Source: a bacterium
GTDB lineage: Bacteria > UBP15 > UBA6099
Length of the DNA stretch: 64,000 nt
Assembly: GCA_029564595.1 (NCBI GenBank)
Contig: JAKQPS010000197.1
Coordinates: forward strand, 1 to 64,000
Direction: 5' to 3'
Shown here: piece after piece, positions 1 through 64,000 of the stretch
Position numbering within the stretch: position 1 is the stretch's first letter
Layout of the letters: the number at the start of each line of letters is the position of its first letter
Notes under the pieces: generated by a model
What the model saw: the letters and a program-made list of their open reading frames with translations, nothing else
What the model was told of the DNA's origin: nothing
Database searches by the model: none
Translations under genes and position numbers: made by a program

Positions 1-136
1 CTGTTGAGCCTCTCACAGACATGCCGCCTCAACGGCGTCAGCTTCGTTCCGTTCCTCCTCAAAGCTCTCCGTCATCATCTATGCAATTTTCAAGGTTCTG
101 TGCTCTGTGATACACTTGTTTCACAAAGCTAAATGC

Positions 137-346
137 TTACTCTCTTCCCGTATTCGACTTTCCTATGTCGCGAGACGTTGTTTTACTCTTTGACAAGAAT
201 GATGCGTAGTCATTATCATTGAGCCTCGGAACTATTCGCTCATCAGAACTAGAACGCCTTAAATGATTTGACGCGCTATTTGTAAGTCTGTTTCTGTCAG
301 CGCCTACATAGATGTATTCTGCGCCGATATCTTTTGTTTTTTTCAT
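137..346 (-). CDS. small hypothetical protein at the distal end of the phage module
   Basis: About 69 residues, polar, rich in Asn, Ser, Arg and Lys, with no membrane segment and no family I recognise. A TTG at 379 would give 80 residues, but the ATG at 346 has a GGAAAAG ribosome-binding site 5 nt upstream, so I prefer it. It begins about 35 nt after the stop of the tail-completion-like gene (381-824) and would be co-transcribed with it. Base composition is more AT-rich than the virion genes, as in the other cargo-like genes nearby. It could be a late phage gene or a non-coding stretch. Confidence 0.4.
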   Translation of the reverse strand: MKKTKDIGAEYIYVGADRNRLTNSASNHLRRSSSDERIVPRLNDNDYASFLSKSKTTSRDIGKSNTGRE

Positions 347-380
347 AATATCTTTTCCATTATTTCGCGTGTTTTTCAAA

Positions 381-824
381 TCACAATGGCGCTCGCAGGC
401 GGCAGGTGATAACGACCAACCCTATGCGCGTTGTTTCGTCGTCGCTCCCGGTGTGGTTCGGATCGGCGCTTGCTATCTGCGCCGGCTCGAAACACCTTCC
501 GAATGCGCGCCCCCTCAGCGCGTCGCAGATGTCGTCGCAAAGCTCGACTATTCCAACGACGCCGCACTCCGCGCCCTCGCGCGCGACTCCCGGCGCAAGA
601 CTCTTCGTTCCCGCGATTATTTCTATCATGTATGTCAGAACCACGCTTCCGGTCGTCGCCTTGTCCTGACTGATATGAAAATTGCCGACATCGATAAACG
701 GAAATATCTTTCGCGACACGCTCATGTCTCCGTGCGATATTCTTTTAACGTATGAGGAAAGCTTCGGGTCGCTCCTCAATGTTTCCAGAATGTTGTCCAG
801 TATTTCTTTATTGTCGATATTCAT
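381..824 (-). CDS. phage tail-completion/terminator-like protein (paralogue 1)
   Basis: 147 residues. The N-terminal half aligns by eye with the next gene upstream (866-1336): both have a short helix with Leu-Ser-x-Tyr-Val-Lys, then an Arg-x-Ile-Phe-Pro-Phe strand. Size, layout and position after the gp36-like connector suit a tail-completion or tail-terminator protein at the head-tail junction of a Mu-like or siphovirus-like particle; this is inferred from context, not from a clear family match. It has a good Shine-Dalgarno (AAGGAG) about 9 nt before its ATG. The two paralogues are separated by 41 nt. Confidence 0.6.
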   Translation of the reverse strand: MNIDNKEILDNILETLRSDPKLSSYVKRISHGDMSVSRKIFPFIDVGNFHISQDKATTGSVVLTYMIEIIAGTKSLAPGVAREGAECGVVGIVELCDDICDALRGRAFGRCFEPAQIASADPNHTGSDDETTRIGLVVITCRLRAPL

Positions 825-865
825 AGTTCGGCGCTCCTTATCGTCAATCGCGTCTTATGCAGGGT

Positions 866-1336
866 TCACGCGGATTGTTTGTCCGTCGCTGTCATTCCGC
901 TCAGCGAGACTTCGCAGGCCCACGACCTGCCCCCGGAGCCGGATTTGTGCGCGGTGGACGAATTCAACAGTTTGACCGGCGCCTCGAACGCGCCCCCGAA
1001 ATCGTTCATCACGACCGCGTTAAGGATGTCCGCGTTTAGTTGCAGTATTCCTTTCGCTCCGGACTTCTCATCTCCCGCGTGCGCGGTCTCAGGCAGAGTG
1101 TGGAATGTCCCGCCGTATATGCGGATCGCGCAGTCGTTTCTCATCTGCCCCGCCTTCCCGATCGTCAACGCCTCGGCTTCGTTCTCTATCGCGCTCACCG
1201 ACACAAAAGGAAAGATATTCCTCGCGGCGTCAATTCCGCCCGCCGAGAACTTCTTCACATATCCCGACAAAGCGGCATCCGCCTTGAGGCAGCTCAACAC
1301 TTTTTCCGCGATTTCCTTCCCGCTGAACGTTCCCAT
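866..1336 (-). CDS. phage tail-completion/terminator-like protein (paralogue 2)
   Basis: 156 residues from the ATG at 1336, which has a strong GAGGGGG site 7 nt upstream. The in-frame ATG at 1396 has none and would add 20 unrelated residues. It is paralogous to the downstream gene: the same N-terminal helix plus Asn-Ile-Phe-Pro-Phe strand. A later segment with a Lys-Gly-Ile-Leu-Gln-Leu helix resembles small minor tail proteins. Probably a head-tail joining or tail-terminator protein; the exact family is uncertain. The tandem pair suggests either duplication or two subunits of the connector. Confidence 0.6.
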   Translation of the reverse strand: MGTFSGKEIAEKVLSCLKADAALSGYVKKFSAGGIDAARNIFPFVSVSAIENEAEALTIGKAGQMRNDCAIRIYGGTFHTLPETAHAGDEKSGAKGILQLNADILNAVVMNDFGGAFEAPVKLLNSSTAHKSGSGGRSWACEVSLSGMTATDKQSA

Positions 1337-1644
1337 AAGAGTCCCCCTCGTTGATTTTGAATGATTCTCTGATAGCGCCAGTGAATTGTCCGACATGCCA
1401 AATTAATGTTCGCCCTTATTCTTCGCATGTTTTCACGCCCAATACAAATAGCACATGGCATTAAGCAAAGAAAGATGTCTCTTTGTCTATATTTCGCTGT
1501 GACAGCAAAAACAAATTATTTTCAAAATATGACATTCAGTTTTCGTTGTAATGACGGCAAGGAGAGATATTTCACTTTTTGCAATAAGCGCAATGGATGA
1601 TTGATCCGGATTCCATGCCGATGCGCGAGGAACAATCGGCAACC

Positions 1645-1995
1645 TTAGTTTTTCTTGTTTTCCTTTAGCGAGTACCCATATCCTAAAATCGCCGCGACCG
1701 ATATATTCACTGCATACCTAATTAATTCGCTCATCATGAATATTGCGTTGTCAATCAATTCAAAAACCATCGAAAGGATGAAAAGCGCGATGTTCGAATA
1801 AAGCGCCACGTATATTGCTGCGACAAACCGTTTTTCTTTCGCTATATTGCAAGCGACGACTACTCCTAAAACAATCGGCATAATTTCCGCGATATCAAAC
1901 ACAACATGATCTTCGAGCGGCGTCTTCATGAAAAAAACCACGGATACCGCAACTGTTATGACAACGCCCAGAGCTATCGATATATTTCGAGACAT
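1645..1995 (-). CDS. small integral membrane protein, possible immunity protein
   Basis: 116 residues with about four hydrophobic helices (roughly 7-24, 36-51, 57-82 and 88-110) and a short Lys-rich C-terminus. It has a strong GAGGAGG site 6 nt before the ATG. It lies 57 nt downstream of the 212-residue putative papain-like protein on the same strand, and both are AT-rich compared with the virion genes. The arrangement of a soluble enzyme followed by a small multi-pass protein is typical of effector-immunity or toxin-antitoxin pairs, but that role is only inferred. No named family recognised. Confidence 0.65.
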   Translation of the reverse strand: MSRNISIALGVVITVAVSVVFFMKTPLEDHVVFDIAEIMPIVLGVVVACNIAKEKRFVAAIYVALYSNIALFILSMVFELIDNAIFMMSELIRYAVNISVAAILGYGYSLKENKKN

Positions 1996-2052
1996 ATACG
2001 CCTCCTCAGCGCAGTATTGTCATTTCCTATCACATCTCCGCATTAAACGGCT

Positions 2053-2691
2053 TCATAGCTTTTCGACACGCGCGTTCTTCTTTGTTTTTGGCGGCCAATC
2101 ATCGAACTTATATATTACCGGCTTTTGTTCATACCACGGATCAAAAATATACCCTTCTTTTAGGTCGCCACCTTTTTCATATACTGCCACCGCGCTATGT
2201 CCGGGTATTCTGACAGGATCGATATTCCAAAGCTGAATCGGCGGAACAATATTGATCAAAAGGTAGTATGTTCTCGCTTGGCATTCCAAACATCCATAGC
2301 ATCCCTTTATTTTGAATAATTTTACTCCAGAATTAGCTTTCCAACCTTTTAAGGGACAATTTATCTTCGATATCCAATATCCATAATAAGCTCGTTTCAG
2401 CCTTTGAAACTCCATTTCTGCTGCCTCTCCAACACGCAATACATGATTTGCTAGGTTGCTTTTATTCTTTAATTTAAAGCGCTGGGTATCAAACTTCATC
2501 TGTATTGCTTCTTGCGGGACAAGCTGGCGAAAATCGCCTTCAATAATACCGCTCCATGCCAAAGGCAATCTTGACGACACAGCGTTGTCGCCATTTGAAT
2601 ACACCGTTAACTTATGTTCTTTGTTCATCAACTCTAAACAATCCGCGCCGTAAAATATATAATCACCAATTGGATCGTCTCTATTTGCCAT
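2053..2691 (-). CDS. hypothetical protein with papain-like Cys-His-Asp arrangement
   Basis: 212 residues, AT-rich, no signal peptide. The C-terminal half has a cysteine cluster before a helix (C131, C134, C137), then Gly-His165-Ser-Ala-Val-Ala-Val-Tyr, then Ile-Phe-Asp184-Pro-Trp-Tyr. That order and the local motifs resemble papain-like fold cysteine hydrolases (NlpC/P60- or transglutaminase-like), where Cys, His and Asp form the triad; this is pattern resemblance only. The N-terminal 110 residues are unrecognised. A TATAAT hexamer at 2709-2714 (minus strand) ends about 18 nt before the start, so the gene may have its own promoter, as phage cargo genes often do. A 4-TM gene follows. Confidence 0.6.
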   Translation of the reverse strand: MANRDDPIGDYIFYGADCLELMNKEHKLTVYSNGDNAVSSRLPLAWSGIIEGDFRQLVPQEAIQMKFDTQRFKLKNKSNLANHVLRVGEAAEMEFQRLKRAYYGYWISKINCPLKGWKANSGVKLFKIKGCYGCLECQARTYYLLINIVPPIQLWNIDPVRIPGHSAVAVYEKGGDLKEGYIFDPWYEQKPVIYKFDDWPPKTKKNARVEKL

Positions 2692-2847
2692 ATCGCATCG
2701 CCCTCGCTATTATATCCATTGTTCTCTTTGATTTCGCAGGGGTTTTAGTCCAACATAAAGGCTGTATGGCTTATTCCAGTTGTTTAGATTAATCCTTAAA
2801 CATGAAATGCCATTTATTGATTGTCATCTGTTTTTGGCATTGCTCTC

Positions 2848-3321
2848 TCACCAATCCTCCATCGTGCCCTCGAACGGCTCGCAAACGCTGGCGCCGCCGG
2901 ATGTGCGCTCGACGGTGAAAATCCTGTCCTGATTCGGAGTGGTGGTGGAAACTTTTGAGTCCATGCCGAAACCGGAGCCGGTCGTCAAAGCTCCTCCGCT
3001 CTCGACCAATTTGTCGAGCAGTTCGAGCGGGCGCTTGTAAAATTTGTCCACCCATTCGGAGTCGTTCGGCGCGCTCCCGGTGAAGAGCCGCCGCAACAGG
3101 AAATACGTCGCCAGATCGTCCGATATCCCGTTTACGACGGCGGGCGGAGACACGAGCGGAAGCGTCGCGAACCCGACGGCGACGGCAAGCCGGGCGTCGA
3201 TTATCGCGTCCGCGGCGGCGCGGCAGTCGGCGGCCATCTCCTCTGTTATCGCCTCGCATACGACTAGGTCCGCATAGTCTATCAAGTTGTTGCTGATTCC
3301 GTTTTCAGTTCCGTAAGGCAT
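2848..3321 (-). CDS. phage head-tail connector, gp36/DUF1320-like
   Basis: 157 residues with a perfect AAGGAGG site 7 nt before the ATG. The pattern of an early acidic helix, Asp-Ala-Arg-Leu-Ala-Val, a Leu-Pro-Leu-Val-Ser-Pro-Pro segment and then Ile-Ser-Asp-Asp-Leu-Ala-Thr-Tyr-Phe-Leu-Leu-Arg-Arg-Leu matches the DUF1320 family (Mu gp36). In that family the protein is a small neck component, made next to the capsid genes. It sits downstream of the capsid gene and upstream of the two tail-completion-like genes, the usual order in Mu-like phages. Confidence 0.75.
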   Translation of the reverse strand: MPYGTENGISNNLIDYADLVVCEAITEEMAADCRAAADAIIDARLAVAVGFATLPLVSPPAVVNGISDDLATYFLLRRLFTGSAPNDSEWVDKFYKRPLELLDKLVESGGALTTGSGFGMDSKVSTTTPNQDRIFTVERTSGGASVCEPFEGTMEDW

Positions 3322-3429
3322 GGAAGTCCTCCTTAGCTCCGACCGTCGCGCGGCCGGGCAATGTCGCTATTGATTTATTTATGCAAAGAAAGCCGGGCGC
3401 GGCGCGGGGCCGCGCCCGGAAACAATCGC

Positions 3430-4806
3430 TTATTCCTCGGCGTACAGCAGGGCGGCGGTGGCGGTTCCGCCGGTTTCGTTTTCGACAACGACGGCAAGCG
3501 CGGCTCTCCCTCCGGCGGGACAATGCGCTCTGCCGACCACCTCCATCACCGCGGGCGTCTCGGACAATATGACCGGGTACGCGTCCGCGCCGTCTATCTT
3601 CAACATGCAGCGCAACTTGTTGTCCGCTCCGGCGGCCGCAAACTCTCCGGCCACTCCGATGACGAGAATGTCTCTCTGCGGCGTGAAAGAGAACACCTCA
3701 GCGCCTTCCGGAAACGACGTTCCGGGGCCGGACACGCTCGTTTCGACAGCGTCGCCGAAAGCGTCTGCGTTGAAAACATAGTCTTCCTCCGCGCCCGCCG
3801 CTTCAAACAGCGAGGGAACCCTTGTTATCCGCATCAGCATCGACGCCATCGGCCCCGCGCTCAGGCTCTCAAGCAAGTCGTCTATCTGGTCCGCCGGACA
3901 CAGCAGCGTCAGCCGCAGCCACCCCAGTTCCATCGCGGCGGCGTCAATCTCCACCAGCAGCGCGTCGATGTCCTGAAGCCCGTCGAGTATCGGCGTTTCC
4001 TCATCCAGCAACTCTTCCGGCTCGGAATCAGCCGCCACCCTTGCGCCCCAACCGGTCACGCCGTATCCTCCGCTCACATAATGGCAGAAGTTGGAAACCG
4101 GATACTGTCCGGGATCGTCCGTGTAGTCGTTTCCGTCGAACGACAGCGCGGAGCAGTATCCCTCGAAAACTTCGCTGACATCGTTCCACACGATGGAGGG
4201 AGGAGACATTCTTGCGCCGCCCGCGCCATCGCCGCCCCAGAGGGCGGGAGCGTCGCCTTCGACAGGAGTCCATTCGACGGCGGGTTCCGGGAGGGGTCTG
4301 TCGCCGCCTCGCCCGTCGCCGCCCCAGAGCGCCGCGCCGGCGGCCGTAATCGCGGCAGTGTTCACCGGGCCGAAGTCTGCGCCCGGCCCTTCAGGCGCAG
4401 CGAAAACACTCAAGATGACGAGGTCGGCGGTCGCCTCAAGAGTCTCGGCCACGGAGTTCGGACACACTATCGTCGCGCGCGATTCCCCGTCCGTCACAAG
4501 CGCTATCGCCAGAGACCCGCTCTCGCCGGTTATCCCCGACGCCATCAAGTTGTGCGGCTCGCCGTCAATCACGACGAACATCTGCTCAGTCCCCATGAAT
4601 ACCATCGTTCCGGGGCCTTCCGATGAGTGGTTATACACCGCTCCGTTGAATTCGAGCGCGCAACTGAGCGCCCTGTAGTCCTCCCTCGCAGCGTTCCACT
4701 CGATCGTCGGAAGAGCCGCCGCCTCGTCCGCGCTCCCATCGGACTGATACAGCCTTGTCGTTTTCACTGCCATTCCGTCCCTGTCGTAACTCGTTCTTCT
4801 TCCCAT
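3430..4806 (-). CDS. unrecognised virion-associated protein with internal duplication
   Basis: 458 residues, no signal peptide, GC content like the virion genes; an upstream GAGGGG site supports the ATG at 4806. Two internal repeats are visible. One is Pro-x-Ile-x-Trp-Asn followed by a Cys-Ser/Ala-Ala-Leu strand at residues 33-58 and 203-229. The other is an identical Ala-Leu-Trp-Gly-Gly-Asp-Gly core at 159-165 and 188-194. The C-terminal 100 residues look like a beta-sandwich. Between capsid and gp36-like genes, it may be a head fibre, decoration or other capsid-surface protein, but I do not recognise the family and would not assign one. Confidence 0.7.
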   Translation of the reverse strand: MGRRTSYDRDGMAVKTTRLYQSDGSADEAAALPTIEWNAAREDYRALSCALEFNGAVYNHSSEGPGTMVFMGTEQMFVVIDGEPHNLMASGITGESGSLAIALVTDGESRATIVCPNSVAETLEATADLVILSVFAAPEGPGADFGPVNTAAITAAGAALWGGDGRGGDRPLPEPAVEWTPVEGDAPALWGGDGAGGARMSPPSIVWNDVSEVFEGYCSALSFDGNDYTDDPGQYPVSNFCHYVSGGYGVTGWGARVAADSEPEELLDEETPILDGLQDIDALLVEIDAAAMELGWLRLTLLCPADQIDDLLESLSAGPMASMLMRITRVPSLFEAAGAEEDYVFNADAFGDAVETSVSGPGTSFPEGAEVFSFTPQRDILVIGVAGEFAAAGADNKLRCMLKIDGADAYPVILSETPAVMEVVGRAHCPAGGRAALAVVVENETGGTATAALLYAEE

Positions 4807-5004
4807 TGTTATTCACCCCTCATATTCTCACGCAACGCAAACCGCCGCGCGGATGAACTCCGTGTTGCTTTCATACTCATGTCTGATTGATTTGTTGAGA
4901 ACTATTCAAAGCAAATCACGACGCGCGCAAAACCGAGCCTGCGCCGATGGATGCTATCAAAATATTTGTGTGGTTATAACCTTGTGGGTTTTGCAGCGCT
5001 TCTG

Positions 5005-5463
5005 TTAATCGTCGACTTCTGCTTTGTATTTATTTTCTCTTTCTTTTCTTCTTGTAGAAGAACCGTATATAAAAACTGAAACCAGCGCCGCTATACTGCC
5101 TCCACCCATAGCAATCGCCACTCCGAACTGGCCCACAACAGCACAGATCGTTGCCCCAACGAGAGCGATGATTGATATGATAAAACCAAACCACAACCCC
5201 ATTCGCGAGTCTTTGATTTCCGATTCAATCACACTTTTCTCAAGATATCGCCTGTGCTCTGCTTGCTTTTCAGCCATAGCAATAAGTCTCTCTGCCGACC
5301 CGGGCACAATCAAATCATATTCCCTAAGATGCGCCGGGAGCGGAATCGGACCATGATAAGATGCTGTGATATGCTGCGTTCTCGGTTGATTGCTATTGCC
5401 AACCAGAGAAGGCTTTGAAGAGCTAGATTCAGATTGATTTTTACTTTTTTTCTTCTTCGTCAT
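5005..5463 (-). CDS. DUF2335-family membrane protein
   Basis: 152 residues. The segment Tyr-His-Gly-Pro-Ile-Pro-Leu-Pro, the following Val-Pro-Gly-Ser-Ala-Glu-Arg-Leu helix and Glu-Gln-Ala-Glu-His-Arg-Arg are characteristic of DUF2335 (predicted membrane protein, unknown function). Two C-terminal hydrophobic helices (about 88-108 and 113-133) precede a basic tail. The first codons overlap the end of the 68-residue gene upstream by 23 nt, so the two are almost certainly translated together. Nothing about it looks virion-related; it is probably cargo carried between head genes. Confidence 0.8.
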   Translation of the reverse strand: MTKKKKSKNQSESSSSKPSLVGNSNQPRTQHITASYHGPIPLPAHLREYDLIVPGSAERLIAMAEKQAEHRRYLEKSVIESEIKDSRMGLWFGFIISIIALVGATICAVVGQFGVAIAMGGGSIAALVSVFIYGSSTRRKERENKYKAEVDD

Positions 5464-5647
5464 GTCTTAACATAGCGGCCTTGATATCTTTCCCGACCAT
5501 TTTCCAATCACTTGAAATCGCCCTTGCGTCTGCTTCTTCAGAGCTTGAACTTGAATTATACTCTTTCAACGTGCCGCCCAAATCCAATACTCTTGCCATT
5601 CCGCCCAAAAAAGACGGCTTCGCATATAGATAATCTGTTTTCGTCAT
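5441..5647 (-). CDS. small soluble partner of the DUF2335 protein
   Basis: 68 residues, hydrophilic, with a conserved-looking N-terminus (Asp-Tyr-Leu-Tyr-Ala-Lys-Pro-Ser-Phe) followed by Ala-Arg-Val-Leu-Asp-Leu-Gly-Gly-Thr, a Ser/Glu linker, and an Asp-Trp helix with Val-Gly-x-Asp-Ile-x-Ala-Ala-Met. From memory, small proteins of this type commonly precede DUF2335 genes; I cannot confirm that here. An AGGGGA site lies about 10 nt upstream. Its 23-nt overlap with the next gene and conserved pairing suggest a two-component module of unknown function. Confidence 0.75.
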   Translation of the reverse strand: MTKTDYLYAKPSFLGGMARVLDLGGTLKEYNSSSSSEEADARAISSDWKMVGKDIKAAMLRHDEEEKK

Positions 5648-6031
5648 TCTTCGCCGTCCCCTCTCTATCTAAAAACCGCTTCCCACGAGACACTTCAATA
5701 TAATGATATATATTTTCTCGAAAATTACCATACAAGCGATTTTATACCACAGAACAAAATGACAGTCAATTCCATCTCGAGCGCTTGTGTTAGAATCAAA
5801 CAAATTTCTCTGTTTTTTGCCATCAGAAAAAGATGTCTTCCCGCGAGGGCGAACGGCTTCGCGAAACCGGCCTAACGGCGCGCGCGGTTCCGGACGCCGC
5901 GCAGGCGCGCATTATTCAAGGTCTGTGCCCTTCGTGTTGCCGCCGCAAAAGCCGCCGCTCTCGCGGGAGACACCTTTGTTTTTGTGACAGGATTCGCGCG
6001 CTGTCGCTCAACGCGCCGCAGATGCGACCGC
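5648..6031. other. 384-bp spacer between capsid gene and DUF2335 module
   Basis: No convincing gene on either strand. The left half is AT-rich (near 5700-5760) and is the natural place for the DUF2335 pair's own promoter, though I cannot pick clear -35/-10 hexamers. The right half is GC-rich and keeps long open frames, which suggests it may once have been coding. Confidence 0.5.
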
Positions 6032-6988
6032 CTACATGGCGATGGCGTCCTTGATGAGGTAGCCGCAGTATTCGCTGACGACTTTCTCGACGATGATTTC
6101 GGAAACCTCGACGGCGTCGCTCTTGCGGCCGTCCTCGCGCCATTTGGCGACTTGGCGCGGCTGGCTCTGGAACGTCAGGCCGAAGGTCATGGTTCTGGGC
6201 GTGCGCGGGTTGGGAGCCACGTACGCCACGAGGACGTTTCCGCCCCAGACATCGGAAGCCGAGAAGGGTTGTCCCTCTTCGGCGGAGTCGAACACCGCGC
6301 CGGGGATCAGCACCCGAAGGTTCCACAGGGCCGGGGGCAGGTCCCCGTTGACCAGAAGCGTGTTGTCGGTGTACTTGATAAGTTCCCGCACTGCGGGGTC
6401 GCGCTTGACGCATTTTGCCACCGCCGCCGGGATGACCACCACGTTAGGCTCGCGCCCGATTGATCCGCGCACCGCTTCCTTCGCCGCGTCTATCCTCGAT
6501 TCGATTGCGTCCTCCTTGGAGTCGCTGTCGAACGAGGCGTCGTTCCACTGCCGGGAACCGCTCAACTCGATGAAGTTGCCTGACGCCGCGAACGTCGCCG
6601 GGTCGCATAGCATGTCGGCCGCGCGCTTTTCCCGGTTCAGCATCAGCATATTGGTCAGGTTTTCGGCGACGTCGAAGTCGGGGGCGAGAGGGGCGTCGGC
6701 GTTACGCCTCTCGCGGTCGCTCACCAAGTCGGCCAGCGCCCTCTCCTCGCACCTGTACGTCGGGGTGGACTCTATCTTCCACGAATCGATGAAGTTCGTG
6801 TCCGCCTTCTCGGCGCGCAGGTCCCGTGTCGTCCTGAAGTCCTGCCTGCCGTAAACGAAATAGGCGTCGCTGTCTTTCGCCACGTCGATGCGCGGCATGA
6901 TCAGGTCCGCTATTAGCGCTCCGTTGGAGTGCTTCAACGAAAAATTCGTCAGGGCCTGATCGATGTGTATCGTTCCTCTGTTGCTCAT
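6032..6988 (-). CDS. phage major capsid protein
   Basis: 318 residues with an ideal GAGGAGG site 7 nt before the ATG. The N-terminal segment with Asp-Gln-Ala-Leu-Thr-Asn-Phe-Ser, the middle Asn-Val-Val-Val-Ile-Pro-Ala-Ala-Val-Ala, and the C-terminal Tyr-Leu-Ile-Lys-Asp-Ala-Ile fit major capsid proteins of Mu-like and related tailed phages (HK97-type shell). Length is typical. It follows the DUF2190 decoration gene after a 208-nt spacer filled by a dispersed 190-bp repeat. The reading frame is intact, so the shell subunit could still be made. Confidence 0.85.
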   Translation of the reverse strand: MSNRGTIHIDQALTNFSLKHSNGALIADLIMPRIDVAKDSDAYFVYGRQDFRTTRDLRAEKADTNFIDSWKIESTPTYRCEERALADLVSDRERRNADAPLAPDFDVAENLTNMLMLNREKRAADMLCDPATFAASGNFIELSGSRQWNDASFDSDSKEDAIESRIDAAKEAVRGSIGREPNVVVIPAAVAKCVKRDPAVRELIKYTDNTLLVNGDLPPALWNLRVLIPGAVFDSAEEGQPFSASDVWGGNVLVAYVAPNPRTPRTMTFGLTFQSQPRQVAKWREDGRKSDAVEVSEIIVEKVVSEYCGYLIKDAIAM

Positions 6989-7008
6989 TTTCCCGCCTCC
7001 TCAGGCAA

Positions 7009-7200
7009 GTTTTTCCAACCCGAACCCTTCGTTAGGATTCGGGCGCGATTGTTCATAGTGGATGAAACGCGAGGCGCAAGGCGCGTTTTTGCGGTGAACA
7101 GAACACAAGGTTCATGAACAAAAATGCGTCGGCAACAAAGCTGTTCGCCACTATGAAAATCGCCCCGGTTCGCAGGTTCAATCGGCGAATCCGGGTTCAA
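7009..7200 (-). repeat. dispersed hairpin repeat R1, copy B
   Basis: On the minus strand this segment matches 55615-55807 along its full length: by eye about 24 mismatches in roughly 187 positions plus one 3-nt gap. Its first bases supply the TGA stop of the DUF2190 gene and it ends about 20 nt before the capsid start codon. The terminal arm CCCGAATCC / GGGTTCGGG still pairs through a T-G wobble, and the first hairpin differs from copy A at both partners, so base-pairing is retained. Confidence 0.85.
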
Positions 7201-7604
7201 GCGTTGATCTCGCCCGGAATGCACAGGATGCACTTCACGAGCGAGCCGGCCGTGTTGGCCGAACTTATCGCGCGGCCCACTATTCCGGTTCCGGCAGCGA
7301 GTTCTCCCTCGCCTTTCGGCTTCACCCTTCCTTGGACGTCCGCCACGATAAGCGTGTCCCCGATCTCGACCGCCTCGGCTATCTTCACCTTTGCGATCCC
7401 GGCCACCTGAAAAGAGCCTGTCCGGCCCTCCGTCAGCGCCGCGTCCCTCAGCGCTCCCGCCACGTTGCCCGCTCCCTCTCCGCCGGGCCTCTTCACCTGC
7501 CCTTCCGTCTCGGTGTCGAGCACGGCCACGCAACACTGCTCCAGCGGCTCCTCGCCCTCCTTCAGCGCGTACGTCGCCACCAACAACTCGTTCATCTCCG
7601 CCAT
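7197..7604 (-). CDS. DUF2190-family capsid decoration protein
   Basis: 135 residues. Val-Ala-Gly-Ile-Ala-Lys-Val-Lys, Ile-Gly-Asp-Thr-Leu-Ile-Val and the Gly-Arg-Ala-Ile-Ser-Ser-Ala-Asn-Thr-Ala-Gly-Ser segment are those of DUF2190, small proteins encoded between protease and major capsid genes that decorate or stabilise the head. A GGGGAGG site lies upstream; a second in-frame ATG at 7595 is possible. The stop codon lies inside repeat R1, so the extreme C-terminus may have been altered by that insertion. Confidence 0.8.
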   Translation of the reverse strand: MAEMNELLVATYALKEGEEPLEQCCVAVLDTETEGQVKRPGGEGAGNVAGALRDAALTEGRTGSFQVAGIAKVKIAEAVEIGDTLIVADVQGRVKPKGEGELAAGTGIVGRAISSANTAGSLVKCILCIPGEINA

Positions 7605-7847
7605 CTCTCTTTCACCTCCCCTTTTTTATCGCCCCCTCGCCGGAGGCGTTTGTCTCTCGTTTATCCGTTTTCTTCTATTGCCATTTCGCCACTTGCGCGC
7701 TATCATTAATCCTGAATCCGCCGCGAAATTCAGGCGGGCGGTCGGCGACGCGCGAAATGCCGCCCTCATTTCTCGCGGCAAGTTAGCGAACGAAGTTTTT
7801 GTTGATAAATAAAAGCTGTTTTGTTTTTCAGAAAAGAGGATTGTGTT

Positions 7848-8678
7848 ATGGTAGACCTTAAAGAAATGTTAATCAAACCGGAATTTCCCCGCTCGGCGGG
7901 TTACGATCCCGACTGGCAGCTAAGCAACCAGATGGGGCCGAACGCGCTGTGGCTGTGCGAATGGCTTTGCGAGGCGATGGAGCTGAAGCCCGGAATGAGG
8001 GTCCTCGATCTGGGTTGCGGAAAAGCGATGACCAGCATATTTCTGGCGCGCGAGTTCGGCGTCCGCGTATGGGCGGCGGACCTGTGGATGAGCCAAGACA
8101 ACAACTGGAACCGCGTCAAGGAAGCCGGCGCTCAGGACTCGGTCTGCCCGCTCCGCATGGAAGCCCACGCGCTTCCGTTCGCCGCAGGGTTCTTCGACGC
8201 CGTCATCTCGATAGACGCCTATCATTATTTCGGCACGGACGAACACTACATTGACTACATCGGCCAGTTCGTGCGGGAGGGCGGCCAGTTCGGCGTCGTC
8301 GTGCCCGGCCTCGCGCGCGAGTTCGAGAACGGCGTCGTTCCGACCCATCTTGCCGAGCCGCAATCAAACGGAAAGGCTTTCTGGGAGCCTGCCTGCCGAA
8401 GCTTCAAAACCGCCGGGTTCTGGAACGCTCTTTGGCAAGGCTCGGCGTCGGTTCAAGATGTGAAAGTCGATCTTCAACCCGACGGCTGGCGGCTCTGGAT
8501 GGAATTCGAGCGCGCAATCGAAAAGTCGGGAAAAGGCATATTTCCGTCCGACGCCGAGGCTCTGGAAAAAGACGCCGGGCAATACATCGCTTTCATGAGG
8601 CTGACCGCTCGGCGGTCCGCTCTCTCAGAAATGAACCTTTACGACCCGACCCTCGGCCTCCAATGCGGCGCTGAATAG
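7848..8678 (+). CDS. class I SAM-dependent methyltransferase
   Basis: 276 residues from the ATG at 7848, preceded by AGAGGA at a good distance; an upstream ATG at 7821 has no site. Motif I is Val-Leu-Asp-Leu-Gly-Cys-Gly-Lys-Ala, followed by an acidic Ala-Ala-Asp-Leu loop and a Val-Ile-Ser-Ile-Asp-Ala-Tyr-His motif IV strand, giving a normal Rossmann methyltransferase of the small-molecule type (Methyltransf_11/25-like). The substrate cannot be told. It is the only plus-strand gene within the phage module, lying head-to-head with the DUF2190 gene, and is probably an acquired gene. Repeat R2 follows its stop codon. Confidence 0.85.
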   Translation: MVDLKEMLIKPEFPRSAGYDPDWQLSNQMGPNALWLCEWLCEAMELKPGMRVLDLGCGKAMTSIFLAREFGVRVWAADLWMSQDNNWNRVKEAGAQDSVCPLRMEAHALPFAAGFFDAVISIDAYHYFGTDEHYIDYIGQFVREGGQFGVVVPGLAREFENGVVPTHLAEPQSNGKAFWEPACRSFKTAGFWNALWQGSASVQDVKVDLQPDGWRLWMEFERAIEKSGKGIFPSDAEALEKDAGQYIAFMRLTARRSALSEMNLYDPTLGLQCGAE

Positions 8679-8711
8679 CTTTTTGCTGTTGTATAAAAGA
8701 GTTTTGTATCT

Positions 8712-8817
8712 GTTTGCGGGGGAACCATTTTTTTGCATAAAACAGGTTCCCCCTCGCCCTTCTGAAAAAACTCTTGGCGCGCCAATTTTGTTGAACTCCG
8801 TTCAACTCAAAATCGGC
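8712..8817 (-). repeat. dispersed hairpin repeat R2, copy 1
   Basis: On the minus strand this matches 53370-53472 end to end at roughly 80% by eye, including two long hairpins. One has arms GCCGATTTTG / CAAAATTGGC; the other pairs GGGGGAACC with GGTTCCCCC. It occupies the gap between the convergent methyltransferase and membrane-protein genes and probably acts as a two-way terminator. Confidence 0.8.
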
Positions 8818-8864
8818 TATTTGTGAAATAGACTATAGCCATAAAGCTCAAATTGGATTTGCCA

Positions 8865-9374
8865 TCAGAGGCGCGCGGCTCGGAACAATCCCGCAGCGAC
8901 GGCTCCGCCCAACCGGGCCGAGATCCAAATCATCAGCGCCGGCATGATTCCGACGGCAAGAAGTATTCCGGGCAGATAGTTTATAGGATTATCGCCTCCG
9001 AAAAGCGGAACTCGCAACAATGGCGAAAATGCGAGCATGGCAAATCCGTACAGAAAAGCAGATGGAGAAGCTATGACCACCGAGAGAATAGCGCCCGGCA
9101 GATAGCCCGCCGCGCCGTTCTGGTTTTTTCGCGCCGCTGAGATGAAAGCGCGCGTCGTCAATATCCCGATCACCGCTCCGGCTAGCAGAGTCAACGGCGG
9201 CCCCGCAAGCAGCATGGCCGCTCCTTCAGCGGTCAAACGCATCGCCCCGTGTCTCCACATTAGAAACTCCGTCCACCAGCCCGTCGCCCACGCGCCGTAC
9301 GGAAAAAAAGCAATCGCCACTGCCAAAACTACGAAAGTCCTTTTTCTGCCTTTATCCCGTTTGACGTCCGTCAT
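8865..9374 (-). CDS. hypothetical multi-pass membrane protein
   Basis: 169 residues from the ATG at 9374, which overlaps the preceding gene's stop as ATGA; a start at 9425 would add 17 residues. There are about four hydrophobic stretches (around 15-32, 48-72, 90-115 and 128-160) and a basic N-terminus. No family recognised. It is the last of four minus-strand genes (11379 to 8865), all encoding exported or membrane proteins, which interrupt the phage head genes. Confidence 0.7.
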   Translation of the reverse strand: MTDVKRDKGRKRTFVVLAVAIAFFPYGAWATGWWTEFLMWRHGAMRLTAEGAAMLLAGPPLTLLAGAVIGILTTRAFISAARKNQNGAAGYLPGAILSVVIASPSAFLYGFAMLAFSPLLRVPLFGGDNPINYLPGILLAVGIMPALMIWISARLGGAVAAGLFRAARL

Positions 9375-9958
9375 GGCGTTTCCCTTTCGACAGCGCCCGG
9401 AAGCGTTCCTTTCCGTTCCCGCCATTTACTAACTTTTTTCATCACACATTCGTTAAAGTAATACGAGGCCGGGCGTTGGGACGCGCCATACTCAACCATG
9501 TCCGCTCCGCCTCCAAGTTCTTCTCCCGGCTCGCAGACCCAACCGATCAACCCGTCGACATCGGAATGCTTCGCCGCGCAGCAACTAAAACGCGTCCCTA
9601 CAGCCGTGGAAAGAGCGTTCGCTAGATGCGTCCTGCTCATTTCTCCTGTTTCCTCAGACAGAATTCCCTGTATTATCATAGAAAGGCGAGGCTCGTCGCT
9701 CAAAGGATATCGTTCGCCCATCCTAATCAGATTTCCGGTCAAGGCATATTGAGCGTCTCTGTAATCGCGAACCGAGCGAATCATTCTTTCGGCGTCCTTA
9801 TGTCCGCCGAATACTCTTATGATTGTCGCGGGGACGCGCCCCATTCGTCCTTCTGTCGCGTCTATGACGAGAAATGATGACGCCACGAGAAGCTTCAACG
9901 AAATAAGCGTCGCCACCGGCAATCCCGCAAGAAGAAAAACTATCTCGCTCCGCTTCAT
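9371..9958 (-). CDS. hypothetical membrane-anchored protein
   Basis: 195 residues from the ATG at 9958 (GGAG just upstream; an alternative ATG at 9994 adds 12). One N-terminal hydrophobic segment (about 5-30) would anchor a hydrophilic C-terminal domain outside the membrane. That domain has several cysteines (a Cys-Cys pair and two singles) that could form disulfides. No recognised family. It overlaps the next gene by 4 nt, so the two are translationally coupled. Confidence 0.7.
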   Translation of the reverse strand: MKRSEIVFLLAGLPVATLISLKLLVASSFLVIDATEGRMGRVPATIIRVFGGHKDAERMIRSVRDYRDAQYALTGNLIRMGERYPLSDEPRLSMIIQGILSEETGEMSRTHLANALSTAVGTRFSCCAAKHSDVDGLIGWVCEPGEELGGGADMVEYGASQRPASYYFNECVMKKVSKWRERKGTLPGAVERETP

Positions 9959-10023
9959 ATTCTCCACCCGTCGTTCTTCACTGTGAATTAGCAAACAATG
10001 TCAAATCTTCAGGGATTGCTTCT

Positions 10024-10638
10024 TCATTTCGATTCAACGGCAAATGGGTTCGTCCGGCCCTTCACGTAAACGATGTCTTTCACTCCCTCGCCGGGAAGAC
10101 AATCCTTGTCCTGCCACATGAAGGAACTCATCCGTTCCGAAATTTCCTCTTTCTTATCTTCGATGACGGCCTTGTCGGCATTGGAGTCAAATATCTCCCA
10201 TCTCAGCGGATCAATAATGGTGATGTCGCCATAGAAAAGCGACGCGTGTTTCCTCATGTATGATTTTGCTTTTTCTTTATCGCCCATCAGGCAGTGCGCT
10301 CGCGCGTATCCGATATACGCATACCCCAGCATCGTGGATTTCTCCCTCAAAACCTTTCCACTGGCGAAAACATGCCCGGCCGCGCCCTCGGCATATTCCT
10401 CCAGTTCCCGCGCTTTCAGCAATCCATACTCGGGATTCTTTTCGCCTCCTATATATGATTCCGTCGCAAGGGTTAAAAACACGCTGAAAACTTCTTTGTC
10501 CTCTTTCGTAAAACCCAGCGTTTCGAGATTCCTGCCGAACTCTTCGTTGAACCGTTTCTTCGCGCTCTTGCTCAGAATGCAGTCTGTCAGAAACAAAGAT
10601 GCGATAAGACAAAGACAGATCGCGACAAGTCTTTTCAT
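10024..10638 (-). CDS. hypothetical lipoprotein
   Basis: 204 residues with a lipoprotein signal: basic start, a hydrophobic core, and Phe-Leu-Thr-Asp-Cys at 16-20 as an imperfect lipobox (Asp before Cys is unusual). The mature part is helical and mostly hydrophilic, with a tetratricopeptide-like stretch (Ala-Tyr-Ile-Gly-Tyr-Ala-Arg-Ala-His-Cys, then Lys-Ala-Lys-Ser-Tyr). No family recognised. It belongs to the four-gene exported cluster inside the phage module; an AAGGAG site lies 10 nt upstream. Confidence 0.7.
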   Translation of the reverse strand: MKRLVAICLCLIASLFLTDCILSKSAKKRFNEEFGRNLETLGFTKEDKEVFSVFLTLATESYIGGEKNPEYGLLKARELEEYAEGAAGHVFASGKVLREKSTMLGYAYIGYARAHCLMGDKEKAKSYMRKHASLFYGDITIIDPLRWEIFDSNADKAVIEDKKEEISERMSSFMWQDKDCLPGEGVKDIVYVKGRTNPFAVESK

Positions 10639-10731
10639 GAGTTCGCCGCTCCTTTTTCAAAATTCAACGCTCTTTGACGGCGCAAACATTAACCGCATCC
10701 GCGCGGTGAAACATCTCTGTCGCGCCCCGTC

Positions 10732-11379
10732 TTATAGACGATTTCCTTTTATAATCCGCTTCGCTTCCGCCGAATCGCCGGTTCGATACTCGTCGGATTC
10801 CGAACAGAAAGGCAGAAAATCCTCTCCGCCTGTTCTTCGTTTCCATTCCCATTCTTTTCGCGGCGAACTGTCTATGTAGGACAGGTCTGAAAACATCAAC
10901 GTCATCATTTTTGCGGTTTCGTCCGGATCGTCCCGCCCGACAGCCGCGCCGTCGGCCCTCGATATCCATCTTCTCGTCCAGATTTCTTCGGCGCGGCGGC
11001 GATGATTGGCCGCTTCGCCAGAGTTTCCCGTTTTTTCCATAAAGAACACTGCCCACCGCTCCGCTATGAATTCGAGCGCGTCCGGGGGCATACAGCCTAG
11101 GGTTTCCGCGACTGCCCCCACGCTGCTCCCGCTTCGTTCCCTGACTCCGGGAACTTCTTCCAGCATTCTCTTTATCATGAGCATCGCGTCTTCGCTCCCG
11201 TTTTCCTCAAAAACGCTCCTTGCCATTCCCATCAGAATCCGAGAATATGTTCCCGGACTGTCACTTTTCAGTTGCCGCGTGAATGAGTCGAATTTCTCCT
11301 CCTTAAAACAACCCGGCAAGCATACGAGCGCAGTTGCGGCAACCGACATTAGAACCGCCTTCATGAAAGCTGATTTCAT
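10732..11379 (-). CDS. hypothetical lipoprotein
   Basis: 215 residues. The N-terminal signal ends in Leu-Pro-Gly-Cys (C24), a plausible lipobox, with GGAGG 6-7 nt before the ATG. The mature region is helical and charged, without a motif I recognise. It starts 60 nt downstream of the phage protease stop and heads the four-gene exported cluster. Composition and codon use resemble the C-terminal extension of the protease more than the virion genes. Confidence 0.7.
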   Translation of the reverse strand: MKSAFMKAVLMSVAATALVCLPGCFKEEKFDSFTRQLKSDSPGTYSRILMGMARSVFEENGSEDAMLMIKRMLEEVPGVRERSGSSVGAVAETLGCMPPDALEFIAERWAVFFMEKTGNSGEAANHRRRAEEIWTRRWISRADGAAVGRDDPDETAKMMTLMFSDLSYIDSSPRKEWEWKRRTGGEDFLPFCSESDEYRTGDSAEAKRIIKGNRL

Positions 11380-11439
11380 TTTTCGCCTCCGGTCGTTTTT
11401 CGATAAAACAGCGTCAACGCAAGAAGCGCGAAGCCCGAG

Positions 11440-13416
11440 CTATTTTGACTCGGAAAGCTTTTTGAAAAACACTTTCCTGCCCTCTTCCCTGAATTCCATG
11501 TATTTCATGAGGCAACCTTTGATGTGTTCTTTGTCGCGAGGCTTCCTCATAACATTCTGAGCGATCATATTCATGGCATAGTACGCGGCAAACTCCATCT
11601 CTCCATAACACCCCGGTTCAAAGTCGCCTATTCTTTTTTCAAACGCGGCCGCCGCTTTCAACTGCCATACAGGAGCAATCCAAACTTTGCCGGCCTGACA
11701 GGATTTGTTTTTGCCGGAGACAGCCTCCGCTCCCGCTTTTACGACATTTTTAATCTTCTCGGCCACGCCGCCGCTTTTAGCATAATCGCTCTCATGGCGA
11801 ATATGCCGCTCGTCGGTTTGCGTCCCCATATCATTATCATACTCGCCGCCGCATTGAACGCAAAGAGACGTTTCAAGATTTTCGTTGCCATAAGGAGCCA
11901 CTTTGCCATCTTTTTCTCGCGGTTTTTCATATTCCAGAGCGGCGAGGGCGGCGCGGGAGTAGTCGGACGCGTCGTCGTAGTCCAGCCCGCGCGCGGCGCA
12001 GTAGCTTTTTATCAGCTCTTCGGGGTCGTCCCCCGCCCCGCCGGCCTCGCCGCCCCCGCTTCCGCCTTCTCTCCCGTACTCGCTCATCGCGGGATGTTCG
12101 CTGAGAGCGGACACGAACCCTCTGAAACCTTCCGCTATCCCGCGCCCGGCTTCCGGCGCGAGCGAGTAGTCCGACGCCGCGCACGCGTCACCGTCCAGTA
12201 TCGCCAACAGGTCTATCACGAGGCCCCTGAACGCGGGCGGAATTCTGCCCGCGTTGCGGGACACGAACTGGCGGCGGGCGCGCTCGCGAACCGCGGCCTC
12301 CCGCATCCTGTGCTCGTCGAGCCGTTCGCGGGCCTCGCGCAGGTTTTCAAGCACAACGTCCAGCGCCGCCGCCATCTCTTCAGATTCTGCCCGCGCTTCC
12401 TGATTTTCCTCTTCCGCCGTGTCTGCGGCTTCGCCCTCGTTCGCCATGACTTCCGCAGGCTCCGATTCCGTTTCATCAGCCGTCTGCGCGCCGTCCGCCG
12501 CGAGGCCGTCTTGCGCCTTGTCTCCGCCCTCATCCTCCGCCGCGTCCGTTTCCAGTTCCGGCTCGGTTGCGCCGCTTGCTTCATCCTGTTCGGAAGAATC
12601 CTCTTGTGGAGCGTCGGCGACATCGCCGGCAACTTCGGTCGCTTCCGCGTCCGCATTGTCAAGGCCGGTCCCGTCTTCGCTTGCGGTTTCCTCGCGGCTC
12701 TCGGCTTCAGGGCCTTCATCCAGCTCCGCATCCTGTTTTTCGGCAATGATAAGAAGCGCTTCAAGTTCTACTATCCGCGCTTCGAGCGCCGCTATCTTTT
12801 CAATCATTTCGCTCATGGTCATTTCGTCTTCCGGATTATCGGCGTCGGTCGGTTCGGGCGACACATCGGCGCAGCCGTCATCGAGGATGCCCGCCGGGCC
12901 GGATTCGTACAGGTAAGCCGCGCAGCCGCTTGAAGTTCCGTAGAGAGCGCCGATATCCGCAAGCGAGCCGATGGCGGGCAGCGCGGCCCCGAGCAGCGCC
13001 AGTCCGGCGGCCACATGCTTGTGCGTCGCGCCTGTCGCTTCGTCGAGGTATCCGTGAAGGACTTCGAGGCTGCGCTTGCGGTATGCTCCCGCCCGTATCA
13101 GGTCGTAAACTTTTGCGGGCACGCCAACAAGGTCGGCCAACAGCCTTCCCCCCTGCGCGCGCACGTTCCTCAGCCAACCTGCGGCAGGCAGCCCGTCCGC
13201 GCTCAACAGCGGCTGCTCCGGGTCGTGCCCCAGCTTCACCGGCGGGTCGAGCCTGCCTTCCAGCGCCCTGTGCGACTCCGCCATCTCCTTCAAATCATCT
13301 TCCGTGTATGCGACCGTCCTTCCCGCGCTGTCCGTCCATGTTCCCGCCCGGAATATCTCCACATCCTTGATTTCAAAAGTTTCGGGCGTATTTCTTTCCT
13401 CGTTCGAGTTTTCCAT
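11440..13416 (-). CDS. Mu gpI-like phage protease/scaffold with C-terminal extension
   Basis: 658 residues. Residues 15-160 match the Mu I-type head maturation protease: Trp-Thr-Asp-Ser-Ala-Gly-Arg, Val-Lys-Leu-Gly-His64-Asp, a Gly-Trp-Leu strand and Lys-Arg-Ser116-Leu-Glu-Val, with His64 and Ser116 the likely active-site pair. An acidic coiled region (about 190-390) is the usual scaffold. The normal fold seems to end near residue 500. The last ~158 residues (DNA 11440-11916) are Lys- and Cys-containing, come from less GC-rich DNA and look like a separate domain fused in frame. GGAGG precedes the ATG. No portal or terminase gene lies upstream. Confidence 0.8.
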   Translation of the reverse strand: MENSNEERNTPETFEIKDVEIFRAGTWTDSAGRTVAYTEDDLKEMAESHRALEGRLDPPVKLGHDPEQPLLSADGLPAAGWLRNVRAQGGRLLADLVGVPAKVYDLIRAGAYRKRSLEVLHGYLDEATGATHKHVAAGLALLGAALPAIGSLADIGALYGTSSGCAAYLYESGPAGILDDGCADVSPEPTDADNPEDEMTMSEMIEKIAALEARIVELEALLIIAEKQDAELDEGPEAESREETASEDGTGLDNADAEATEVAGDVADAPQEDSSEQDEASGATEPELETDAAEDEGGDKAQDGLAADGAQTADETESEPAEVMANEGEAADTAEEENQEARAESEEMAAALDVVLENLREARERLDEHRMREAAVRERARRQFVSRNAGRIPPAFRGLVIDLLAILDGDACAASDYSLAPEAGRGIAEGFRGFVSALSEHPAMSEYGREGGSGGGEAGGAGDDPEELIKSYCAARGLDYDDASDYSRAALAALEYEKPREKDGKVAPYGNENLETSLCVQCGGEYDNDMGTQTDERHIRHESDYAKSGGVAEKIKNVVKAGAEAVSGKNKSCQAGKVWIAPVWQLKAAAAFEKRIGDFEPGCYGEMEFAAYYAMNMIAQNVMRKPRDKEHIKGCLMKYMEFREEGRKVFFKKLSESK

Positions 13417-13769
13417 CTTTTTTTCCTCCGCGCCGTATTTTCGCTTACACCCAAAAAAGCGCTATGAAAGGACATTTTGAACCGCTTTGCGTGAAAAAAA
13501 CTTTCCGCCGCCGCCGCCGGACAACGCGACACAAAAAATTCCTCTATCGGCATGATGATTTCTGTCGTTTCCGAATTGCGAAACGATATCGCGCGCACCA
13601 AGTCGTTATTTTTTGGATTTACGCAACAGTGTCGGCGACTAGCGCGGAGCCATGCCTTTACATTGTGGCGCGCGCTTCGTGTCTGAAAAAACCTTAAAAC
13701 TCGCTCTTTTTCCTTCGAAGCATCCTGACAAAGCCGCTTTAACGTATTAAACTTAGAATTCAAGCGTTT
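13417..13769. other. divergent intergenic region at the phage/host junction
   Basis: 353 bp between the protease and the MFS gene, transcribed in opposite directions. The only clear signal is the MFS promoter candidate near its right end. A long minus-strand open frame (13290-13763) lacks a ribosome site and runs into the protease in another frame, so I treat it as non-coding. No integrase, tRNA or direct-repeat attachment site was seen. Confidence 0.5.
13725..13753 (+). promoter_or_regulatory. candidate sigma-70 promoter for the MFS gene
   Basis: CTGACA (13725-13730) and TAAACT (13748-13753) are separated by 17 bp. The -35 is one base from consensus and the -10 is weak. It lies about 28 bp before the likely start codon. 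Confidence 0.4.
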
Positions 13770-13781
13770 ATGGGGGAAGAA

Positions 13782-15194
13782 ATGTCCGGAACGGACTCGA
13801 AGGAACAGGACGGCGGGCGCATACCGGAGTCGAAGCGGGAGAAGAGCCTCCGTTTCAGCGTATGGGACGCGTCATTTTACGCGGCCATGGTCGGTTTTGC
13901 GGAAACATATTTCATCCCGCTGCTGGTTTTTCTCGGAGCCACGAACGCGCAGGTGGGCATATACTCGGCGGCCCCGCAGCTCGGGATTGCTTTTGCTCAA
14001 TTCCTCTCGATAATCCTAGTGGACAGATACATGGTGCGAAAACGCATCATTGTGGCCACGTCGTCCATCCAGTCAATTTTTCTTCTGGCGATAACCGCGC
14101 TGACGTTTTACAATCTGCTCTCGCCGTGGACGATGATACTGCTTACGATGTTCTACTTCGCTGTGAACGGAGCGTCGCTTCCGGCGTGGAACAGCCTGAT
14201 GGGAGACCTGACGACAGCGGAGTCGAGAGGAAAATATTTCGGGAGGCGCAACGGCCTTTCGCAGCTTATCTCCTTCGCGGCGATATTCGCCGGGGGGCTG
14301 ATACTGCAGCAGTTCGACAACCGGGACGATGCGAGGCTTGGATTCACGCTGGTGCTGGCCGCCGCCCTTCTGTGCAGGCTCGGCTCGATATATTCGCTGT
14401 CCTGCCATTTCGAAGCTCCGTACAGGAAAGACGAGGACTCGTATTTCAGCTTCTGGCAGTTCATAAAGAGGACGCCGCAGTCGAACTTCGCTCACTTCGT
14501 GCTGTTCGTGGCGTTTATGAGCCTGTCAGTGCAGTTGGCGGCTCCGTTCTTCGCGGTGTACATGTTGCGCGACCTCGGATTCAGCTATCTGCAATACACG
14601 ATAGCGCAGGGAGTGTTCACCGCTTCGCAGTTTCTAGCTATGAGGGAGTGGGGACCGTTCGCGGACAAGTATGGCAACCGCCTTGTCCTGCGGATAACCA
14701 GCGCGATAATCCCAGTAGTGCCTCTGTTGTGGTTCCTGTCCGTTGATTTTTATTTCATCGTGGTCATCCAGATAGCCGCTGGGCTTGCGTGGGCGGGATG
14801 GTCGTTGGCGACGGCGAACTTCCTGTTTGACGCCGTGACGCCGCCCAAACGCGCCCGCGCCGCCGCCTACCTCAACTTCTTCAACAGCTTCGGCATCTGC
14901 ATCGGCTCTCTGATCGGGGCCGCGCTCGCCGTCTCCGCCCCTCCGGCCATCGCCTCCGGCGCCGTCACCATCATTTACGCCTCCCCGCTCCAACACATAT
15001 TCCTCATCTCGTCCGGACTGCGTTTTGTCTTTGTCTTCCTGTTCATGGCGACAGTAAGAGAAGTGCGGAAGGTGGATCAGCCCATCCAGAGAGATATGTT
15101 CACCGTGCTTTCCCACATCCGCCCCTTCGCCGGACTCCGCCACGACCCATACACCGGCTCAGGCGCTCCGCCCGACGAAAGTCCAAAAGAGTAG
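13782..15194 (+). CDS. MFS-family transporter
   Basis: 470 residues with about 12 hydrophobic helices and a soluble Pro/Lys-rich C-terminus. Asp-Arg-Tyr-Met-Val-Arg-Lys-Arg between TM2 and TM3 is the loop 2-3 signature of the major facilitator superfamily, and Phe-Ala-Asp-Lys-Tyr-Gly-Asn-Arg repeats it after TM8. The substrate is not predictable. I choose the ATG at 13782 because a GGGGGA site ends 4 nt before it; the ATG at 13770 lacks one. It stands alone between the phage module and a hairpin-preceded gene. Confidence 0.85.
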   Translation: MSGTDSKEQDGGRIPESKREKSLRFSVWDASFYAAMVGFAETYFIPLLVFLGATNAQVGIYSAAPQLGIAFAQFLSIILVDRYMVRKRIIVATSSIQSIFLLAITALTFYNLLSPWTMILLTMFYFAVNGASLPAWNSLMGDLTTAESRGKYFGRRNGLSQLISFAAIFAGGLILQQFDNRDDARLGFTLVLAAALLCRLGSIYSLSCHFEAPYRKDEDSYFSFWQFIKRTPQSNFAHFVLFVAFMSLSVQLAAPFFAVYMLRDLGFSYLQYTIAQGVFTASQFLAMREWGPFADKYGNRLVLRITSAIIPVVPLLWFLSVDFYFIVVIQIAAGLAWAGWSLATANFLFDAVTPPKRARAAAYLNFFNSFGICIGSLIGAALAVSAPPAIASGAVTIIYASPLQHIFLISSGLRFVFVFLFMATVREVRKVDQPIQRDMFTVLSHIRPFAGLRHDPYTGSGAPPDESPKE

Positions 15195-15414
15195 GCGCGG
15201 CGAAACGAGGGCGCAGAAGCGCCCCGCACACACCCCCAATTCTTTCGGCGCCGCCGCCCCGATTCACGTGCGACTTGACATCCAATCGGAGACATGAGAA
15301 CATGTATGTCGCTGATGTCGCCACATGATATGTTATATGACAGATAGTTAATTTATTAGAAACTTAAACATCAACACAAAATGTGAAAGACCGATAAATT
15401 AAGCTGTCACATCT

Positions 15415-15460
15415 AAAAAGGAGCAAAACCGGACTGTTCCCGGTTTTTTGTCGCATTATG
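15415..15460 (+). promoter_or_regulatory. hairpin between Shine-Dalgarno and start codon
   Basis: AAGGAG (15418-15423) is followed by an 8-bp perfect stem, AAAACCGG (15425-15432) with CCGGTTTT (15440-15447) and a 7-nt loop, a T-run to 15449, and the ATG at 15458. Linearly the site is 34 nt from the ATG, but folding the stem leaves about 11 nt. It also has the form of an intrinsic terminator, so it could instead attenuate or end upstream transcripts. Confidence 0.55.
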
Positions 15461-17305
15461 GGCTTTAAAAAACCGGCCTTTAAAACAAGACTTCCGGACT
15501 ATTCATTCCGGGCGGCGCCTCGTTTCGCGCTTGCCCTGCTCATCGCTTTTGTCATCAGTTCCGCTTTCGGCTCGATCCCAGCTCTGATAGTCACATCAAA
15601 ATTTTACACGTATAAAACTCCTTCACCATTCAGTTACTTCATCACACAGACCATCGGTTTCATCATAATTCAGATGTTTTTATATCTTGCCGTTAATGTT
15701 CTCTTCAGCATCAAAAACACTTTGGTTTTCGTCGCCGGCGAACGATACAAAACACTGGTATTCCTTTTCCTTATAGTCATCATTTCGCCGCTTTCATTTT
15801 ATGTGTCAACCGTCGTGGCGACCGGCCTCGGCTGCATTGCTGTCACGACAATGCTGTTATCGGTCATTTTTTACCTGCCGTTTTACATGTCATCGGTCAT
15901 CGGAATGTTCTCCAGCGACAGAAGCGCTGCGCAAAAAGGAAACGACACAACATTCGCCATACTCTGTTCTCTGATATCCGGCTTTACTTTTGCTTGGATT
16001 TTAGAAATTTTCATTGCCCTTCCCGAACAGTACATCAACATGTCTGTCATGATGCCGCCGCTTTCATATTATCATCCGTTTGTGTTCTGTTTGATTCTCG
16101 TTGTTACGCACAAGACCATCTACCATGTGCTACGAGACATACCGGTTTCGGACGTCTTGGACATCAAACGGCAGGAGAGGATAAAAGCCGGGGCGCTGCT
16201 CGTAGCGTATTCGGTGGCGCTTACTATTGCTGTCTTAACTGTTTCCAATTTCATAAAAATGAACACCATCGATGTCAGCGCCCTGTATCAGGCTAAAAAA
16301 GGAACCGTGGCATTCATCAAAGGCAGAACAGTGTGGGTTTACAACACGCAGTCACGCGTCTTCGTGAAGTTCGGCAGACAAAAGCCCCTGTATAAATCTG
16401 GAAGCGCCGTCAATGTTTTTAGTCCCGGATCGAGGCAACTGCTGTCAGCTATTATTTCTTTCATCAATATGGAAGCAAAGGGAACCAATGTCGTTGTCAA
16501 AGGGTCCGGCGATACCATCCTTTACCGCGACGACATCGGCGATCCCATGTCGGTATTCAGCATATCCCCGGACGGAAAGTCGTTTTTTTTGAGCGGTGGA
16601 GAACGCCCATACTGGACGTCGCTGATTGTCTCCGGCGGTAAACAAACGGCTGTAAATCATTCGGACGACATCAGTATAGCGGACGCCGCTTGGCTCGACA
16701 ACAACACGCTCTACACGATAAGCAACAAAGGACTGTTCAAATATTCGCTGATGGAAGAGGATTTTATTCAGCTCAATATTGTAGAGATCGACGAGCACAA
16801 TTACATGTTTTCGTCCCTTGAATTTTCTGACGACGCAAAAAAATTGGCGATATGCGCATCTAACGAAATGTTTATTTACGACACCGAAAGCGGACACCTT
16901 GATGTTTTTCCTGATTCATATGATGATTGCAGGAAACTTCGTTTTCAACCCGGCAGCCACAATTTGTTGATATCGGATTCTGAAAACGGCGCGCTACTGT
17001 TCAAGCTGGTAAACCTGCAAGGAGAAGAGCTTGATAGTATCCGGTTTTCCAATGTTTCGTTTCGGAACACCATCGACCCGAAACCCCCGGCGGTCCAATG
17101 GGTCACGGACCGCGAGTTCGTTGTGAATGTCAGTAGAAAGATAAAGAAAGGAAAATCCGTACAGTATAGCGAAGTCAATGATGCAGCCCTGATAAATATG
17201 GATACCGGATGCATGTTCGTCGGGGACGTGCTTATCGGGCCCAAGCCATTATTTTCAAGAGCAGTTAAGGATAAAGGAAGAACACCCATCATCAATGAAC
17301 AATGA
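15458..17305 (+). CDS. membrane protein with C-terminal beta-propeller-like domain
   Basis: 615 residues. Residues 20-270 contain about seven hydrophobic helices. From about 285 on, the protein is soluble and built of short repeats of the TolB/WD40-like kind (Phe-Ser-Ile-Ser-Pro-Asp-Gly-Lys-Ser-Phe-Phe-Leu, later Phe-Ser-Asp-Asp-Ala-Lys-Lys-Leu-Ala), consistent with a six- or seven-bladed propeller outside the membrane. No catalytic motif. Such fusions are often sensors or envelope scaffolds; the function here is unknown. AT content is higher than in its neighbours. There is no normally spaced ribosome-binding site (see the hairpin just upstream). Confidence 0.75.
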   Translation: MGFKKPAFKTRLPDYSFRAAPRFALALLIAFVISSAFGSIPALIVTSKFYTYKTPSPFSYFITQTIGFIIIQMFLYLAVNVLFSIKNTLVFVAGERYKTLVFLFLIVIISPLSFYVSTVVATGLGCIAVTTMLLSVIFYLPFYMSSVIGMFSSDRSAAQKGNDTTFAILCSLISGFTFAWILEIFIALPEQYINMSVMMPPLSYYHPFVFCLILVVTHKTIYHVLRDIPVSDVLDIKRQERIKAGALLVAYSVALTIAVLTVSNFIKMNTIDVSALYQAKKGTVAFIKGRTVWVYNTQSRVFVKFGRQKPLYKSGSAVNVFSPGSRQLLSAIISFINMEAKGTNVVVKGSGDTILYRDDIGDPMSVFSISPDGKSFFLSGGERPYWTSLIVSGGKQTAVNHSDDISIADAAWLDNNTLYTISNKGLFKYSLMEEDFIQLNIVEIDEHNYMFSSLEFSDDAKKLAICASNEMFIYDTESGHLDVFPDSYDDCRKLRFQPGSHNLLISDSENGALLFKLVNLQGEELDSIRFSNVSFRNTIDPKPPAVQWVTDREFVVNVSRKIKKGKSVQYSEVNDAALINMDTGCMFVGDVLIGPKPLFSRAVKDKGRTPIINEQ

Positions 17306-17508
17306 AAACAAAGGAGAGGGAGATTGGGATCAGGCCAGCCCTGCGCCCGACGCCCTAATCGTGATTTAATTACAGTCATGTAGAAACTTGCCCCGATAAG
17401 AATTTCACAAATGGGAGCCGCGGGGAAATTTGTTTGCTCGTGCCGCATTTTGACGAACAGCGCCCCCAAGCGAGTTTGGCGGGTGGCTCCCGAGATGATA
17501 CCTGAAGT

Positions 17509-17537
17509 TTTTCAACAACCTCTAGTATTGCTATAAT
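17509..17537 (+). promoter_or_regulatory. candidate sigma-70 promoter for the GH20 gene
   Basis: TTTTCA (17509-17514), a 17-bp spacer and a perfect TATAAT (17532-17537), about 80 nt upstream of the hexosaminidase start codon. Confidence 0.55.
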
Positions 17538-17615
17538 TACAGTCTGACCGCTTTATGTTCGCCCAAGCGGTCGCGTCATGGCGCGGTGGGCACAGCCGCA
17601 GTTGCGAGGAATAAT

Positions 17616-19265
17616 ATGAAGTTGACTATGACAATTTTTACGGCCGCGGCGCTCGCGCTGTCCGCGCTTTCGACGGCATGCAGATGCGCTCCGGCGGAGC
17701 GGGGAGCCGCGTTGCGCGTAATCCCCGCTCCCGCATCTATAGAGAGATGTGAAGGCGAATTTACAATCTCTCCGAGCGCCGTCATAATTGCGCCCGAAGA
17801 AGCGGGCGCCGCGTCTCTGCGGCTCTCTTCTCTGTTGTCGAAAACAGAAGAAGGCCCCGCGTCAGTCGCGCCCGCCGGAACCCCTTGCCCGTCGGACTCC
17901 AGCTGCTTCGTCCTTGAACTCGACCCCTCGCTTGCGCAAGCCGGGCCTGAAAGCTACGAGTTGAGCGTCTCCCCGGAAGGAGTCGAGTTGCGCGCCCCGG
18001 CTCCGGCGGGACTGTTCTACGCGGCTCAGACCCTCCGCCAGATGATGCCTGCCGAGCCGGGACTCGCCGCCTCTCTGCCGTGCGTAAAAATATCGGACGC
18101 GCCCCGTTTCCGCTGGCGCGGCCTCATGCTCGACGTGTCCCGGCATTTCTTCCCCAAAGAGTTCGTGTTCAGGATGATGGAAACGATGGCGGCGCTCAAA
18201 ATGAACACACTGCACATCCACCTTACGGACGATCAGGGCTGGCGGCTGGAGATAGACGCGTTTCCGGCGCTGACCAAGACAGGGGCATGGCGCGGGGCAA
18301 GCTCTCCTGCGGACGAGCTTTCGATGTCCCCCTCCGGCCCCGCGCACGGCGGTTTCTACACTAAACAGGACATGAGGGAAATCCTCCGGCGCGCCGCCGA
18401 GCTCCACATAACCGTCGTTCCCGAAATCGAGATGCCCGGCCACGCCGTCGCCGCCATCGCCTCCGTTCCCGGCCTATCCTGCAAAGGCGAGAGGCTGAAA
18501 GTCTCCACCCGCTGGGGCGTTCACAAGGACGTCTACTGCGCGGGCAGCGAGCGGGTCTTCGAGTTCTTAGAAATAGTCCTTGGCGAGGTGGCCGAGTTGT
18601 TTCCCGGCGAGATTATCCATGTGGGCGGAGACGAAGTTCCGAAACACAACTGGCGTCAATGCCCGAAATGTCAGGAGCGAATCCGGGCCGAGGGCCTTGC
18701 GAACGAAGAAGAGCTTCAGGGCTGGTTTATGAAAAGAATCGAGAACTTCCTCGAATCTCGCGGCAAGCGCATAATCGGGTGGGACGAGATAGTGGAAGGA
18801 GGGTTGCCGCCGCGCGCGGCGGTGATGAGCTGGCGGGGAATGGAAGGCGGGATAACAGCCGCCCTCGAAGGCCACGATGTCGTGATGAGTCCCACATCTC
18901 ACTGCTACTTCGACTACATGCAGGCTGAGAATGGCGAACCGCGGAGAGTGGGCAGGCCGATAGAGTTGGCGAAAGTGTACGGTTTCGAGCCTGTGCCCCC
19001 CGCTCTGGCCGGAACCCCGGCTGCGGAACGGATTATCGGCGCGCAGGGCAACATCTGGACGGAATATATTGATTCCGAGGAACTGGCCGAATATATGACA
19101 TGGCCTCGCGGCGCCGCGCTGGCGGAAGTCGCATGGTCTACGAAAGAGACGAAAGATTACGCGGGATTCCTCGCGCGGCTGGAAAGTCTGCTGCCGCATT
19201 TCGACGCAATGAGAGTCAACTACAGGCGGCCCGGCCCGGAAGACGGCGCGAACGCTCGCTTCTAA
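17616..19265 (+). CDS. GH20 beta-N-acetylhexosaminidase, lipoprotein
   Basis: 549 residues from the ATG at 17616, which has GAGGA upstream; an ATG at 17586 would add 10 residues. A signal peptide ends in Leu-Ser-Thr-Ala-Cys (lipobox). Residues ~30-150 are the GH20b alpha/beta domain; from ~150 the catalytic TIM barrel follows (Phe-Arg-Trp-Arg-Gly-Leu-Met-Leu-Asp-Val-Ser-Arg-His). The catalytic Asp-Glu pair is in His-Val-Gly-Gly-Asp-Glu-Val-Pro-Lys and the substrate Trp in Trp-Thr-Glu-Tyr near the end. It should remove terminal beta-GlcNAc/GalNAc from chitooligosaccharides, glycans or peptidoglycan fragments in the periplasm or at the surface. Confidence 0.93.
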   Translation: MKLTMTIFTAAALALSALSTACRCAPAERGAALRVIPAPASIERCEGEFTISPSAVIIAPEEAGAASLRLSSLLSKTEEGPASVAPAGTPCPSDSSCFVLELDPSLAQAGPESYELSVSPEGVELRAPAPAGLFYAAQTLRQMMPAEPGLAASLPCVKISDAPRFRWRGLMLDVSRHFFPKEFVFRMMETMAALKMNTLHIHLTDDQGWRLEIDAFPALTKTGAWRGASSPADELSMSPSGPAHGGFYTKQDMREILRRAAELHITVVPEIEMPGHAVAAIASVPGLSCKGERLKVSTRWGVHKDVYCAGSERVFEFLEIVLGEVAELFPGEIIHVGGDEVPKHNWRQCPKCQERIRAEGLANEEELQGWFMKRIENFLESRGKRIIGWDEIVEGGLPPRAAVMSWRGMEGGITAALEGHDVVMSPTSHCYFDYMQAENGEPRRVGRPIELAKVYGFEPVPPALAGTPAAERIIGAQGNIWTEYIDSEELAEYMTWPRGAALAEVAWSTKETKDYAGFLARLESLLPHFDAMRVNYRRPGPEDGANARF

Positions 19266-19425
19266 ATTGATTTTTTTTCATTGTAAAACCCGGTTTGGCC
19301 GCTTTCGCCTCCATTTCCAACTAATGCGATTTTTTTTTCGGCGCTTCATTTTTCGCATGTTTAATGTTAATCTAAACTTCTGGCGAATAATGATTATGAC
19401 AAAGAACATAACAAGAAGAGTAAAA

Positions 19426-20574
19426 ATGAATGGCGCGCTCGCGCGCGCGGCGGCGCTTGCGCTCGCTCTGGCAGCGGTTCTCTCCGGTTGCGCAAATCAA
19501 GACTCACGGCTGGAACCCGCCAGACAGAAGACAGGCTCGGCGTGGCTTTCGTTCAGGGGCAATGCGCCCGGAGCAACAGGCGTCGCGGTGGATACCCTCG
19601 CGCCTCCTCTGGCCGAGATGTGGAACTACGACGCCGGCGGAGCCGTCCGCTCGTCTCCGGCCGTCAAGGACGGGATAGTTGTTTTCGGCTCCGCTGACAA
19701 CGCGGTCCACGCCCTCAAAGCAGACACCGGAGAAAAACTTTGGCGGCATGAGACGGGAGACGACGTTATCGCTTCCCCGCTCATCGTCGGCGAATACGTC
19801 TTCATCGGCTCGTTCGACAAGAAATTCTACAAGCTGGAATTGAGGACGGGAAAAGTCGCGGGCAGTTTCGAGGCGCGCGCTCCGATTAAGGGCGGCGCGG
19901 CGGCCGACGGCGTAAAGGTTTACTTCGGCGCGCACGACAAACGGATATATGCCCTCGACATAGAAACCCTGCTTCCGGCATGGATAGTGGAGACGGAAGA
20001 CTGGGTGGAGGCCGCCCCGGCGGTGGTTGACGGCGTCGTATATTGCGGCTCGGACGACGGGGCAATGTACGCCATAAGCGCCGAGACAGGCGACATCCTC
20101 TGGAGGCACATCACGAAGCAAAGCGTATACTCGACTCCGGTAGTCGCCTTCGGACGCGTCTATTTCGGCTCTTGGGACGGGAACATGTTTTCGCTCGACG
20201 CCAGCACGGGCCGCGCGTTATGGAAAACAAAAATCGACGAACAGGTGTCCGCCTCGGTTGCGCTCGCAGGCGACATCTTGGTGACGGGCGGAATGTTCGA
20301 TGGAACTCTAGTTGGTCTCGATAGGTTGTCAGGCAAAATCCTCTGGAGCTTCAAAGTCATGGGCGGATTCGACGCCGGGCCGGTCGTCTCAGGCGACGTC
20401 GCATACGTCGGCTCGACCGACCAGTACCTGTACGCGGTGAACGTCAAGACGGGCGAGATCGTCTGGAAAAAGCTGATGAAAGGCATGATGAGAGGGTCGG
20501 TCGCGGTAGCGGACGGCGTTCTCTACGCGGGCACGCAAAGAGGCAGGGTCGCCGCCATGACGACGGCGCGCTGA
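19426..20574 (+). CDS. PQQ-repeat beta-propeller lipoprotein, BamB-like
   Basis: 382 residues from the ATG at 19426 (AGAAG upstream; ATGs at 19390 and 19396 are alternatives). The signal peptide is Ala/Leu-rich and ends Leu-Ser-Gly-Cys. The rest is about eight PQQ-type blades, each with a Tyr/Phe-x-Gly-Ser-x-Asp strand, an Ala-Leu/Val-x-x-x-Thr-Gly turn, and a Trp (for example Thr-Gly-Glu-Lys-Leu-Trp). The fold is like BamB of the outer-membrane assembly machine, but many single-propeller lipoproteins of this type have other or unknown roles. It lies about 160 nt after the GH20 gene, probably co-transcribed. Confidence 0.88.
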   Translation: MNGALARAAALALALAAVLSGCANQDSRLEPARQKTGSAWLSFRGNAPGATGVAVDTLAPPLAEMWNYDAGGAVRSSPAVKDGIVVFGSADNAVHALKADTGEKLWRHETGDDVIASPLIVGEYVFIGSFDKKFYKLELRTGKVAGSFEARAPIKGGAAADGVKVYFGAHDKRIYALDIETLLPAWIVETEDWVEAAPAVVDGVVYCGSDDGAMYAISAETGDILWRHITKQSVYSTPVVAFGRVYFGSWDGNMFSLDASTGRALWKTKIDEQVSASVALAGDILVTGGMFDGTLVGLDRLSGKILWSFKVMGGFDAGPVVSGDVAYVGSTDQYLYAVNVKTGEIVWKKLMKGMMRGSVAVADGVLYAGTQRGRVAAMTTAR

Positions 20575-20675
20575 GAGAAAAAGAAATCAACCCGGCGCTC
20601 GCGCTGCGCGGAGCCGGATAAAAAGCAAAACGAACCGAGGCGGGACGCAAAAGGCCGCCCGAAGGAGAAATCGAG

Positions 20676-23600
20676 ATGTCTAACGGAGCTTCGACTCAAT
20701 CAATCAGAAATCTACAGCCGGGCGAATACCTGTGCCTGCAAGGCGAGGACAGCAACGAGATTTTTGTGCTGCGGTCCGGGTCTCTGCACATATACGTGGT
20801 GGACTCGGACGGGCCGGGAGCGGTCAGGCCGGAGCGCGTCGATTCGGAAGGCATGCTGGTCGGCGTGGTGGACACAGCGGGCGCGTTCATAGGCGAAATC
20901 GGCGCAATCCTCCGCGAGCCTCGCTCCGCCTCCATCAGAGTCTCCGACGACGGCCCCGCTCAGGTCATGGTCATCGACCTGCGCGGCAAAGGCTTCGACG
21001 CCACCGTCATGCAGAATCCCAAGATCGGATTCTCCCTGTCGAAAACTATTGCCCAGCGCCTCGGCATGACCAGCCACAGCATCAACAGAATCGACTCCTT
21101 GTCTCTGAAAGCGAAAGGGTTCCTCGAAGAGACCGCCCGCGCGCTGTACGAGATGATAGACGAGCTTGACAAGGCGGCCCAAGCCGCCCAGAAAGAGCTT
21201 CCCCTTCTGGCGGAAGCCAAACAGATGGAGCCTTGCCAGATAGGCCGCATGGTCTCCAAGTACGGCTCGCTTCCGATGGACATTTACGGGACTCTCGGAG
21301 TTCCCTTCTCCGCGCACCACACGATATACCACAACAGGATATACCAGAAAAAGACCGGAGGAGAGCCTGCCCCCCAGCCTGCCGGAGACCCGAAGCCCGG
21401 CGTGGCCGCGTTCAACCCCGGCGATGTCATCTGCCCGGACAAGAGCATCGACAAGAGCATGTACTTCCTGCTGGCGGGAAAACTCGAAGTGTTCGTCGGC
21501 ATGAGAGCCATTGAGACCCTGCAGGAAAAAGGAGCCATTTTCGGCGAGAACGCGATATTCGGAGAACTCGAAAGAAGCAGCGGCGTTCGCGCCCTCACCG
21601 AAGTCCACGCGATGCCGGTTCCGGCGGCTCAGATAGAGCCTTACATGATGAAGAAGCCGCCGCTGGTCGTTCACACCCTTAAGATGTTCGCCAAACGGCT
21701 TCCGCTCCTGAACGCCACCATGATGAAGTCCGCCCAGCAGATGAGCCAGCTCGTGTCGCTGCTCGGCAACGGCCCGGAAGGCTGTCTGACCGCCCTCGAA
21801 GCCTTGGCCCCTCGCATTAAGTCCGAGACCGCCGACCTCGGAGACGCCGCCGCCCAGTTCGCCGCGAAAGCCGAGTCCATGCTCTCCGACCTTGCGTCCG
21901 GATTCGAGATGATAAATCAGGAGTACGAACAGATTTGCTCGGACACCGGGTTCAGGCCGAAGTCCTACGGCGGAGCCGATTCCGCCCAGCCCTTCGCCGC
22001 CCCCAAATTCAACTTCGCAACCAAAATCGAGGAGCTTGAAACCCTCGATTCGGAACATATCAATTTCGTGCTCAACCCGAAAAAAGACCAGTTCCGCGCT
22101 TGCAGCGTGGAGTTCGGGCACATCGAGCTTCTCAAACAGGCGAAAGTGGCCGAGGCGTCTTGGAACGAGTTCATCTTCGGGCGCATCATCAACTACGGCG
22201 AGTCGTTCCCCAGCCAGTTCCTCGTTTTCGACATGACCCCCGGCGCCCAGAAGTTCGACCGCGACTACGTGTTGCGCTCCCTGCAGTTCTTCGTCGAACG
22301 CGCCGAGCAGGAAGTCGCCCTCGTTTACAAAGAGGGAGCCATCTGCGAGGTCATGCACATACCCGACCAAATCAGCGTCGAGGGCGAAGAAGTCGCCGAC
22401 GAATCCGTTATCAACGAGATTATCGCCGCCTTCCGCAAAGACCCCAGCGACCGCGAGAACCTTGCCAAACTCAACGCCCTATACTGGGACATGATAATCG
22501 GCGTGGTGCAGAAGAAACTGCCGCGCGTAAAAGACAATATCATCCCCTTCGAGGAAAAAGACCTGCAACTCATCAACTTCGGCCTGCTCGACCCCGAATT
22601 CCTCCGGGACGACTCGAACGTGCCCGCACAGATGGCCGAGGACAAAAAGTTCTCTCCGGGCGAAGGACATCCCCTCGGATACATCTACCTCACCGACATG
22701 CTTCAGGACGTCTACAAACAGGCGTTCGGGCAGAACGAACTCGACAAGCTTGAAGAGGACAAAAAGAAGTCGGAGGCCGAATACAAGGCCTGTCAAGACA
22801 GGATAAGGGCCATTGTGAAGGGCCGCTCGGACATGGTGATGGCGTTCCCCGGCGGGCAGAACGCCGCCAAGTTCGTCCAGCAGCTCGACGGCATAGTCGT
22901 CAAGACCGCCGTGCTCGACAGGAAAATGAAATCCGGCCAGTCGATAACCATGGACGAGCGCGAGAAGATCAAGCAGATCAAAAACATGAAGACCCAGATC
23001 GCCGCTCACCTCATGAAATATATCACCACCCTCAAGGGCCGCGTCTCGGAAGACCAGTTGACCCAGTTCCGCACCATCGGAGAGGAGCTTGAGGGCCGCG
23101 TCCTCGAAGAGCTTAAACTGCAGGACGAGCTTGCCAAAAAAACACAGAAAATCAACGACCACATCCGCGCCATGAAAACGATGTCCATCAAGCAGAAAGA
23201 GAACGTCTACAAAAACGAGATAATCAGGATAAAGAAGTACGTGCTGATGACCGCCAAGAAATGCAAGATGGACTCCGCCTCGGTGCTGGTCGGCGTAAAG
23301 GACATCGCCACGAAAACAAGAGTACGCGACATCATCAACCTGTTCCTCGCCGACAACGTGGACCCGGAGATATTCGACTCGGCGCAGACCCGCATCAAAC
23401 AACTGGGGCTGCCGACCGTCATGCTCGTGCCCGGCAGCGGCAACTCCGTCTACGACTGGGAAAAACACATGTTCATCGTCCCGCTCATTCCCGAAAAAAC
23501 CCTCGACGAGTCCGTCGCGAATGCCTTCGTCGAGTTCCACTGGGACATGGACGAAGACAAGAGCATGCGCGAGAGCTACGGCGAAATGAAGATTTACAAG

Positions 23601-23750
23601 AAACTCTCGATAACGAAACTCAAACAACAGCTAACCAAAGACTACCTCGTGTGGGCGACTCAGGAATCCAAGGGCTGGAAGAAGCTGGACAAAGAAGTGC
23701 GCCCGTGGTTCCAAGTGAAGATAGGCAAACAGAAGCTCGACAAGGTGTGA
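20676..23750 (+). CDS. large protein with two cyclic-nucleotide-binding-like domains
   Basis: 1024 residues, soluble. Domain 1 (about 10-125) is a cNMP-binding fold: Pro-Gly-Glu-Tyr-Leu-Cys-Leu-Gln-Gly-Glu, then Phe-Ile-Gly-Glu-Ile-Gly-Ala-Ile and Pro-Arg-Ser-Ala-Ser at the phosphate-binding cassette. Domain 2 (about 245-345) has Phe-Asn-Pro-Gly-Asp-Val-Ile and Phe-Gly-Glu-Asn-Ala-Ile-Phe-Gly-Glu but lacks the cassette Arg-Ala/Ser pair, so it may not bind. A helical linker follows, then ~600 residues I cannot place, with a strong coiled coil at about 690-870 and a compact C-terminal domain. There is no DNA-binding helix-turn-helix. AAGGAG precedes the ATG. Confidence 0.85.
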   Translation: MSNGASTQSIRNLQPGEYLCLQGEDSNEIFVLRSGSLHIYVVDSDGPGAVRPERVDSEGMLVGVVDTAGAFIGEIGAILREPRSASIRVSDDGPAQVMVIDLRGKGFDATVMQNPKIGFSLSKTIAQRLGMTSHSINRIDSLSLKAKGFLEETARALYEMIDELDKAAQAAQKELPLLAEAKQMEPCQIGRMVSKYGSLPMDIYGTLGVPFSAHHTIYHNRIYQKKTGGEPAPQPAGDPKPGVAAFNPGDVICPDKSIDKSMYFLLAGKLEVFVGMRAIETLQEKGAIFGENAIFGELERSSGVRALTEVHAMPVPAAQIEPYMMKKPPLVVHTLKMFAKRLPLLNATMMKSAQQMSQLVSLLGNGPEGCLTALEALAPRIKSETADLGDAAAQFAAKAESMLSDLASGFEMINQEYEQICSDTGFRPKSYGGADSAQPFAAPKFNFATKIEELETLDSEHINFVLNPKKDQFRACSVEFGHIELLKQAKVAEASWNEFIFGRIINYGESFPSQFLVFDMTPGAQKFDRDYVLRSLQFFVERAEQEVALVYKEGAICEVMHIPDQISVEGEEVADESVINEIIAAFRKDPSDRENLAKLNALYWDMIIGVVQKKLPRVKDNIIPFEEKDLQLINFGLLDPEFLRDDSNVPAQMAEDKKFSPGEGHPLGYIYLTDMLQDVYKQAFGQNELDKLEEDKKKSEAEYKACQDRIRAIVKGRSDMVMAFPGGQNAAKFVQQLDGIVVKTAVLDRKMKSGQSITMDEREKIKQIKNMKTQIAAHLMKYITTLKGRVSEDQLTQFRTIGEELEGRVLEELKLQDELAKKTQKINDHIRAMKTMSIKQKENVYKNEIIRIKKYVLMTAKKCKMDSASVLVGVKDIATKTRVRDIINLFLADNVDPEIFDSAQTRIKQLGLPTVMLVPGSGNSVYDWEKHMFIVPLIPEKTLDESVANAFVEFHWDMDEDKSMRESYGEMKIYKKLSITKLKQQLTKDYLVWATQESKGWKKLDKEVRPWFQVKIGKQKLDKV

Positions 23751-23804
23751 CGGGGCTGAAACGGACGCGCCTTTCCGCATAAGCCTAGTCTAAGGCTTTA
23801 TGAC

Positions 23805-25109
23805 ATGAAATACTCAGAAGCCATCGCCTACTTGGACAACTTCTCCAACTGGGAAAAACGCGCCCACAAACTAAAAGCCAGATTCACCCTGACCCAGATT
23901 CGCTCTCTGATGAGCATGATGGGAAACCCGCAGCGCTCGCTGAAAGCGGTCCACATCGCCGGCACGGTCGGCAAAGGCTCTGTCTGCCACATGCTGGAAT
24001 CGGTGGCGCGCGCCGCCGGTTACTCCACCGGCCTGTACACTTCCCCTCACCTAAACGACATCCGCGAACGCGTCAGGTTCGACGGCGAGATGATATCGAA
24101 AAAGGCGTTCGGCGAGGCCGTCGGAAGAGTGGCTCAGTTCGCGGGCCGGGATTTTGACAAATACACATATTTCGAGATTATCACCGCCGCGGCCATCGGC
24201 GAGTTCGCCGCGCGCGGCGTGGACATCGCCATTATCGAGACCGGTCTCGGCGGCAGGCTCGACGCCACCAACATCGTCGAACCCCTCGTTTCGGTCATCA
24301 CAACCATCGGCTGGGACCACCAGCATGTGCTCGGCAACAGGATGACCGACATCGCCAGAGAAAAGGCCGGGATAATTAAAAGCGGGGGTAGAGCGGTCTC
24401 CGCGCCGCAGCGCGCCCCCGCCGCCCGCGTCCTGCGCGAGGTTGCCGAAAAGAAAAATGCCGCGCTCTCCTTCGCCGCCCCCGAACGCCTCGTTACGGCT
24501 GTCCCCAACGCCTGCGACAGCGCCATATTCAGGGCGCGCCCCAAAGGCCTTCCCAAGTTCGACGTCCTCCTGCCTCTCGAAGGCGAATTCCAGAAAATCA
24601 ACATGTCGGTGGTCATGGAGACGGTGGACGCGCTCCGAGCTTCGGGGTTCTACATCGATTCCGAAGAGATGAAGCGCGGGTTCGAAAGCGTGGAGTTCCC
24701 CGGCAGGATGGAGCTTGTGCGCCCTTCAGGCGGAGGGCCGGACGTGCTGCTGGACGGCGCTCACAACGAGACCGCCGCCCGCGCGCTGGCGCGCCACCTG
24801 TCCGGCAGGCCGTCGAAACCCAAAATTGCCCTCGTCGTCTCCATGATGAAAGACAAAGACGCCGAAAGCGCCCTCAGGGAACTGCGCGCCATCAGCGGCG
24901 AAATCGTCGTCGCCGGCCTGCCTTACGACAGGGCTTGGGAACCGGAGCCTCTGGCGAAAATTGCCTCCATCCACTTCAGGAAAGTCCGCTCCGCCCCCGA
25001 TATCGCCACCGCTCTGAAAAAAGCGGCTGAAACCGCCGGCGCGAACGGGCTTGTCTGCGTCACCGGCTCCCTCTACGCCGTGGCAGCCGCAAAAGAAGTC
25101 CTTGATTAA
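23805..25109 (+). CDS. folC: bifunctional folylpolyglutamate/dihydrofolate synthase
   Basis: 434 residues, normal for FolC. The P-loop is His-Ile-Ala-Gly-Thr-Val-Gly-Lys-Gly-Ser-Val, followed by Ser-Pro-His-Leu, the Glu-Thr-Gly-Leu-Gly-Gly-Arg-Leu-Asp-Ala-Thr-Asn Mur-ligase motif, and Asp-Gly-Ala-His-Asn in the C-terminal domain. It adds glutamate to dihydropteroate or folate using ATP in the cytoplasm. It begins 54 nt after the CNB-domain gene, so the two probably share a transcript, although no functional link is obvious. Confidence 0.93.
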   Translation: MKYSEAIAYLDNFSNWEKRAHKLKARFTLTQIRSLMSMMGNPQRSLKAVHIAGTVGKGSVCHMLESVARAAGYSTGLYTSPHLNDIRERVRFDGEMISKKAFGEAVGRVAQFAGRDFDKYTYFEIITAAAIGEFAARGVDIAIIETGLGGRLDATNIVEPLVSVITTIGWDHQHVLGNRMTDIAREKAGIIKSGGRAVSAPQRAPAARVLREVAEKKNAALSFAAPERLVTAVPNACDSAIFRARPKGLPKFDVLLPLEGEFQKINMSVVMETVDALRASGFYIDSEEMKRGFESVEFPGRMELVRPSGGGPDVLLDGAHNETAARALARHLSGRPSKPKIALVVSMMKDKDAESALRELRAISGEIVVAGLPYDRAWEPEPLAKIASIHFRKVRSAPDIATALKKAAETAGANGLVCVTGSLYAVAAAKEVLD

Positions 25110-25217
25110 CCTTATCTTAATCGCGCCCGCGCTCTTCCTCCCGCAAGCACAAACGCGGTTTTTACCACGAAGACACAAAGACACGAACTTCCGTCCGCGC
25201 GCCCGCGCGCGAAATAC

Positions 25218-25246
25218 TTGAAATGACTTTTTCTATTAGCTATATT
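25218..25246 (+). promoter_or_regulatory. sigma-70 promoter for the H1-like gene
   Basis: TTGAAA (25218-25223), a 17-bp spacer, and TATATT (25241-25246), each one base from consensus, about 42 bp before the start codon. Confidence 0.65.
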
Positions 25247-25288
25247 ATGCGGTGAACCGCCGCTTGACATTTACGCGCGAGGCAGAAA

Positions 25289-25798
25289 ATGGCGACTAAG
25301 AAAACCACCGCTAAGACCCCTGCGGGCAAACCCGCCGCTAGAGACGCCAAAGCTGCGAAAACAGCTAAAAGCGCGCCCGCCCCGAAGGCGGCGCGCAAAT
25401 CCGTCGAACCTAAAAAATCAGCCCCCGCCAAAACTGCTAAAACAAAGCCCGAGACCGCCGCGCCTGCGGCAAAAAAATCCGCCGCTAAAAAACCCGCGCC
25501 TGAACAACCGGCAAAGAAACCTCCTAAACCTGCTCCTGTAAAAAAGAAAATTGAATCAGCGCCTCCCGCCCCTGCGGCTAAACAGAAAAAAAACTCGTCT
25601 CCCGACGTTCCTTCCGCTCCGGCCCAACCCGCTAAAACCCTCCCCCTTCAGGAAATAGTCGAACTCCGCCGCAAAACCCACCGCGAAATTTTTATGAAAT
25701 GCCTCGAAAAGAAGATTCTTTCCGCCATCGACTCTTGGGACAACGAGGTCGAAGAGCCGGAAATCGAAGCGGAAGAAACCGAAGAAGAAATCGACTGA
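25289..25798 (+). CDS. Lys/Ala/Pro-rich histone-H1-like protein
   Basis: 169 residues in three parts. Residues 1-110 are almost only Lys, Ala, Pro, Thr and Ser with Ala-Lys and Pro-Ala-Lys-Lys repeats, like the H1-type tails of Hc1/AlgP/HctB proteins. Residues ~112-148 form a normal helical segment with Arg-Arg-Lys-Thr-His-Arg-Glu. The last 20 residues are strongly acidic (Glu-rich). The basic part should bind DNA or RNA non-specifically; the acidic tail may moderate that. It has a clear promoter of its own and a terminator-like hairpin after the stop, so it is probably monocistronic. Confidence 0.8.
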   Translation: MATKKTTAKTPAGKPAARDAKAAKTAKSAPAPKAARKSVEPKKSAPAKTAKTKPETAAPAAKKSAAKKPAPEQPAKKPPKPAPVKKKIESAPPAPAAKQKKNSSPDVPSAPAQPAKTLPLQEIVELRRKTHREIFMKCLEKKILSAIDSWDNEVEEPEIEAEETEEEID

Positions 25799-25815
25799 TA
25801 TCCTGTCGCATGAAT

Positions 25816-25846
25816 CCCGAGGAGCAGTTGGTTTCGGGCGCTTTTT
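25816..25846 (+). terminator. intrinsic terminator after the H1-like gene
   Basis: CCCGA (25816-25820) pairs with TCGGG (25834-25838), followed by a run of five T at 25842-25846. The stem is short and the loop long. Confidence 0.5.
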
Positions 25847-25938
25847 ATTATGTCGGAAGCCGATAAGACAACATAGCAACCCGAATCCGCGAAAACCTTC
25901 CGGGTGGCGCCCCAAGTTGCGCTTGGGGGTGTTGAAGC

Positions 25939-25990
25939 ATTTCATCCGCTCTGAAAATCGCTCCCGAATCCTAATGAAGGATTCGGATTC
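25939..25990 (+). repeat. repeat R1, partial copy C (right end only)
   Basis: About 52 bp almost identical to the right end of copy A at 55759-55803, containing the perfect 9-bp arms CCCGAATCC and GGATTCGGA/G around a 7-nt loop. It lies 90 bp upstream of the ECF sigma gene. Just to its left, CCCCAAG/CTTGGGG (25898-25926) forms a further hairpin. Confidence 0.75.
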
Positions 25991-26034
25991 AATCGGTTTT
26001 TGAGCCTAAACGCGGTTATTTTGTATTATCATTT

Positions 26035-26060
26035 AACTTGGGGGCGACGCGCCGCGTCAA
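26035..26060 (+). promoter_or_regulatory. candidate ECF-type promoter (autoregulation)
   Basis: AACTT (26035-26039), 15 bp, then CGTCAA (26055-26060). This is close to the AACTT...GTC layout of many ECF sigma promoters and lies just upstream of a gene for such a factor. Confidence 0.45.
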
Positions 26061-26083
26061 ATCAGTCGAGAGCCGGCGACACT

Positions 26084-26626
26084 ATGATCGACGAAACGCT
26101 GCTGCTACAACGCGTGAAAGCCGGAGACCGGACTGCGTTCGACTCTCTGGTCGATAGATATCACCGCGAGATTTATTTCCTCGCGCTCCGGTTTATGAAA
26201 AATGCCGAAGACGCCGAGGACATAACTCAGCAGGCTTTCTTGCGGGCGTTCGAGAAAATCGACTCGTTCAGGGGCGACGCCGCTTTCAACACTTGGCTGT
26301 ACAGGGTGACGGTGAACCTCTGCAACACCCGCCTGAGAAGCAGGAAGGAAACGGCCGAACTTAACGAAAATACGCGGGACGAGCGCTCGCAAGACGACTC
26401 TCCCTCCGCCGGAATCATCAAACAGGAAGCCGCTTCCGCGGCCTCCGCGGCGGTCGAGTCTCTGCCCGAAAAACAGCGCCTCGCGGTCTCCCTCCGCGTC
26501 TTCAACGAGTTGAGCTACCGGGAGATCGGCGAAATCATCGGGTGCTCGGAACAGACCGCCAAGGTCAACTTTCATTACGGAATGGAAAATCTGAGAAAGA
26601 AGATGAAACAAAATGGAACGATGTGA
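26084..26626 (+). CDS. ECF-family RNA polymerase sigma factor
   Basis: 180 residues from the ATG at 26084 (an ATG at 26000 would add 28 non-family residues). Region 2 has Asp-Arg-Tyr-His-Arg-Glu-Ile-Tyr and Asp-Ala-Glu-Asp-Ile-Thr-Gln-Gln-Ala-Phe; region 4 has Leu-Pro-Glu-Lys-Gln-Arg and the Ser-Tyr-Arg-Glu-Ile-Gly-Glu-Ile helix-turn-helix. It matches RpoE-like ECF factors. It overlaps the next gene, a zinc-finger anti-sigma, by 14 nt, and a Spy-like gene follows, so the operon is an envelope-stress switch. The preceding AACTT-N15-CGTC may be its own promoter. Confidence 0.93.
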   Translation: MIDETLLLQRVKAGDRTAFDSLVDRYHREIYFLALRFMKNAEDAEDITQQAFLRAFEKIDSFRGDAAFNTWLYRVTVNLCNTRLRSRKETAELNENTRDERSQDDSPSAGIIKQEAASAASAAVESLPEKQRLAVSLRVFNELSYREIGEIIGCSEQTAKVNFHYGMENLRKKMKQNGTM

Positions 26627-27344
26627 AGAGCTTGCGGAACTGATAACTCTGCTGGCGGACGGGGCGCTTGAAACCTCCGATTCGGAGCGCGCGGAGCGCC
26701 ACCTGAGAGAGTGCGCGGCCTGCCGGGCCGTTTATGAAGAGACCCGCGCCGCGCTAGCCGCGCTCGCCTCCGCCCCCGCGCTCCCCGAACCTCGGCCCGG
26801 TCTCGCCCGCGACATCGCCGACCGCGCATACCGCGACGCTGCGGCCCGGCGCGGGCGCGCCTCCGGCAGGACGCTCGCATTCAGGCGTTTCGCATCCGCC
26901 GCGCTTGCCGCTTCTCTCGTCCTCGCCGTCGTCTCCGCCGCATACCTGTTCCGACGCGACAGCGGCTTCCCCTTCCGGAGCGCTCCTTCGGAAGCCGTTA
27001 TCCAAGCCGTCTCCGATTCCCTTTCATCTCCTACCCAGCCGGAAGACATCGTTCTGACCGCTCTTGGGGACTTCCCCGGCGAAATCAGCCCGGTGTCGAG
27101 CCTGCCGGACACTCCGGCATCGTCAGACTCTCAGGCCGCGTCGGCGCTTCCCTCCGAACCGGCCTTCCGCGCGCTGGACGCCGACATGGACGCCGTAGAT
27201 AACCAGATGTCTTCCATGTGGGGCGACGAAGCCGATGATTTGTTCTTTGAAATCATCTCGCTCACCGAGGAAGAGGCCGAGGAAATTTACGACCTGCTAG
27301 ACGACAATCAAGGACAATCCGCCCTGCCGCTGGGCGTTTCATAA
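26613..27344 (+). CDS. membrane anti-sigma factor with zinc-finger domain
   Basis: 243 residues. The N-terminus has the zf-HC2 (ZAS) motif, His-Leu-Arg-Glu-Cys-Ala-Ala-Cys (about 29-36), typical of anti-sigma factors that hold an ECF sigma. One transmembrane helix at about 92-112 is followed by a Ser/Pro/acidic domain of about 130 residues that would lie in the periplasm. Loss or proteolysis of that domain should release the sigma factor. It overlaps the sigma gene by 14 nt, which fits 1:1 synthesis. Confidence 0.88.
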   Translation: MERCEELAELITLLADGALETSDSERAERHLRECAACRAVYEETRAALAALASAPALPEPRPGLARDIADRAYRDAAARRGRASGRTLAFRRFASAALAASLVLAVVSAAYLFRRDSGFPFRSAPSEAVIQAVSDSLSSPTQPEDIVLTALGDFPGEISPVSSLPDTPASSDSQAASALPSEPAFRALDADMDAVDNQMSSMWGDEADDLFFEIISLTEEEAEEIYDLLDDNQGQSALPLGVS

Positions 27345-27357
27345 GGAGGAAACTATT

Positions 27358-27972
27358 ATGAAAACTCGACTTTCCATCTTCGCCGCGCTCGCGGCATTCA
27401 TTTTCGCGGCAGCCGCCGCTCTGGCGGTCGAACCGGATCCGCCACCCCCTCCCGGCGGCCCTCACGGCCCCGGCAAAAAGATGATGGAGCGCGCCGAAAA
27501 AGACCCCGCCTTCAGAGAAAAAATCAAAGAGCGCGTCTTCGCCATGATGTCTTGGGAACTCTCTGACGAACTCGAACTTTCCGGCGACACCGAAACCGTC
27601 TTCCTCAAAGAGTTCAAAGCCCATTTCGAAGAGCGACACGCTCTTGCCGAACAACATCATCAGGCCATGAGCCGGCTTTCCGAAATCAACCAGTCCTCCT
27701 CCGGCGTCGACCAGAAAAAAATCAAGGAAGCCCTCGACGTCCTTGAGACCAACCGGAAGAAAATGCTCGACTCCGAGGAGAAATTTTTCGACCGCGTCAA
27801 AGAAATCCTGACCCCCGAACAACAGGCCAGATTCGTCGTCGCTTGGCCCCTCGTCCAGCGAAACCTTATCGAAAAACTAAGAGGCGAAAAAAACAGGCGC
27901 ATGATGGGCGACGAGCAACCATCTCCCGGCAAAGGCAAACTGAAAAAAGGCGCCAAAACAAGCTCCGAATAG
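27358..27972 (+). CDS. Spy/CpxP-like periplasmic protein
   Basis: 204 residues with a cleavable signal (to about Ala-Leu-Ala, 21-23), a Pro/Gly segment, then a long helical domain rich in Glu, Lys and Met. Leu-Thr-Pro-Glu-Gln-Gln-Ala-Arg-Phe is the LTxxQ-type motif of the Spy/CpxP/ZraP group, which are periplasmic chaperones or stress sensors. It follows the anti-sigma gene by 13 nt with AAGGAGG, completing a sigma/anti-sigma/effector operon. It may feed back on signalling. Confidence 0.8.
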   Translation: MKTRLSIFAALAAFIFAAAAALAVEPDPPPPPGGPHGPGKKMMERAEKDPAFREKIKERVFAMMSWELSDELELSGDTETVFLKEFKAHFEERHALAEQHHQAMSRLSEINQSSSGVDQKKIKEALDVLETNRKKMLDSEEKFFDRVKEILTPEQQARFVVAWPLVQRNLIEKLRGEKNRRMMGDEQPSPGKGKLKKGAKTSSE

Positions 27973-28031
27973 AAACTAACCCTTTCAGCGCCTCCGGCGG
28001 CCAAAAGACAAACAAAAACTTAAGACAAAGA

Positions 28032-28065
28032 CCAAAGAGAAACTTTTGAAAAAGTTTCTCTTTGG
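28032..28065 (+). terminator. terminator hairpin after the sigma/Spy operon
   Basis: CCAAAGAGAAACTTTT pairs with AAAGTTTCTCTTTGG around a 2-3 nt loop. The stem is very stable, but there is only a short U-run, so it may act mainly as an mRNA end-protecting hairpin. Confidence 0.6.
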
Positions 28066-28417
28066 AATCTCTTCAAAACGTTTCAATGGTCGTCGGCAGC
28101 AGAATCGCTGTCGCGCTTCCCTCCCGACGCCTCATGTAATATCGTAATCGTAGGGGCGGGGCTTGCCCCCGCCCTTTTAACATTTCGGGCGACCGCAAGG
28201 GTCGCTCCTGCGGTTGCGGTTACGCAACGCATGATGTGAAATCGTTTATGTGCAAGATTCCACTGAAAACCTTTTCCAGAATCTTTTCATTGACACGCGC
28301 CAAAGGCGGAGGCGAAGCTCCGCCTTTGGCGCCAGCATGAAAAGTTTTGAAAGGGATTTTAAGGAAAAACTTTTTCAAAAGTTTTCCCTTTATGAACACA
28401 AAAGCATTTAAAAAACA

Positions 28418-28448
28418 AAAGAGAAACTTTCAATGAAAGTTTCTCTTT
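28418..28448 (-). terminator. intrinsic terminator after gyrA
   Basis: AAAGAGAAACTTTCA and TGAAAGTTTCTCTTT form a 15-bp perfect stem with a minimal loop, flanked by A-runs on the left and T-runs on the right, so it can stop transcription from either side. It lies 18 nt after the gyrA stop. Confidence 0.8.
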
Positions 28449-28465
28449 TTTTCAAACAGCTTGGG

Positions 28466-30985
28466 TTATTCTTCCGTGTCTTCCACTTCGTCGCCGGGTT
28501 CAGGCGCGCATGCGTTGACGGAGGCGACGGTGTCGTCGTAGTCCTCCTCTTTGAAGACCTCGAAGGCGACGACTTTGTCGCTTTCGTCCATGCGCATGAG
28601 GCGGACGCCCTGAGTGCTGCGGCCGATTGTGGCGGAGATGGTTCTGACGGGCACGCGGATGATGATGCCTTTTTCGGATATCATCATCAGTTCGTCTTCC
28701 ACGCCCGCGACCGCGATGCCCACGACATCGCCGTTGCGTTCGCTCACCTTTATGTTAAGGATGCCTTTTCCGCCCCTGTTCTGGCCTCTGTAGTATTTCA
28801 AGAGCGTGCGTTTGCCGTAGCCGTTTTCGCAGACTGCCAGCATGGCTTTGTCGTCGTCCACTATGCTCGCGCCGACGACCTCGTCGCTGCGGTTGAGCAT
28901 GATGCCGCGCACGCCCGCCGCGCCTCTGCCCATCGCCCTGACGTCGGACTCCTTGAACCTTATGCTGAGGCCCTTCCTAGTGCCAATCACGACCTCGCGC
29001 TCTCCGTTCGATATGATGACATATCGCAACTCGTCGCCCTGCCTGAGCGTTATCGCCTTGATGCCGCCCTTGCGCTGGGTGTCGTATTCGCTAAGCTTGG
29101 TCTTTTTCACAAGGCCGTCCTTGGTGATCATCATCAGATAATGCTCGTCGTCGAACTCTTTGATCGGGATGACGGCGGTGATTCTTTCCGCAGGAGCGAG
29201 TTGCAGGAGGTTGACCAGCGGGATGCCCTTCGCGGTGCGGCTCGCCTGAGGAAGCTGGTACGCCTTCATCCGGTATATTTGGCCCCTGTTCGAGAAGAAC
29301 AGGATGATGTCGTGACTGCAGGTGACGAAGAGATGTTTGACGATGTCCTCGGATTTCTTGGTGAGGCCGATGACGCCGCGCCCGCCCCGGCCCTGCGTGC
29401 GGTAGGTGTCGACCGGCAGCCGTTTGACCCAGCCGTCTCGCGTGACGGTGATGACGACGTCCTCGCGCTGGATGAGGTCCTCGATGTCTATCTCTGCTCC
29501 GCCGACCACTATCCGGGTGCGCCTCTTCTCTCCGTATTTCTCCTTTATCTCCGTCAGTTCCTTGACGATGATGGCGTCGACTTTTCTTGGATTGGCAAGT
29601 ATGTCCTCAAGCTCCGCGATTTTTTTGATCAGTTCGGCGTACTCGTCAAGTATGGCTTTCTGTTCGAGGCTGGTGAGTTTCTGCAGCCGCAGGTCGAGTA
29701 TGGCCTGCGCCTGAATCTCAGAAAGCTCGAAGCGTTTCATGAGGGTCTCGCGGGCCGTCGCCACATCCTTGCTCTTCTTGATTATGGCGATGACCTCGTC
29801 GATGTTCTGGAGCGCGATGCGAAGGCCTTCGAGGATGTGGGCGCGGGCCTTCGCCTTGTCCAGCTCGAACTGGGTGCGGCGGCGCACGACGTCCCGCCTG
29901 TGCTCGATGAAATATTCGAGCATCTCTTTCAGAGCCAGCGTCTTCGGCTCGTTGTTCACGAGCGCCAGCATGATTATGCTGAACGTCGTCTGCATCTGCG
30001 TGTGCTTCATTATAAGGTTCTGAATGACGTACGGGTTGGCGTCTTTTTTCAGCTCGATTATTACGCGGATGCCGCCCCGGTCGGATTCGTCGCGGATATC
30101 GGATATGCCTTCGATTTTCTTGCCGCGCACGAGATCCGCCAGCCCCTCGATCATGTTGCTTTTGTTCACCATGTATGGAATCTCGGTGATGACGAGGCGC
30201 TGCTTGCCCGTCTTTGTTTCCTCCGGCTCGATTTTGCCTCTCAGAGTGACCTTGCCCCTGCCGGTCAGGTACGCGTCCTTGATCCCCTGTTTGCCGACAA
30301 TCTCGCCATAGGTCGGGAAGTCCGGGCCTTTGATCATCTTTATGAGTTTCTCAGGCTCGATCTCCGGCTCCTCGACGACCGCTATGGTGGCGTCCACCAC
30401 TTCCTGCAGGTTGTGGGGAGGGATGCTGGTGGCCATGCCGACGGCGATGCCCGACGAGCCGTTCACCAGCAGGTTCGGGTATCTGGCCGGAAGCGCCAGC
30501 GGCTCTTTCTCCGTGCCTTCGTAGTTGTCCACGAAGTCGACGGTGTTCATCTTGATATCCGTCAGCAGTTCCATTGCAAGCTTGTCGAGCCGGGCTTCGG
30601 TGTACCTGTATGCCGCCGCGTTGTCGCCATCGATGGAGCCGAAGTTGCCGTGGCCGTTGACGAGCGTGTGGCGCATGTTGAAGTCCTGAGCCATCCTGAC
30701 GAGGGCGTCGTATATGGCCGAGTCGCCGTGGGGATGGAAGCGGCCCATGACGTCGCCGACGATCTTCGCCGATTTCCTGTGCTTTGCGCCCGGAGTCAGT
30801 CCGAGGTCGCTCATGGTGTACAGTATCCTGCGGTGCACGGGTTTCAGCCCGTCTTTGACGTCGGGCAGCGCGCGCCCCACTATGACGCTCATGGCGTAGT
30901 TGATGTACGCAGTCTTCATTTGCTCTTCAACCGGCGCGTCCACCACTGTCGAGCTGTCTTCGTATTCTTCTCTCTTCTTGGTCAT
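28466..30985 (-). CDS. gyrA: DNA gyrase subunit A
   Basis: 839 residues, full length. The catalytic tyrosine is Tyr128 in Ala-Ala-Tyr-Arg-Tyr-Thr-Glu. The GyrA box that separates gyrase from topoisomerase IV is present as Gln-Arg-Lys-Gly-Gly in the C-terminal propeller. Ser89 and Asp93 (E. coli Ser83/Asp87) are the quinolone-sensitive residues. With GyrB it introduces negative supercoils. It starts 66 nt downstream of gyrB on the same strand, so the pair is an operon. The C-terminus is acidic, as usual. Confidence 0.97.
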
Positions 30986-31050
30986 CTCTCGGATTTATCC
31001 TTTCAGTTCGGTTCGCTGTTTTTCATCGCTCCGCCGGCGGCGGCGCGTCG

Positions 31051-33280
<2,230 letters not shown>

Positions 33281-35770
33281 TCAGCGGGCGATTTCGCGCA
33301 GGTATTTGAATATGTGGAATTTGCGTTCTATAAGGATGGCGAGCACACCGATCACGGCGGCCGGGCCGGCAAGAACGAACAGGATGGTTCCCGACACGCC
33401 CAGCGCCATCAGACACACGAATATCTTCCACGCGTTGAACAGCAGGAATGAGACCGGCAGCGACACTCGGAAGAATGCGGCGAGCGCGAATGTTATATCG
33501 GGAAGGCTCACGGCTGCCGTTAGCGCCAGCAGGGAATAAAACTCCGCGCCGGGCATGAAGAAGCTTAGCAGCGTGGTGTTGAAGAACCAGAACCATATCA
33601 ACGACGCGTAAGTGATCAAGAACAGCGTGAACTCGTTTCTGAAGACGCGGGAAATGAGGATGAGGAAGGGCATGTCGATGGAGCCGAGCAGGACGCGCGG
33701 CGCGCTTCTGAAGAAACGGTTGAACAGCACCGCCCAGCTAAGGGCGGTGAAAAGCGTCGCGTAGAACACTGCAAGAGTCGGCGAGGGATAGGCCGACACG
33801 AAGCCTTTGGGATCGTAAGCGAGTTTGGAAATGACGGACGGGTTCAGCGCCAGAAACAAAGCGGAGAAGGCTATCCACAGCAGAGCGAAGCTTTTTGAGA
33901 TGGTGGTGATGGGGGTGCGCAGGCGGGCTACGGGGATTTCAGGTCTGACGTTTTCCTTAATATACGTCGCCAGAGCGCCGAAGGCGAGTTTTTCCCGCCT
34001 TTCGATGGTCATCAGCCCTGTGCGTCGCATGAAGGGGTCCGAGCCGTAAAAGATGCCGGGGTCTCGGTGGTCGTTCAGGGTGGAGACAACCCAGCCGCTG
34101 TCGCGCTCGTTGGCGTCGAGCCTTTCGACCAAGTCGAGAATGGCAACGGCCTGATTTTCCTCAGTGCCGGGAGCGCCGGCTTGGCGGGAGCCTGCGGAGC
34201 GGAACGCGGCCGCGCCGGGGAGAAACACGACGCGGGGGATATTGAGGGCCGCCGCCGCGTCTACGGCGGCTTCCACGCGTTCGGGGGATTTCACGTCGGG
34301 TTCGACCGCCAGAAAGTCCACGATGTCGGCGCAGGTTTCGCGCGAGGGGTCGGAGGTGGAGATATAAACCGGGCGGGCGTCGAGGCCGCGGGCTATGGCG
34401 GCCATGCGTTCGACGAACCAGCGGGCCTCGCTGGTGTCGCTCTCAATTCTGGCGGCCAGCCCCCACGCCAGAAGGCAGGCCCGGTTGCGGTCGCGCAACA
34501 CCATCTCGCGCAACTGTGTCTCGGCGGCCTGTTGGTAGCCGGGATCGCTCAGGTCGAGCGCCAGCGTCCTCCACACGGGTATCTCCTGAAGGACTAACAG
34601 CCCCATCCTGTCGCAAAGCTCCAGCGCCTTCCTGTGCGCCGGCATGGGGCCGAACCGCACGGCGTTGAACCCGGCGGACTTGACCGCTTCGAGGTCTTTC
34701 TTCAGCGCGTCCGCGGACAGGGACGCCCCGCGCGCCGGGGAGTCGCTTAGGACGGAAGCTCCGCGAAGCCTTATCGATTTTCCATTCAGCAACAATCCGT
34801 CCGGCCCCGCCTCGAAGCTCCGCACTCCGAATTTAAAGTTCAGCTCGTCGCCGCCCGGCTCCGCCACGCTCACCCGGCATCTGTACAGCGCCGGGTTGTC
34901 CGGCTCCCACAGGGACACGAACTGGGCGCGGAACCTGTGCTGCAGCGTCTGCATCGTCCAGCCTTCGACGACGTGCTCGTGTATCACCGCGCCCTGCGGC
35001 GAATATACCTGTATGGAATAGTTCCTCGGCTCAAGTTTCGGGTTGTGTATCTTCGCGATGAAAGCGATATCGGCGCGGCCCTTGAGGTCCGGCTCGGAAT
35101 AGATATAGATGTCGTCTATGTGTATAGGGGCGCGGGTTTCGAGATAGACCTCGCGAAGAAGGCCCCCGTCGTTGCTCCAGCCTACCACGTTAGGCACAGT
35201 GGACCTGCTCAACGAGTTGTCCACCGCGATCTCAATCTCGTGGTCGCCGCCGTCGGCGAAGAAGTCGGCCACATCGAACTCGAAGGGCGTGAAGCCGCCC
35301 GTGTGCGTTCCCACAAGTTTGCCGTCGATGTAAACCTGAGTGAAGTAGTTTGCGCCGCGGAAGCGGAGAAAAAGGCTGCCGAAGGACCATTCGGAAGGAA
35401 CGCGCGCGATGCGCCGGTATCTGGCTTTTCCGGTGTAATATTTCAGGCCGGGCACGGAGTTCCAAGGTTTCGGAACGTCGAGCCGCCGCCACCTTTTTTC
35501 CCGCTCTATCCTGAACTCCCACGGGCCGTTCAGCCAGATGACTTTACGGGACGGGTTCGAGAGGTCCTCGATAGGCTCGGCGGGGGAAGAGTCGTCGGAG
35601 GAGAAGTCGGGGCTGGGAGCGGCCCAAGAAAGCCCGATAAGGAGAGCCACAGGCGGAGCCAGCAGCGCCGCGCTCTGCCAGAAGCCCAGTCCGGGCGCGA
35701 TGGAAAGCCCGGCCGCCGCCGCCAGATATGCCGCAAACCATGTAAGTGAAAGCGCGTGTTTTCTATGCAT
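33281..35770 (-). CDS. membrane protein with catalytically dead GH2-like domain
   Basis: 829 residues. Two N-terminal hydrophobic helices (about 9-49), then a GH2 architecture: sugar-binding jelly roll (70-215), Ig-like domain (~220-320) and TIM barrel (~325-575; Leu-Cys-Asp-Arg-Met-Gly-Leu-Leu-Val-Leu). The acid/base site, normally Trp-x-x-x-Asn-Glu, reads Trp-Gly-Leu-Ala-Ala440-Arg441; the nucleophile strand reads Val-Val-Phe-Leu-Pro518-Gly with no Glu. About six transmembrane helices follow (from ~620). It therefore probably binds rather than cuts glycans. It overlaps the methyltransferase gene by 8 nt. Confidence 0.85.
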   Translation of the reverse strand: MHRKHALSLTWFAAYLAAAAGLSIAPGLGFWQSAALLAPPVALLIGLSWAAPSPDFSSDDSSPAEPIEDLSNPSRKVIWLNGPWEFRIEREKRWRRLDVPKPWNSVPGLKYYTGKARYRRIARVPSEWSFGSLFLRFRGANYFTQVYIDGKLVGTHTGGFTPFEFDVADFFADGGDHEIEIAVDNSLSRSTVPNVVGWSNDGGLLREVYLETRAPIHIDDIYIYSEPDLKGRADIAFIAKIHNPKLEPRNYSIQVYSPQGAVIHEHVVEGWTMQTLQHRFRAQFVSLWEPDNPALYRCRVSVAEPGGDELNFKFGVRSFEAGPDGLLLNGKSIRLRGASVLSDSPARGASLSADALKKDLEAVKSAGFNAVRFGPMPAHRKALELCDRMGLLVLQEIPVWRTLALDLSDPGYQQAAETQLREMVLRDRNRACLLAWGLAARIESDTSEARWFVERMAAIARGLDARPVYISTSDPSRETCADIVDFLAVEPDVKSPERVEAAVDAAAALNIPRVVFLPGAAAFRSAGSRQAGAPGTEENQAVAILDLVERLDANERDSGWVVSTLNDHRDPGIFYGSDPFMRRTGLMTIERREKLAFGALATYIKENVRPEIPVARLRTPITTISKSFALLWIAFSALFLALNPSVISKLAYDPKGFVSAYPSPTLAVFYATLFTALSWAVLFNRFFRSAPRVLLGSIDMPFLILISRVFRNEFTLFLITYASLIWFWFFNTTLLSFFMPGAEFYSLLALTAAVSLPDITFALAAFFRVSLPVSFLLFNAWKIFVCLMALGVSGTILFVLAGPAAVIGVLAILIERKFHIFKYLREIAR

Positions 35771-36614
35771 CGAGCAGGTTTTTTCTATAGTCCCTGATGT
35801 AGGCCGAACAGAACGGGTCCTTGTCGGTCAAAGCCAGCGCCGCGCGGAGAGCCGACCTCAGTTTTACGTCCGTCGGGTCCATTATCGCCGAGTCCAAACC
35901 GGAGGCGATAAGCATCGCCAGATATGTCCTGTTCAGCAGATGCCGGGCGGGAAGACCGTGGGAAACATTCGTCAGCCCGCACGTGATGTGAATGCCCGGA
36001 AACTCGTCCCTCAACGCGCGGACCGCCTTGAGTATCCCCGCCGCGAGCGCCGGGTTTACTCCAGCGGGCATTATCAGCGGGTCGGCGAAAATCCGCTCTT
36101 GCGGAACGCCGTCGGAGACCAGCCGTTTCACAAGCGCCCTGCCCGTATCGATCCTTTTCGCCGCGTCTTCCGGCATTCCGGAGTCGTCCATCAGCAGCGC
36201 CACCACCGAAGCATTGTGTTTGACCGCCACCGGCAGGACTCCGTCGTATTTGTCTTTTTCGGCGGACAGGGAATTGAGCAGCAGCCACGGAGAGCCGTCG
36301 GGTTCGAGTCCGTTTTCCGGCGGCGGGCCGCTTCGTTTGGACGAGATTTTCGCCGCGGCTTCTTCGAGCAGAGACGGGTTCGCCGAATCGACGCACAGAG
36401 GTTTGTCCGTCGCGCCCGCCACGATATCAATCAGCCAGTCGAGGTTCGCCCTTTCCTCGTCCGGCCTAGTGCCGCCGTTCACGTCGATAAGCGACGCGCC
36501 TGCGGACGCCTGCGCGATTGCCTCCGCTTTTATCGCTTCGGCGTCTCTCTTCTCTATAGCCTCGCGGATGTTTTTCCTTGTGGCGTTTATTCTTTCTGCT
36601 ATGGTTATGAACAA
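35763..36614 (-). CDS. pterin-binding (methyltetrahydrofolate) methyltransferase
   Basis: 283 residues. I choose the TTG at 36614: it has AGGAG 10 nt upstream and begins at the family's conserved Ile-Ala-Glu-Arg-Ile-Asn-Ala-Thr-Arg-Lys, while an ATG at 36659 adds 15 unrelated residues. Asp-Val-Asn-Gly-Gly-Thr-Arg (active Asn), Asp-Ser-Ala-Asn-Pro and Gly-Leu-Thr-Asn-Val-Ser-His-Gly are those of the DHPS-like barrel in MtrH/AcsE/MetH-type enzymes moving methyl between tetrahydrofolate and a corrinoid. No corrinoid protein is nearby. It is the first gene of a two-gene operon with a strong promoter. Confidence 0.85.
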   Translation of the reverse strand: MFITIAERINATRKNIREAIEKRDAEAIKAEAIAQASAGASLIDVNGGTRPDEERANLDWLIDIVAGATDKPLCVDSANPSLLEEAAAKISSKRSGPPPENGLEPDGSPWLLLNSLSAEKDKYDGVLPVAVKHNASVVALLMDDSGMPEDAAKRIDTGRALVKRLVSDGVPQERIFADPLIMPAGVNPALAAGILKAVRALRDEFPGIHITCGLTNVSHGLPARHLLNRTYLAMLIASGLDSAIMDPTDVKLRSALRAALALTDKDPFCSAYIRDYRKNLLDA

Positions 36615-36667
36615 AACGAGGCGGCTCCTTTGCAGGCCCGGAAAAACGCTTCCGGGCAAGTTTCAGT

Positions 36668-36696
36668 ATTCTATTTTATTACATATACAGTGTCAA
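36668..36696 (-). promoter_or_regulatory. sigma-70 promoter of the methyltransferase/GH2-like operon
   Basis: On the minus strand TTGACA (36696-36691), a 17-bp spacer and TAGAAT (36673-36668); only one base differs from consensus. Confidence 0.72.
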
Positions 36697-36700
36697 TAAA

Positions 36701-36714
36701 TTCACGCGCGTGAA
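36701..36714. promoter_or_regulatory. perfect 14-bp palindrome beside the promoter
   Basis: TTCACGCGCGTGAA ends 4 bp upstream of the -35 hexamer. Its position and symmetry fit an operator for a dimeric regulator, probably an activator, as it lies upstream of the -35. Confidence 0.5.
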
Positions 36715-36782
36715 CTTGAAAAACCCGAAAAATGACGGGGTCAATAACCGTGTTGCAGTCGATGGAAAAGAGAGTCTGTTTT

Positions 36783-38516
36783 CTATTCTGTTTTTCTTGA
36801 CGGGGTTGCCGCGACGGCTTCTCGGCCGGCTCCGGGGGTTTCCGGCCTGACGGTTATTGAGATAGACGCGGACGACAGGTTTCCGGCGCGGTCTCTGATA
36901 GAGGCTTCGATTACGAGTTCAGCGCTGGAAGAAATCTGCCACAAGTCCTCGACGAGGAAGTTGCGTCCGCCCGCCCTAGCGCCGCCGGAAGCGGGAGCGG
37001 AAAGAGGAACCGTGCGCGTCACCGCGCCTGTGGCGGCGTTGATCGCTGACGCCGTTTCGTCTCCCGCGTTTATGACGACGACTTCGCTGTCCGCGTCGAA
37101 AATGGCCGACGGCAGGGAACCGGTCGATATGGTGGTCGCGGCGCCGGTGGACACGTTCACGGAGCGGACGTCGCCCTCGGCGCGGCGCGGGGCGAAAGCC
37201 TTGTTCGAGGCGGTCGCCAGCGCCAACCCGCGCGGCGACTGCGGGCCAATGTCTGCGGCGGCCAGTTCCGCTCCCGCCGCCCCGACTCTGAACAGCCTGT
37301 AAACAACGTTCCACGCGGTGTACACAACATCGCCGGCTGTTGTGGGCCAAGCCCTCAGATGTATCGGTGTCGCGCTGACAGGAATCGGTGAAAGCAGCGT
37401 CCCGGAGGCGGGGCTGTAAACGCCGATTTCGAGGCGGCTGTCATAGGCGATGTAAAGACGGCTGTTCGCGGGATTATAGGAAAGCGCGGTCGGCTCGTCT
37501 GGCAGAACTACTGTCCCCGCCGCCGCGCCGGTTGCGGCGTTGTATATCCTGAGCGTCGCCGAGCCTGACACTGCCGCAAAGATTAGGTTCCGTTCAGGAG
37601 CTGCCGCCGCCGCAGTCACCGCCCCCGGCGCGGATATCTTAACCGCTTCGGCGTCCGCCGCCGGAACCGCCCATATATAAGAACAGAGAGTATCCCAGAA
37701 AAGAACCGGGAAATCCGACCCCGTGACAGATGCCCGCAGGTTCGAACCGCCGCCGCATCTGTCGATTGTCCAAACGCGGTCAGGAATGTCGAAGCCGGTC
37801 GAATCAAATCGTGTAACGGACGTCCGGTACAGCGGGTTGTTGTTGCCCGCGTCCGTCCTTGATGTCGCCGCGTTTGCTACAGCATCCCGCCCGAACAAGT
37901 CCGTTATGCTTAATTCTCTTTCCATAAGCGTGAATTTCACTTCGAGGTCGGCGGGGTTAGCTCCTGAGCGGTCATCCGAATATGACACCGACACGACCGA
38001 AGGCGGCTGGGAGGTAAACCACGAGGAGCCGTTATCCGGGGCGGTTATCTGGATGGCAGGCGGGACTGTGTCGATGGTCAGGGGGACATGAGTATTCGTC
38101 GTTGCGGTGTCCGCGCCGCCGGAGCCGGAGCACGCGAGGTATATCACCCTCGCGCCGTCCGAGAGGCCGGACACGGAGCATGACTGCGAAGTTGTTCCGG
38201 AGCCGGAACAGTTGGAAGACATCGCCGAATACGCCGAATCCGTCAAAGCCCACCGGCATGAGGCGGATATATTGGTGTTGAAAGTCAAGTTGAAAGAGCC
38301 TGAGTTGTGGAAACCGTTTTTTGCCGGCGACCAGTTGCTCTGCGTTGGGGCTGAAGTCGGAGTGGGAACAGGCGCGACTCCGCCGCCGCCCCCTCCTCCG
38401 CCGCAGCCGGAAATGGCTGAAGCTGCAATGAACGCGGCAAACGCCAGCGCGGCAACTTTTGCCGGGTTCCTTTGCCGATGGTTTGCGCTTTTATGTTTTC
38501 GTTTGGAAAGTGTCAT
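36783..38516 (-). CDS. beta-propeller lipoprotein with Ig-like segments
   Basis: 577 residues from the ATG at 38516 (an ATG at 38582 gives a 60-residue leader that is too long). The signal peptide ends Ile-Ser-Gly-Cys followed by eight Gly and a Pro/Thr linker, so it is a tethered lipoprotein. Then come a Cys-containing segment with Thr-Ile-Asp-Thr-Val-Pro-Pro (Ig-like, as in Big/HYR repeats) and, from about 290, YVTN-type propeller repeats (Leu-Ser-Tyr-Asn-Pro-Ala-Asn-Ser-Arg-Leu). An Ig-like strand ends it. It is the last gene of the exported cluster and probably lies on the outer surface. Confidence 0.8.
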   Translation of the reverse strand: MTLSKRKHKSANHRQRNPAKVAALAFAAFIAASAISGCGGGGGGGGVAPVPTPTSAPTQSNWSPAKNGFHNSGSFNLTFNTNISASCRWALTDSAYSAMSSNCSGSGTTSQSCSVSGLSDGARVIYLACSGSGGADTATTNTHVPLTIDTVPPAIQITAPDNGSSWFTSQPPSVVSVSYSDDRSGANPADLEVKFTLMERELSITDLFGRDAVANAATSRTDAGNNNPLYRTSVTRFDSTGFDIPDRVWTIDRCGGGSNLRASVTGSDFPVLFWDTLCSYIWAVPAADAEAVKISAPGAVTAAAAAPERNLIFAAVSGSATLRIYNAATGAAAGTVVLPDEPTALSYNPANSRLYIAYDSRLEIGVYSPASGTLLSPIPVSATPIHLRAWPTTAGDVVYTAWNVVYRLFRVGAAGAELAAADIGPQSPRGLALATASNKAFAPRRAEGDVRSVNVSTGAATTISTGSLPSAIFDADSEVVVINAGDETASAINAATGAVTRTVPLSAPASGGARAGGRNFLVEDLWQISSSAELVIEASIRDRAGNLSSASISITVRPETPGAGREAVAATPSRKTE

Positions 38517-38585
38517 TTCCTCGTAGATGTCTTTTGCGGCGGTTCCGGGTTCAAGCCCGGATAACCGGTCGGGTGTCAACATGCA

Positions 38586-41500
38586 TCAGAAGCCCGGAGG
38601 CGGCGGCGCGACTGCCTGCTTCAAGGTTATTGAGAACGGGGTCGCGGAGACAGAGCCGCTGACGGCCCTGACTGTGGCAGTTCCGGGAATCGTGCCCGCC
38701 TCGAACCTGACCTCCGCCCTGCCGCCTTCCGTGAGAGCCGTCGTCTCTATCCAGCCGAGCGTCGTCGAGAACGTCACCGTCGTTCCGTCTTTGATAAGGT
38801 TGAACGCCGAGTCCCGGACTGTCGCATAGACGACTGTTTCATCCTCGTCGTCGGCGGTGAGAATCGCGCTGTCCGCTGAAATAACCACATACGCGGCGAC
38901 GCTGGTGTATCTGAGAAACGTGTTGGGGTCCTGAACTTTAACGAACCGCCAGCCCTCTTCCTCGCGGCTGAAAAAGAACACCGCGCTCTGCGCGTATCCG
39001 GTCGTAGAGCTGTTAGCGTCCCAGTTAAATGAGACCTGTCCGTTGTCCCCTGAAACAGTCGTCGCAGAAACCTGATATCTCAGATAGATAGAAGATTCAG
39101 CTATGAATTTGTTGTCAAGCGAGGCTTCTAGGGAACTGGAGTCCTCGACACCCTGATAGTCCGACGTGAAAGTGTCGGAAGTCAGCTCCATGAATCCTGA
39201 CGAATTTTTATCGATATAAGCTTGGATAAGCCTGCGGAAGATGTCGAGCAATTCCTCTTCTCTAGTGAGAGGGGAGTATTGGATTTCGAGCGACTGGAAA
39301 GCCTCGTCGGAGAGATTGCCTGCGGCGTCCACCGCGCGCGCTTGGGCAAGGTACGATTCCGAAGACGGGTTGAAGGCGAGGCTCCAAGAGGAAGTTCCCT
39401 CGGCCGGACGCCAAGAGGCCCCGTCGTCCAGCGAGACCTCGACGCGCGCCAGTGAACATGCTCCTGCTGTGGCCGCGCCCCGGATCGCTATCTTGCCGCT
39501 TTCGAGATCGTTTCTATAAATTTTGACAGGCTCGTACACGTCCGTCGCCGGGACTCGGCAGACTGACAGCAGCGAGGCCGACGGCGGCGCTATATCTTTT
39601 TCAAATGATATTTCAACTTCGAAAGGTTCGCTTTCCACCCCCGCCGAGTTCGCCGCTTTGACTGAAAGCCTTACCGGCTCATCAGTCGCCTGAGTGGCGT
39701 CCATGTTAAAGGATGCGGACCATGAGGATGTCCCCGTCACCGTCAGCGGCGTCCCGTTCCGAGTCGCGCTCACGCCGGTTATAGTCCCGCACGGCGTGGA
39801 GGCTTTTCCTGATATGGAATAAGAGCGGCTCGCGCAGTTGGTCAGCGTTATCTCGCGTGAGTCGCCGGAAGAAACCGTTGCGCCGTCGAACACGACGTCT
39901 GTGAGAGTCGGCGGAGCCAGCGGGTCCTGCTCTACCGTATATTCGAGATCGAAGTCGTAAGGCTCGCTTTCGTTGCCATTGGAGTCCTTTGCGGTTATGC
40001 GGAAAGACGCGGAGCCGCCTTGAGATGAAACCGAGTGAGACGCGCTCCAGTCCGAAGTTCCGGTCGCCCTTAACGGAGTTCCGTTCTGGGTGATGGACAC
40101 CGAGCTTACAGAGCCGCAGCGCGCCGTGGCTTTTCCGGCGATGGCGAACAGTTGCGAGTCGCAGCCAGAGATGGTCGCGTTAAGCGCCGCGCCTTGCTGC
40201 GCGGCCCTTCCGCCGTATGTCACATCTTTTATCGTCGGCGGGGTCGTCATGCTTTCGTGCAATTGCAGTTGCGATGTGAATGTAAATGTTGTTTTGTTGC
40301 CGAAGCTGTCCGTCGCCGAAATCTCCACCGTCTTAGGCTCGGCGTCCGCAAGGTTGAGGGTCACCTGCTGGGAGCCTGTCTGGCCTTCGGCTAGAGCGCT
40401 GAAAGTTTTCGTTTCCGTCCCCACTTTTACAGCCGAAGAAGCGACGTAACCGCATTCGGCGGAAACCTTCCAAGTTACAATTTTCTGAGCGGACGCCGAG
40501 CATTCGGCGCTTTCGATGGTCATCGCCGCGCCTTCCGACGCCGCCGCCCCGCCCGCCGCGACTTCGCTTATGACAGGAGGCGTCTCGCATTGCGTCACTT
40601 TGAACGCCGCCGTCGTTGTGCGCGTTATCACGATTGTCTCATAATACGCCGCTTCCGCCTGAGGCTCCGCCGAAAACACCAGCAGGCCCGTTTCATCCAC
40701 AATGCTCTTCTCGTCTTTGACTTCCTTGCAGGTCCCGTTGTCGCAGACGCCGCAGCATTCGTCGTCCGACGCGCATGACTGTCCGGGTTCGAGACACCGC
40801 AGAAACGCCACTGTAGAGTTGGAGGTTAAGCTGATTGTAATGTATTCTTCCGAATCGCTGGAAGAGCCTTCTATGACAGTGGCCTGCTGAGCCTGCGCCG
40901 CCGCTTCTCCGCCTGAAAATGAAGCCGAGCCGGAGGAGGATATCACGATGAGCGTATATCCGTCATCGGTCTCGATCGCTTCGACCGTCGTCAGCCCGGC
41001 TTTGATGGTCGCCTGAGCCACTTTTTTTTCTCTGCACGAATAAGCGTCGTTGGAGACGTCGAAGGCGGAGCGCATCTCTGCGGTTTCAGGCTCCGGCTGG
41101 TCTTGCTTGAAAAGAGCGCGGGTATTCTGCTGGATGGCGGAAGGATTCATGGGGGCCGACGCCGAGCGCACTGTCATCGCTCCGGAGAACACGTCCACGC
41201 ACGAGCTTTTGTCCGCCGGGTTCGCCTCGATGAAGAAAGCCCCTTCGCGGGTGTCCGCCGCCCCGCCGGGAGTTTCGATGATATAGCGTTCCAGCAACTC
41301 CGCCGGCTGAACGCTTATCCACAGACCGCCGGTTTCCACAGAAAGAACCCTGCTGGGTTTTCCGTCGGATTCCGCCATGACTTCGTAGGCGATGGACGCG
41401 AGCGGGGAGATTTTGACGAAGCCGCCCTCGTGGAAGTTAATCAGGACGGAGGATCTTTCGCCCGCGCGAACGCGGGTTCCGGGAGCCACTGCCGCGCCCG

Positions 41501-41663
41501 CGACGGCCTTTTCCCACAGCGCCATGCCGGGTTTGAGAAGCCGCGCCTCTCCGTTAACCGAGGCCAAAACCGGGTCCGGCAGTTGCTGGGCCGAAACCCC
41601 GGACGTGAGGAATATCACAGCCGCGCTCACAAAAACACACATGAAAAATCTGTTCTTCGTCAT
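38586..41663 (-). CDS. large FecR-domain protein with Ig-like, NTF2-like and Big_1 domains
   Basis: 1025 residues from the ATG at 41663 (signal peptide ending Val-Ser-Ala). Order: FecR domain (~30-170, Gly-Glu-Arg-Ser-Ser-Val-Leu-Ile), a segment with eight Cys near 290-314 that looks like a disulfide-rich knot (Cys-Ala-Ser-Asp-Asp-Glu-Cys-Cys), three related Ig-like repeats (~360-690, each with a Gly-Thr-Pro-Leu turn), another Ig-like domain, an NTF2-like domain (~795-905), and an invasin-type Big_1 domain with Thr-Val-Thr-Phe-Ser-Thr-Thr. This mosaic is typical of surface proteins. Function unknown. Confidence 0.82.
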   Translation of the reverse strand: MTKNRFFMCVFVSAAVIFLTSGVSAQQLPDPVLASVNGEARLLKPGMALWEKAVAGAAVAPGTRVRAGERSSVLINFHEGGFVKISPLASIAYEVMAESDGKPSRVLSVETGGLWISVQPAELLERYIIETPGGAADTREGAFFIEANPADKSSCVDVFSGAMTVRSASAPMNPSAIQQNTRALFKQDQPEPETAEMRSAFDVSNDAYSCREKKVAQATIKAGLTTVEAIETDDGYTLIVISSSGSASFSGGEAAAQAQQATVIEGSSSDSEEYITISLTSNSTVAFLRCLEPGQSCASDDECCGVCDNGTCKEVKDEKSIVDETGLLVFSAEPQAEAAYYETIVITRTTTAAFKVTQCETPPVISEVAAGGAAASEGAAMTIESAECSASAQKIVTWKVSAECGYVASSAVKVGTETKTFSALAEGQTGSQQVTLNLADAEPKTVEISATDSFGNKTTFTFTSQLQLHESMTTPPTIKDVTYGGRAAQQGAALNATISGCDSQLFAIAGKATARCGSVSSVSITQNGTPLRATGTSDWSASHSVSSQGGSASFRITAKDSNGNESEPYDFDLEYTVEQDPLAPPTLTDVVFDGATVSSGDSREITLTNCASRSYSISGKASTPCGTITGVSATRNGTPLTVTGTSSWSASFNMDATQATDEPVRLSVKAANSAGVESEPFEVEISFEKDIAPPSASLLSVCRVPATDVYEPVKIYRNDLESGKIAIRGAATAGACSLARVEVSLDDGASWRPAEGTSSWSLAFNPSSESYLAQARAVDAAGNLSDEAFQSLEIQYSPLTREEELLDIFRRLIQAYIDKNSSGFMELTSDTFTSDYQGVEDSSSLEASLDNKFIAESSIYLRYQVSATTVSGDNGQVSFNWDANSSTTGYAQSAVFFFSREEEGWRFVKVQDPNTFLRYTSVAAYVVISADSAILTADDEDETVVYATVRDSAFNLIKDGTTVTFSTTLGWIETTALTEGGRAEVRFEAGTIPGTATVRAVSGSVSATPFSITLKQAVAPPPPGF

Positions 41664-41835
41664 CTTCCGCCGCCTATGGAAAAGGGACACCCGCACAAAA
41701 CAACCGCGCAACTCGCGCCGCCCGGCCGCTCGGCCCGCGACATCGTCTCAAGTTTACGTTATCGCATCGAAATAAAACCGGGTTTGCGCGGGCGGCCCGA
41801 ACTCTTTCGAACCGCCCGCCGTCCCAGTAAAAACC

Positions 41836-42765
41836 TTACTTCTTAACCTTTATCGTCAACTGCGCGGACACAGTGACAGTCTCCGTCGACGTCGAGGTGA
41901 TCTCCAGAGAGAGAGCTCCGTTCGAGTCCGTCGTCGCGGATATCTCCGGCGACCCGTTGCTCACGAAAGTGGCTGAGCCGGAAAGATTGAGTTTCACGTT
42001 GACTTCCCCTCTGAACGGGGAGTTGTTTCTGAAGAGCTGAACGTTGACTGTGGCATTCTTGCCCGGCTCGACAACCTGCGGGGAAACAGAAATCTGCAGG
42101 TCGTATGTGGCCGCCGCGAACTCCTCTTCGGAGAACCCGGAGCGCCCGGCGTCATACTCGTTCGCCGGGATGGCCGACGGGGCCGACGGATCCTGATTCG
42201 GGGCTACCGTCGAGCGCTGACTTGCGCCGACCATAACCGCCTGATCGGGATTGGTCAAGCTGGAAACAGCGACCGCTCCCTCGAAAACGTCGAACGTGCT
42301 GTCCGAAGTCTGGGCCACTTCCGAGGAGAAGAACGTGCCGCGCACGCCTGCCACCGCGGTCGGGGTCTTTATGCTGAAATCGGACTGCTCGTTGAGCTTG
42401 TTCACCCGGCTCCATGTCTTGCCGGATCCCATGTCGATGTTGGTCTTGCTCGCGGCTCCGGTCTTGTCGAGCTTGTCCATCTTCATCGTCGCCAGCGGGC
42501 CGACCTTTACCATCGTGCCATCGTCCATGCGGATGATAGCCGTCGAGCCGGCGTCCGTTTTAAGCTCGTCGCCTTCTTTAAGCTCCATTCTCACAGCAGC
42601 CGGAGCCCAGTCTTTCTGCCCGGACTGTTTCACGCTCACTGTTCCCTTCACGTTCGCGATGGACGCCACTCTCTGTTTCTGCGCATACCCCGCCGTATAT
42701 GTCATCGCCAGAGCCGCCGTAAGAGCTATCGCCGCCGCCCATGCCAATACTGTCCTGATATTCAT
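41836..42765 (-). CDS. secreted FecR-domain protein
   Basis: 309 residues, signal peptide with cleavage near Gly-Tyr-Ala. The FecR domain (~30-170) shows Glu-Gly-Asp-Glu-Leu-Lys-Thr-Asp-Ala-Gly-Ser and Gly-Val-Arg-Gly-Thr-Phe-Phe. In stand-alone FecR proteins this domain is a periplasmic or surface beta-helix rather than an iron regulator. The C-terminus (~215-309) is a single Ig-like domain (Ser-Pro-Gln-Val-Val-Glu-Pro-Gly). AAGGAGG precedes the ATG. It is much smaller than the FecR protein downstream and shares only the FecR core. Confidence 0.85.
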   Translation of the reverse strand: MNIRTVLAWAAAIALTAALAMTYTAGYAQKQRVASIANVKGTVSVKQSGQKDWAPAAVRMELKEGDELKTDAGSTAIIRMDDGTMVKVGPLATMKMDKLDKTGAASKTNIDMGSGKTWSRVNKLNEQSDFSIKTPTAVAGVRGTFFSSEVAQTSDSTFDVFEGAVAVSSLTNPDQAVMVGASQRSTVAPNQDPSAPSAIPANEYDAGRSGFSEEEFAAATYDLQISVSPQVVEPGKNATVNVQLFRNNSPFRGEVNVKLNLSGSATFVSNGSPEISATTDSNGALSLEITSTSTETVTVSAQLTIKVKK

Positions 42766-42889
42766 GTTGTTGCCTCCTTTTCCCTGCCGAATTTTTGCGC
42801 GCTCATTGCGCGCCTTTCCCTTTCGATGCGATTTGTTCGGATGTCCCCTCCTCTCATTGTTTTCGCCCGGCTCTCCGGGCGCGTTCCGT

Positions 42890-44893
42890 CTATCTGAAAA
42901 AACTGTACGTCAGTTCGAAAGCCGTCGCGTCGTAGTCCCTGTAGTTGTGCCTCTGGCACTGAACCCTTACTTCCCAATCGTTTATGATGTCCACTTTGTG
43001 GAAGCCGAGCTTAAACGTGCTTCTCGCGTTGGCGGGCGTGTTGTAGTAGCGCCCTACGCCGGTCGTTAGTTCCACCCACGGAGCTATTTCATAGTTGAAG
43101 CTCAAGTCCGATTGTCTTGTCACCGACTGTCTGTCGAGATACCACCTCTCGCGCTGGGTCCGCGTTTCCGCGCTGAGCTTCTCGCTGATATTCGTCCTCA
43201 CGGACACCGAATGTTTCTGTCTGAACGACAGGTCGGTCGTCGTTTTCCTTTTTCTTCGCTCGAACGAGGCGTCCACTCTGCTTGTGCCCAGTTTGTCGAC
43301 TATCCTTATCTCGCGCGTGTCCTGTATCCGCATCTGGTCTCTAATGGTTTTCTCGAAGTTGCGCCTTACAGTCACGTTCATTCTGCTCCGGCTTTTCAGC
43401 GGACTGAACTTCAAGCTCGAAGGATAGATGTAGGTCTGTCTTCCGGCGTGGTTCCTGATTCTCACTCCGGCTCCGCCCACCGCGTTCGAGCCTATCCGCG
43501 TGTTGTACATCGTGGATGTTTCGTTGCGCCCCCGCGTGAAATAAGACGTTTCCGAATAGAAGTCCGACCCAGTCCTCTCGTGCGTCGTCTTCCAGCTTGA
43601 TTTCTTTGTGGTTCGGTCAAGTTCGATGGACCTCGCCGTTGACCCGCTCGACGAGACGCCTATGAAATCGTTGTCGCTGACGGCGAAGTCCGCGTTTATC
43701 TTCCAGTCCCGGTATTGCGTCGCGGCGTCTACGGCGACGGCGACGTTGTCCTGTTTCAGATAGCCGGGCCTAGCGCCTGTGTCGCGCACGCGGACTACGC
43801 CCGCTCCGAGCGCCACAGGCTGGAGCGCCTTCAACGCGCGCGGCGCGTCCACAGTCTTTTCCACCCTCGCCCCGGCCACGTATCTGGAATATTCGGACGA
43901 CCTCATCTTCTTCGACACTTTTCCTACGGCCCCCATCAGCGTGAACCGGTTGCCCACCCGTTTGTAGTCCAGCCCCTGTATCGGATAGCTCCTGAACATG
44001 TAGCGACCGAACTTCGGTTCAACGTCGTATGCCGATATTTTTATTTTGTTCTTTGAAAATCCCAGTTCGAGCCTTTTCAACTCGCCCTGTTTCAACGACG
44101 GGTCGGATGTCTGCGATGTCCTCATGACGCCCGTGAAGTCATATCCGTTTTTCATTAATCCGACGAACCGTATATTCAGGTTGTTGTATGCCTCTTCCTT
44201 GTCGTCGTGATAGCTCAGCGTCTTGTCTCCCGACACGTACGCCGAGAGGATGCGCGTCTGGTTTTCGTATGTGTATGCAAGGAACGGAACGGTGGTCTTG
44301 AATTCCTCCGCCGCCGGTTCAGGTTCGGGTTCAGGCTCCGAAACTTGAAGGAGGGCCGCCAGCCTTTCCGAAGGGGGCGTGGAGATAATAGTCACGTCGG
44401 CGGAGAGAACGCCCGAAGGCTCGTCCCAGTTGACGTTCAGTCCCAGCGCCTCGAAGAGCGTTTTTGCGGGCACGTAAACGATGCCGGAGTCCCGGAACGC
44501 CGCGGCGTCCGCGGCGACCCTTTTTCCGGCGTAAGTCGCGAACACCCCGCCGATTTCGAATGTGACGTCTCTTCCCATAGCGGTCAATGTCAAACACTCC
44601 CTGTCGCCGCAAGGCGACAGCGCGAGAGTCGCGCCGAGCGCGTCCAGAACGCTCTCGTCCAGCGGCGCGAAAAGAGTCAGGCTCCTCACAATAGGAGTCT
44701 CGTCCGTGGGCAGCGTCATGCCGTTGACGACAATCTTCGGCTCAGGCGCGGAAACCTGCGCCCGGGACTCCCCTGCCGCGAGCGCCGCCAGCGCTATCGC
44801 CGCCGCCAGCGCCGCCGCTTTGAGAATGGACCGTCTCTTCGCTCGTGGTTTTTTCGCGATGGCTTCTCTTATGGTTGTATTATTAAGCTGCAT
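42890..44893 (-). CDS. probable outer-membrane beta-barrel with Cu-amine-oxidase-N-like domain
   Basis: 667 residues from the ATG at 44893 (an ATG at 44926 is possible). After an Ala-rich signal, residues ~40-165 contain the copper-amine-oxidase N-terminal (stalk) repeat, ending in Val-Tyr-Val-Pro-Ala-Lys-Thr-Leu-Phe-Glu-Ala-Leu-Gly. A Pro-Glu linker (~178-188) leads to ~470 residues of alternating beta-strands rich in Arg, Lys, Tyr and Ser with Thr/Gly turns, closing with Leu-Thr-Tyr-Ser-Phe-Phe-Arg; an aromatic near the end is usual for outer-membrane barrels, although the last Arg is not. The start overlaps the upstream gene's end. Confidence 0.75.
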   Translation of the reverse strand: MQLNNTTIREAIAKKPRAKRRSILKAAALAAAIALAALAAGESRAQVSAPEPKIVVNGMTLPTDETPIVRSLTLFAPLDESVLDALGATLALSPCGDRECLTLTAMGRDVTFEIGGVFATYAGKRVAADAAAFRDSGIVYVPAKTLFEALGLNVNWDEPSGVLSADVTIISTPPSERLAALLQVSEPEPEPEPAAEEFKTTVPFLAYTYENQTRILSAYVSGDKTLSYHDDKEEAYNNLNIRFVGLMKNGYDFTGVMRTSQTSDPSLKQGELKRLELGFSKNKIKISAYDVEPKFGRYMFRSYPIQGLDYKRVGNRFTLMGAVGKVSKKMRSSEYSRYVAGARVEKTVDAPRALKALQPVALGAGVVRVRDTGARPGYLKQDNVAVAVDAATQYRDWKINADFAVSDNDFIGVSSSGSTARSIELDRTTKKSSWKTTHERTGSDFYSETSYFTRGRNETSTMYNTRIGSNAVGGAGVRIRNHAGRQTYIYPSSLKFSPLKSRSRMNVTVRRNFEKTIRDQMRIQDTREIRIVDKLGTSRVDASFERRKRKTTTDLSFRQKHSVSVRTNISEKLSAETRTQRERWYLDRQSVTRQSDLSFNYEIAPWVELTTGVGRYYNTPANARSTFKLGFHKVDIINDWEVRVQCQRHNYRDYDATAFELTYSFFR

Positions 44894-47754
44894 GCCTCCG
44901 CGGCCTTGATCGCGTATCCCTTCCACGGGCTTAATGGAACTCCGATCTGGTGTCGCTCATACCCTCCGGTGACATTGTTGAACTCGAATATGAATGGCGC
45001 GATCCAGCCGCGCTCCACCGCCTCTTCCGCGCTCGCGCTTTCCCCGCTCCTCTCGAACCGCATCCTCTCTCCGTCCACCTCGACCGACTCATACGGGTTT
45101 CCTATCAGGTTCCATCCCTGCGTCAGCGGTATCTCCACCGCCGCGCCCTCTTCGAGCTTCTTGCCGGTAAACTCTATGTCTCTCTCGTCTTCGAGGTACG
45201 CCCAATACCCGATTCCCGCCTGTATGTCCACCTTCTGCTCGTGGTCGGGGTCGTAGAACTCCCGGTCGAAATACTGGAACACCTGCACGTCGCGGATGTG
45301 ATCGGCGAGTTGGAATCGGACGTCCGTCGGATCCGGCTCAAGCGGCACCGAGAACATCGTCCAGCCGCGCGGGAACCGCTTCGTCAGCCGCGCCGCCGCC
45401 AGATCCGCCATCTTCCGGGCCGTCAGCGTGAACTGTCTGGCGCTCCCGGTCTCAAAATAACTGTATGTGTTCTGAAGTTTCGGGTCGAACTCCGCCCCGG
45501 TCAATTCGTCCTTGATGGTGAACGTGTAGTTGTCCGGCAGGTTTTCCACTTCGGGGACGGTTAGGGCGACGTTCCTGCCGGGGTCGCTTATCTCCACGAC
45601 GAAGTTCCATGTCTTCGTCTGGTTGACCACTAGGTTCGGCCTGACGTCCATAGCCAGCCTTGCGTCCTGTCCGTCCGCCGGGTCGCTCTCTCCGCGGAAC
45701 GAAAGCGCGACGTACGGCTTCACCACCGGCGGCTCTCCGGAGTCGGCGGGGTCGAACCCGTCCGCTGCTCCGAGCAGAACCGCCGCCACGTTGTCCGCGT
45801 CCGTCAATCCTTCCGCCTCGGCGGCCAGCCTCATCTTCCACTCGTACGCCGGTCTCACTATGCGGGCCAGCCCCATCGGAAGCCCCGCTCCGGGGTCGAA
45901 CAACAGGTGGCAGTCCCTGAAGGTCTGGATGAAATACCCCATGTTCGGGACAAGCCCGTCCTCAGGCCCCCGCCCCACATATCCGCTCTGCGAGTATTCG
46001 TATATTCTGCTGTCTATCCATCCGGCGGTTATCGCGTCCGCCATCGTTTTCGTTTCCTGTCCGGGCGCTCCCTTGTTTATCATCACCTGAACCCGGCCCC
46101 ACTCGTAATTGTCCAGACTTGTTCCGCGCTGCTTGAACGGCGAGCCTATCTGGTTCCATCCCTGTCGGATTTGCATCTCGACCGTTGCGGAAGTGTTTGT
46201 CGTGTATGCGTTCACGGAATAGCTTATCGGCGCGTCGTAAGGCTTCACCCAGAAACCCATGCCCGCGTCGCTGATGGAGATATTGTTTATCTTGTATTTC
46301 AGCAGGTCGGGATCGGTCGGAGCTGTGGGGTCCCACCTTTGAACTTCGTAGCGTCCGCCGCCGAGGAAAGTCCTCGGATCGCTTTCGGTAGGCGTTCCGG
46401 GAAGCGCAACCATCGTCCATGTCCCCGCCGGAATCGTCCCTGTCAGCGCAGTCAAGTTGGTCAGGCTTATCGTCCGCCTGACCTCGCTGGTCGTGTTGAA
46501 CGGCGCGCGGTCCGCCGCCGTTAGTCTCAGGGTGTAAACACCCGAAAGTCCGGTGGTGTCCCACGTCGCAAGCGTGCCGTTTGCGGACGCCGAACCTATC
46601 GCGCTTGTCCCCGTCGTTATCGTCCTCCACACCGTCGGAGTTGTTCCCGCTCCGTATTCGAGCGTGTAGCTCTGCATGTGGTTGAGCGTATCATACGCCC
46701 TGCCCTGCACGGCCACGTTCGGCCCCACCACGTTGTCGCTCATCGATATCGTCACAACGGGGGCTTGCTCGTCGTTGTGGACCGTCAACGTTTGTGCCGC
46801 CGTGTTGCTCATCCAGTCCATCGCCGTAATCTGCACCTGATTTGCTCCGGCGAACAGAAGAACATTCTTGTTGAAGCTGCCCGACGGGCCGACCGGCACG
46901 CTCTCGACGTACTGTTGTCCCGGCAGCGGCCCCATCACGTTCACCGTCGCCGTCACTCCGGGGGCGGTCACTCCTTGAAACGCCAGCAGCCCGGCGGACG
47001 TCTCTTGCCCTTCCATCGGCGACGTTATCGTCAGCGACGGCGGCAAGGTGTTCACCATGTCCCCGCTGGAAACCGACGCCGGTCCGGCATAGCTAAGAGA
47101 GTTGTATTCCGAATCGTATGCCCCTCCGGGAAGTCCCGGGGTCGGCCCTATCGTTTCCAGCGTTATCGAAAAAGCGGCGGTGGCCCCGTGCGTCGCCCCC
47201 GCGCCGTTTACCCTCATCGTGAATGTCGCCCCGCTTCCGGGAGCCACGCTTATCCCGGATGTCGCCGTGTCCCCGGCCATGCTCGCCACGCTCGTTCCGC
47301 TGTTTCTCCACGACAACCCGGACACGAACGGCGAGGCGTCGTCCACTTCCACGCTCCACGTCACTCCGGGATACATCGCGGCGTTGCTCATCGCGCTGAC
47401 GTTTACCCGCACCTCGCCGGCAATGTTCCCGTTGTTGACGACCGAGAAAGTGTATTCCGCGGGCTGGCCGCCTTCTATCTTCAGCGGCACGGCAGTCGGC
47501 GCGAACGGGTTATCCATAAATCCGTATATCGGCTGAACAGTTGACGGCGCGGGCGCGTTCGATTCCGCTTCTCCGCCCGGCAGGCTCACGGTGTATATCC
47601 GGGCGACAGGATGGTTTATCGCCGTTCCGGCGGGCGTCGGCATCGCCGCAAACGCCGCAGGCGAGCTGAAAACAACCATTGAGGCGCATAGCGCCGCCAC
47701 AAGAACCGCCGCAGCGGGGCTTGTCGTCTGTTTTCTGATCCTGCTTAAAATCAT
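44869..47754 (-). CDS. 961-residue secreted protein with duplicated Gly-Trp module
   Basis: Signal peptide (1-36). The domain at ~75-215 is homologous to the middle of the DUF11-type protein encoded upstream (shared Trp-Ser-x-x-x-Asp-Asp and Pro-Phe-Val-Ser-Gly-Leu). Two Ig-like domains follow (~240-330 and ~330-440). From ~455 a module occurs twice (about 455-640 and 770-960): Gly-x-Trp-Thr-Met, then Gly-Trp-Asn-x-Ile-Gly-x-Pro, then Gly-Trp-Ile and a terminal Gly-Tyr strand. No catalytic motif. Probably a surface or secreted scaffold. It ends 25 nt inside the beta-barrel gene. Confidence 0.82.
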   Translation of the reverse strand: MILSRIRKQTTSPAAAVLVAALCASMVVFSSPAAFAAMPTPAGTAINHPVARIYTVSLPGGEAESNAPAPSTVQPIYGFMDNPFAPTAVPLKIEGGQPAEYTFSVVNNGNIAGEVRVNVSAMSNAAMYPGVTWSVEVDDASPFVSGLSWRNSGTSVASMAGDTATSGISVAPGSGATFTMRVNGAGATHGATAAFSITLETIGPTPGLPGGAYDSEYNSLSYAGPASVSSGDMVNTLPPSLTITSPMEGQETSAGLLAFQGVTAPGVTATVNVMGPLPGQQYVESVPVGPSGSFNKNVLLFAGANQVQITAMDWMSNTAAQTLTVHNDEQAPVVTISMSDNVVGPNVAVQGRAYDTLNHMQSYTLEYGAGTTPTVWRTITTGTSAIGSASANGTLATWDTTGLSGVYTLRLTAADRAPFNTTSEVRRTISLTNLTALTGTIPAGTWTMVALPGTPTESDPRTFLGGGRYEVQRWDPTAPTDPDLLKYKINNISISDAGMGFWVKPYDAPISYSVNAYTTNTSATVEMQIRQGWNQIGSPFKQRGTSLDNYEWGRVQVMINKGAPGQETKTMADAITAGWIDSRIYEYSQSGYVGRGPEDGLVPNMGYFIQTFRDCHLLFDPGAGLPMGLARIVRPAYEWKMRLAAEAEGLTDADNVAAVLLGAADGFDPADSGEPPVVKPYVALSFRGESDPADGQDARLAMDVRPNLVVNQTKTWNFVVEISDPGRNVALTVPEVENLPDNYTFTIKDELTGAEFDPKLQNTYSYFETGSARQFTLTARKMADLAAARLTKRFPRGWTMFSVPLEPDPTDVRFQLADHIRDVQVFQYFDREFYDPDHEQKVDIQAGIGYWAYLEDERDIEFTGKKLEEGAAVEIPLTQGWNLIGNPYESVEVDGERMRFERSGESASAEEAVERGWIAPFIFEFNNVTGGYERHQIGVPLSPWKGYAIKAAEACSLIIQP

Positions 47755-47773
47755 CTCTTCCGTTCCATGCGCG

Positions 47774-48814
47774 TCAGTCTATCGACGCCTCATATTGAAT
47801 CGTCCGGCCAGTCTCTCCGGCGGCGATGTCGCCTATGTCGCAGGTGATTGTGCGCGCGACGCCGTTATATTCGCATTCGTCAGCGTCCGCCGCGTCCGTC
47901 ATCGCCCCGAACTTGGATGTCGTTATCGTGCCGGGCCTGTAAGTAGTCTGAGCCGGCAGAGAGTCCACAATCGAGACGCCGAGCGCGGGCGACGCCCCGG
48001 CGTTGCCGTATGTTATCGTATATGTTATCCTCGCGCCCGGCACGGCCGCCGCCGCGCCGCCGCCGAGAGCCTGATACTGCGCGGGCGACGTCACCGCCGC
48101 CGCCTTCACCACCGATATCGTCGCTCCGTTCACCGTGGTGGTTATCAGTTCGGCGGTTCCGGGCAGCCCCGCCGTCCTCTGCGCCATCGCCAGACCTCCG
48201 TATCCGTTTCCGTTATAGCCGACGTACATCGACACGGGCGAAGACAATGTCTGTATCTGCAGAGACGCGGTCATCGTCGCTCCGTCCGTCGCGTCGGGCG
48301 CGCTCGTTATCCGTATCGTGTAAGTCGCCCTCTGCGACGCGCCGAGGGCCGCCGTCACATAGTCGCCCCCCGCCGCAGCGTCCGCCGTCCCGCTGTTGGC
48401 CCACGTCAGACCTGACACGAACGGCTCGTTGTCGTCTATCTGCGCCGACCACTGGGCGGTCGTCCCCGCGCCCGCGCCGTAACTCCTCGCGCCCAACTCC
48501 ACCCTTATCGAGTCCGCCGCCGCGTCGTTCGAGTAGTTCTCGAATGAGAACGTGTAATCAGCCGTTGTTCCGGCGGGCGCGTTCAGGTCGGGCGTTTCAT
48601 AGTCAAGCTGAACGCCGTATATCGACACGACCGAAGTGGCCGCCTGCGCCGTGGTGTACGCTAGATTATCCGCGTGTATGCTCGCGTTGTCCGCGCTGAT
48701 TTTTCCTGTCGTCGTGATAATCGTCCCGCCGGGCGTAGGCTGCGCAAAGGCCGCCCCGCAGAGGAGCGCCGCGCACATCGCCATTATTGCGGCTCTTTTG
48801 TTTCGCATAAGCAT
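47774..48814 (-). CDS. secreted DUF11-type repeat protein
   Basis: 346 residues with signal peptide (cleavage after Ala-Phe-Ala, 21-23). Residues ~65-215 match a domain of the 961-residue neighbour. The C-terminal ~90 residues form a DUF11/conserved-repeat domain (Val-Pro-Gly-Ala-Arg-Ile-Thr-Tyr-Thr-Ile-Thr-Tyr), also present in the gene upstream. DUF11 domains occur in surface, adhesin or S-layer-like proteins. Only 19 nt separate it from the 961-residue gene. Confidence 0.83.
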   Translation of the reverse strand: MLMRNKRAAIMAMCAALLCGAAFAQPTPGGTIITTTGKISADNASIHADNLAYTTAQAATSVVSIYGVQLDYETPDLNAPAGTTADYTFSFENYSNDAAADSIRVELGARSYGAGAGTTAQWSAQIDDNEPFVSGLTWANSGTADAAAGGDYVTAALGASQRATYTIRITSAPDATDGATMTASLQIQTLSSPVSMYVGYNGNGYGGLAMAQRTAGLPGTAELITTTVNGATISVVKAAAVTSPAQYQALGGGAAAAVPGARITYTITYGNAGASPALGVSIVDSLPAQTTYRPGTITTSKFGAMTDAADADECEYNGVARTITCDIGDIAAGETGRTIQYEASID

Positions 48815-48907
48815 AATAAGACTGACTTTCTCTATTCTAGCATTAATGGTTTAGCGGGTAAATAATTATATATATATATTAACTGTGATTGGCGTCACGC
48901 CGTTCGG

Positions 48908-49543
48908 TTACTTGATTACTGCTCTGAATACCACCGCGCCCGTCGCTCCGGCGGCAATATCGGCTATCTCGCACACGATTTCCTCCGCCACGACGTCGCA
49001 GGAATCGACCCCGACTGCCGGGTCTTGAATGGTTTCAACATTATTGAGGACCAGTTTCAGCGAGCCGGTGGCGAACCTGTCGAACTCCAGTTCGGAGGGC
49101 AGAGGGCCGTCCGTGGAAACCACCGCATTGATGGCCGCCTCGCCCCTGTTCTCAAATTCGAGCCTGTAGGTTATCCTCGCGCCGGGGACAGCGTCCTGAG
49201 GCCCGCCCGAATGTCCCGCCGGAGCCTCAATCTCCGCTATCGCGTTGTCCAGTATAAACGCCGCCTCGATGCCCGACACGAAACCGCCTTCGAGCGAAAT
49301 CCCGCCCCCGCCGGTCTGTGTGCCCGCCCCCGCCGACTGCCCCACGCTGTACAGAACTCTGTACGTCGAATCCTCCACAACCCCCGCCGACCCGCCGGAC
49401 GTCAGCGAGTCCGACATTATCTTGTACGGCCCGCCCTCCTTGATCTGCCCGGCGAACAGAACCGCAGCCGATGTCAGCAGAACCGCAGCCGCCGCGCACG
49501 CCAACGCTCCCGACGCCGCTTTTCTCAAGGATGTTTTATTCAT
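48908..49543 (-). CDS. secreted DUF11-type protein, first gene of the surface cluster
   Basis: 211 residues with an Ala-rich signal peptide (to about residue 32). The C-terminal domain (~115-211) has Val-Pro-Gly-Ala-Arg-Ile-Thr-Tyr-Arg-Leu-Glu-Phe and Cys-Glu-Ile-Ala-Asp-Ile-Ala-Ala-Gly, close to the end of the next protein. The middle (Tyr-Lys-Ile-Met-Ser-Asp-Ser-Leu-Thr-Ser-Gly-Gly) is unrecognised. A promoter candidate (TTGACG-17-TACCAT) places the transcript start within a base or two of the ATG, so it may be leaderless. It opens the seven-gene exported cluster. Confidence 0.82.
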   Translation of the reverse strand: MNKTSLRKAASGALACAAAAVLLTSAAVLFAGQIKEGGPYKIMSDSLTSGGSAGVVEDSTYRVLYSVGQSAGAGTQTGGGGISLEGGFVSGIEAAFILDNAIAEIEAPAGHSGGPQDAVPGARITYRLEFENRGEAAINAVVSTDGPLPSELEFDRFATGSLKLVLNNVETIQDPAVGVDSCDVVAEEIVCEIADIAAGATGAVVFRAVIK

Positions 49544-49550
49544 ACCTCAA

Positions 49551-49579
49551 ATGGTACATTTCCTCGGATGTTTCGTCAA
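49551..49579 (-). promoter_or_regulatory. candidate promoter of the surface-protein cluster
   Basis: On the minus strand TTGACG (49579-49574), 17 bp and TACCAT (49556-49551). A transcript start 7 nt later would fall at the start codon (49543). Confidence 0.4.
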
Positions 49580-49809
49580 GTTTGCCCCGGCGCGACTCTT
49601 GTCACATTCCGGCCCGCCGCTTTCTGCGCCGTCCGCGCGCTATTTTCCTTTCTTGCGCGTATTGAAAAAACCGCGAATATAGGATTGTATTATAGAGCCT
49701 GTTGAAAACAGCCGACAGCTTGCCGGCCCCGCGTTCTTCGCCGGTTAGGTTCTAAACGGGTTAGACACAGGTCGCGAGCGCCCAAGGCGCGCCGAATGAA
49801 AGGAACGCA

Positions 49810-51465
49810 TTGAACGGGAAAGTCAAACGAGCGGCGCTCATAGTGATGGCGGGGATGATTGTCAGCCGCCTGCTCGGCTATGTCAGATATAAAACGATAT
49901 TCTACTATTTCGGGCGCGGCCCGGAGACGGACGCGTTTCTCGGCGCGTTCGCCGTCCCGGACCTGATATACATCCTCGAATCTGGCGGCGCGCTCACCGC
50001 CGCCTTCATCCCGGTGTTCACCCGGCTGCTGGAAAAGGAAAACAAGGAAGAAGCTTGGCGGCTGTTCAGCGCCATCGTCAATATTTCACTTGCGGTCATT
50101 CTCCCGAGCATCGCTCTCGGAATGGCATTCGCTCCGCAGTTGACCCGCGCCATCGTTCCCGGATTCAACAGTTCGCCGGAAACCCACAAGCTCTGCTACG
50201 AGATTATGCGGATGTTGTTCCCGATGGTGGTGTTCACCGGGATGTCCGCCATCCTTAGCGGAGTTCTGCATGCGCACCAGCACTTCGTTGCCCCGACCAT
50301 TTCGTGGTGCCTGCACAACATCGGCATAATTTCCGCCGCTGTGTTCCTCGGCTCCATATACGGCATAAAGGGGCTTGCGTACGGCGTGCTCGCGGGGACA
50401 ATCGGCATGGTGGCGGTGCAACTGCCGGTGGCGGTCAAAAAAGGGGTTAGATACAGGCCGGTTATGGGCCGGGGCGACCCAAATGTGAAAATCGTGCTCA
50501 AGCTGTTCCTGCCCGCCATGCTCGGCATGTCTATCTCCCAGATAAACCTGCTGATACTGCCCGTGACGTTCGGCTCGTTCATGGGCGAAGGCGCGGTCAC
50601 CGCCCTTCAGGGCAGCGTCAGGCTTCTCATGCTTCCTCTGGGGATTTTCGGAAGCGCCATCTCGATGGCGATATTCCCCACTCTCGCGCAACAGGCAGGA
50701 AGCGGGCGCATGGACGAGTTCAAGTCCACCCTCGCGCGCGGCATCAGCGCCACCTTCGCGTTCTCCCTTCCCTCGATGGCCGTCTTCATCATAGCCGGAG
50801 CGCCCATCTCCCGCGTGCTGTTCGGCGGAGGACAGTTCTCAGTAGATGACTGTCTGGCAACCGCGTTCGCTCTCTCGTTCTACTCCGTCGGGCTTCCCGC
50901 CCACACAGCCATTCAGGTCATCAGCAGAGGATACTACTCGCTCAACGACACCCGAACGCCCCTCTTCGTCGGCCTCTTCAGCGTCGCCGTAATCACCATC
51001 CCGTTCAGCCTCGGCCTTGTCGGCCTCGGCGCTTTCTCCATTGACCTCTTTTCATGGACTATCCCTATGGGATGGAGCATGTGGGTATTCAAGATTTCGC
51101 CGTTCTTTTACCTCGGAAAAGCGCTCGCGGGGCTGACGTTCGGCGGGGTGGCGCTGGGAGTTTCTCTTGCGGCGCTCTTTAATTTCGCGGCTCTGCTCGC
51201 TATCCTTAACAGGAAGGCGCCGGGGTTCGACACGCGCGGAGTTCTGAAATCGTTCGCGCGGGTCGGAGCGGCGACGGCGGCGGCGGCGGCGGCATGTTGG
51301 GCGGCTATGTCCGCCACCTCCGGGCTTGACCCGGCGGCGCAAACCATCGCTTCGCTGGCAGCATGCGGCGCGGTCTTCATCGCAGCGGGAAAATTCCTGA
51401 AAGTGGCCGAAATTGACGACATGACCGGCATGACGCTCAAAAGATTCAGGCGCAAACAGGGTTGA
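49810..51465 (+). CDS. murJ: lipid II flippase MurJ
   Basis: 551 residues with 14 hydrophobic helices, typical for the MviN/MurJ family of the MOP superfamily. Arg-Leu-Leu-Gly-Tyr-Val-Arg, Phe-Phe-Ala/Val-Pro-Asp-type loops and the Pro-Val-Phe-Thr-Arg-Leu motif are those of MurJ, which moves lipid II across the inner membrane. The start is a TTG at 49810 with AAAGGA 6 nt upstream. It is followed by lepA 15 nt later, so the two form an operon. It is the divergent neighbour of the surface cluster. Confidence 0.93.
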   Translation: MNGKVKRAALIVMAGMIVSRLLGYVRYKTIFYYFGRGPETDAFLGAFAVPDLIYILESGGALTAAFIPVFTRLLEKENKEEAWRLFSAIVNISLAVILPSIALGMAFAPQLTRAIVPGFNSSPETHKLCYEIMRMLFPMVVFTGMSAILSGVLHAHQHFVAPTISWCLHNIGIISAAVFLGSIYGIKGLAYGVLAGTIGMVAVQLPVAVKKGVRYRPVMGRGDPNVKIVLKLFLPAMLGMSISQINLLILPVTFGSFMGEGAVTALQGSVRLLMLPLGIFGSAISMAIFPTLAQQAGSGRMDEFKSTLARGISATFAFSLPSMAVFIIAGAPISRVLFGGGQFSVDDCLATAFALSFYSVGLPAHTAIQVISRGYYSLNDTRTPLFVGLFSVAVITIPFSLGLVGLGAFSIDLFSWTIPMGWSMWVFKISPFFYLGKALAGLTFGGVALGVSLAALFNFAALLAILNRKAPGFDTRGVLKSFARVGAATAAAAAACWAAMSATSGLDPAAQTIASLAACGAVFIAAGKFLKVAEIDDMTGMTLKRFRRKQG

Positions 51466-51480
51466 GATAGCAGGGTATTC

Positions 51481-53286
51481 ATGCTGGTTGACAACATAAG
51501 AAACTTCTCCATAATCGCCCACATAGACCACGGCAAATCCACGCTGGCCGACAGGATTCTGCAGATAACCGGCACTGTTCCCGACCGAGACTTCAGGCCG
51601 CAGTATCTGGACAAGCTCGACGTCGAGCGCGAGCGCGGAGTAACCGTGAAGCTTCAGGCGGTCCGCATCCGGCACATCCGCGCGGCGGACGGGCGGGAGT
51701 TCGCGCTGAACCTCATCGACACTCCCGGCCACGTGGATTTCTCATACGAAGTCTCGCGCAGTCTGGCCGCCTGCGAAGGCGCGCTTCTGCTCGTGGACGC
51801 CGCGCAAGGCATCGAGGCGCAGACGCTCGCCCACTTCTATCTGGCGCGCGACACCGGCCTTGTCATCATCCCCGTTATAAACAAAATCGACCTCCCCACC
51901 GCCGACCCGGACAGGGTCAGGGACGAGATAGAGATGGTGCTCGGCATAGACGGCTCGGAAGCGGTCGAGGTCAGCGCCAAAGAAGGCACGGGCATAAAAG
52001 AACTGATGGACGCCATAATCGATCGCGTCCCGCCCCCCAAGGTGGACGCCGGCCCGGCCCGCGCCCTAGTCTTCGATTCCCACTACGACACCTACCGAGG
52101 CGCAATCGCATACGTCCGCCTTTTTTCCGGCTCCATCAACAAAGGAGACAAAGTCCGCTTCATGGCCTCCAACCGCGAGTCAGAAGCTGTCGAAATCGGC
52201 GTGTTCGCTCCCGACATGACCCCGCTTCAAACCCTCGGCCCCGGCGAGGTCGGCTACGTCATCGCAAACATAAAAAACATCAAGGAACTAAGCGTCGGCG
52301 ACACCGTCACGCTCGCCTCCGACCCCGCGGAAGACCTGCTCCCCGGATACCGCAAACTCAAGTCCATGGTGTACTGCGGATTCTTCGCCTCCGAGGCAGA
52401 GAACTACGAGGACCTGCGCGACGCGCTCGAACGGCTCTCCCTCAACGACTCGTCTCTGGAGTTCGAGCCTGAATCCTCGTCCGTGCTCGGCTTCGGCTTC
52501 AGGTGTGGATTCCTCGGCATGTTCCACATGGAAATAGTTCAGGAACGGCTCGAAAGAGAATACGGAATAAATCTCGTCGCCACCGCGCCGACGGTCATCT
52601 ACAGAATCCACATGACCGGCGACAAGATGATAGAGATTAAGAATCCGAGCGAGTTTCCTGAAAGCCTGAAAGTGGAAAAAGTCGAAGAGCCTTTCGTCCG
52701 CTCCGTCGTAATGTGTCCGGAGGAATTCATCGGCCCGGTCATGGAGCTTGCGAAAGACAAACGCGGTCGCTTCGTCTCCATGGACTACATAAGCGAAAAC
52801 CGGGTCAAGATGGTGTACCTGATGCCGCTTAGCGAAGTGATATTCGACTTCTACGACAAGCTGAAATCCTGCTCCCGCGGCTACGCCTCTCTCGATTACG
52901 AGTTCGACTCCTTCATTGAATCCGACCTCGTGCGGCTCAACATCCTAATCGGGGAGAAAAGCGTGGACTCGCTCAGCATGATAGTCCACCGGGACAACGC
53001 GTACTACAAAGGCCGCCGCATAGTCGAACGGCTGCGCGAGCTTATTCCCAGACATATGTTCGTCATCCCGATTCAAGCCGCCATCGGCAACCGCATAGTC
53101 GCCCGCGAAACCATCAACGCAATCCGCAAAAACGTCACCGCGAAATGCTACGGCGGCGACATCACCCGCAAACGCAAACTCCTCGAACGCCAGAAAGAGG
53201 GCAAAAAACGCATGAAGAACATCGGCAACGTCGAAGTCCCTCAGGAAGCCTTCCTCTCCATCCTCCAAGTGGAAAAAGAAAAATAA
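51481..53286 (+). CDS. lepA: elongation factor 4 (LepA)
   Basis: 601 residues, full length. GTPase motifs: G1 Ala-His-Ile-Asp-His-Gly-Lys-Ser-Thr, G2 within Glu-Arg-Gly-Val-Thr-Val-Lys, G3 Asp-Thr-Pro-Gly-His-Val-Asp, G4 Asn-Lys-Ile-Asp. The LepA-specific C-terminal domain ends with Lys-Lys-Arg-Met-Lys-Asn-Ile-Gly. The protein is a ribosome-bound GTPase that back-translocates or aids assembly under stress. The second G2 residue is Val where Ile is common; this is conservative. An R2 repeat lies about 80 nt after the stop. Confidence 0.97.
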   Translation: MLVDNIRNFSIIAHIDHGKSTLADRILQITGTVPDRDFRPQYLDKLDVERERGVTVKLQAVRIRHIRAADGREFALNLIDTPGHVDFSYEVSRSLAACEGALLLVDAAQGIEAQTLAHFYLARDTGLVIIPVINKIDLPTADPDRVRDEIEMVLGIDGSEAVEVSAKEGTGIKELMDAIIDRVPPPKVDAGPARALVFDSHYDTYRGAIAYVRLFSGSINKGDKVRFMASNRESEAVEIGVFAPDMTPLQTLGPGEVGYVIANIKNIKELSVGDTVTLASDPAEDLLPGYRKLKSMVYCGFFASEAENYEDLRDALERLSLNDSSLEFEPESSSVLGFGFRCGFLGMFHMEIVQERLEREYGINLVATAPTVIYRIHMTGDKMIEIKNPSEFPESLKVEKVEEPFVRSVVMCPEEFIGPVMELAKDKRGRFVSMDYISENRVKMVYLMPLSEVIFDFYDKLKSCSRGYASLDYEFDSFIESDLVRLNILIGEKSVDSLSMIVHRDNAYYKGRRIVERLRELIPRHMFVIPIQAAIGNRIVARETINAIRKNVTAKCYGGDITRKRKLLERQKEGKKRMKNIGNVEVPQEAFLSILQVEKEK

Positions 53287-53369
53287 CCCGCTGTTTCCCG
53301 CCCTGCGACAACGCTATGGGTTGCTTGCTGTTTCGTATGCGATCGAGTTCGACCGGTTCAGCAATAAGC

Positions 53370-53472
53370 GCCGATTTTGCTTAGAACGAAGTTCTTCAAA
53401 ATCGGCGTCCAAGAGTTTTTTCGGAAGGGGCGCGGGGAAACCGGTTTTTGCAAAAACGGTTGCCCCGCAAAC
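53370..53472 (+). repeat. dispersed hairpin repeat R2, copy 2
   Basis: Matches 8712-8817 (minus strand) along its length. First hairpin: GCCGATTTTG (53370-53379) with CAAAATCGGC, containing an inner AGAAC/GTTCT stem. Second: GCGGGG...TTTTTGCAAAAA...CCCCGC. It fills the gap between the convergent lepA and fabG-like genes and can stop both transcripts. Confidence 0.8.
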
Positions 53473-53514
53473 TTGCAGAAAAATTCATTTAAGCATTAGC
53501 ATGAAAAATCTCGG

Positions 53515-54255
53515 TCAGATATACAGGCCGCCGTCTATCCTGATGGTCTGTCCGGTTATGTAAGAGGCGTCGTCGGAGGCGAGGAAGAGGGCCGCCGCCG
53601 CGACGTCCGACGCCGAGCCGAGCCTTCCGAGCGGGATGTTCTTTTTCAGAGTTTCCATCACGGGGGCTTCTATGCCGGAGAGCATATCCGTGTCGATTAG
53701 GCCGGGCGAAAGCGCGTTGACGGTTATGCCGTATCGGGCAAGCTCGCGGGCGGCGGATTTGGTGAGGGCTATCACTCCCGCTTTCGCAGCCGCGTAGTTC
53801 GCCTGTCCCTCGTTGCCCGCCTCGCCCGCGACGGACGACATGTTGATTATCCTGCCCGCGCGGTCTTTCATCATCCTGCGGGAGAAATGCCTCATGCACA
53901 GAAACGTGCCGCGCAGGTTCACCGCCACGACCTCGTCGAAGTCCGCCGCCTTCATCCGCAGGAAAAGGTTGTCCCTGCTCATTCCTGCGTTGTTCACCAA
54001 TATGTCCACCCTGCCGAATTTCTCGTAGGCCGCCGCGACGAATTTCTCGACGTCTTCCTCTTTGGAGACATCCGCGACGAGCGGCAGGACATGAGCGCCG
54101 AGCGCGCGCATCTCATCCGCGGCGGGCATGATGGTGCCCTCCCGCGTGGCCGCCACCGCGAGCGCGGCTCCCTCTCGCGCGAACTCCAGAGCTATCTGTC
54201 TGCCGATGCCCCGCCCGGCTCCCGTCACTGCGGCAACTTTTCCTTTAAACCTCAT
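53515..54255 (-). CDS. fabG: 3-oxoacyl-ACP reductase-like SDR (FabG type)
   Basis: 246 residues from the ATG at 54255, which has GGAGG 8 nt upstream; a GTG at 54309 adds 18. Motifs: Thr-Gly-Ala-Gly-Arg-Gly-Ile-Gly (NADP site), Asn-Asn-Ala-Gly, catalytic Ser in Asn-Met-Ser-Ser-Val-Ala-Gly and Tyr-Ala-Ala-Ala-Lys, plus Ile-Thr-Gly-Gln-Thr-Ile-Arg-Ile-Asp-Gly-Gly. The closest match is FabG; other SDR roles are possible because the gene is outside a fatty-acid cluster. It is divergent from the CoA-transferase gene. Confidence 0.88.
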   Translation of the reverse strand: MRFKGKVAAVTGAGRGIGRQIALEFAREGAALAVAATREGTIMPAADEMRALGAHVLPLVADVSKEEDVEKFVAAAYEKFGRVDILVNNAGMSRDNLFLRMKAADFDEVVAVNLRGTFLCMRHFSRRMMKDRAGRIINMSSVAGEAGNEGQANYAAAKAGVIALTKSAARELARYGITVNALSPGLIDTDMLSGIEAPVMETLKKNIPLGRLGSASDVAAAALFLASDDASYITGQTIRIDGGLYI

Positions 54256-54314
54256 CGCGCTAGCCTCCGCCGCTTTCTTTTTCAGGAGGCCCGGCGGCCC
54301 CCTTTTCACGCGTC

Positions 54315-54349
54315 ATTATAGCACACGCTCCCCCGCGCAATGATATAAT
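54315..54349. promoter_or_regulatory. back-to-back -10 elements between fabG-like and CaiB genes
   Basis: TATAAT reads on the minus strand at 54320-54315 and on the plus strand at 54344-54349, 23 bp apart and divergent. Neither has a good -35, so an activator or extended contacts may be needed. Confidence 0.4.
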
Positions 54350-54406
54350 AGCCCCGAATCGCGTCGGGCGCGGCGGGAGGCTCCGCCGCCGGGAAGGGGT
54401 TGCTTT

Positions 54407-55618
54407 ATGGCTACTAATGTCCTCGAAGGCGTGAAGATTCTGGACCTGTCTCAGTTTCTGAGCGGGCCGCGCTGCTCCCAGCTTCTGGCGATGAAGGGCG
54501 CGGACGTTGTGAAAATAGAGCCGCCGCAGGGCGAGACGATGCGCCTGCTCGCCGGGTTCATGCGCTCGGAGCGGATGCTGAGCGTGCTGCACCAGAACAA
54601 GCGCGGGGCCGCCATCGACATGAAGAAGCCCCTCGGGCTTGAAACCGTGCGCAGGCTGGCCGACAAGGCTGACGTGCTCGTGGAGAACTTCGCGCCCGGC
54701 CTGATGAAAAAAATCGGCCTCGACTACGACACTCTCAAGGCGTCCAACCCCCGGCTCGTGTACGTCTCCATCTCCGGCTTCGGGGCGACAGGCCCTCATG
54801 CGGACAGGCTGGCGTTCGATATCGTGTCTCAAGCCACCGCCGGGATAATGAGCGCGTACAAAATGGAAGACCGCACCCCGAAGGTTTACTTCGGCGACCT
54901 CGTGAGCGGGGCGTACGCCGCCCTCGGCGCGGTCGAAGCCCTGTTCTGCCGCGAGCGAACGGGCGAGGGCATGTTCGTCGACATATCGATGCAGGATGTC
55001 ATGTACTTCCAGAACTTCTCCGCGCTGAGCGAAAACGCGCTTTCTCCCGTCTTGGGAGACATCGAGAAGCTCATCGGGCGCTCCATGAGCAACCTGCTCA
55101 CGGACGACGACAACCCGCTTCCCTTCTGGTATAGCTATAAAGCAAAAGACGGCCACGTGGTTATAGTGGCGCTCACCGAGCGGCAGTGGGCGGACTTCAT
55201 GCGCGCAATCGGCAGGCCGGACGCGCTGACGGACAGCCGTTTCAACAACTTTGTCGCCCGCATCAGAAACGCCGCCGAAGGCATAGCAATGATCGCTCCG
55301 TGGGTGGCCGAGCGCGGCGTCTCCGAGGTCGTTTCCATCCTTGAAAAGAGCGGCATCCCGTGCGCGCCCGTGCTCAATTTCCATCAGGTCAACACCGACC
55401 CGCAACTTGCCGCGCGCGCCATGCATGCTGTCGCGACCGACCCCGTTCTGGGCGATATAGCGGTCCCCGGCGACCCGGTGAAATTGAGCGGATGCCCGCC
55501 GGACATACGCTCCGCCTGCCCTCGCCTCGGCGAACACACGGACGAGATTCTCCGCGACTGGCTCGGTTTGGGCGACGACGAGATCGCCGGCCTGAGAAAA
55601 GCCCGCGCCATTATTTGA
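54407..55618 (+). CDS. CaiB/BaiF family CoA-transferase
   Basis: 403 residues, AAGGGG 8 nt upstream. Hallmarks of family III CoA-transferases: Ile-Leu-Asp-Leu-Ser-Gln-Phe-Leu-Ser-Gly-Pro, Gly-Ala-Asp-Val-Val-Lys-Ile-Glu, Asn-Lys-Arg-Gly, and catalytic Asp in Gly-Asp-Leu-Val-Ser-Gly-Ala-Tyr-Ala-Ala-Leu-Gly. It moves CoA between carboxylic acids; the substrates (formate/oxalate, carnitine, bile acids, succinate/others) cannot be told. Its TGA stop lies at the first bases of repeat R1 copy A. Confidence 0.92.
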   Translation: MATNVLEGVKILDLSQFLSGPRCSQLLAMKGADVVKIEPPQGETMRLLAGFMRSERMLSVLHQNKRGAAIDMKKPLGLETVRRLADKADVLVENFAPGLMKKIGLDYDTLKASNPRLVYVSISGFGATGPHADRLAFDIVSQATAGIMSAYKMEDRTPKVYFGDLVSGAYAALGAVEALFCRERTGEGMFVDISMQDVMYFQNFSALSENALSPVLGDIEKLIGRSMSNLLTDDDNPLPFWYSYKAKDGHVVIVALTERQWADFMRAIGRPDALTDSRFNNFVARIRNAAEGIAMIAPWVAERGVSEVVSILEKSGIPCAPVLNFHQVNTDPQLAARAMHAVATDPVLGDIAVPGDPVKLSGCPPDIRSACPRLGEHTDEILRDWLGLGDDEIAGLRKARAII

Positions 55619-55807
55619 ACCCGGATTCGTCGATAGAGCCGACGAACCGGGGCGATTTTCATAGCGGCGAACTGCTTCGTTGCCGCCGCATTTTTTTTGT
55701 TCATGAACCCTATGTTCTATTCGCTGCAAAAATGCGCCTTGCGTTCTGCGTTTCATCCGCTCTGAACAATCGCTCCCGAATCCTAATGAAGGATTCGGGT
55801 TGAAAAC
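55615..55807 (+). repeat. dispersed hairpin repeat R1, copy A (full length)
   Basis: About 190 bp, with a full copy at 7009-7200 (minus) and a partial copy at 25939-25990. It begins with the TGA stop of the CaiB gene and has three inverted repeats: CCCGG.TTCGTCG/CGACGAACCGGG near 55620-55653, GCGGCGAA/TTC..GCCGC near 55665-55690, and CCCGAATCC/GGATTCGGG near 55775-55799. No coding capacity. It fills most of the gap up to the amidotransferase gene. Confidence 0.88.
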
Positions 55808-55924
55808 TTCCCGCGCCGCTCTCCGCGCGCGCGTTGAATATGGCGTCACCATTGTGCTACAATTCCATTCTTGCGGGAAGGCGGGCGAAACTCCGGCCCT
55901 TCTCTTCCCGGTCCCGGAGCCGCA

Positions 55925-56605
55925 GTGAGCGAAAACTCGATTCTGATAGTCGATTGCCTCGAAGGCGCGCTCGCCGATTTCTACTATGAACGGATGGCGG
56001 CGTTCGCCCCCGAAGGCTGGAGCGCTCCGAGGCTCCGCGCGATGTCCGGCGAGTTCCCGGCGGACGTTCCCACGTGGCTGCGGGAGCAAGGCGCGCGCGC
56101 CGCGATTATCGGCGGCTCGCTCCATTCGCCTCTGGACTCCGACCTGTGGATTCGCGGGCTTGAAGAGTTCGCGCGCGGGTTCGCCGACGCCGGACTGCCC
56201 GCTCTGGCGATATGCTTCGGGCATGAGGTTCTGGCGTCCGCGCTCGGCGGCGCCCTTGCAAGACGCGACGAGCACACTGTCGCCTCGCGCGAAGTCCGCA
56301 TCTCGGCCCCCGACGACCCGTTGTTCTACGGCCTCGGCCCGACTACGCGGCAGCTTGTCGCGCACGAGGTGATGGTCTCCGCTCCGCCGCCGGGTTTCGA
56401 CATCATCGCTTCGACCGGCGACTGCCCGGTTCAGGCGATGAAGATGCGGGGAGCGCCGGTGTACGGAGTTCAATTCCATCCCGAAGTCGGGCCGGGAGTC
56501 GACGAGTTCGACCCGGATTGGGCGGTAGTGTCCGACGCCGACTTCGCCGCCGCGGAAGGCGCGGCGGTAATGAGAAATTTCGCCGCCATAGCCGCGGGCG
56601 GCTGA
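55925..56605 (+). CDS. class I glutamine amidotransferase-like protein
   Basis: 226 residues from the GTG at 55925 (GGAG 5 nt upstream). The nucleophile is in Ile-Cys-Phe-Gly-His and the His/Glu pair in Val-Gln-Phe-His-Pro-Glu, so the triad is complete. It is a stand-alone domain like GMP-synthase amidotransferase subunits or PuuD-type gamma-glutamyl hydrolases; no synthetase partner with an ATP-pyrophosphatase lies next to it. The neighbouring gamma-glutamyl ligase makes a hydrolase role plausible. Confidence 0.82.
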   Translation: MSENSILIVDCLEGALADFYYERMAAFAPEGWSAPRLRAMSGEFPADVPTWLREQGARAAIIGGSLHSPLDSDLWIRGLEEFARGFADAGLPALAICFGHEVLASALGGALARRDEHTVASREVRISAPDDPLFYGLGPTTRQLVAHEVMVSAPPPGFDIIASTGDCPVQAMKMRGAPVYGVQFHPEVGPGVDEFDPDWAVVSDADFAAAEGAAVMRNFAAIAAGG

Positions 56606-56646
56606 CGCCTGACCCGCGCGGCGCGCGGGCGGAGAGGATTGACATC

Positions 56647-57585
56647 ATGCAGACAGTGAGAGTTTACGCGCCCGCCTCGATAGGCAACATCGGCCCCGGA
56701 TTCGACGTTCTCGGCTTGGCAGTGACTAACCTCGGCGACGTGGTGGAGGCGCGGCGGCGGCGCTCCCCCGGCGTTTCCATAATCGACATCAAAGGCGACG
56801 GCGGCAAGCTCCCGGTGGACCCGGCGAAAAACACCTCGTCCATCGCCGCCGCGAAAGTCCTCGAACGCCTCGGCGCAAAGGGCGGCATGAACATCGTCGT
56901 CGAAAAAGGCGTGCCTTTCCCTTCCGGCCTCGGCAGCAGCGCGGCCGGCGCGGTCGCGGGCGGCGTCGCGGCTAATTTGCTGTTCGGCGATAAACTTCCG
57001 AAAGACGAGCTGCTTCTGGCATGCACCGAGGCGGAGGCCGCCGTCAGCGGCGGATTCTTCGCCGACAACACCGCCGCCGCCCTGTTCGGCGGCTGCGTCG
57101 TCAGCTCCTTCTCCGACGGAAAGTTCAAACTCGCCCGCCTCGGCGGAATCCCGGACGCCGCAATCATTCTGGCCACCCCGGAGTTCCCGATGCCGACAAA
57201 AAAATCCCGCGCCGTCCTCCCGAAGACTGTCCCGATGAAGGATTTCGTCTCGAACATGGCGAACACCGCGCTCATTGTGGCAGCGTTCGCGAAAAAGGAC
57301 GCGGCCCTTTTCGGAAGCTGCATAGACGATAGGATAGTGGAGCCGGCCCGCAGAAAACTGATACCCGGGTTCGACGACGTGAAGGCCGCCGCGCTCGGCG
57401 CGGGCGCTCTCGGCTGCTCCATCAGCGGCGGAGGCGCTTCCATCTTCGCTGTCGCCCGCAAGGGCCTGCCTCTCGACCGCATCGGCGAGGCAATGAAGCG
57501 GGCATTTAAAAATAACGGGCTGGAATCTAAAATACATATCTGCAACATAGACACAAGAGGGGCGCGCGCGATCGGCGGCAAGTGA
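56647..57585 (+). CDS. thrB: homoserine kinase (GHMP family)
   Basis: 312 residues from the ATG at 56647 with GGAGAGGA upstream. GHMP motifs: Ala-Pro-Ala-Ser-Ile-Gly-Asn-Ile-Gly-Pro-Gly-Phe-Asp at the N-terminus, ATP loop Pro-Ser-Gly-Leu-Gly-Ser-Ser-Ala-Ala, and Ser-Ile-Ser-Gly-Gly-Gly-Ala-Ser near the end. It matches ThrB, which phosphorylates homoserine on the way to threonine. It lies between an amidotransferase and a glutamine-synthetase-like gene rather than thrA/thrC, so a related substrate cannot be excluded. Confidence 0.88.
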   Translation: MQTVRVYAPASIGNIGPGFDVLGLAVTNLGDVVEARRRRSPGVSIIDIKGDGGKLPVDPAKNTSSIAAAKVLERLGAKGGMNIVVEKGVPFPSGLGSSAAGAVAGGVAANLLFGDKLPKDELLLACTEAEAAVSGGFFADNTAAALFGGCVVSSFSDGKFKLARLGGIPDAAIILATPEFPMPTKKSRAVLPKTVPMKDFVSNMANTALIVAAFAKKDAALFGSCIDDRIVEPARRKLIPGFDDVKAAALGAGALGCSISGGGASIFAVARKGLPLDRIGEAMKRAFKNNGLESKIHICNIDTRGARAIGGK

Positions 57586-57634
57586 TTCTCCGCCCCGCAG
57601 TCGGCGCGCAAAAAAAAGGAAGGGGATCCCATCC

Positions 57635-59008
57635 ATGGCAGCGAAAGGCAGAATCGACCTGAAGGAACTCAAAAAGAGAGCGGCCGAGGGAGCCATCGAC
57701 ACCGTGATCGTCTGCGGCATCGACATGCAGGGCCGGCTGTACGGCAAGAGAGTCACAGCTTCGTTCTTCTTGGAAAGCGCGGACGGCTCCACCAACACCT
57801 GCGCCTGCAACTTCGGCTGGGACATGGACCTCATACTCATCCCCGGCCTCGAATTCACAGGCTGGCACACCGGCTATCAGGACATGAAAGCCGCGCCGGA
57901 CTTCAGCACGCTCCGCATTTACCCGTGGTTCGACAAGACCGCCATCGTCATCTGCGACTCGACATACGAAGACGGCTCGCTCGTCGAGATAGCCCCGCGA
58001 ACCATCCTCCGCCGCCAGCACGAAGCCGCCGAAAAAATGGGCTTCACCCCGTTCATGGCCTCCGAACTTGAATTCTTCCTTTTCAAAGACTCCATCGATT
58101 CGGCCCGCGAAAAAGATTACCGCGACGTAGAGCCGTTCTCGAAATATTACTCAGACTACTCCGTGTTCCGAGGCTCGATGGACGAGTGGCTCATCGGAGC
58201 GATGCGCAACAACCTCAACGAACTCGGCCTCGAAGTGGAAAGCTCGAAGGCCGAATGGGGGCGCGGGCAGGTTGAGCTTGCCATCAAATACTCCACCGCC
58301 CTCGAAGCCGGAGACCGCCACATGCTCCTCAAACAGGGCATAAAGGAAATCGCCGCCCTCAACAGCGTCATGGCCACTTTCATGGCAAAACACAAGACGG
58401 ACGACTCCGGCTCCGGCATGCACATCCACGTAAGCCTGTGGGATAAAGCCGCCAAGAAAAACATGTTCTGGAACCCCAAGAAAGAGCACAACATGTCAGA
58501 CACCATGAGACACTTCCTCGGCGGCATGATGAGGCTCGCGCCCGACATGCAGTATTTCTACGCGCCCCTCATCAACTCGTACAAAAGATATGTGCCCGAA
58601 TCGTTCGCGCCGTGGAACGTCGGCTGGGGCGGAGACAACCGCACGGTGACATTCCGCTACTGCGGACACGGCAACGGGTTCCGCATCGAGAACCGCGTGC
58701 CCGGCTCGGACGCCTGCGGCCCGCTGGCGCTCGCCGCCTGCCTCGGCTCCGGACTCTACGGCGTCAAACACAAACTCGAACCCGTCGGCCCGTTCATAAC
58801 CGGCGACTCCTACAAGGAAAAATCCCTGCCGCCGCTGGCCCGCACTCTCTCCGAGGCCGCGCGCAACTTGAACGCCAGCAAACCGGCCCGCGAAATCTTC
58901 GGCGACGGCGTCATCGACCACTACGTAAAAATCGCCCAGTGGGAAGTAGACCGGTTCAACGAATACGTCACCGACTGGGAGAGGCGCAGATATTTCGAGA
59001 TGGCCTGA
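57635..59008 (+). CDS. glutamine synthetase family gamma-glutamyl ligase (GlnA4/PuuA-like)
   Basis: 457 residues. GS fold: metal/Glu ligand in Ser-Glu-Leu-Glu-Phe-Phe, Gly-Gln-Val-Glu-Leu (E-x-E type), Gly-Ser-Gly-Met-His-Ile-His-Val, and Phe-Arg-Ile-Glu-Asn-Arg. The adenylylation loop of GlnA is absent and the C-terminus ends Asp-Trp-Glu-Arg-Arg-Arg-Tyr-Phe, which I associate with GS-like ligases that glutamylate amines (polyamines, ethanolamine) instead of ammonia. AAGGGG lies upstream. It follows thrB by 49 nt and precedes an SDR by 111 nt. Confidence 0.88.
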   Translation: MAAKGRIDLKELKKRAAEGAIDTVIVCGIDMQGRLYGKRVTASFFLESADGSTNTCACNFGWDMDLILIPGLEFTGWHTGYQDMKAAPDFSTLRIYPWFDKTAIVICDSTYEDGSLVEIAPRTILRRQHEAAEKMGFTPFMASELEFFLFKDSIDSAREKDYRDVEPFSKYYSDYSVFRGSMDEWLIGAMRNNLNELGLEVESSKAEWGRGQVELAIKYSTALEAGDRHMLLKQGIKEIAALNSVMATFMAKHKTDDSGSGMHIHVSLWDKAAKKNMFWNPKKEHNMSDTMRHFLGGMMRLAPDMQYFYAPLINSYKRYVPESFAPWNVGWGGDNRTVTFRYCGHGNGFRIENRVPGSDACGPLALAACLGSGLYGVKHKLEPVGPFITGDSYKEKSLPPLARTLSEAARNLNASKPAREIFGDGVIDHYVKIAQWEVDRFNEYVTDWERRRYFEMA

Positions 59009-59119
59009 GTCGGCGGCTGCGCGCCCCGCTCCCGAAGGGGGGCGCGAGACAATGGAAAAAAACGCGGCGCCTCGCGCGACCGCGATATCAACCGGCTGAA
59101 GCCGGCGGAGGATATGGAA

Positions 59120-59884
59120 ATGAAAAGACTCAAAGGCAAAGTCGCTCTGATCACCGGAGCGGGCATGGGACAAGGCCGCGCGGCCGCTCAGGTTTTCGCC
59201 CGCGAAGGAGCTAAAATCATCGTCGGCGACGTCGATGAAAAAGCCGGCAAGGAAACTGTCTCCCTCATCAAAAAAAGCGGCGGCGACGCCATCTTCAAAC
59301 GCTGCGACGTCGGCAAGGAAGCAGACTGCGCCGCCATCGTCAAAGCCGGCGTGAAAGCTTTCGGCAAACTCAACGTCATTTACAACAACGCGGGCGTCCT
59401 CTGGAAAGACAAAGACGTCTCCCTCGTCAACATCGACATGGAAAACTGGAAACGAATCACCGACATCTGCCTCATGGGCGCGGTTTACACATGCAGGCAC
59501 GGCATACCCGAAATGAAGAAAGCCGGAGGCGGCTCCATCATCAACATCGGCTCCATCTCCGCCCTCACCGGCTCATCCATCCCGCAGGACGCCTATAACG
59601 CCTCCAAGGGCGCTCTCATCATCCTCACAAAATCCATCGCCATCCAGTTCGCCAAAGACAAAATCCGTTGCAACATAATTCATCCCGGCATGGTCAACAC
59701 GCCCATGCAACACAAATACATGAAGAACGACGCGTGGCTCAAAGCCGTTCTCGACTGCATCCCGCTCGGCATATTCGGCGAGCCGGAAGACATCGCCAAC
59801 GCCGCCCTTTTCCTCGCCAGCGACGAGTCGAAATTCATGACCGGAGCCGAGATGGTCGTCGACGGCGGCTTCATGGCCACCTGA
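59120..59884 (+). CDS. short-chain dehydrogenase/reductase
   Basis: 254 residues from the ATG at 59120, 8 nt after GGAGG (the ATG at 59114 is too close). Thr-Gly-Ala-Gly-Met-Gly-Gln-Gly, Asn-Asn-Ala-Gly, Ser in Asn-Ile-Gly-Ser-Ile-Ser, and Tyr-Asn-Ala-Ser-Lys form a complete classical SDR. Asp in Val-Gly-Asp-Val-Asp after the second strand suggests NAD preference. Likely substrate: an alcohol or aldehyde made from the glutamylated amine, but this is inference from the adjacent ligase. Confidence 0.88.
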   Translation: MKRLKGKVALITGAGMGQGRAAAQVFAREGAKIIVGDVDEKAGKETVSLIKKSGGDAIFKRCDVGKEADCAAIVKAGVKAFGKLNVIYNNAGVLWKDKDVSLVNIDMENWKRITDICLMGAVYTCRHGIPEMKKAGGGSIINIGSISALTGSSIPQDAYNASKGALIILTKSIAIQFAKDKIRCNIIHPGMVNTPMQHKYMKNDAWLKAVLDCIPLGIFGEPEDIANAALFLASDESKFMTGAEMVVDGGFMAT

Positions 59885-59896
59885 GCCGCGCGCGAT

Positions 59897-59924
59897 TTGA
59901 CAAATGCGACGCGGCGCATATTAT
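59897..59924 (+). promoter_or_regulatory. near-consensus promoter of the restriction-modification gene
   Basis: Perfect TTGACA (59897-59902), 16 bp, TATTAT (59919-59924). The predicted start (+1 about 7 nt on) coincides with the ATG at 59931. Confidence 0.72.
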
Positions 59925-59930
59925 TGCGTT

Positions 59931-62900
59931 ATGACGCCTGATAAAATCATTGAAATCGTCGAGCGCTTCGAGCGTAACATCGACGTTTACAGAAGCTCTT
60001 CATACAACGAGACCGAGTTGCGCGTCGAGTTCATCAATCCATTTTGGAAAGAGCTTGGATGGGACGTTGACAACGAGTCCGGCTACGCTCATATATATCG
60101 CGATGTCGTCCATGAAGAACCAATATCTTCCGGCGGCGGCTCAAAAGTTCCCGATTATTGTTTTCGCGTCGGCGGCATGAGAAAATTTTTTCTCGAAGCC
60201 AAACGACCCGGATTGAACATAAAAGAAGACGCCGCCGCCGCGCACCAACTGCGCCGCTATGCTTGGAGCAGCAAGCTGCCCATATCAATTTTGACCAATT
60301 TTGAAGAACTCTCCATTTATGACGGTCGACTCCGCCCACATGCCTCAGATAAAGCGTCTAAAGCTAGAATCTCCTATTTCACCTATAAAGACTATGTGAG
60401 CAAATGGGATGATATTGCCGGAGTGTTTGCGCGCGAGTCCGTTCTGAAAGGTTCATTCGACAAATACGCGGTCGCCGTTAACGGAAGGCGCGGCACATCC
60501 GAAGTGGATGCCGAGTTTCTTAGCGAAATTGAAGAATGGCGCGATCTTCTTGCCGATGAAATTGCTGCGCGCAATCCTGAATTGGGCGCGCGCGACCTGA
60601 ATTATGCGGTACAAACGACTATTGACCGAATTGTTTTTTTACGGATGTGCGAAGATAGAAATATAGAGTTGCACGGTCAATTGCAAGCTCTCTGCGCCGG
60701 ACCTCGCATATATCCTAGACTTCTCGAAATCTTTGAGAAAGCCGATGATAAATTCAATTCGGGATTATTTCATTTTCGAATCGAACCCGGCAGACCCGGA
60801 GAGCCGGACAACCTGACTCCGAAGCTGGACATTCGAGACGCTCCATTGAAACATATCATTTCTCGCCTTTACTATCCTGAATCGCCCTACGAGTTCGGAG
60901 TCATCCCTGCGGAAATTCTCGGCAATGTTTATGAGCGATTCTTGGGAAAAGTGATTCGAATAGACGAAGGCAAGCAGCGAGCTATTGTTGAGGAAAAACC
61001 AGAAGTCCGCAAGGCTGGCGGCGTTTATTACACTCCTCAATATATCGTCAACCACATTGTCGCCAAGTCGCTCGGAAAGTTATGCGAACGAAAATCTCCG
61101 GCTGAAATCAGCAAGCTTCGCATACTTGATCCCGCATGCGGATCGGGATCATTCCTGTTGGGAGCATACCAGTTTCTTTTAGATTATCACCTGAAATGGT
61201 ACCTTGAAAAAAAAGAGACAACCGGCAAGATTCCGTCTTCCCCATCAACCGCGACAAGAAAAAAAGCCGGCTCACGGCAGGCTATCTATGAAGCGAGAAA
61301 AAATGAATGGCGACTATCGTCCTCGGAAAAAAAAAGGATTCTTCTTAACAACATCTATGGGGTGGACATAGACGCGCAAGCTGTCGAGGTGACGAAGCTT
61401 TCTCTTTTGTTGAAGGTTCTAGAAGACGAGAGTTTTGAGACTTTGCGCGCTCAGCTTGCTATGTGGCGAGAACGCGCATTGCCCGATCTTGCCGGCAACA
61501 TCAAATGCGGCAATTCGCTGATCGGCCCAGATTTTTATTGCAACGGACAATTGAGCCTTTTCAACGAGGAAGAAATTTACCGCATTAATGTTTTTGATTG
61601 GAACGACCCGGTTTATGGATTTGGCCGGATAATGAAATCGGGCGGCTTCGATTGCGTGATTGGCAATCCGCCTTATGTTCGCATTCAGGCAATGAAAGAA
61701 TGGGCTCCGTTTGAGGTAGAGCATTATAAAAAAACCTACCGTTCAGCCGGTTCGGGAAACTTCGACATCTACGCGGTCTTTGTGGAAAAGGGACTGAGTC
61801 TGCTAAACCCCAAAGGACGATTAGGATACATACTTCCTCACAAGTTTTTCAATTCTCGATATGGCGCGCCTCTTCGCGGAATACTAGCCGATGGAAAGCA
61901 CCTATCCGAGGTGATTCATTTCGGAGATCAGCAAGTTTTCAACGGCTCAACCACCTACACCTGCCTGCTTTTTCTTGAAAAAACAGGAACATCGTCAATG
62001 AGATTTAACGTGGTCGACGACATAGTCGAATGGTCGGAAACAGGAAAGACGCGCAACGGGTTGATTCGCGCTGACAAAATATCGGACGCCGAGTGGAATT
62101 TCATAGTCGGCGATGGAAAACGGTTGTTTAATAAATTGAGCAAAATGCCTGTCAAGCTAGGCGATATCGCCAATATATTTGTCGGCACGCAAACCAGCGC
62201 AGACGACATATTCGTCCTCGAAAACTGCAAAGAACAAAAAAAGCATGTGTCGGGATTCTCAAGATCTCTAAATGAAAATGTTAAGATAGAACGGGATTTG
62301 ACAAAACCATTCCTTTTCGGACGGCAGATCAGGAGGTATGACCCTCTTGTCACTGATTCGCGCTTGGTGTGTCCTTATGAAATCAACGAGACTGGTTGCC
62401 GCCTTTACTCTGAACAGGAATTGACATCCGAATATCCCCTCGCTTGGGATTATCTGAAAAGAAACAAAAAGAATCTTCAAAAAAGAGAAAACGGGAAATT
62501 CAAAGGCAAACCGTGGCACGCTTTCGGCTATCCAAAAAGCATGCCCTTGTTTGACAAAACAAAAATCGTTGTTCCAGACTACAACGATGAGCCCTCTTTC
62601 ACATTTGACACCTCCGCTTCTTTTTTCAAAACCGGCTATGGGATTATTTTAAAAGACGAATCATTATCGCCGTTGTATTTGCTGGGGCTTCTTAATTCAA
62701 AGCTTCTATTTCACCATTTAAAATCCATCGGAACTTCTCTTCGCGGCGGTTACATCAGGTTCTGGACGCAGTTCCTTGAGAAGCTTCCGGTGCGGCAAAT
62801 CAATTTCAACAACGATGAGGACAAAAAGGCTCACGATACGATAGTGTCGCTCGTCAAAACAATGCTCGACCTGCGAATAAAAATTATCAACTCAAAAACC

Positions 62901-63020
62901 CCGGACGAAATAATCCGAGTCGAACGCCTTGCGACAGCGACCGACAGCCGCATAGATTCTCTGGTTTTTAAGCTTTACGAAATTGCCGACGCCGACATCA
63001 GGATCATAGAAAAAGACTGA
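59931..63020 (+). CDS. Type IIG restriction-modification enzyme
   Basis: 1029 residues from the ATG at 59931. Endonuclease domain: Pro-Asp (74-75) and Glu89-x-Lys91 in Phe-Leu-Glu-Ala-Lys, a PD-(D/E)xK site. Methylase: motif I Leu-Asp-Pro-Ala-Cys-Gly-Ser-Gly-Ser-Phe (about residue 400) and motif IV Asn-Pro-Pro-Tyr (about 580), so it makes N6-methyladenine. The C-terminal ~350 residues resemble the TaqI-type specificity domain. One chain thus recognises, methylates and cleaves DNA. GC is lower than in its neighbours and it splits a glutamate-linked gene series, which suggests transfer. Confidence 0.93.
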   Translation: MTPDKIIEIVERFERNIDVYRSSSYNETELRVEFINPFWKELGWDVDNESGYAHIYRDVVHEEPISSGGGSKVPDYCFRVGGMRKFFLEAKRPGLNIKEDAAAAHQLRRYAWSSKLPISILTNFEELSIYDGRLRPHASDKASKARISYFTYKDYVSKWDDIAGVFARESVLKGSFDKYAVAVNGRRGTSEVDAEFLSEIEEWRDLLADEIAARNPELGARDLNYAVQTTIDRIVFLRMCEDRNIELHGQLQALCAGPRIYPRLLEIFEKADDKFNSGLFHFRIEPGRPGEPDNLTPKLDIRDAPLKHIISRLYYPESPYEFGVIPAEILGNVYERFLGKVIRIDEGKQRAIVEEKPEVRKAGGVYYTPQYIVNHIVAKSLGKLCERKSPAEISKLRILDPACGSGSFLLGAYQFLLDYHLKWYLEKKETTGKIPSSPSTATRKKAGSRQAIYEARKNEWRLSSSEKKRILLNNIYGVDIDAQAVEVTKLSLLLKVLEDESFETLRAQLAMWRERALPDLAGNIKCGNSLIGPDFYCNGQLSLFNEEEIYRINVFDWNDPVYGFGRIMKSGGFDCVIGNPPYVRIQAMKEWAPFEVEHYKKTYRSAGSGNFDIYAVFVEKGLSLLNPKGRLGYILPHKFFNSRYGAPLRGILADGKHLSEVIHFGDQQVFNGSTTYTCLLFLEKTGTSSMRFNVVDDIVEWSETGKTRNGLIRADKISDAEWNFIVGDGKRLFNKLSKMPVKLGDIANIFVGTQTSADDIFVLENCKEQKKHVSGFSRSLNENVKIERDLTKPFLFGRQIRRYDPLVTDSRLVCPYEINETGCRLYSEQELTSEYPLAWDYLKRNKKNLQKRENGKFKGKPWHAFGYPKSMPLFDKTKIVVPDYNDEPSFTFDTSASFFKTGYGIILKDESLSPLYLLGLLNSKLLFHHLKSIGTSLRGGYIRFWTQFLEKLPVRQINFNNDEDKKAHDTIVSLVKTMLDLRIKIINSKTPDEIIRVERLATATDSRIDSLVFKLYEIADADIRIIEKD

Positions 63021-63031
63021 CAGGACATTTA

Positions 63032-63088
63032 TTCACTTCGCGAAATGGCTTAGTATTATACAGTTCGGAATTCGTGATTGCGAATTCC
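63032..63088 (+). promoter_or_regulatory. promoter with operator-like palindromes before the second GS
   Basis: TTCACT (63032-63037), 16 bp, TATTAT (63054-63059). The spacer begins with the palindrome TTCGCGAA (63037-63044), and a perfect 8-bp inverted repeat GGAATTCG...CGAATTCC with a 6-nt centre (63067-63088) lies at the expected transcript start. Confidence 0.55.
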
Positions 63089-63110
63089 ATTTCATAAAAG
63101 GAGCAAGCCC

Positions 63111-64000
63111 ATGTTCAAAAACCACGAAGACCTGATGAAGTTCGTCAGAGACGCGGACATCGAGATGCTCGACCTGAAGGTCATCGACCTTCCCGGCAGA
63201 TGGCATCACATGACGTACTCGACGCGCCACATCAGCGAAAAAGTGTTCACCGACGGCACGGGCATCAGCCTCTCCCCCTATCAGGGCTACAGGCAGATAA
63301 CTCAGGGCGACATGAAAGTCGTCCCCGACCCGTCCACCGCCTTCATAGACCCGTTCTACGATGCCAAGACCCTCAGCGTCATCTGCGACATCCTGCTGCC
63401 GGACGGACAGCCCTACGAGCGCGACCCGCGCCGCATCGCCCGCGCCGCGGAAAAATACATCCTCGACAGCGGCATCAACGCCCGCTCTCTGTGGCTTCCC
63501 GAACTCGAATTCCACGTGTTCGACGAAGTCCGCTACGGCTCATTCATCAACAAGTCGTTCTACAGCGTGGACTGCGAGTGGGGATTCTGGAACGCGGACA
63601 ACGACAAATGGCCTCAGCTCGGCTCAAAGCTTGGAGCCTCCGGCTGCGGCCAAGCAGACGCGCCCCGCGACAGGCTGTTCAACTTGCGCACAGAGATGGT
63701 CCGCCGCATCGAGAACGCCGGATACCGCGTCAAATACCACCACCACGAACTCGGCGGCCCCGGCCAGATGGAAATCGAACCTTACTTCGAGCCTCTGCTG
63801 CGCGCCGCAGACAGCGTTATGGTCATGAAATACATGGTCGCCAACACCGCCCGCCAAGCGGGCAAGACCGTCACCTTCATGCCCAAACCGCTGTTCGACA
63901 CTCCCGGCAACGGAATGCATTTCCACCAGTACTTGGAGAAGGACGGCAAATCGCTCTTCTATTCGGATGACGGATACGCGAAACTAAGCGGAATGGCGCT
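63111..64000 (+). CDS. glnA: glutamine synthetase (type I-like), 5' part
   Basis: The open frame runs past the window edge; 296 residues are visible. AGGAG lies 7 nt before the ATG. N-terminal beta-grasp with Val-Ile-Asp-Leu-Pro-Gly-Arg-Trp-His-His and Phe-Thr-Asp-Gly; catalytic domain with Pro-Glu-Leu-Glu-Phe, Gly-Pro-Gly-Gln-Met-Glu-Ile-Glu, and Gly-Asn-Gly-Met-His-Phe-His-Gln. This fits GSI that makes glutamine from glutamate and ammonia; the adenylylation loop is beyond the window. It is unlike the ligase at 57635 in most positions. Confidence 0.88.
   Translation, partial: MFKNHEDLMKFVRDADIEMLDLKVIDLPGRWHHMTYSTRHISEKVFTDGTGISLSPYQGYRQITQGDMKVVPDPSTAFIDPFYDAKTLSVICDILLPDGQPYERDPRRIARAAEKYILDSGINARSLWLPELEFHVFDEVRYGSFINKSFYSVDCEWGFWNADNDKWPQLGSKLGASGCGQADAPRDRLFNLRTEMVRRIENAGYRVKYHHHELGGPGQMEIEPYFEPLLRAADSVMVMKYMVANTARQAGKTVTFMPKPLFDTPGNGMHFHQYLEKDGKSLFYSDDGYAKLSGMA

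What the first reader, a model, noticed from the sequence alone, without database searches (positions are those of the whole stretch)
381..13416. Head/neck module with no portal or terminase and heavy cargo
Protease, decoration, capsid, gp36-like and tail-completion genes are intact, yet the DNA upstream of the protease is a host-type MFS gene on the opposite strand rather than portal and terminase. Ten non-virion genes interrupt it. This could be a decayed prophage, or a domesticated particle or gene-transfer-agent-like locus keeping its shell.
Basis: partly seen in the sequence, partly recalled or inferred. Interest (0 to 1): 0.68.

Follow-up and report, generated by a model that had tools for sequence, protein, structure and literature searches.

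The report
Split phage-like particle carrying swappable toxins
An uncultured bacterial lineage appears to have tamed an ancient phage into a particle system kept at two separate places in its chromosome, and the protein that scaffolds the particle's head carries interchangeable toxin-like tails next to matching immunity-like genes, which suggests a home-made device for sending DNA, toxins or both into neighbouring cells.

Summary
Protease, decoration, capsid and neck genes are intact and stop at an MFS gene, with no portal or terminase beside them. Window position 1 is a contig end; a sister genome carries the whole region on one contig, where tail, M15 endolysin and holin-like genes follow. 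A Mu-type portal and GpA-type terminase are not lost: they lie together at a second, unlinked locus. The portal was found in all six genomes that carry the module, the terminase in five.

Core genes are under strong purifying selection (capsid and portal dN/dS 0.01-0.07, like host genes), host-like in composition, and the capsid is as conserved across genera as LepA. Neither locus shows an integrase. This is a split, domesticated, GTA-like particle system, not a decaying prophage.

Unexpectedly, the protease-scaffold ends in a swappable C-terminal domain. Two unrelated tails occur in four sister genomes, each followed by its own immunity-like genes; one genome keeps a displaced orphan module and the window keeps orphan immunity genes. 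The scaffold's terminal motif also occurs on separate toxin-like proteins. I infer polymorphic toxins loaded into the head through a scaffold tag. Toxicity, loading and DNA transfer are untested.

The parts
11908..13416 (-). Constant part (residues 1-503) of the head maturation protease/scaffold; ends in the scaffold tail motif KSYCAARGLDYDDASDYSRAALAALEY
   Evidence: phrog_976, phrog_3894; 81-88% identical in three same-genus genomes; tail-motif profile
11440..11907 (-). Variable C-terminal domain CT_A (residues 504-658), toxin-like; shared with G004, replaced by unrelated CT_B in G005 and G006; orphan copy downstream in G005
   Evidence: GC falls from 0.64 to 0.48 at the junction
10732..11379 (-). 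Immunity-like lipoprotein partner of CT_A (215 aa)
   Evidence: immediately downstream of CT_A in G000, G004 and behind the orphan CT_A in G005; absent with CT_B in G006
10024..10638 (-). Second immunity-like lipoprotein partner of CT_A (204 aa)
   Evidence: same distribution as 10732-11379
9371..9994 (-). Orphan immunity-like gene of the CT_B type (family of p218); CT_B itself is not on the window's protease
   Evidence: directly downstream of protease-CT_B in G005 and G006; weak homology to p218 (2e-5) and G006 paralogue (0.004)
8865..9425 (-). Membrane protein that travels with 9371-9994 (second CT_B partner)
7821..8678 (+). SAM-dependent methyltransferase gene on the opposite strand inside the module
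   Evidence: Pfam Methyltransf_25/CMAS; conserved in G004 and G006, dN/dS 0.09-0.15
7197..7604 (-). Head decoration protein
   Evidence: Phage_cement_2 0.012, below cut-off; 62-69% identical in G007 and G008
6032..6988 (-). Major capsid protein
   Evidence: phrog_1005 8.8e-65; 98-99% genus, 72-77% family, 74% order
5005..5463 (-). Membrane moron-like gene, only in this genome among those compared
   Evidence: phrog_3996 3e-35; no match in G004 or G006
3430..4806 (-). 458-aa conserved gene between capsid and neck genes, probably structural
   Evidence: no family hit; 93-94% identical in G004, G006
2848..3321 (-). gp36-like head-tail adaptor
   Evidence: PF07030 1.5e-8, phrog_195 2.3e-5
2053..2691 (-). 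Cargo, 212 aa, toxin-like by position; N-terminal motif GDYIFYGAD
   Evidence: GC 0.40 against 0.57-0.65 for structural genes; motif shared by four cargo proteins, 0.045 expected in the first 40 residues
1645..1995 (-). Hydrophobic 116-aa partner of 2053-2691, immunity-like by position
   Evidence: co-occurs with 2053-2691 in G004
866..1336 (-). gp37-like neck/tail-completion paralogue a (name by position)
   Evidence: homologues in G006, G007, G008
381..824 (-). gp37-like neck/tail-completion paralogue b (name by position)
   Evidence: homologues in G006, G007, G008
137..379 (-). Start of, or truncated, cargo protein with motif AEYIYVGAD
13770..15194 (+). Host MFS gene bounding the locus, same neighbour in G005 and G006

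Best explanation
The window holds the head/neck half of a domesticated Mu/B3-type siphophage particle system that the host lineage has kept in two unlinked pieces: locus A (protease/scaffold, decoration, capsid, neck, tail tube, short tape-measure-like protein, distal tail, hub/fibre, M15 endolysin, holin-like) and locus B (a small gene, a 182-aa protein, GpA-type terminase, sigma-region-4-like protein, Mu-type portal, divergent putative regulator). The particle is probably GTA-like: made by the cell, released by lysis, packaging DNA by the locus B terminase (inferred). On top of that, the scaffold serves as a carrier for polymorphic toxins: swappable toxin-like domains are fused after the scaffold's natural C-terminal motif, or that motif is carried by separate toxin-like proteins, and cognate immunity-like genes lie next to them. 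Because scaffold sits inside the prohead, the most likely mechanism is that this motif takes the toxins into the head, from which they are delivered with or instead of DNA to neighbours that lack the immunity genes. Shown here: two-locus structure, conservation, purifying selection, CT swapping with linked partner genes, recurrence of the motif. Inferred: particle production, DNA packaging, toxicity, immunity, loading and delivery.
For: Portal PF06074 in all six module-bearing genomes away from locus A; GpA terminase single copy in five of them, next to the portal in G000, G005, G006 and G007; G008's copy is on a different contig from its portal, both near contig ends. Locus A on one contig in G006, host genes on both sides; G007 ends at the holin-like gene next to flagellin and pyruvate kinase genes. 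Capsid identity 72-77% (G007) and 74% (G008) against LepA 74% and 73%. dN/dS capsid 0.03-0.04, decoration 0.02-0.04, portal 0.01-0.07, terminase 0.05, host genes 0.02-0.07. Structural GC3 0.66-0.84 like host; CT and immunity-like genes 0.51-0.63. CT_A with 10732/10024 in G000 and G004; CT_B with 9371/8865 in G005 and G006; orphan CT_A plus 10732/10024 behind CT_B and 9371/8865 in G005; orphan 9371/8865 in the window. CT_B-type domains recur on p252 (G000:C117), G004:C532, G006:C30 and G007:C44, each followed by a membrane protein; those of G000, G004 and G006 form one family with orf9371 (E 2e-5 to 1e-32), G007's match is weaker (best 7e-4). A profile built only from protease tails finds the motif in the G008 229-aa protein (4e-9), the G000:C11 protein (4e-7) and the G007 280-aa protein (8.5e-5).
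Against: No CT has a recognised toxin family, fold prediction failed for CT_A (pLDDT 42) and gave no relative for CT_B. In p252 the motif is weak in the independent test (its G004 orthologue E 0.59). G007 and G008 proteases carry no CT, so it is not essential to the particle. The sixth same-order genome (G009, 78% complete) shows none of the genes. Capsid and portal trees do not resolve co-divergence between families. Locus B has different neighbours in G000 than in G004/G005. No expression or particle data.
Confidence: 0.68

Rival explanations
1. GTA-like particle without toxins: the C-terminal domains and small genes are fast-evolving accessory or anti-phage 'moron' genes that happen to sit in the module.
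For: No toxin family recognised in the CTs; some cargo is moron-like (5005-5463, phrog_3996); two genera lack a CT on the protease.
Against: Linked swapping of CT and downstream genes, displaced orphan module in G005, orphan immunity-like genes in the window, CT_B domains always followed by a membrane protein, mostly of one family, in six of six cases; GC drop exactly at the fusion point.
Confidence: 0.17
2. Two conserved pieces of a functional but fragmented or rearranged temperate phage, or a prophage in slow decay.
For: Genes are of Mu/B3-phage ancestry; locus B is bounded by dispersed repeats and sits at different places in G000 and in G004/G005; this lineage carries other active-looking prophages.
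Against: Single copy, no integrase, transposase or replication genes at either locus, LepA-like identity across families, dN/dS like host genes, intact reading frames.
Confidence: 0.08
3. Toxin-only device: the particle no longer moves DNA and the head is purely a protein container.
For: Scaffold-linked cargo would be inside the head (inference); module has lost MuF.
Against: Terminase and portal are kept under very strong purifying selection (dN/dS 0.01-0.07) and the terminase reads through ATPase and nuclease regions without a break, which argues that packaging still matters.
Confidence: 0.07

Closest known systems
Gene transfer agents (RcGTA and other viriforms; PMC9662315)
   Same: Caudoviricete-type head, neck, tail and lysis genes fixed in the host genome at more than one locus, no integrase, slow evolution, short tape-measure-like protein (RcGTA has the shortest tail, five rings, PMC8718954).
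   Different: Mu/B3-type head with GpA-type terminase and DUF935-type portal; terminase-portal split from the rest; swappable CT/immunity cassettes on the scaffold; DNA transfer unproven. A search for papers naming both GTA and polymorphic toxin found none that joins them.
MuF polymorphic toxins of temperate phages (PMC5576092)
   Same: Toxin domain fused to a phage head protein with a partner immunity gene, proposed to be loaded into the head and delivered with DNA.
   Different: Carrier here is the protease/scaffold and its C-terminal motif, not a MuF domain; none of loci A or B encodes MuF; not in a temperate phage.
CdiA/Rhs polymorphic toxins with orphan CT/immunity modules (PMC4927057)
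   Same: Constant N-terminal part, swapped C-terminal part, immunity gene directly downstream, displaced orphan modules.
   Different: Delivery part is a phage scaffold rather than a surface filament or T6SS effector.
T4 internal proteins with a capsid targeting sequence (PMC3012670)
   Same: Diverse proteins sharing only a short tag that takes them into the scaffolding core.
   Different: Tag here is the scaffold's own C-terminal motif, cargo looks like toxin/immunity pairs, and loading is inferred only.
B3-like transposable siphophages (e.g. JBD30, PMC11445458; tblastn relatives of the capsid)
   Same: Capsid family (about 28-30% identity) and gene order from protease to tail.
   Different: Terminase and portal detached, no transposition or replication genes, tape-measure-like protein 237 aa against more than 1,100 residues in JBD30.

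Membership tests
Gene transfer agent | Genes homologous to tailed-phage structural genes | tested here: met
Gene transfer agent | Fully endogenised, often at several loci | tested here: met
   Two unlinked loci, host genes beside them, no integrase seen
Gene transfer agent | Mostly vertical inheritance, co-divergence with host | tested here: inconclusive
   LepA-like identities and presence in six of eight-member order sample support it; trees too weak to show congruence between families
Gene transfer agent | Genes under purifying selection, not decaying | tested here: met
Gene transfer agent | Packages mostly random host DNA; cannot package all its own genes | not testable with these tools
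   needs particles
Gene transfer agent | Delivers DNA to other cells | not testable with these tools
   needs culture
Polymorphic toxin system | Constant N-terminal carrier with variable C-terminal domain | tested here: met
Polymorphic toxin system | Cognate immunity gene directly downstream, swapped with the CT | tested here: met
   (by linkage only; protection not tested)
Polymorphic toxin system | Displaced orphan CT/immunity modules | tested here: met
   G005, L083:2873-3274 with 2164-2805 and 1456-2067
Polymorphic toxin system | CT is toxic | not testable with these tools
   no known toxin domain recognised
MuF toxin | MuF domain at the N-terminus | tested here: not met
   PF04233 hits only in other prophages
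Temperate prophage | Contiguous genome with packaging, replication and integration genes | tested here: not met
Decayed prophage | Relaxed selection, broken genes | tested here: not met
   ORFs intact

The most novel reading that the evidence does not exclude
A vertically inherited GTA-like particle that is also an interbacterial weapon: toxins of interchangeable type are loaded into the head by a tag derived from the scaffold's own C-terminus, so that DNA (which could carry immunity genes to kin) and toxins reach the same recipient, tying gene exchange to kin discrimination.
Probability: 0.4. Interest if true: 0.93.

Novelty: new variant of a known kind. Interest (0 to 1): 0.78.

Why it matters
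If right, it is a new GTA-like lineage outside the known groups, of Mu/B3 ancestry, with its packaging motor kept apart from its head and tail genes. It would also be the first scaffold-linked polymorphic toxin system that I know of, giving a natural example of loading protein cargo into a phage head through the scaffold tail. It makes an open question testable: whether the cost of making GTAs can be repaid by harming non-kin recipients.

Tried and rejected
PF03237 terminase search found only terminases of other prophages (G000:C173; four copies in G006) and of a satellite-like element (G000:C11); the particle's own terminase is GpA-type and was found only through the portal. Idea that the particle lacks portal and terminase and is a pure protein container was dropped. 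Idea that the MuF toxin family explains the CTs was dropped. Viral contigs hold no close relative of the capsid; tblastn of p252 finds nothing in phages. Structure prediction: CT_A too poor to use, CT_B domain confident (pLDDT about 85-90 over residues 150-252) but Foldseek hits were helical chance matches. A weak sequence match of the CT_B profile to an agglutinin (E 0.006) was not pursued. Phylogenies of capsid and portal were too weak at depth. My own first regular expression for the tag over-matched a few chance ORFs and was replaced by profiles.
Full report
What is in the window. The window is the left 64,000 bases of a 64,935-base contig of a 203-contig draft genome. On the minus strand from 13.4 kb down to its left end lie an intact head maturation protease/scaffold, decoration protein, major capsid protein, a 458-aa conserved gene, a gp36-like adaptor and two gp37-like paralogues. 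Upstream is a host-type MFS gene on the plus strand. Position 1 is a contig end, so absence of a tail is an assembly effect.

What lies beyond. Three named genomes hold close relatives of the capsid: bacterium ADurb.Bin236 (G006 here, also listed as G002), USCA_metabat.19 (G004/G001) and Dive96_bin1.91 (G008/G003). G006 carries the full region on one 47-kb contig with the same MFS neighbour. Past window position 1 it continues with cargo, tail tube (PF18906 3.5e-22), a tail-assembly-like protein, a 237-aa tape-measure-like protein, a distal-tail-like protein, a 1,635-aa hub/fibre with DUF2460, an M15 endolysin (1.8e-27), a holin-like protein and a last toxin-like/immunity-like pair, then host genes. 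The window genome has the same genes on contig C117. The C-terminal part of the tape-measure-like protein is 48% identical to the end of a 915-aa tape measure on contig C3, so the particle's version looks shortened; a short tail as in RcGTA (PMC8718954) is inferred.

Portal and terminase. A Mu-type portal (PF06074, E below 1e-68) is present in every genome that has the module, but on other contigs. Next to it in G000, G005, G006 and G007 is a GpA-type terminase (PF05876 2.9e-17, phrog_675 1.7e-93), one copy per genome, also found in G008. G004's portal contig breaks before the terminase. The packaging locus also has a 112-aa and a 182-aa gene, a 114-aa protein like sigma region 4, and a divergent conserved 128-aa gene that may be a regulator (only a 0.038 repressor match). 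In G000, G005 and G006 the conserved segment is about 6.8 kb, ends in dispersed repeats, and its neighbours differ between G000 and G004/G005. No portal, terminase or MuF gene was found at locus A; MuF hits belong to other prophages.

Conservation and selection. The capsid is 98-99% identical within the genus, 72-77% in G007 (same family) and 74% in G008 (same order); the translation factor LepA is 99, 74 and 73%. Within the genus, dN/dS is 0.03-0.04 for capsid, 0.02-0.04 for decoration, 0.01-0.07 for portal, 0.05 for terminase, against 0.02-0.07 for host genes; the constant part of the protease/scaffold is faster at 0.33-0.38, and toxin-like and immunity-like genes mostly 0.2-0.5. Structural genes share the host's third-position GC (0.66-0.84); cargo genes are lower. 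Capsid and portal trees keep the genus together with full support but leave G007 and G008 unresolved, so co-divergence is likely, not proven. G009, in the same order but 78% complete, has none of the genes tested.

The swappable tail. Aligned across the genus, the protease/scaffold is constant to about residue 503 and then diverges completely. The window and G004 carry tail CT_A; G006 and G005 carry an unrelated CT_B. After CT_A come the lipoprotein genes 10732-11379 and 10024-10638; after CT_B come 9371-9994 and 8865-9425. G005 keeps both: CT_B on the protease with its two partners, then an orphan CT_A (88% identical to the window's) with its two partners. The window has CT_A and its partners, then the CT_B partners without CT_B; G004 lacks the CT_B partners altogether. 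This is the displaced-module pattern described for CDI systems (PMC4927057). GC falls from 0.64 to 0.48 at the fusion point.

The tag. In G007 and G008 the protease ends within about 15 residues of the motif xxYCxxxGLDxDDAxDYxRAA, and distant phage relatives end in a similar-looking stretch, so the motif is the natural scaffold C-terminus. A profile from protease tails alone also finds it in three non-protease proteins: a 229-aa protein right after the G008 protease (4e-9), a 280-aa protein among host genes in G007 (8.5e-5) and a 215-aa protein in the satellite-like element of the window's genome (4e-7). In p252 and its orthologues the match is clear only when p252 is in the profile. The G007 protein and p252 carry CT_B-type domains. 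Every CT_B-type domain seen is followed by a membrane protein; those of G000, G004 and G006 and orf9371 are one family, and the G007 one is a weaker match.

Mechanism proposed. Scaffold sits inside the prohead, as for JBD30 (PMC11445458), and T4 shows that a short capsid-targeting tag can bring varied proteins into the scaffolding core (PMC3012670). I therefore propose that the scaffold motif takes toxin domains into the head of a cell-made particle and that they reach recipients with the DNA, as has been proposed for MuF toxins (PMC5576092). The lipoprotein or membrane-anchored look of the partner genes suggests that the toxins act in the envelope. A different cargo class near the neck and tail genes shares a short N-terminal motif, [DE]YIxxGAD (four distinct proteins, 0.045 expected in the first 40 residues), possibly a second loading signal. 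All steps after gene content are inference.

Verdict. Not a decayed prophage and not lacking packaging genes; a conserved, split, GTA-like system that appears to carry polymorphic toxins on its scaffold. New variant of known kinds.

Noticed in passing
L016 (G000:C11) 3646-12557: Satellite-like element: replication-initiator-like and DnaC-like genes, terminase (PF03237) with a small-terminase-like neighbour, a 215-aa protein holding two copies of the particle's scaffold tail motif, and an integrase, but no capsid, portal or tail genes seen. It may parasitise this particle.
   Followed up: partly
L055:18163-18723 and 16953-17585, window 2053-2691 and 137-379: Cargo proteins share an N-terminal motif [DE]YIxxGAD; one has an HExxH-like sequence with weak eCIS_core/metallopeptidase matches, and a G004 cargo (L060:655-1467) has a weak SLT transglycosylase match.
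   Followed up: partly
window 7023-7200, 55615-55812, 53370-53500; L003 17021-17208: Dispersed intergenic repeats of about 130-200 bp, 81-87% identical, many copies also around locus B on G000:C92; possibly miniature mobile elements.
   Followed up: no
L015, L017, L018, L019, L020: Another prophage family, one copy in G000 and four in G006, with integrase-like genes, terminase, portal-like gene and a roughly 1,500-aa protein that contains a MuF domain.
   Followed up: no
L035:3-632, L059:212-1206, L061:10423-11223, L037:12859-13284: Extra, partly broken or contig-cut tail-tube paralogues near gp37-like genes in several genomes, suggesting repeated duplication of tube and completion genes.
   Followed up: no
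window 3430-4806 and L057:4163-9070: The 458-aa protein and the 1,635-aa hub seem by eye to share a repeated domain (CA.E.NG..Y...); not tested.
   Followed up: no
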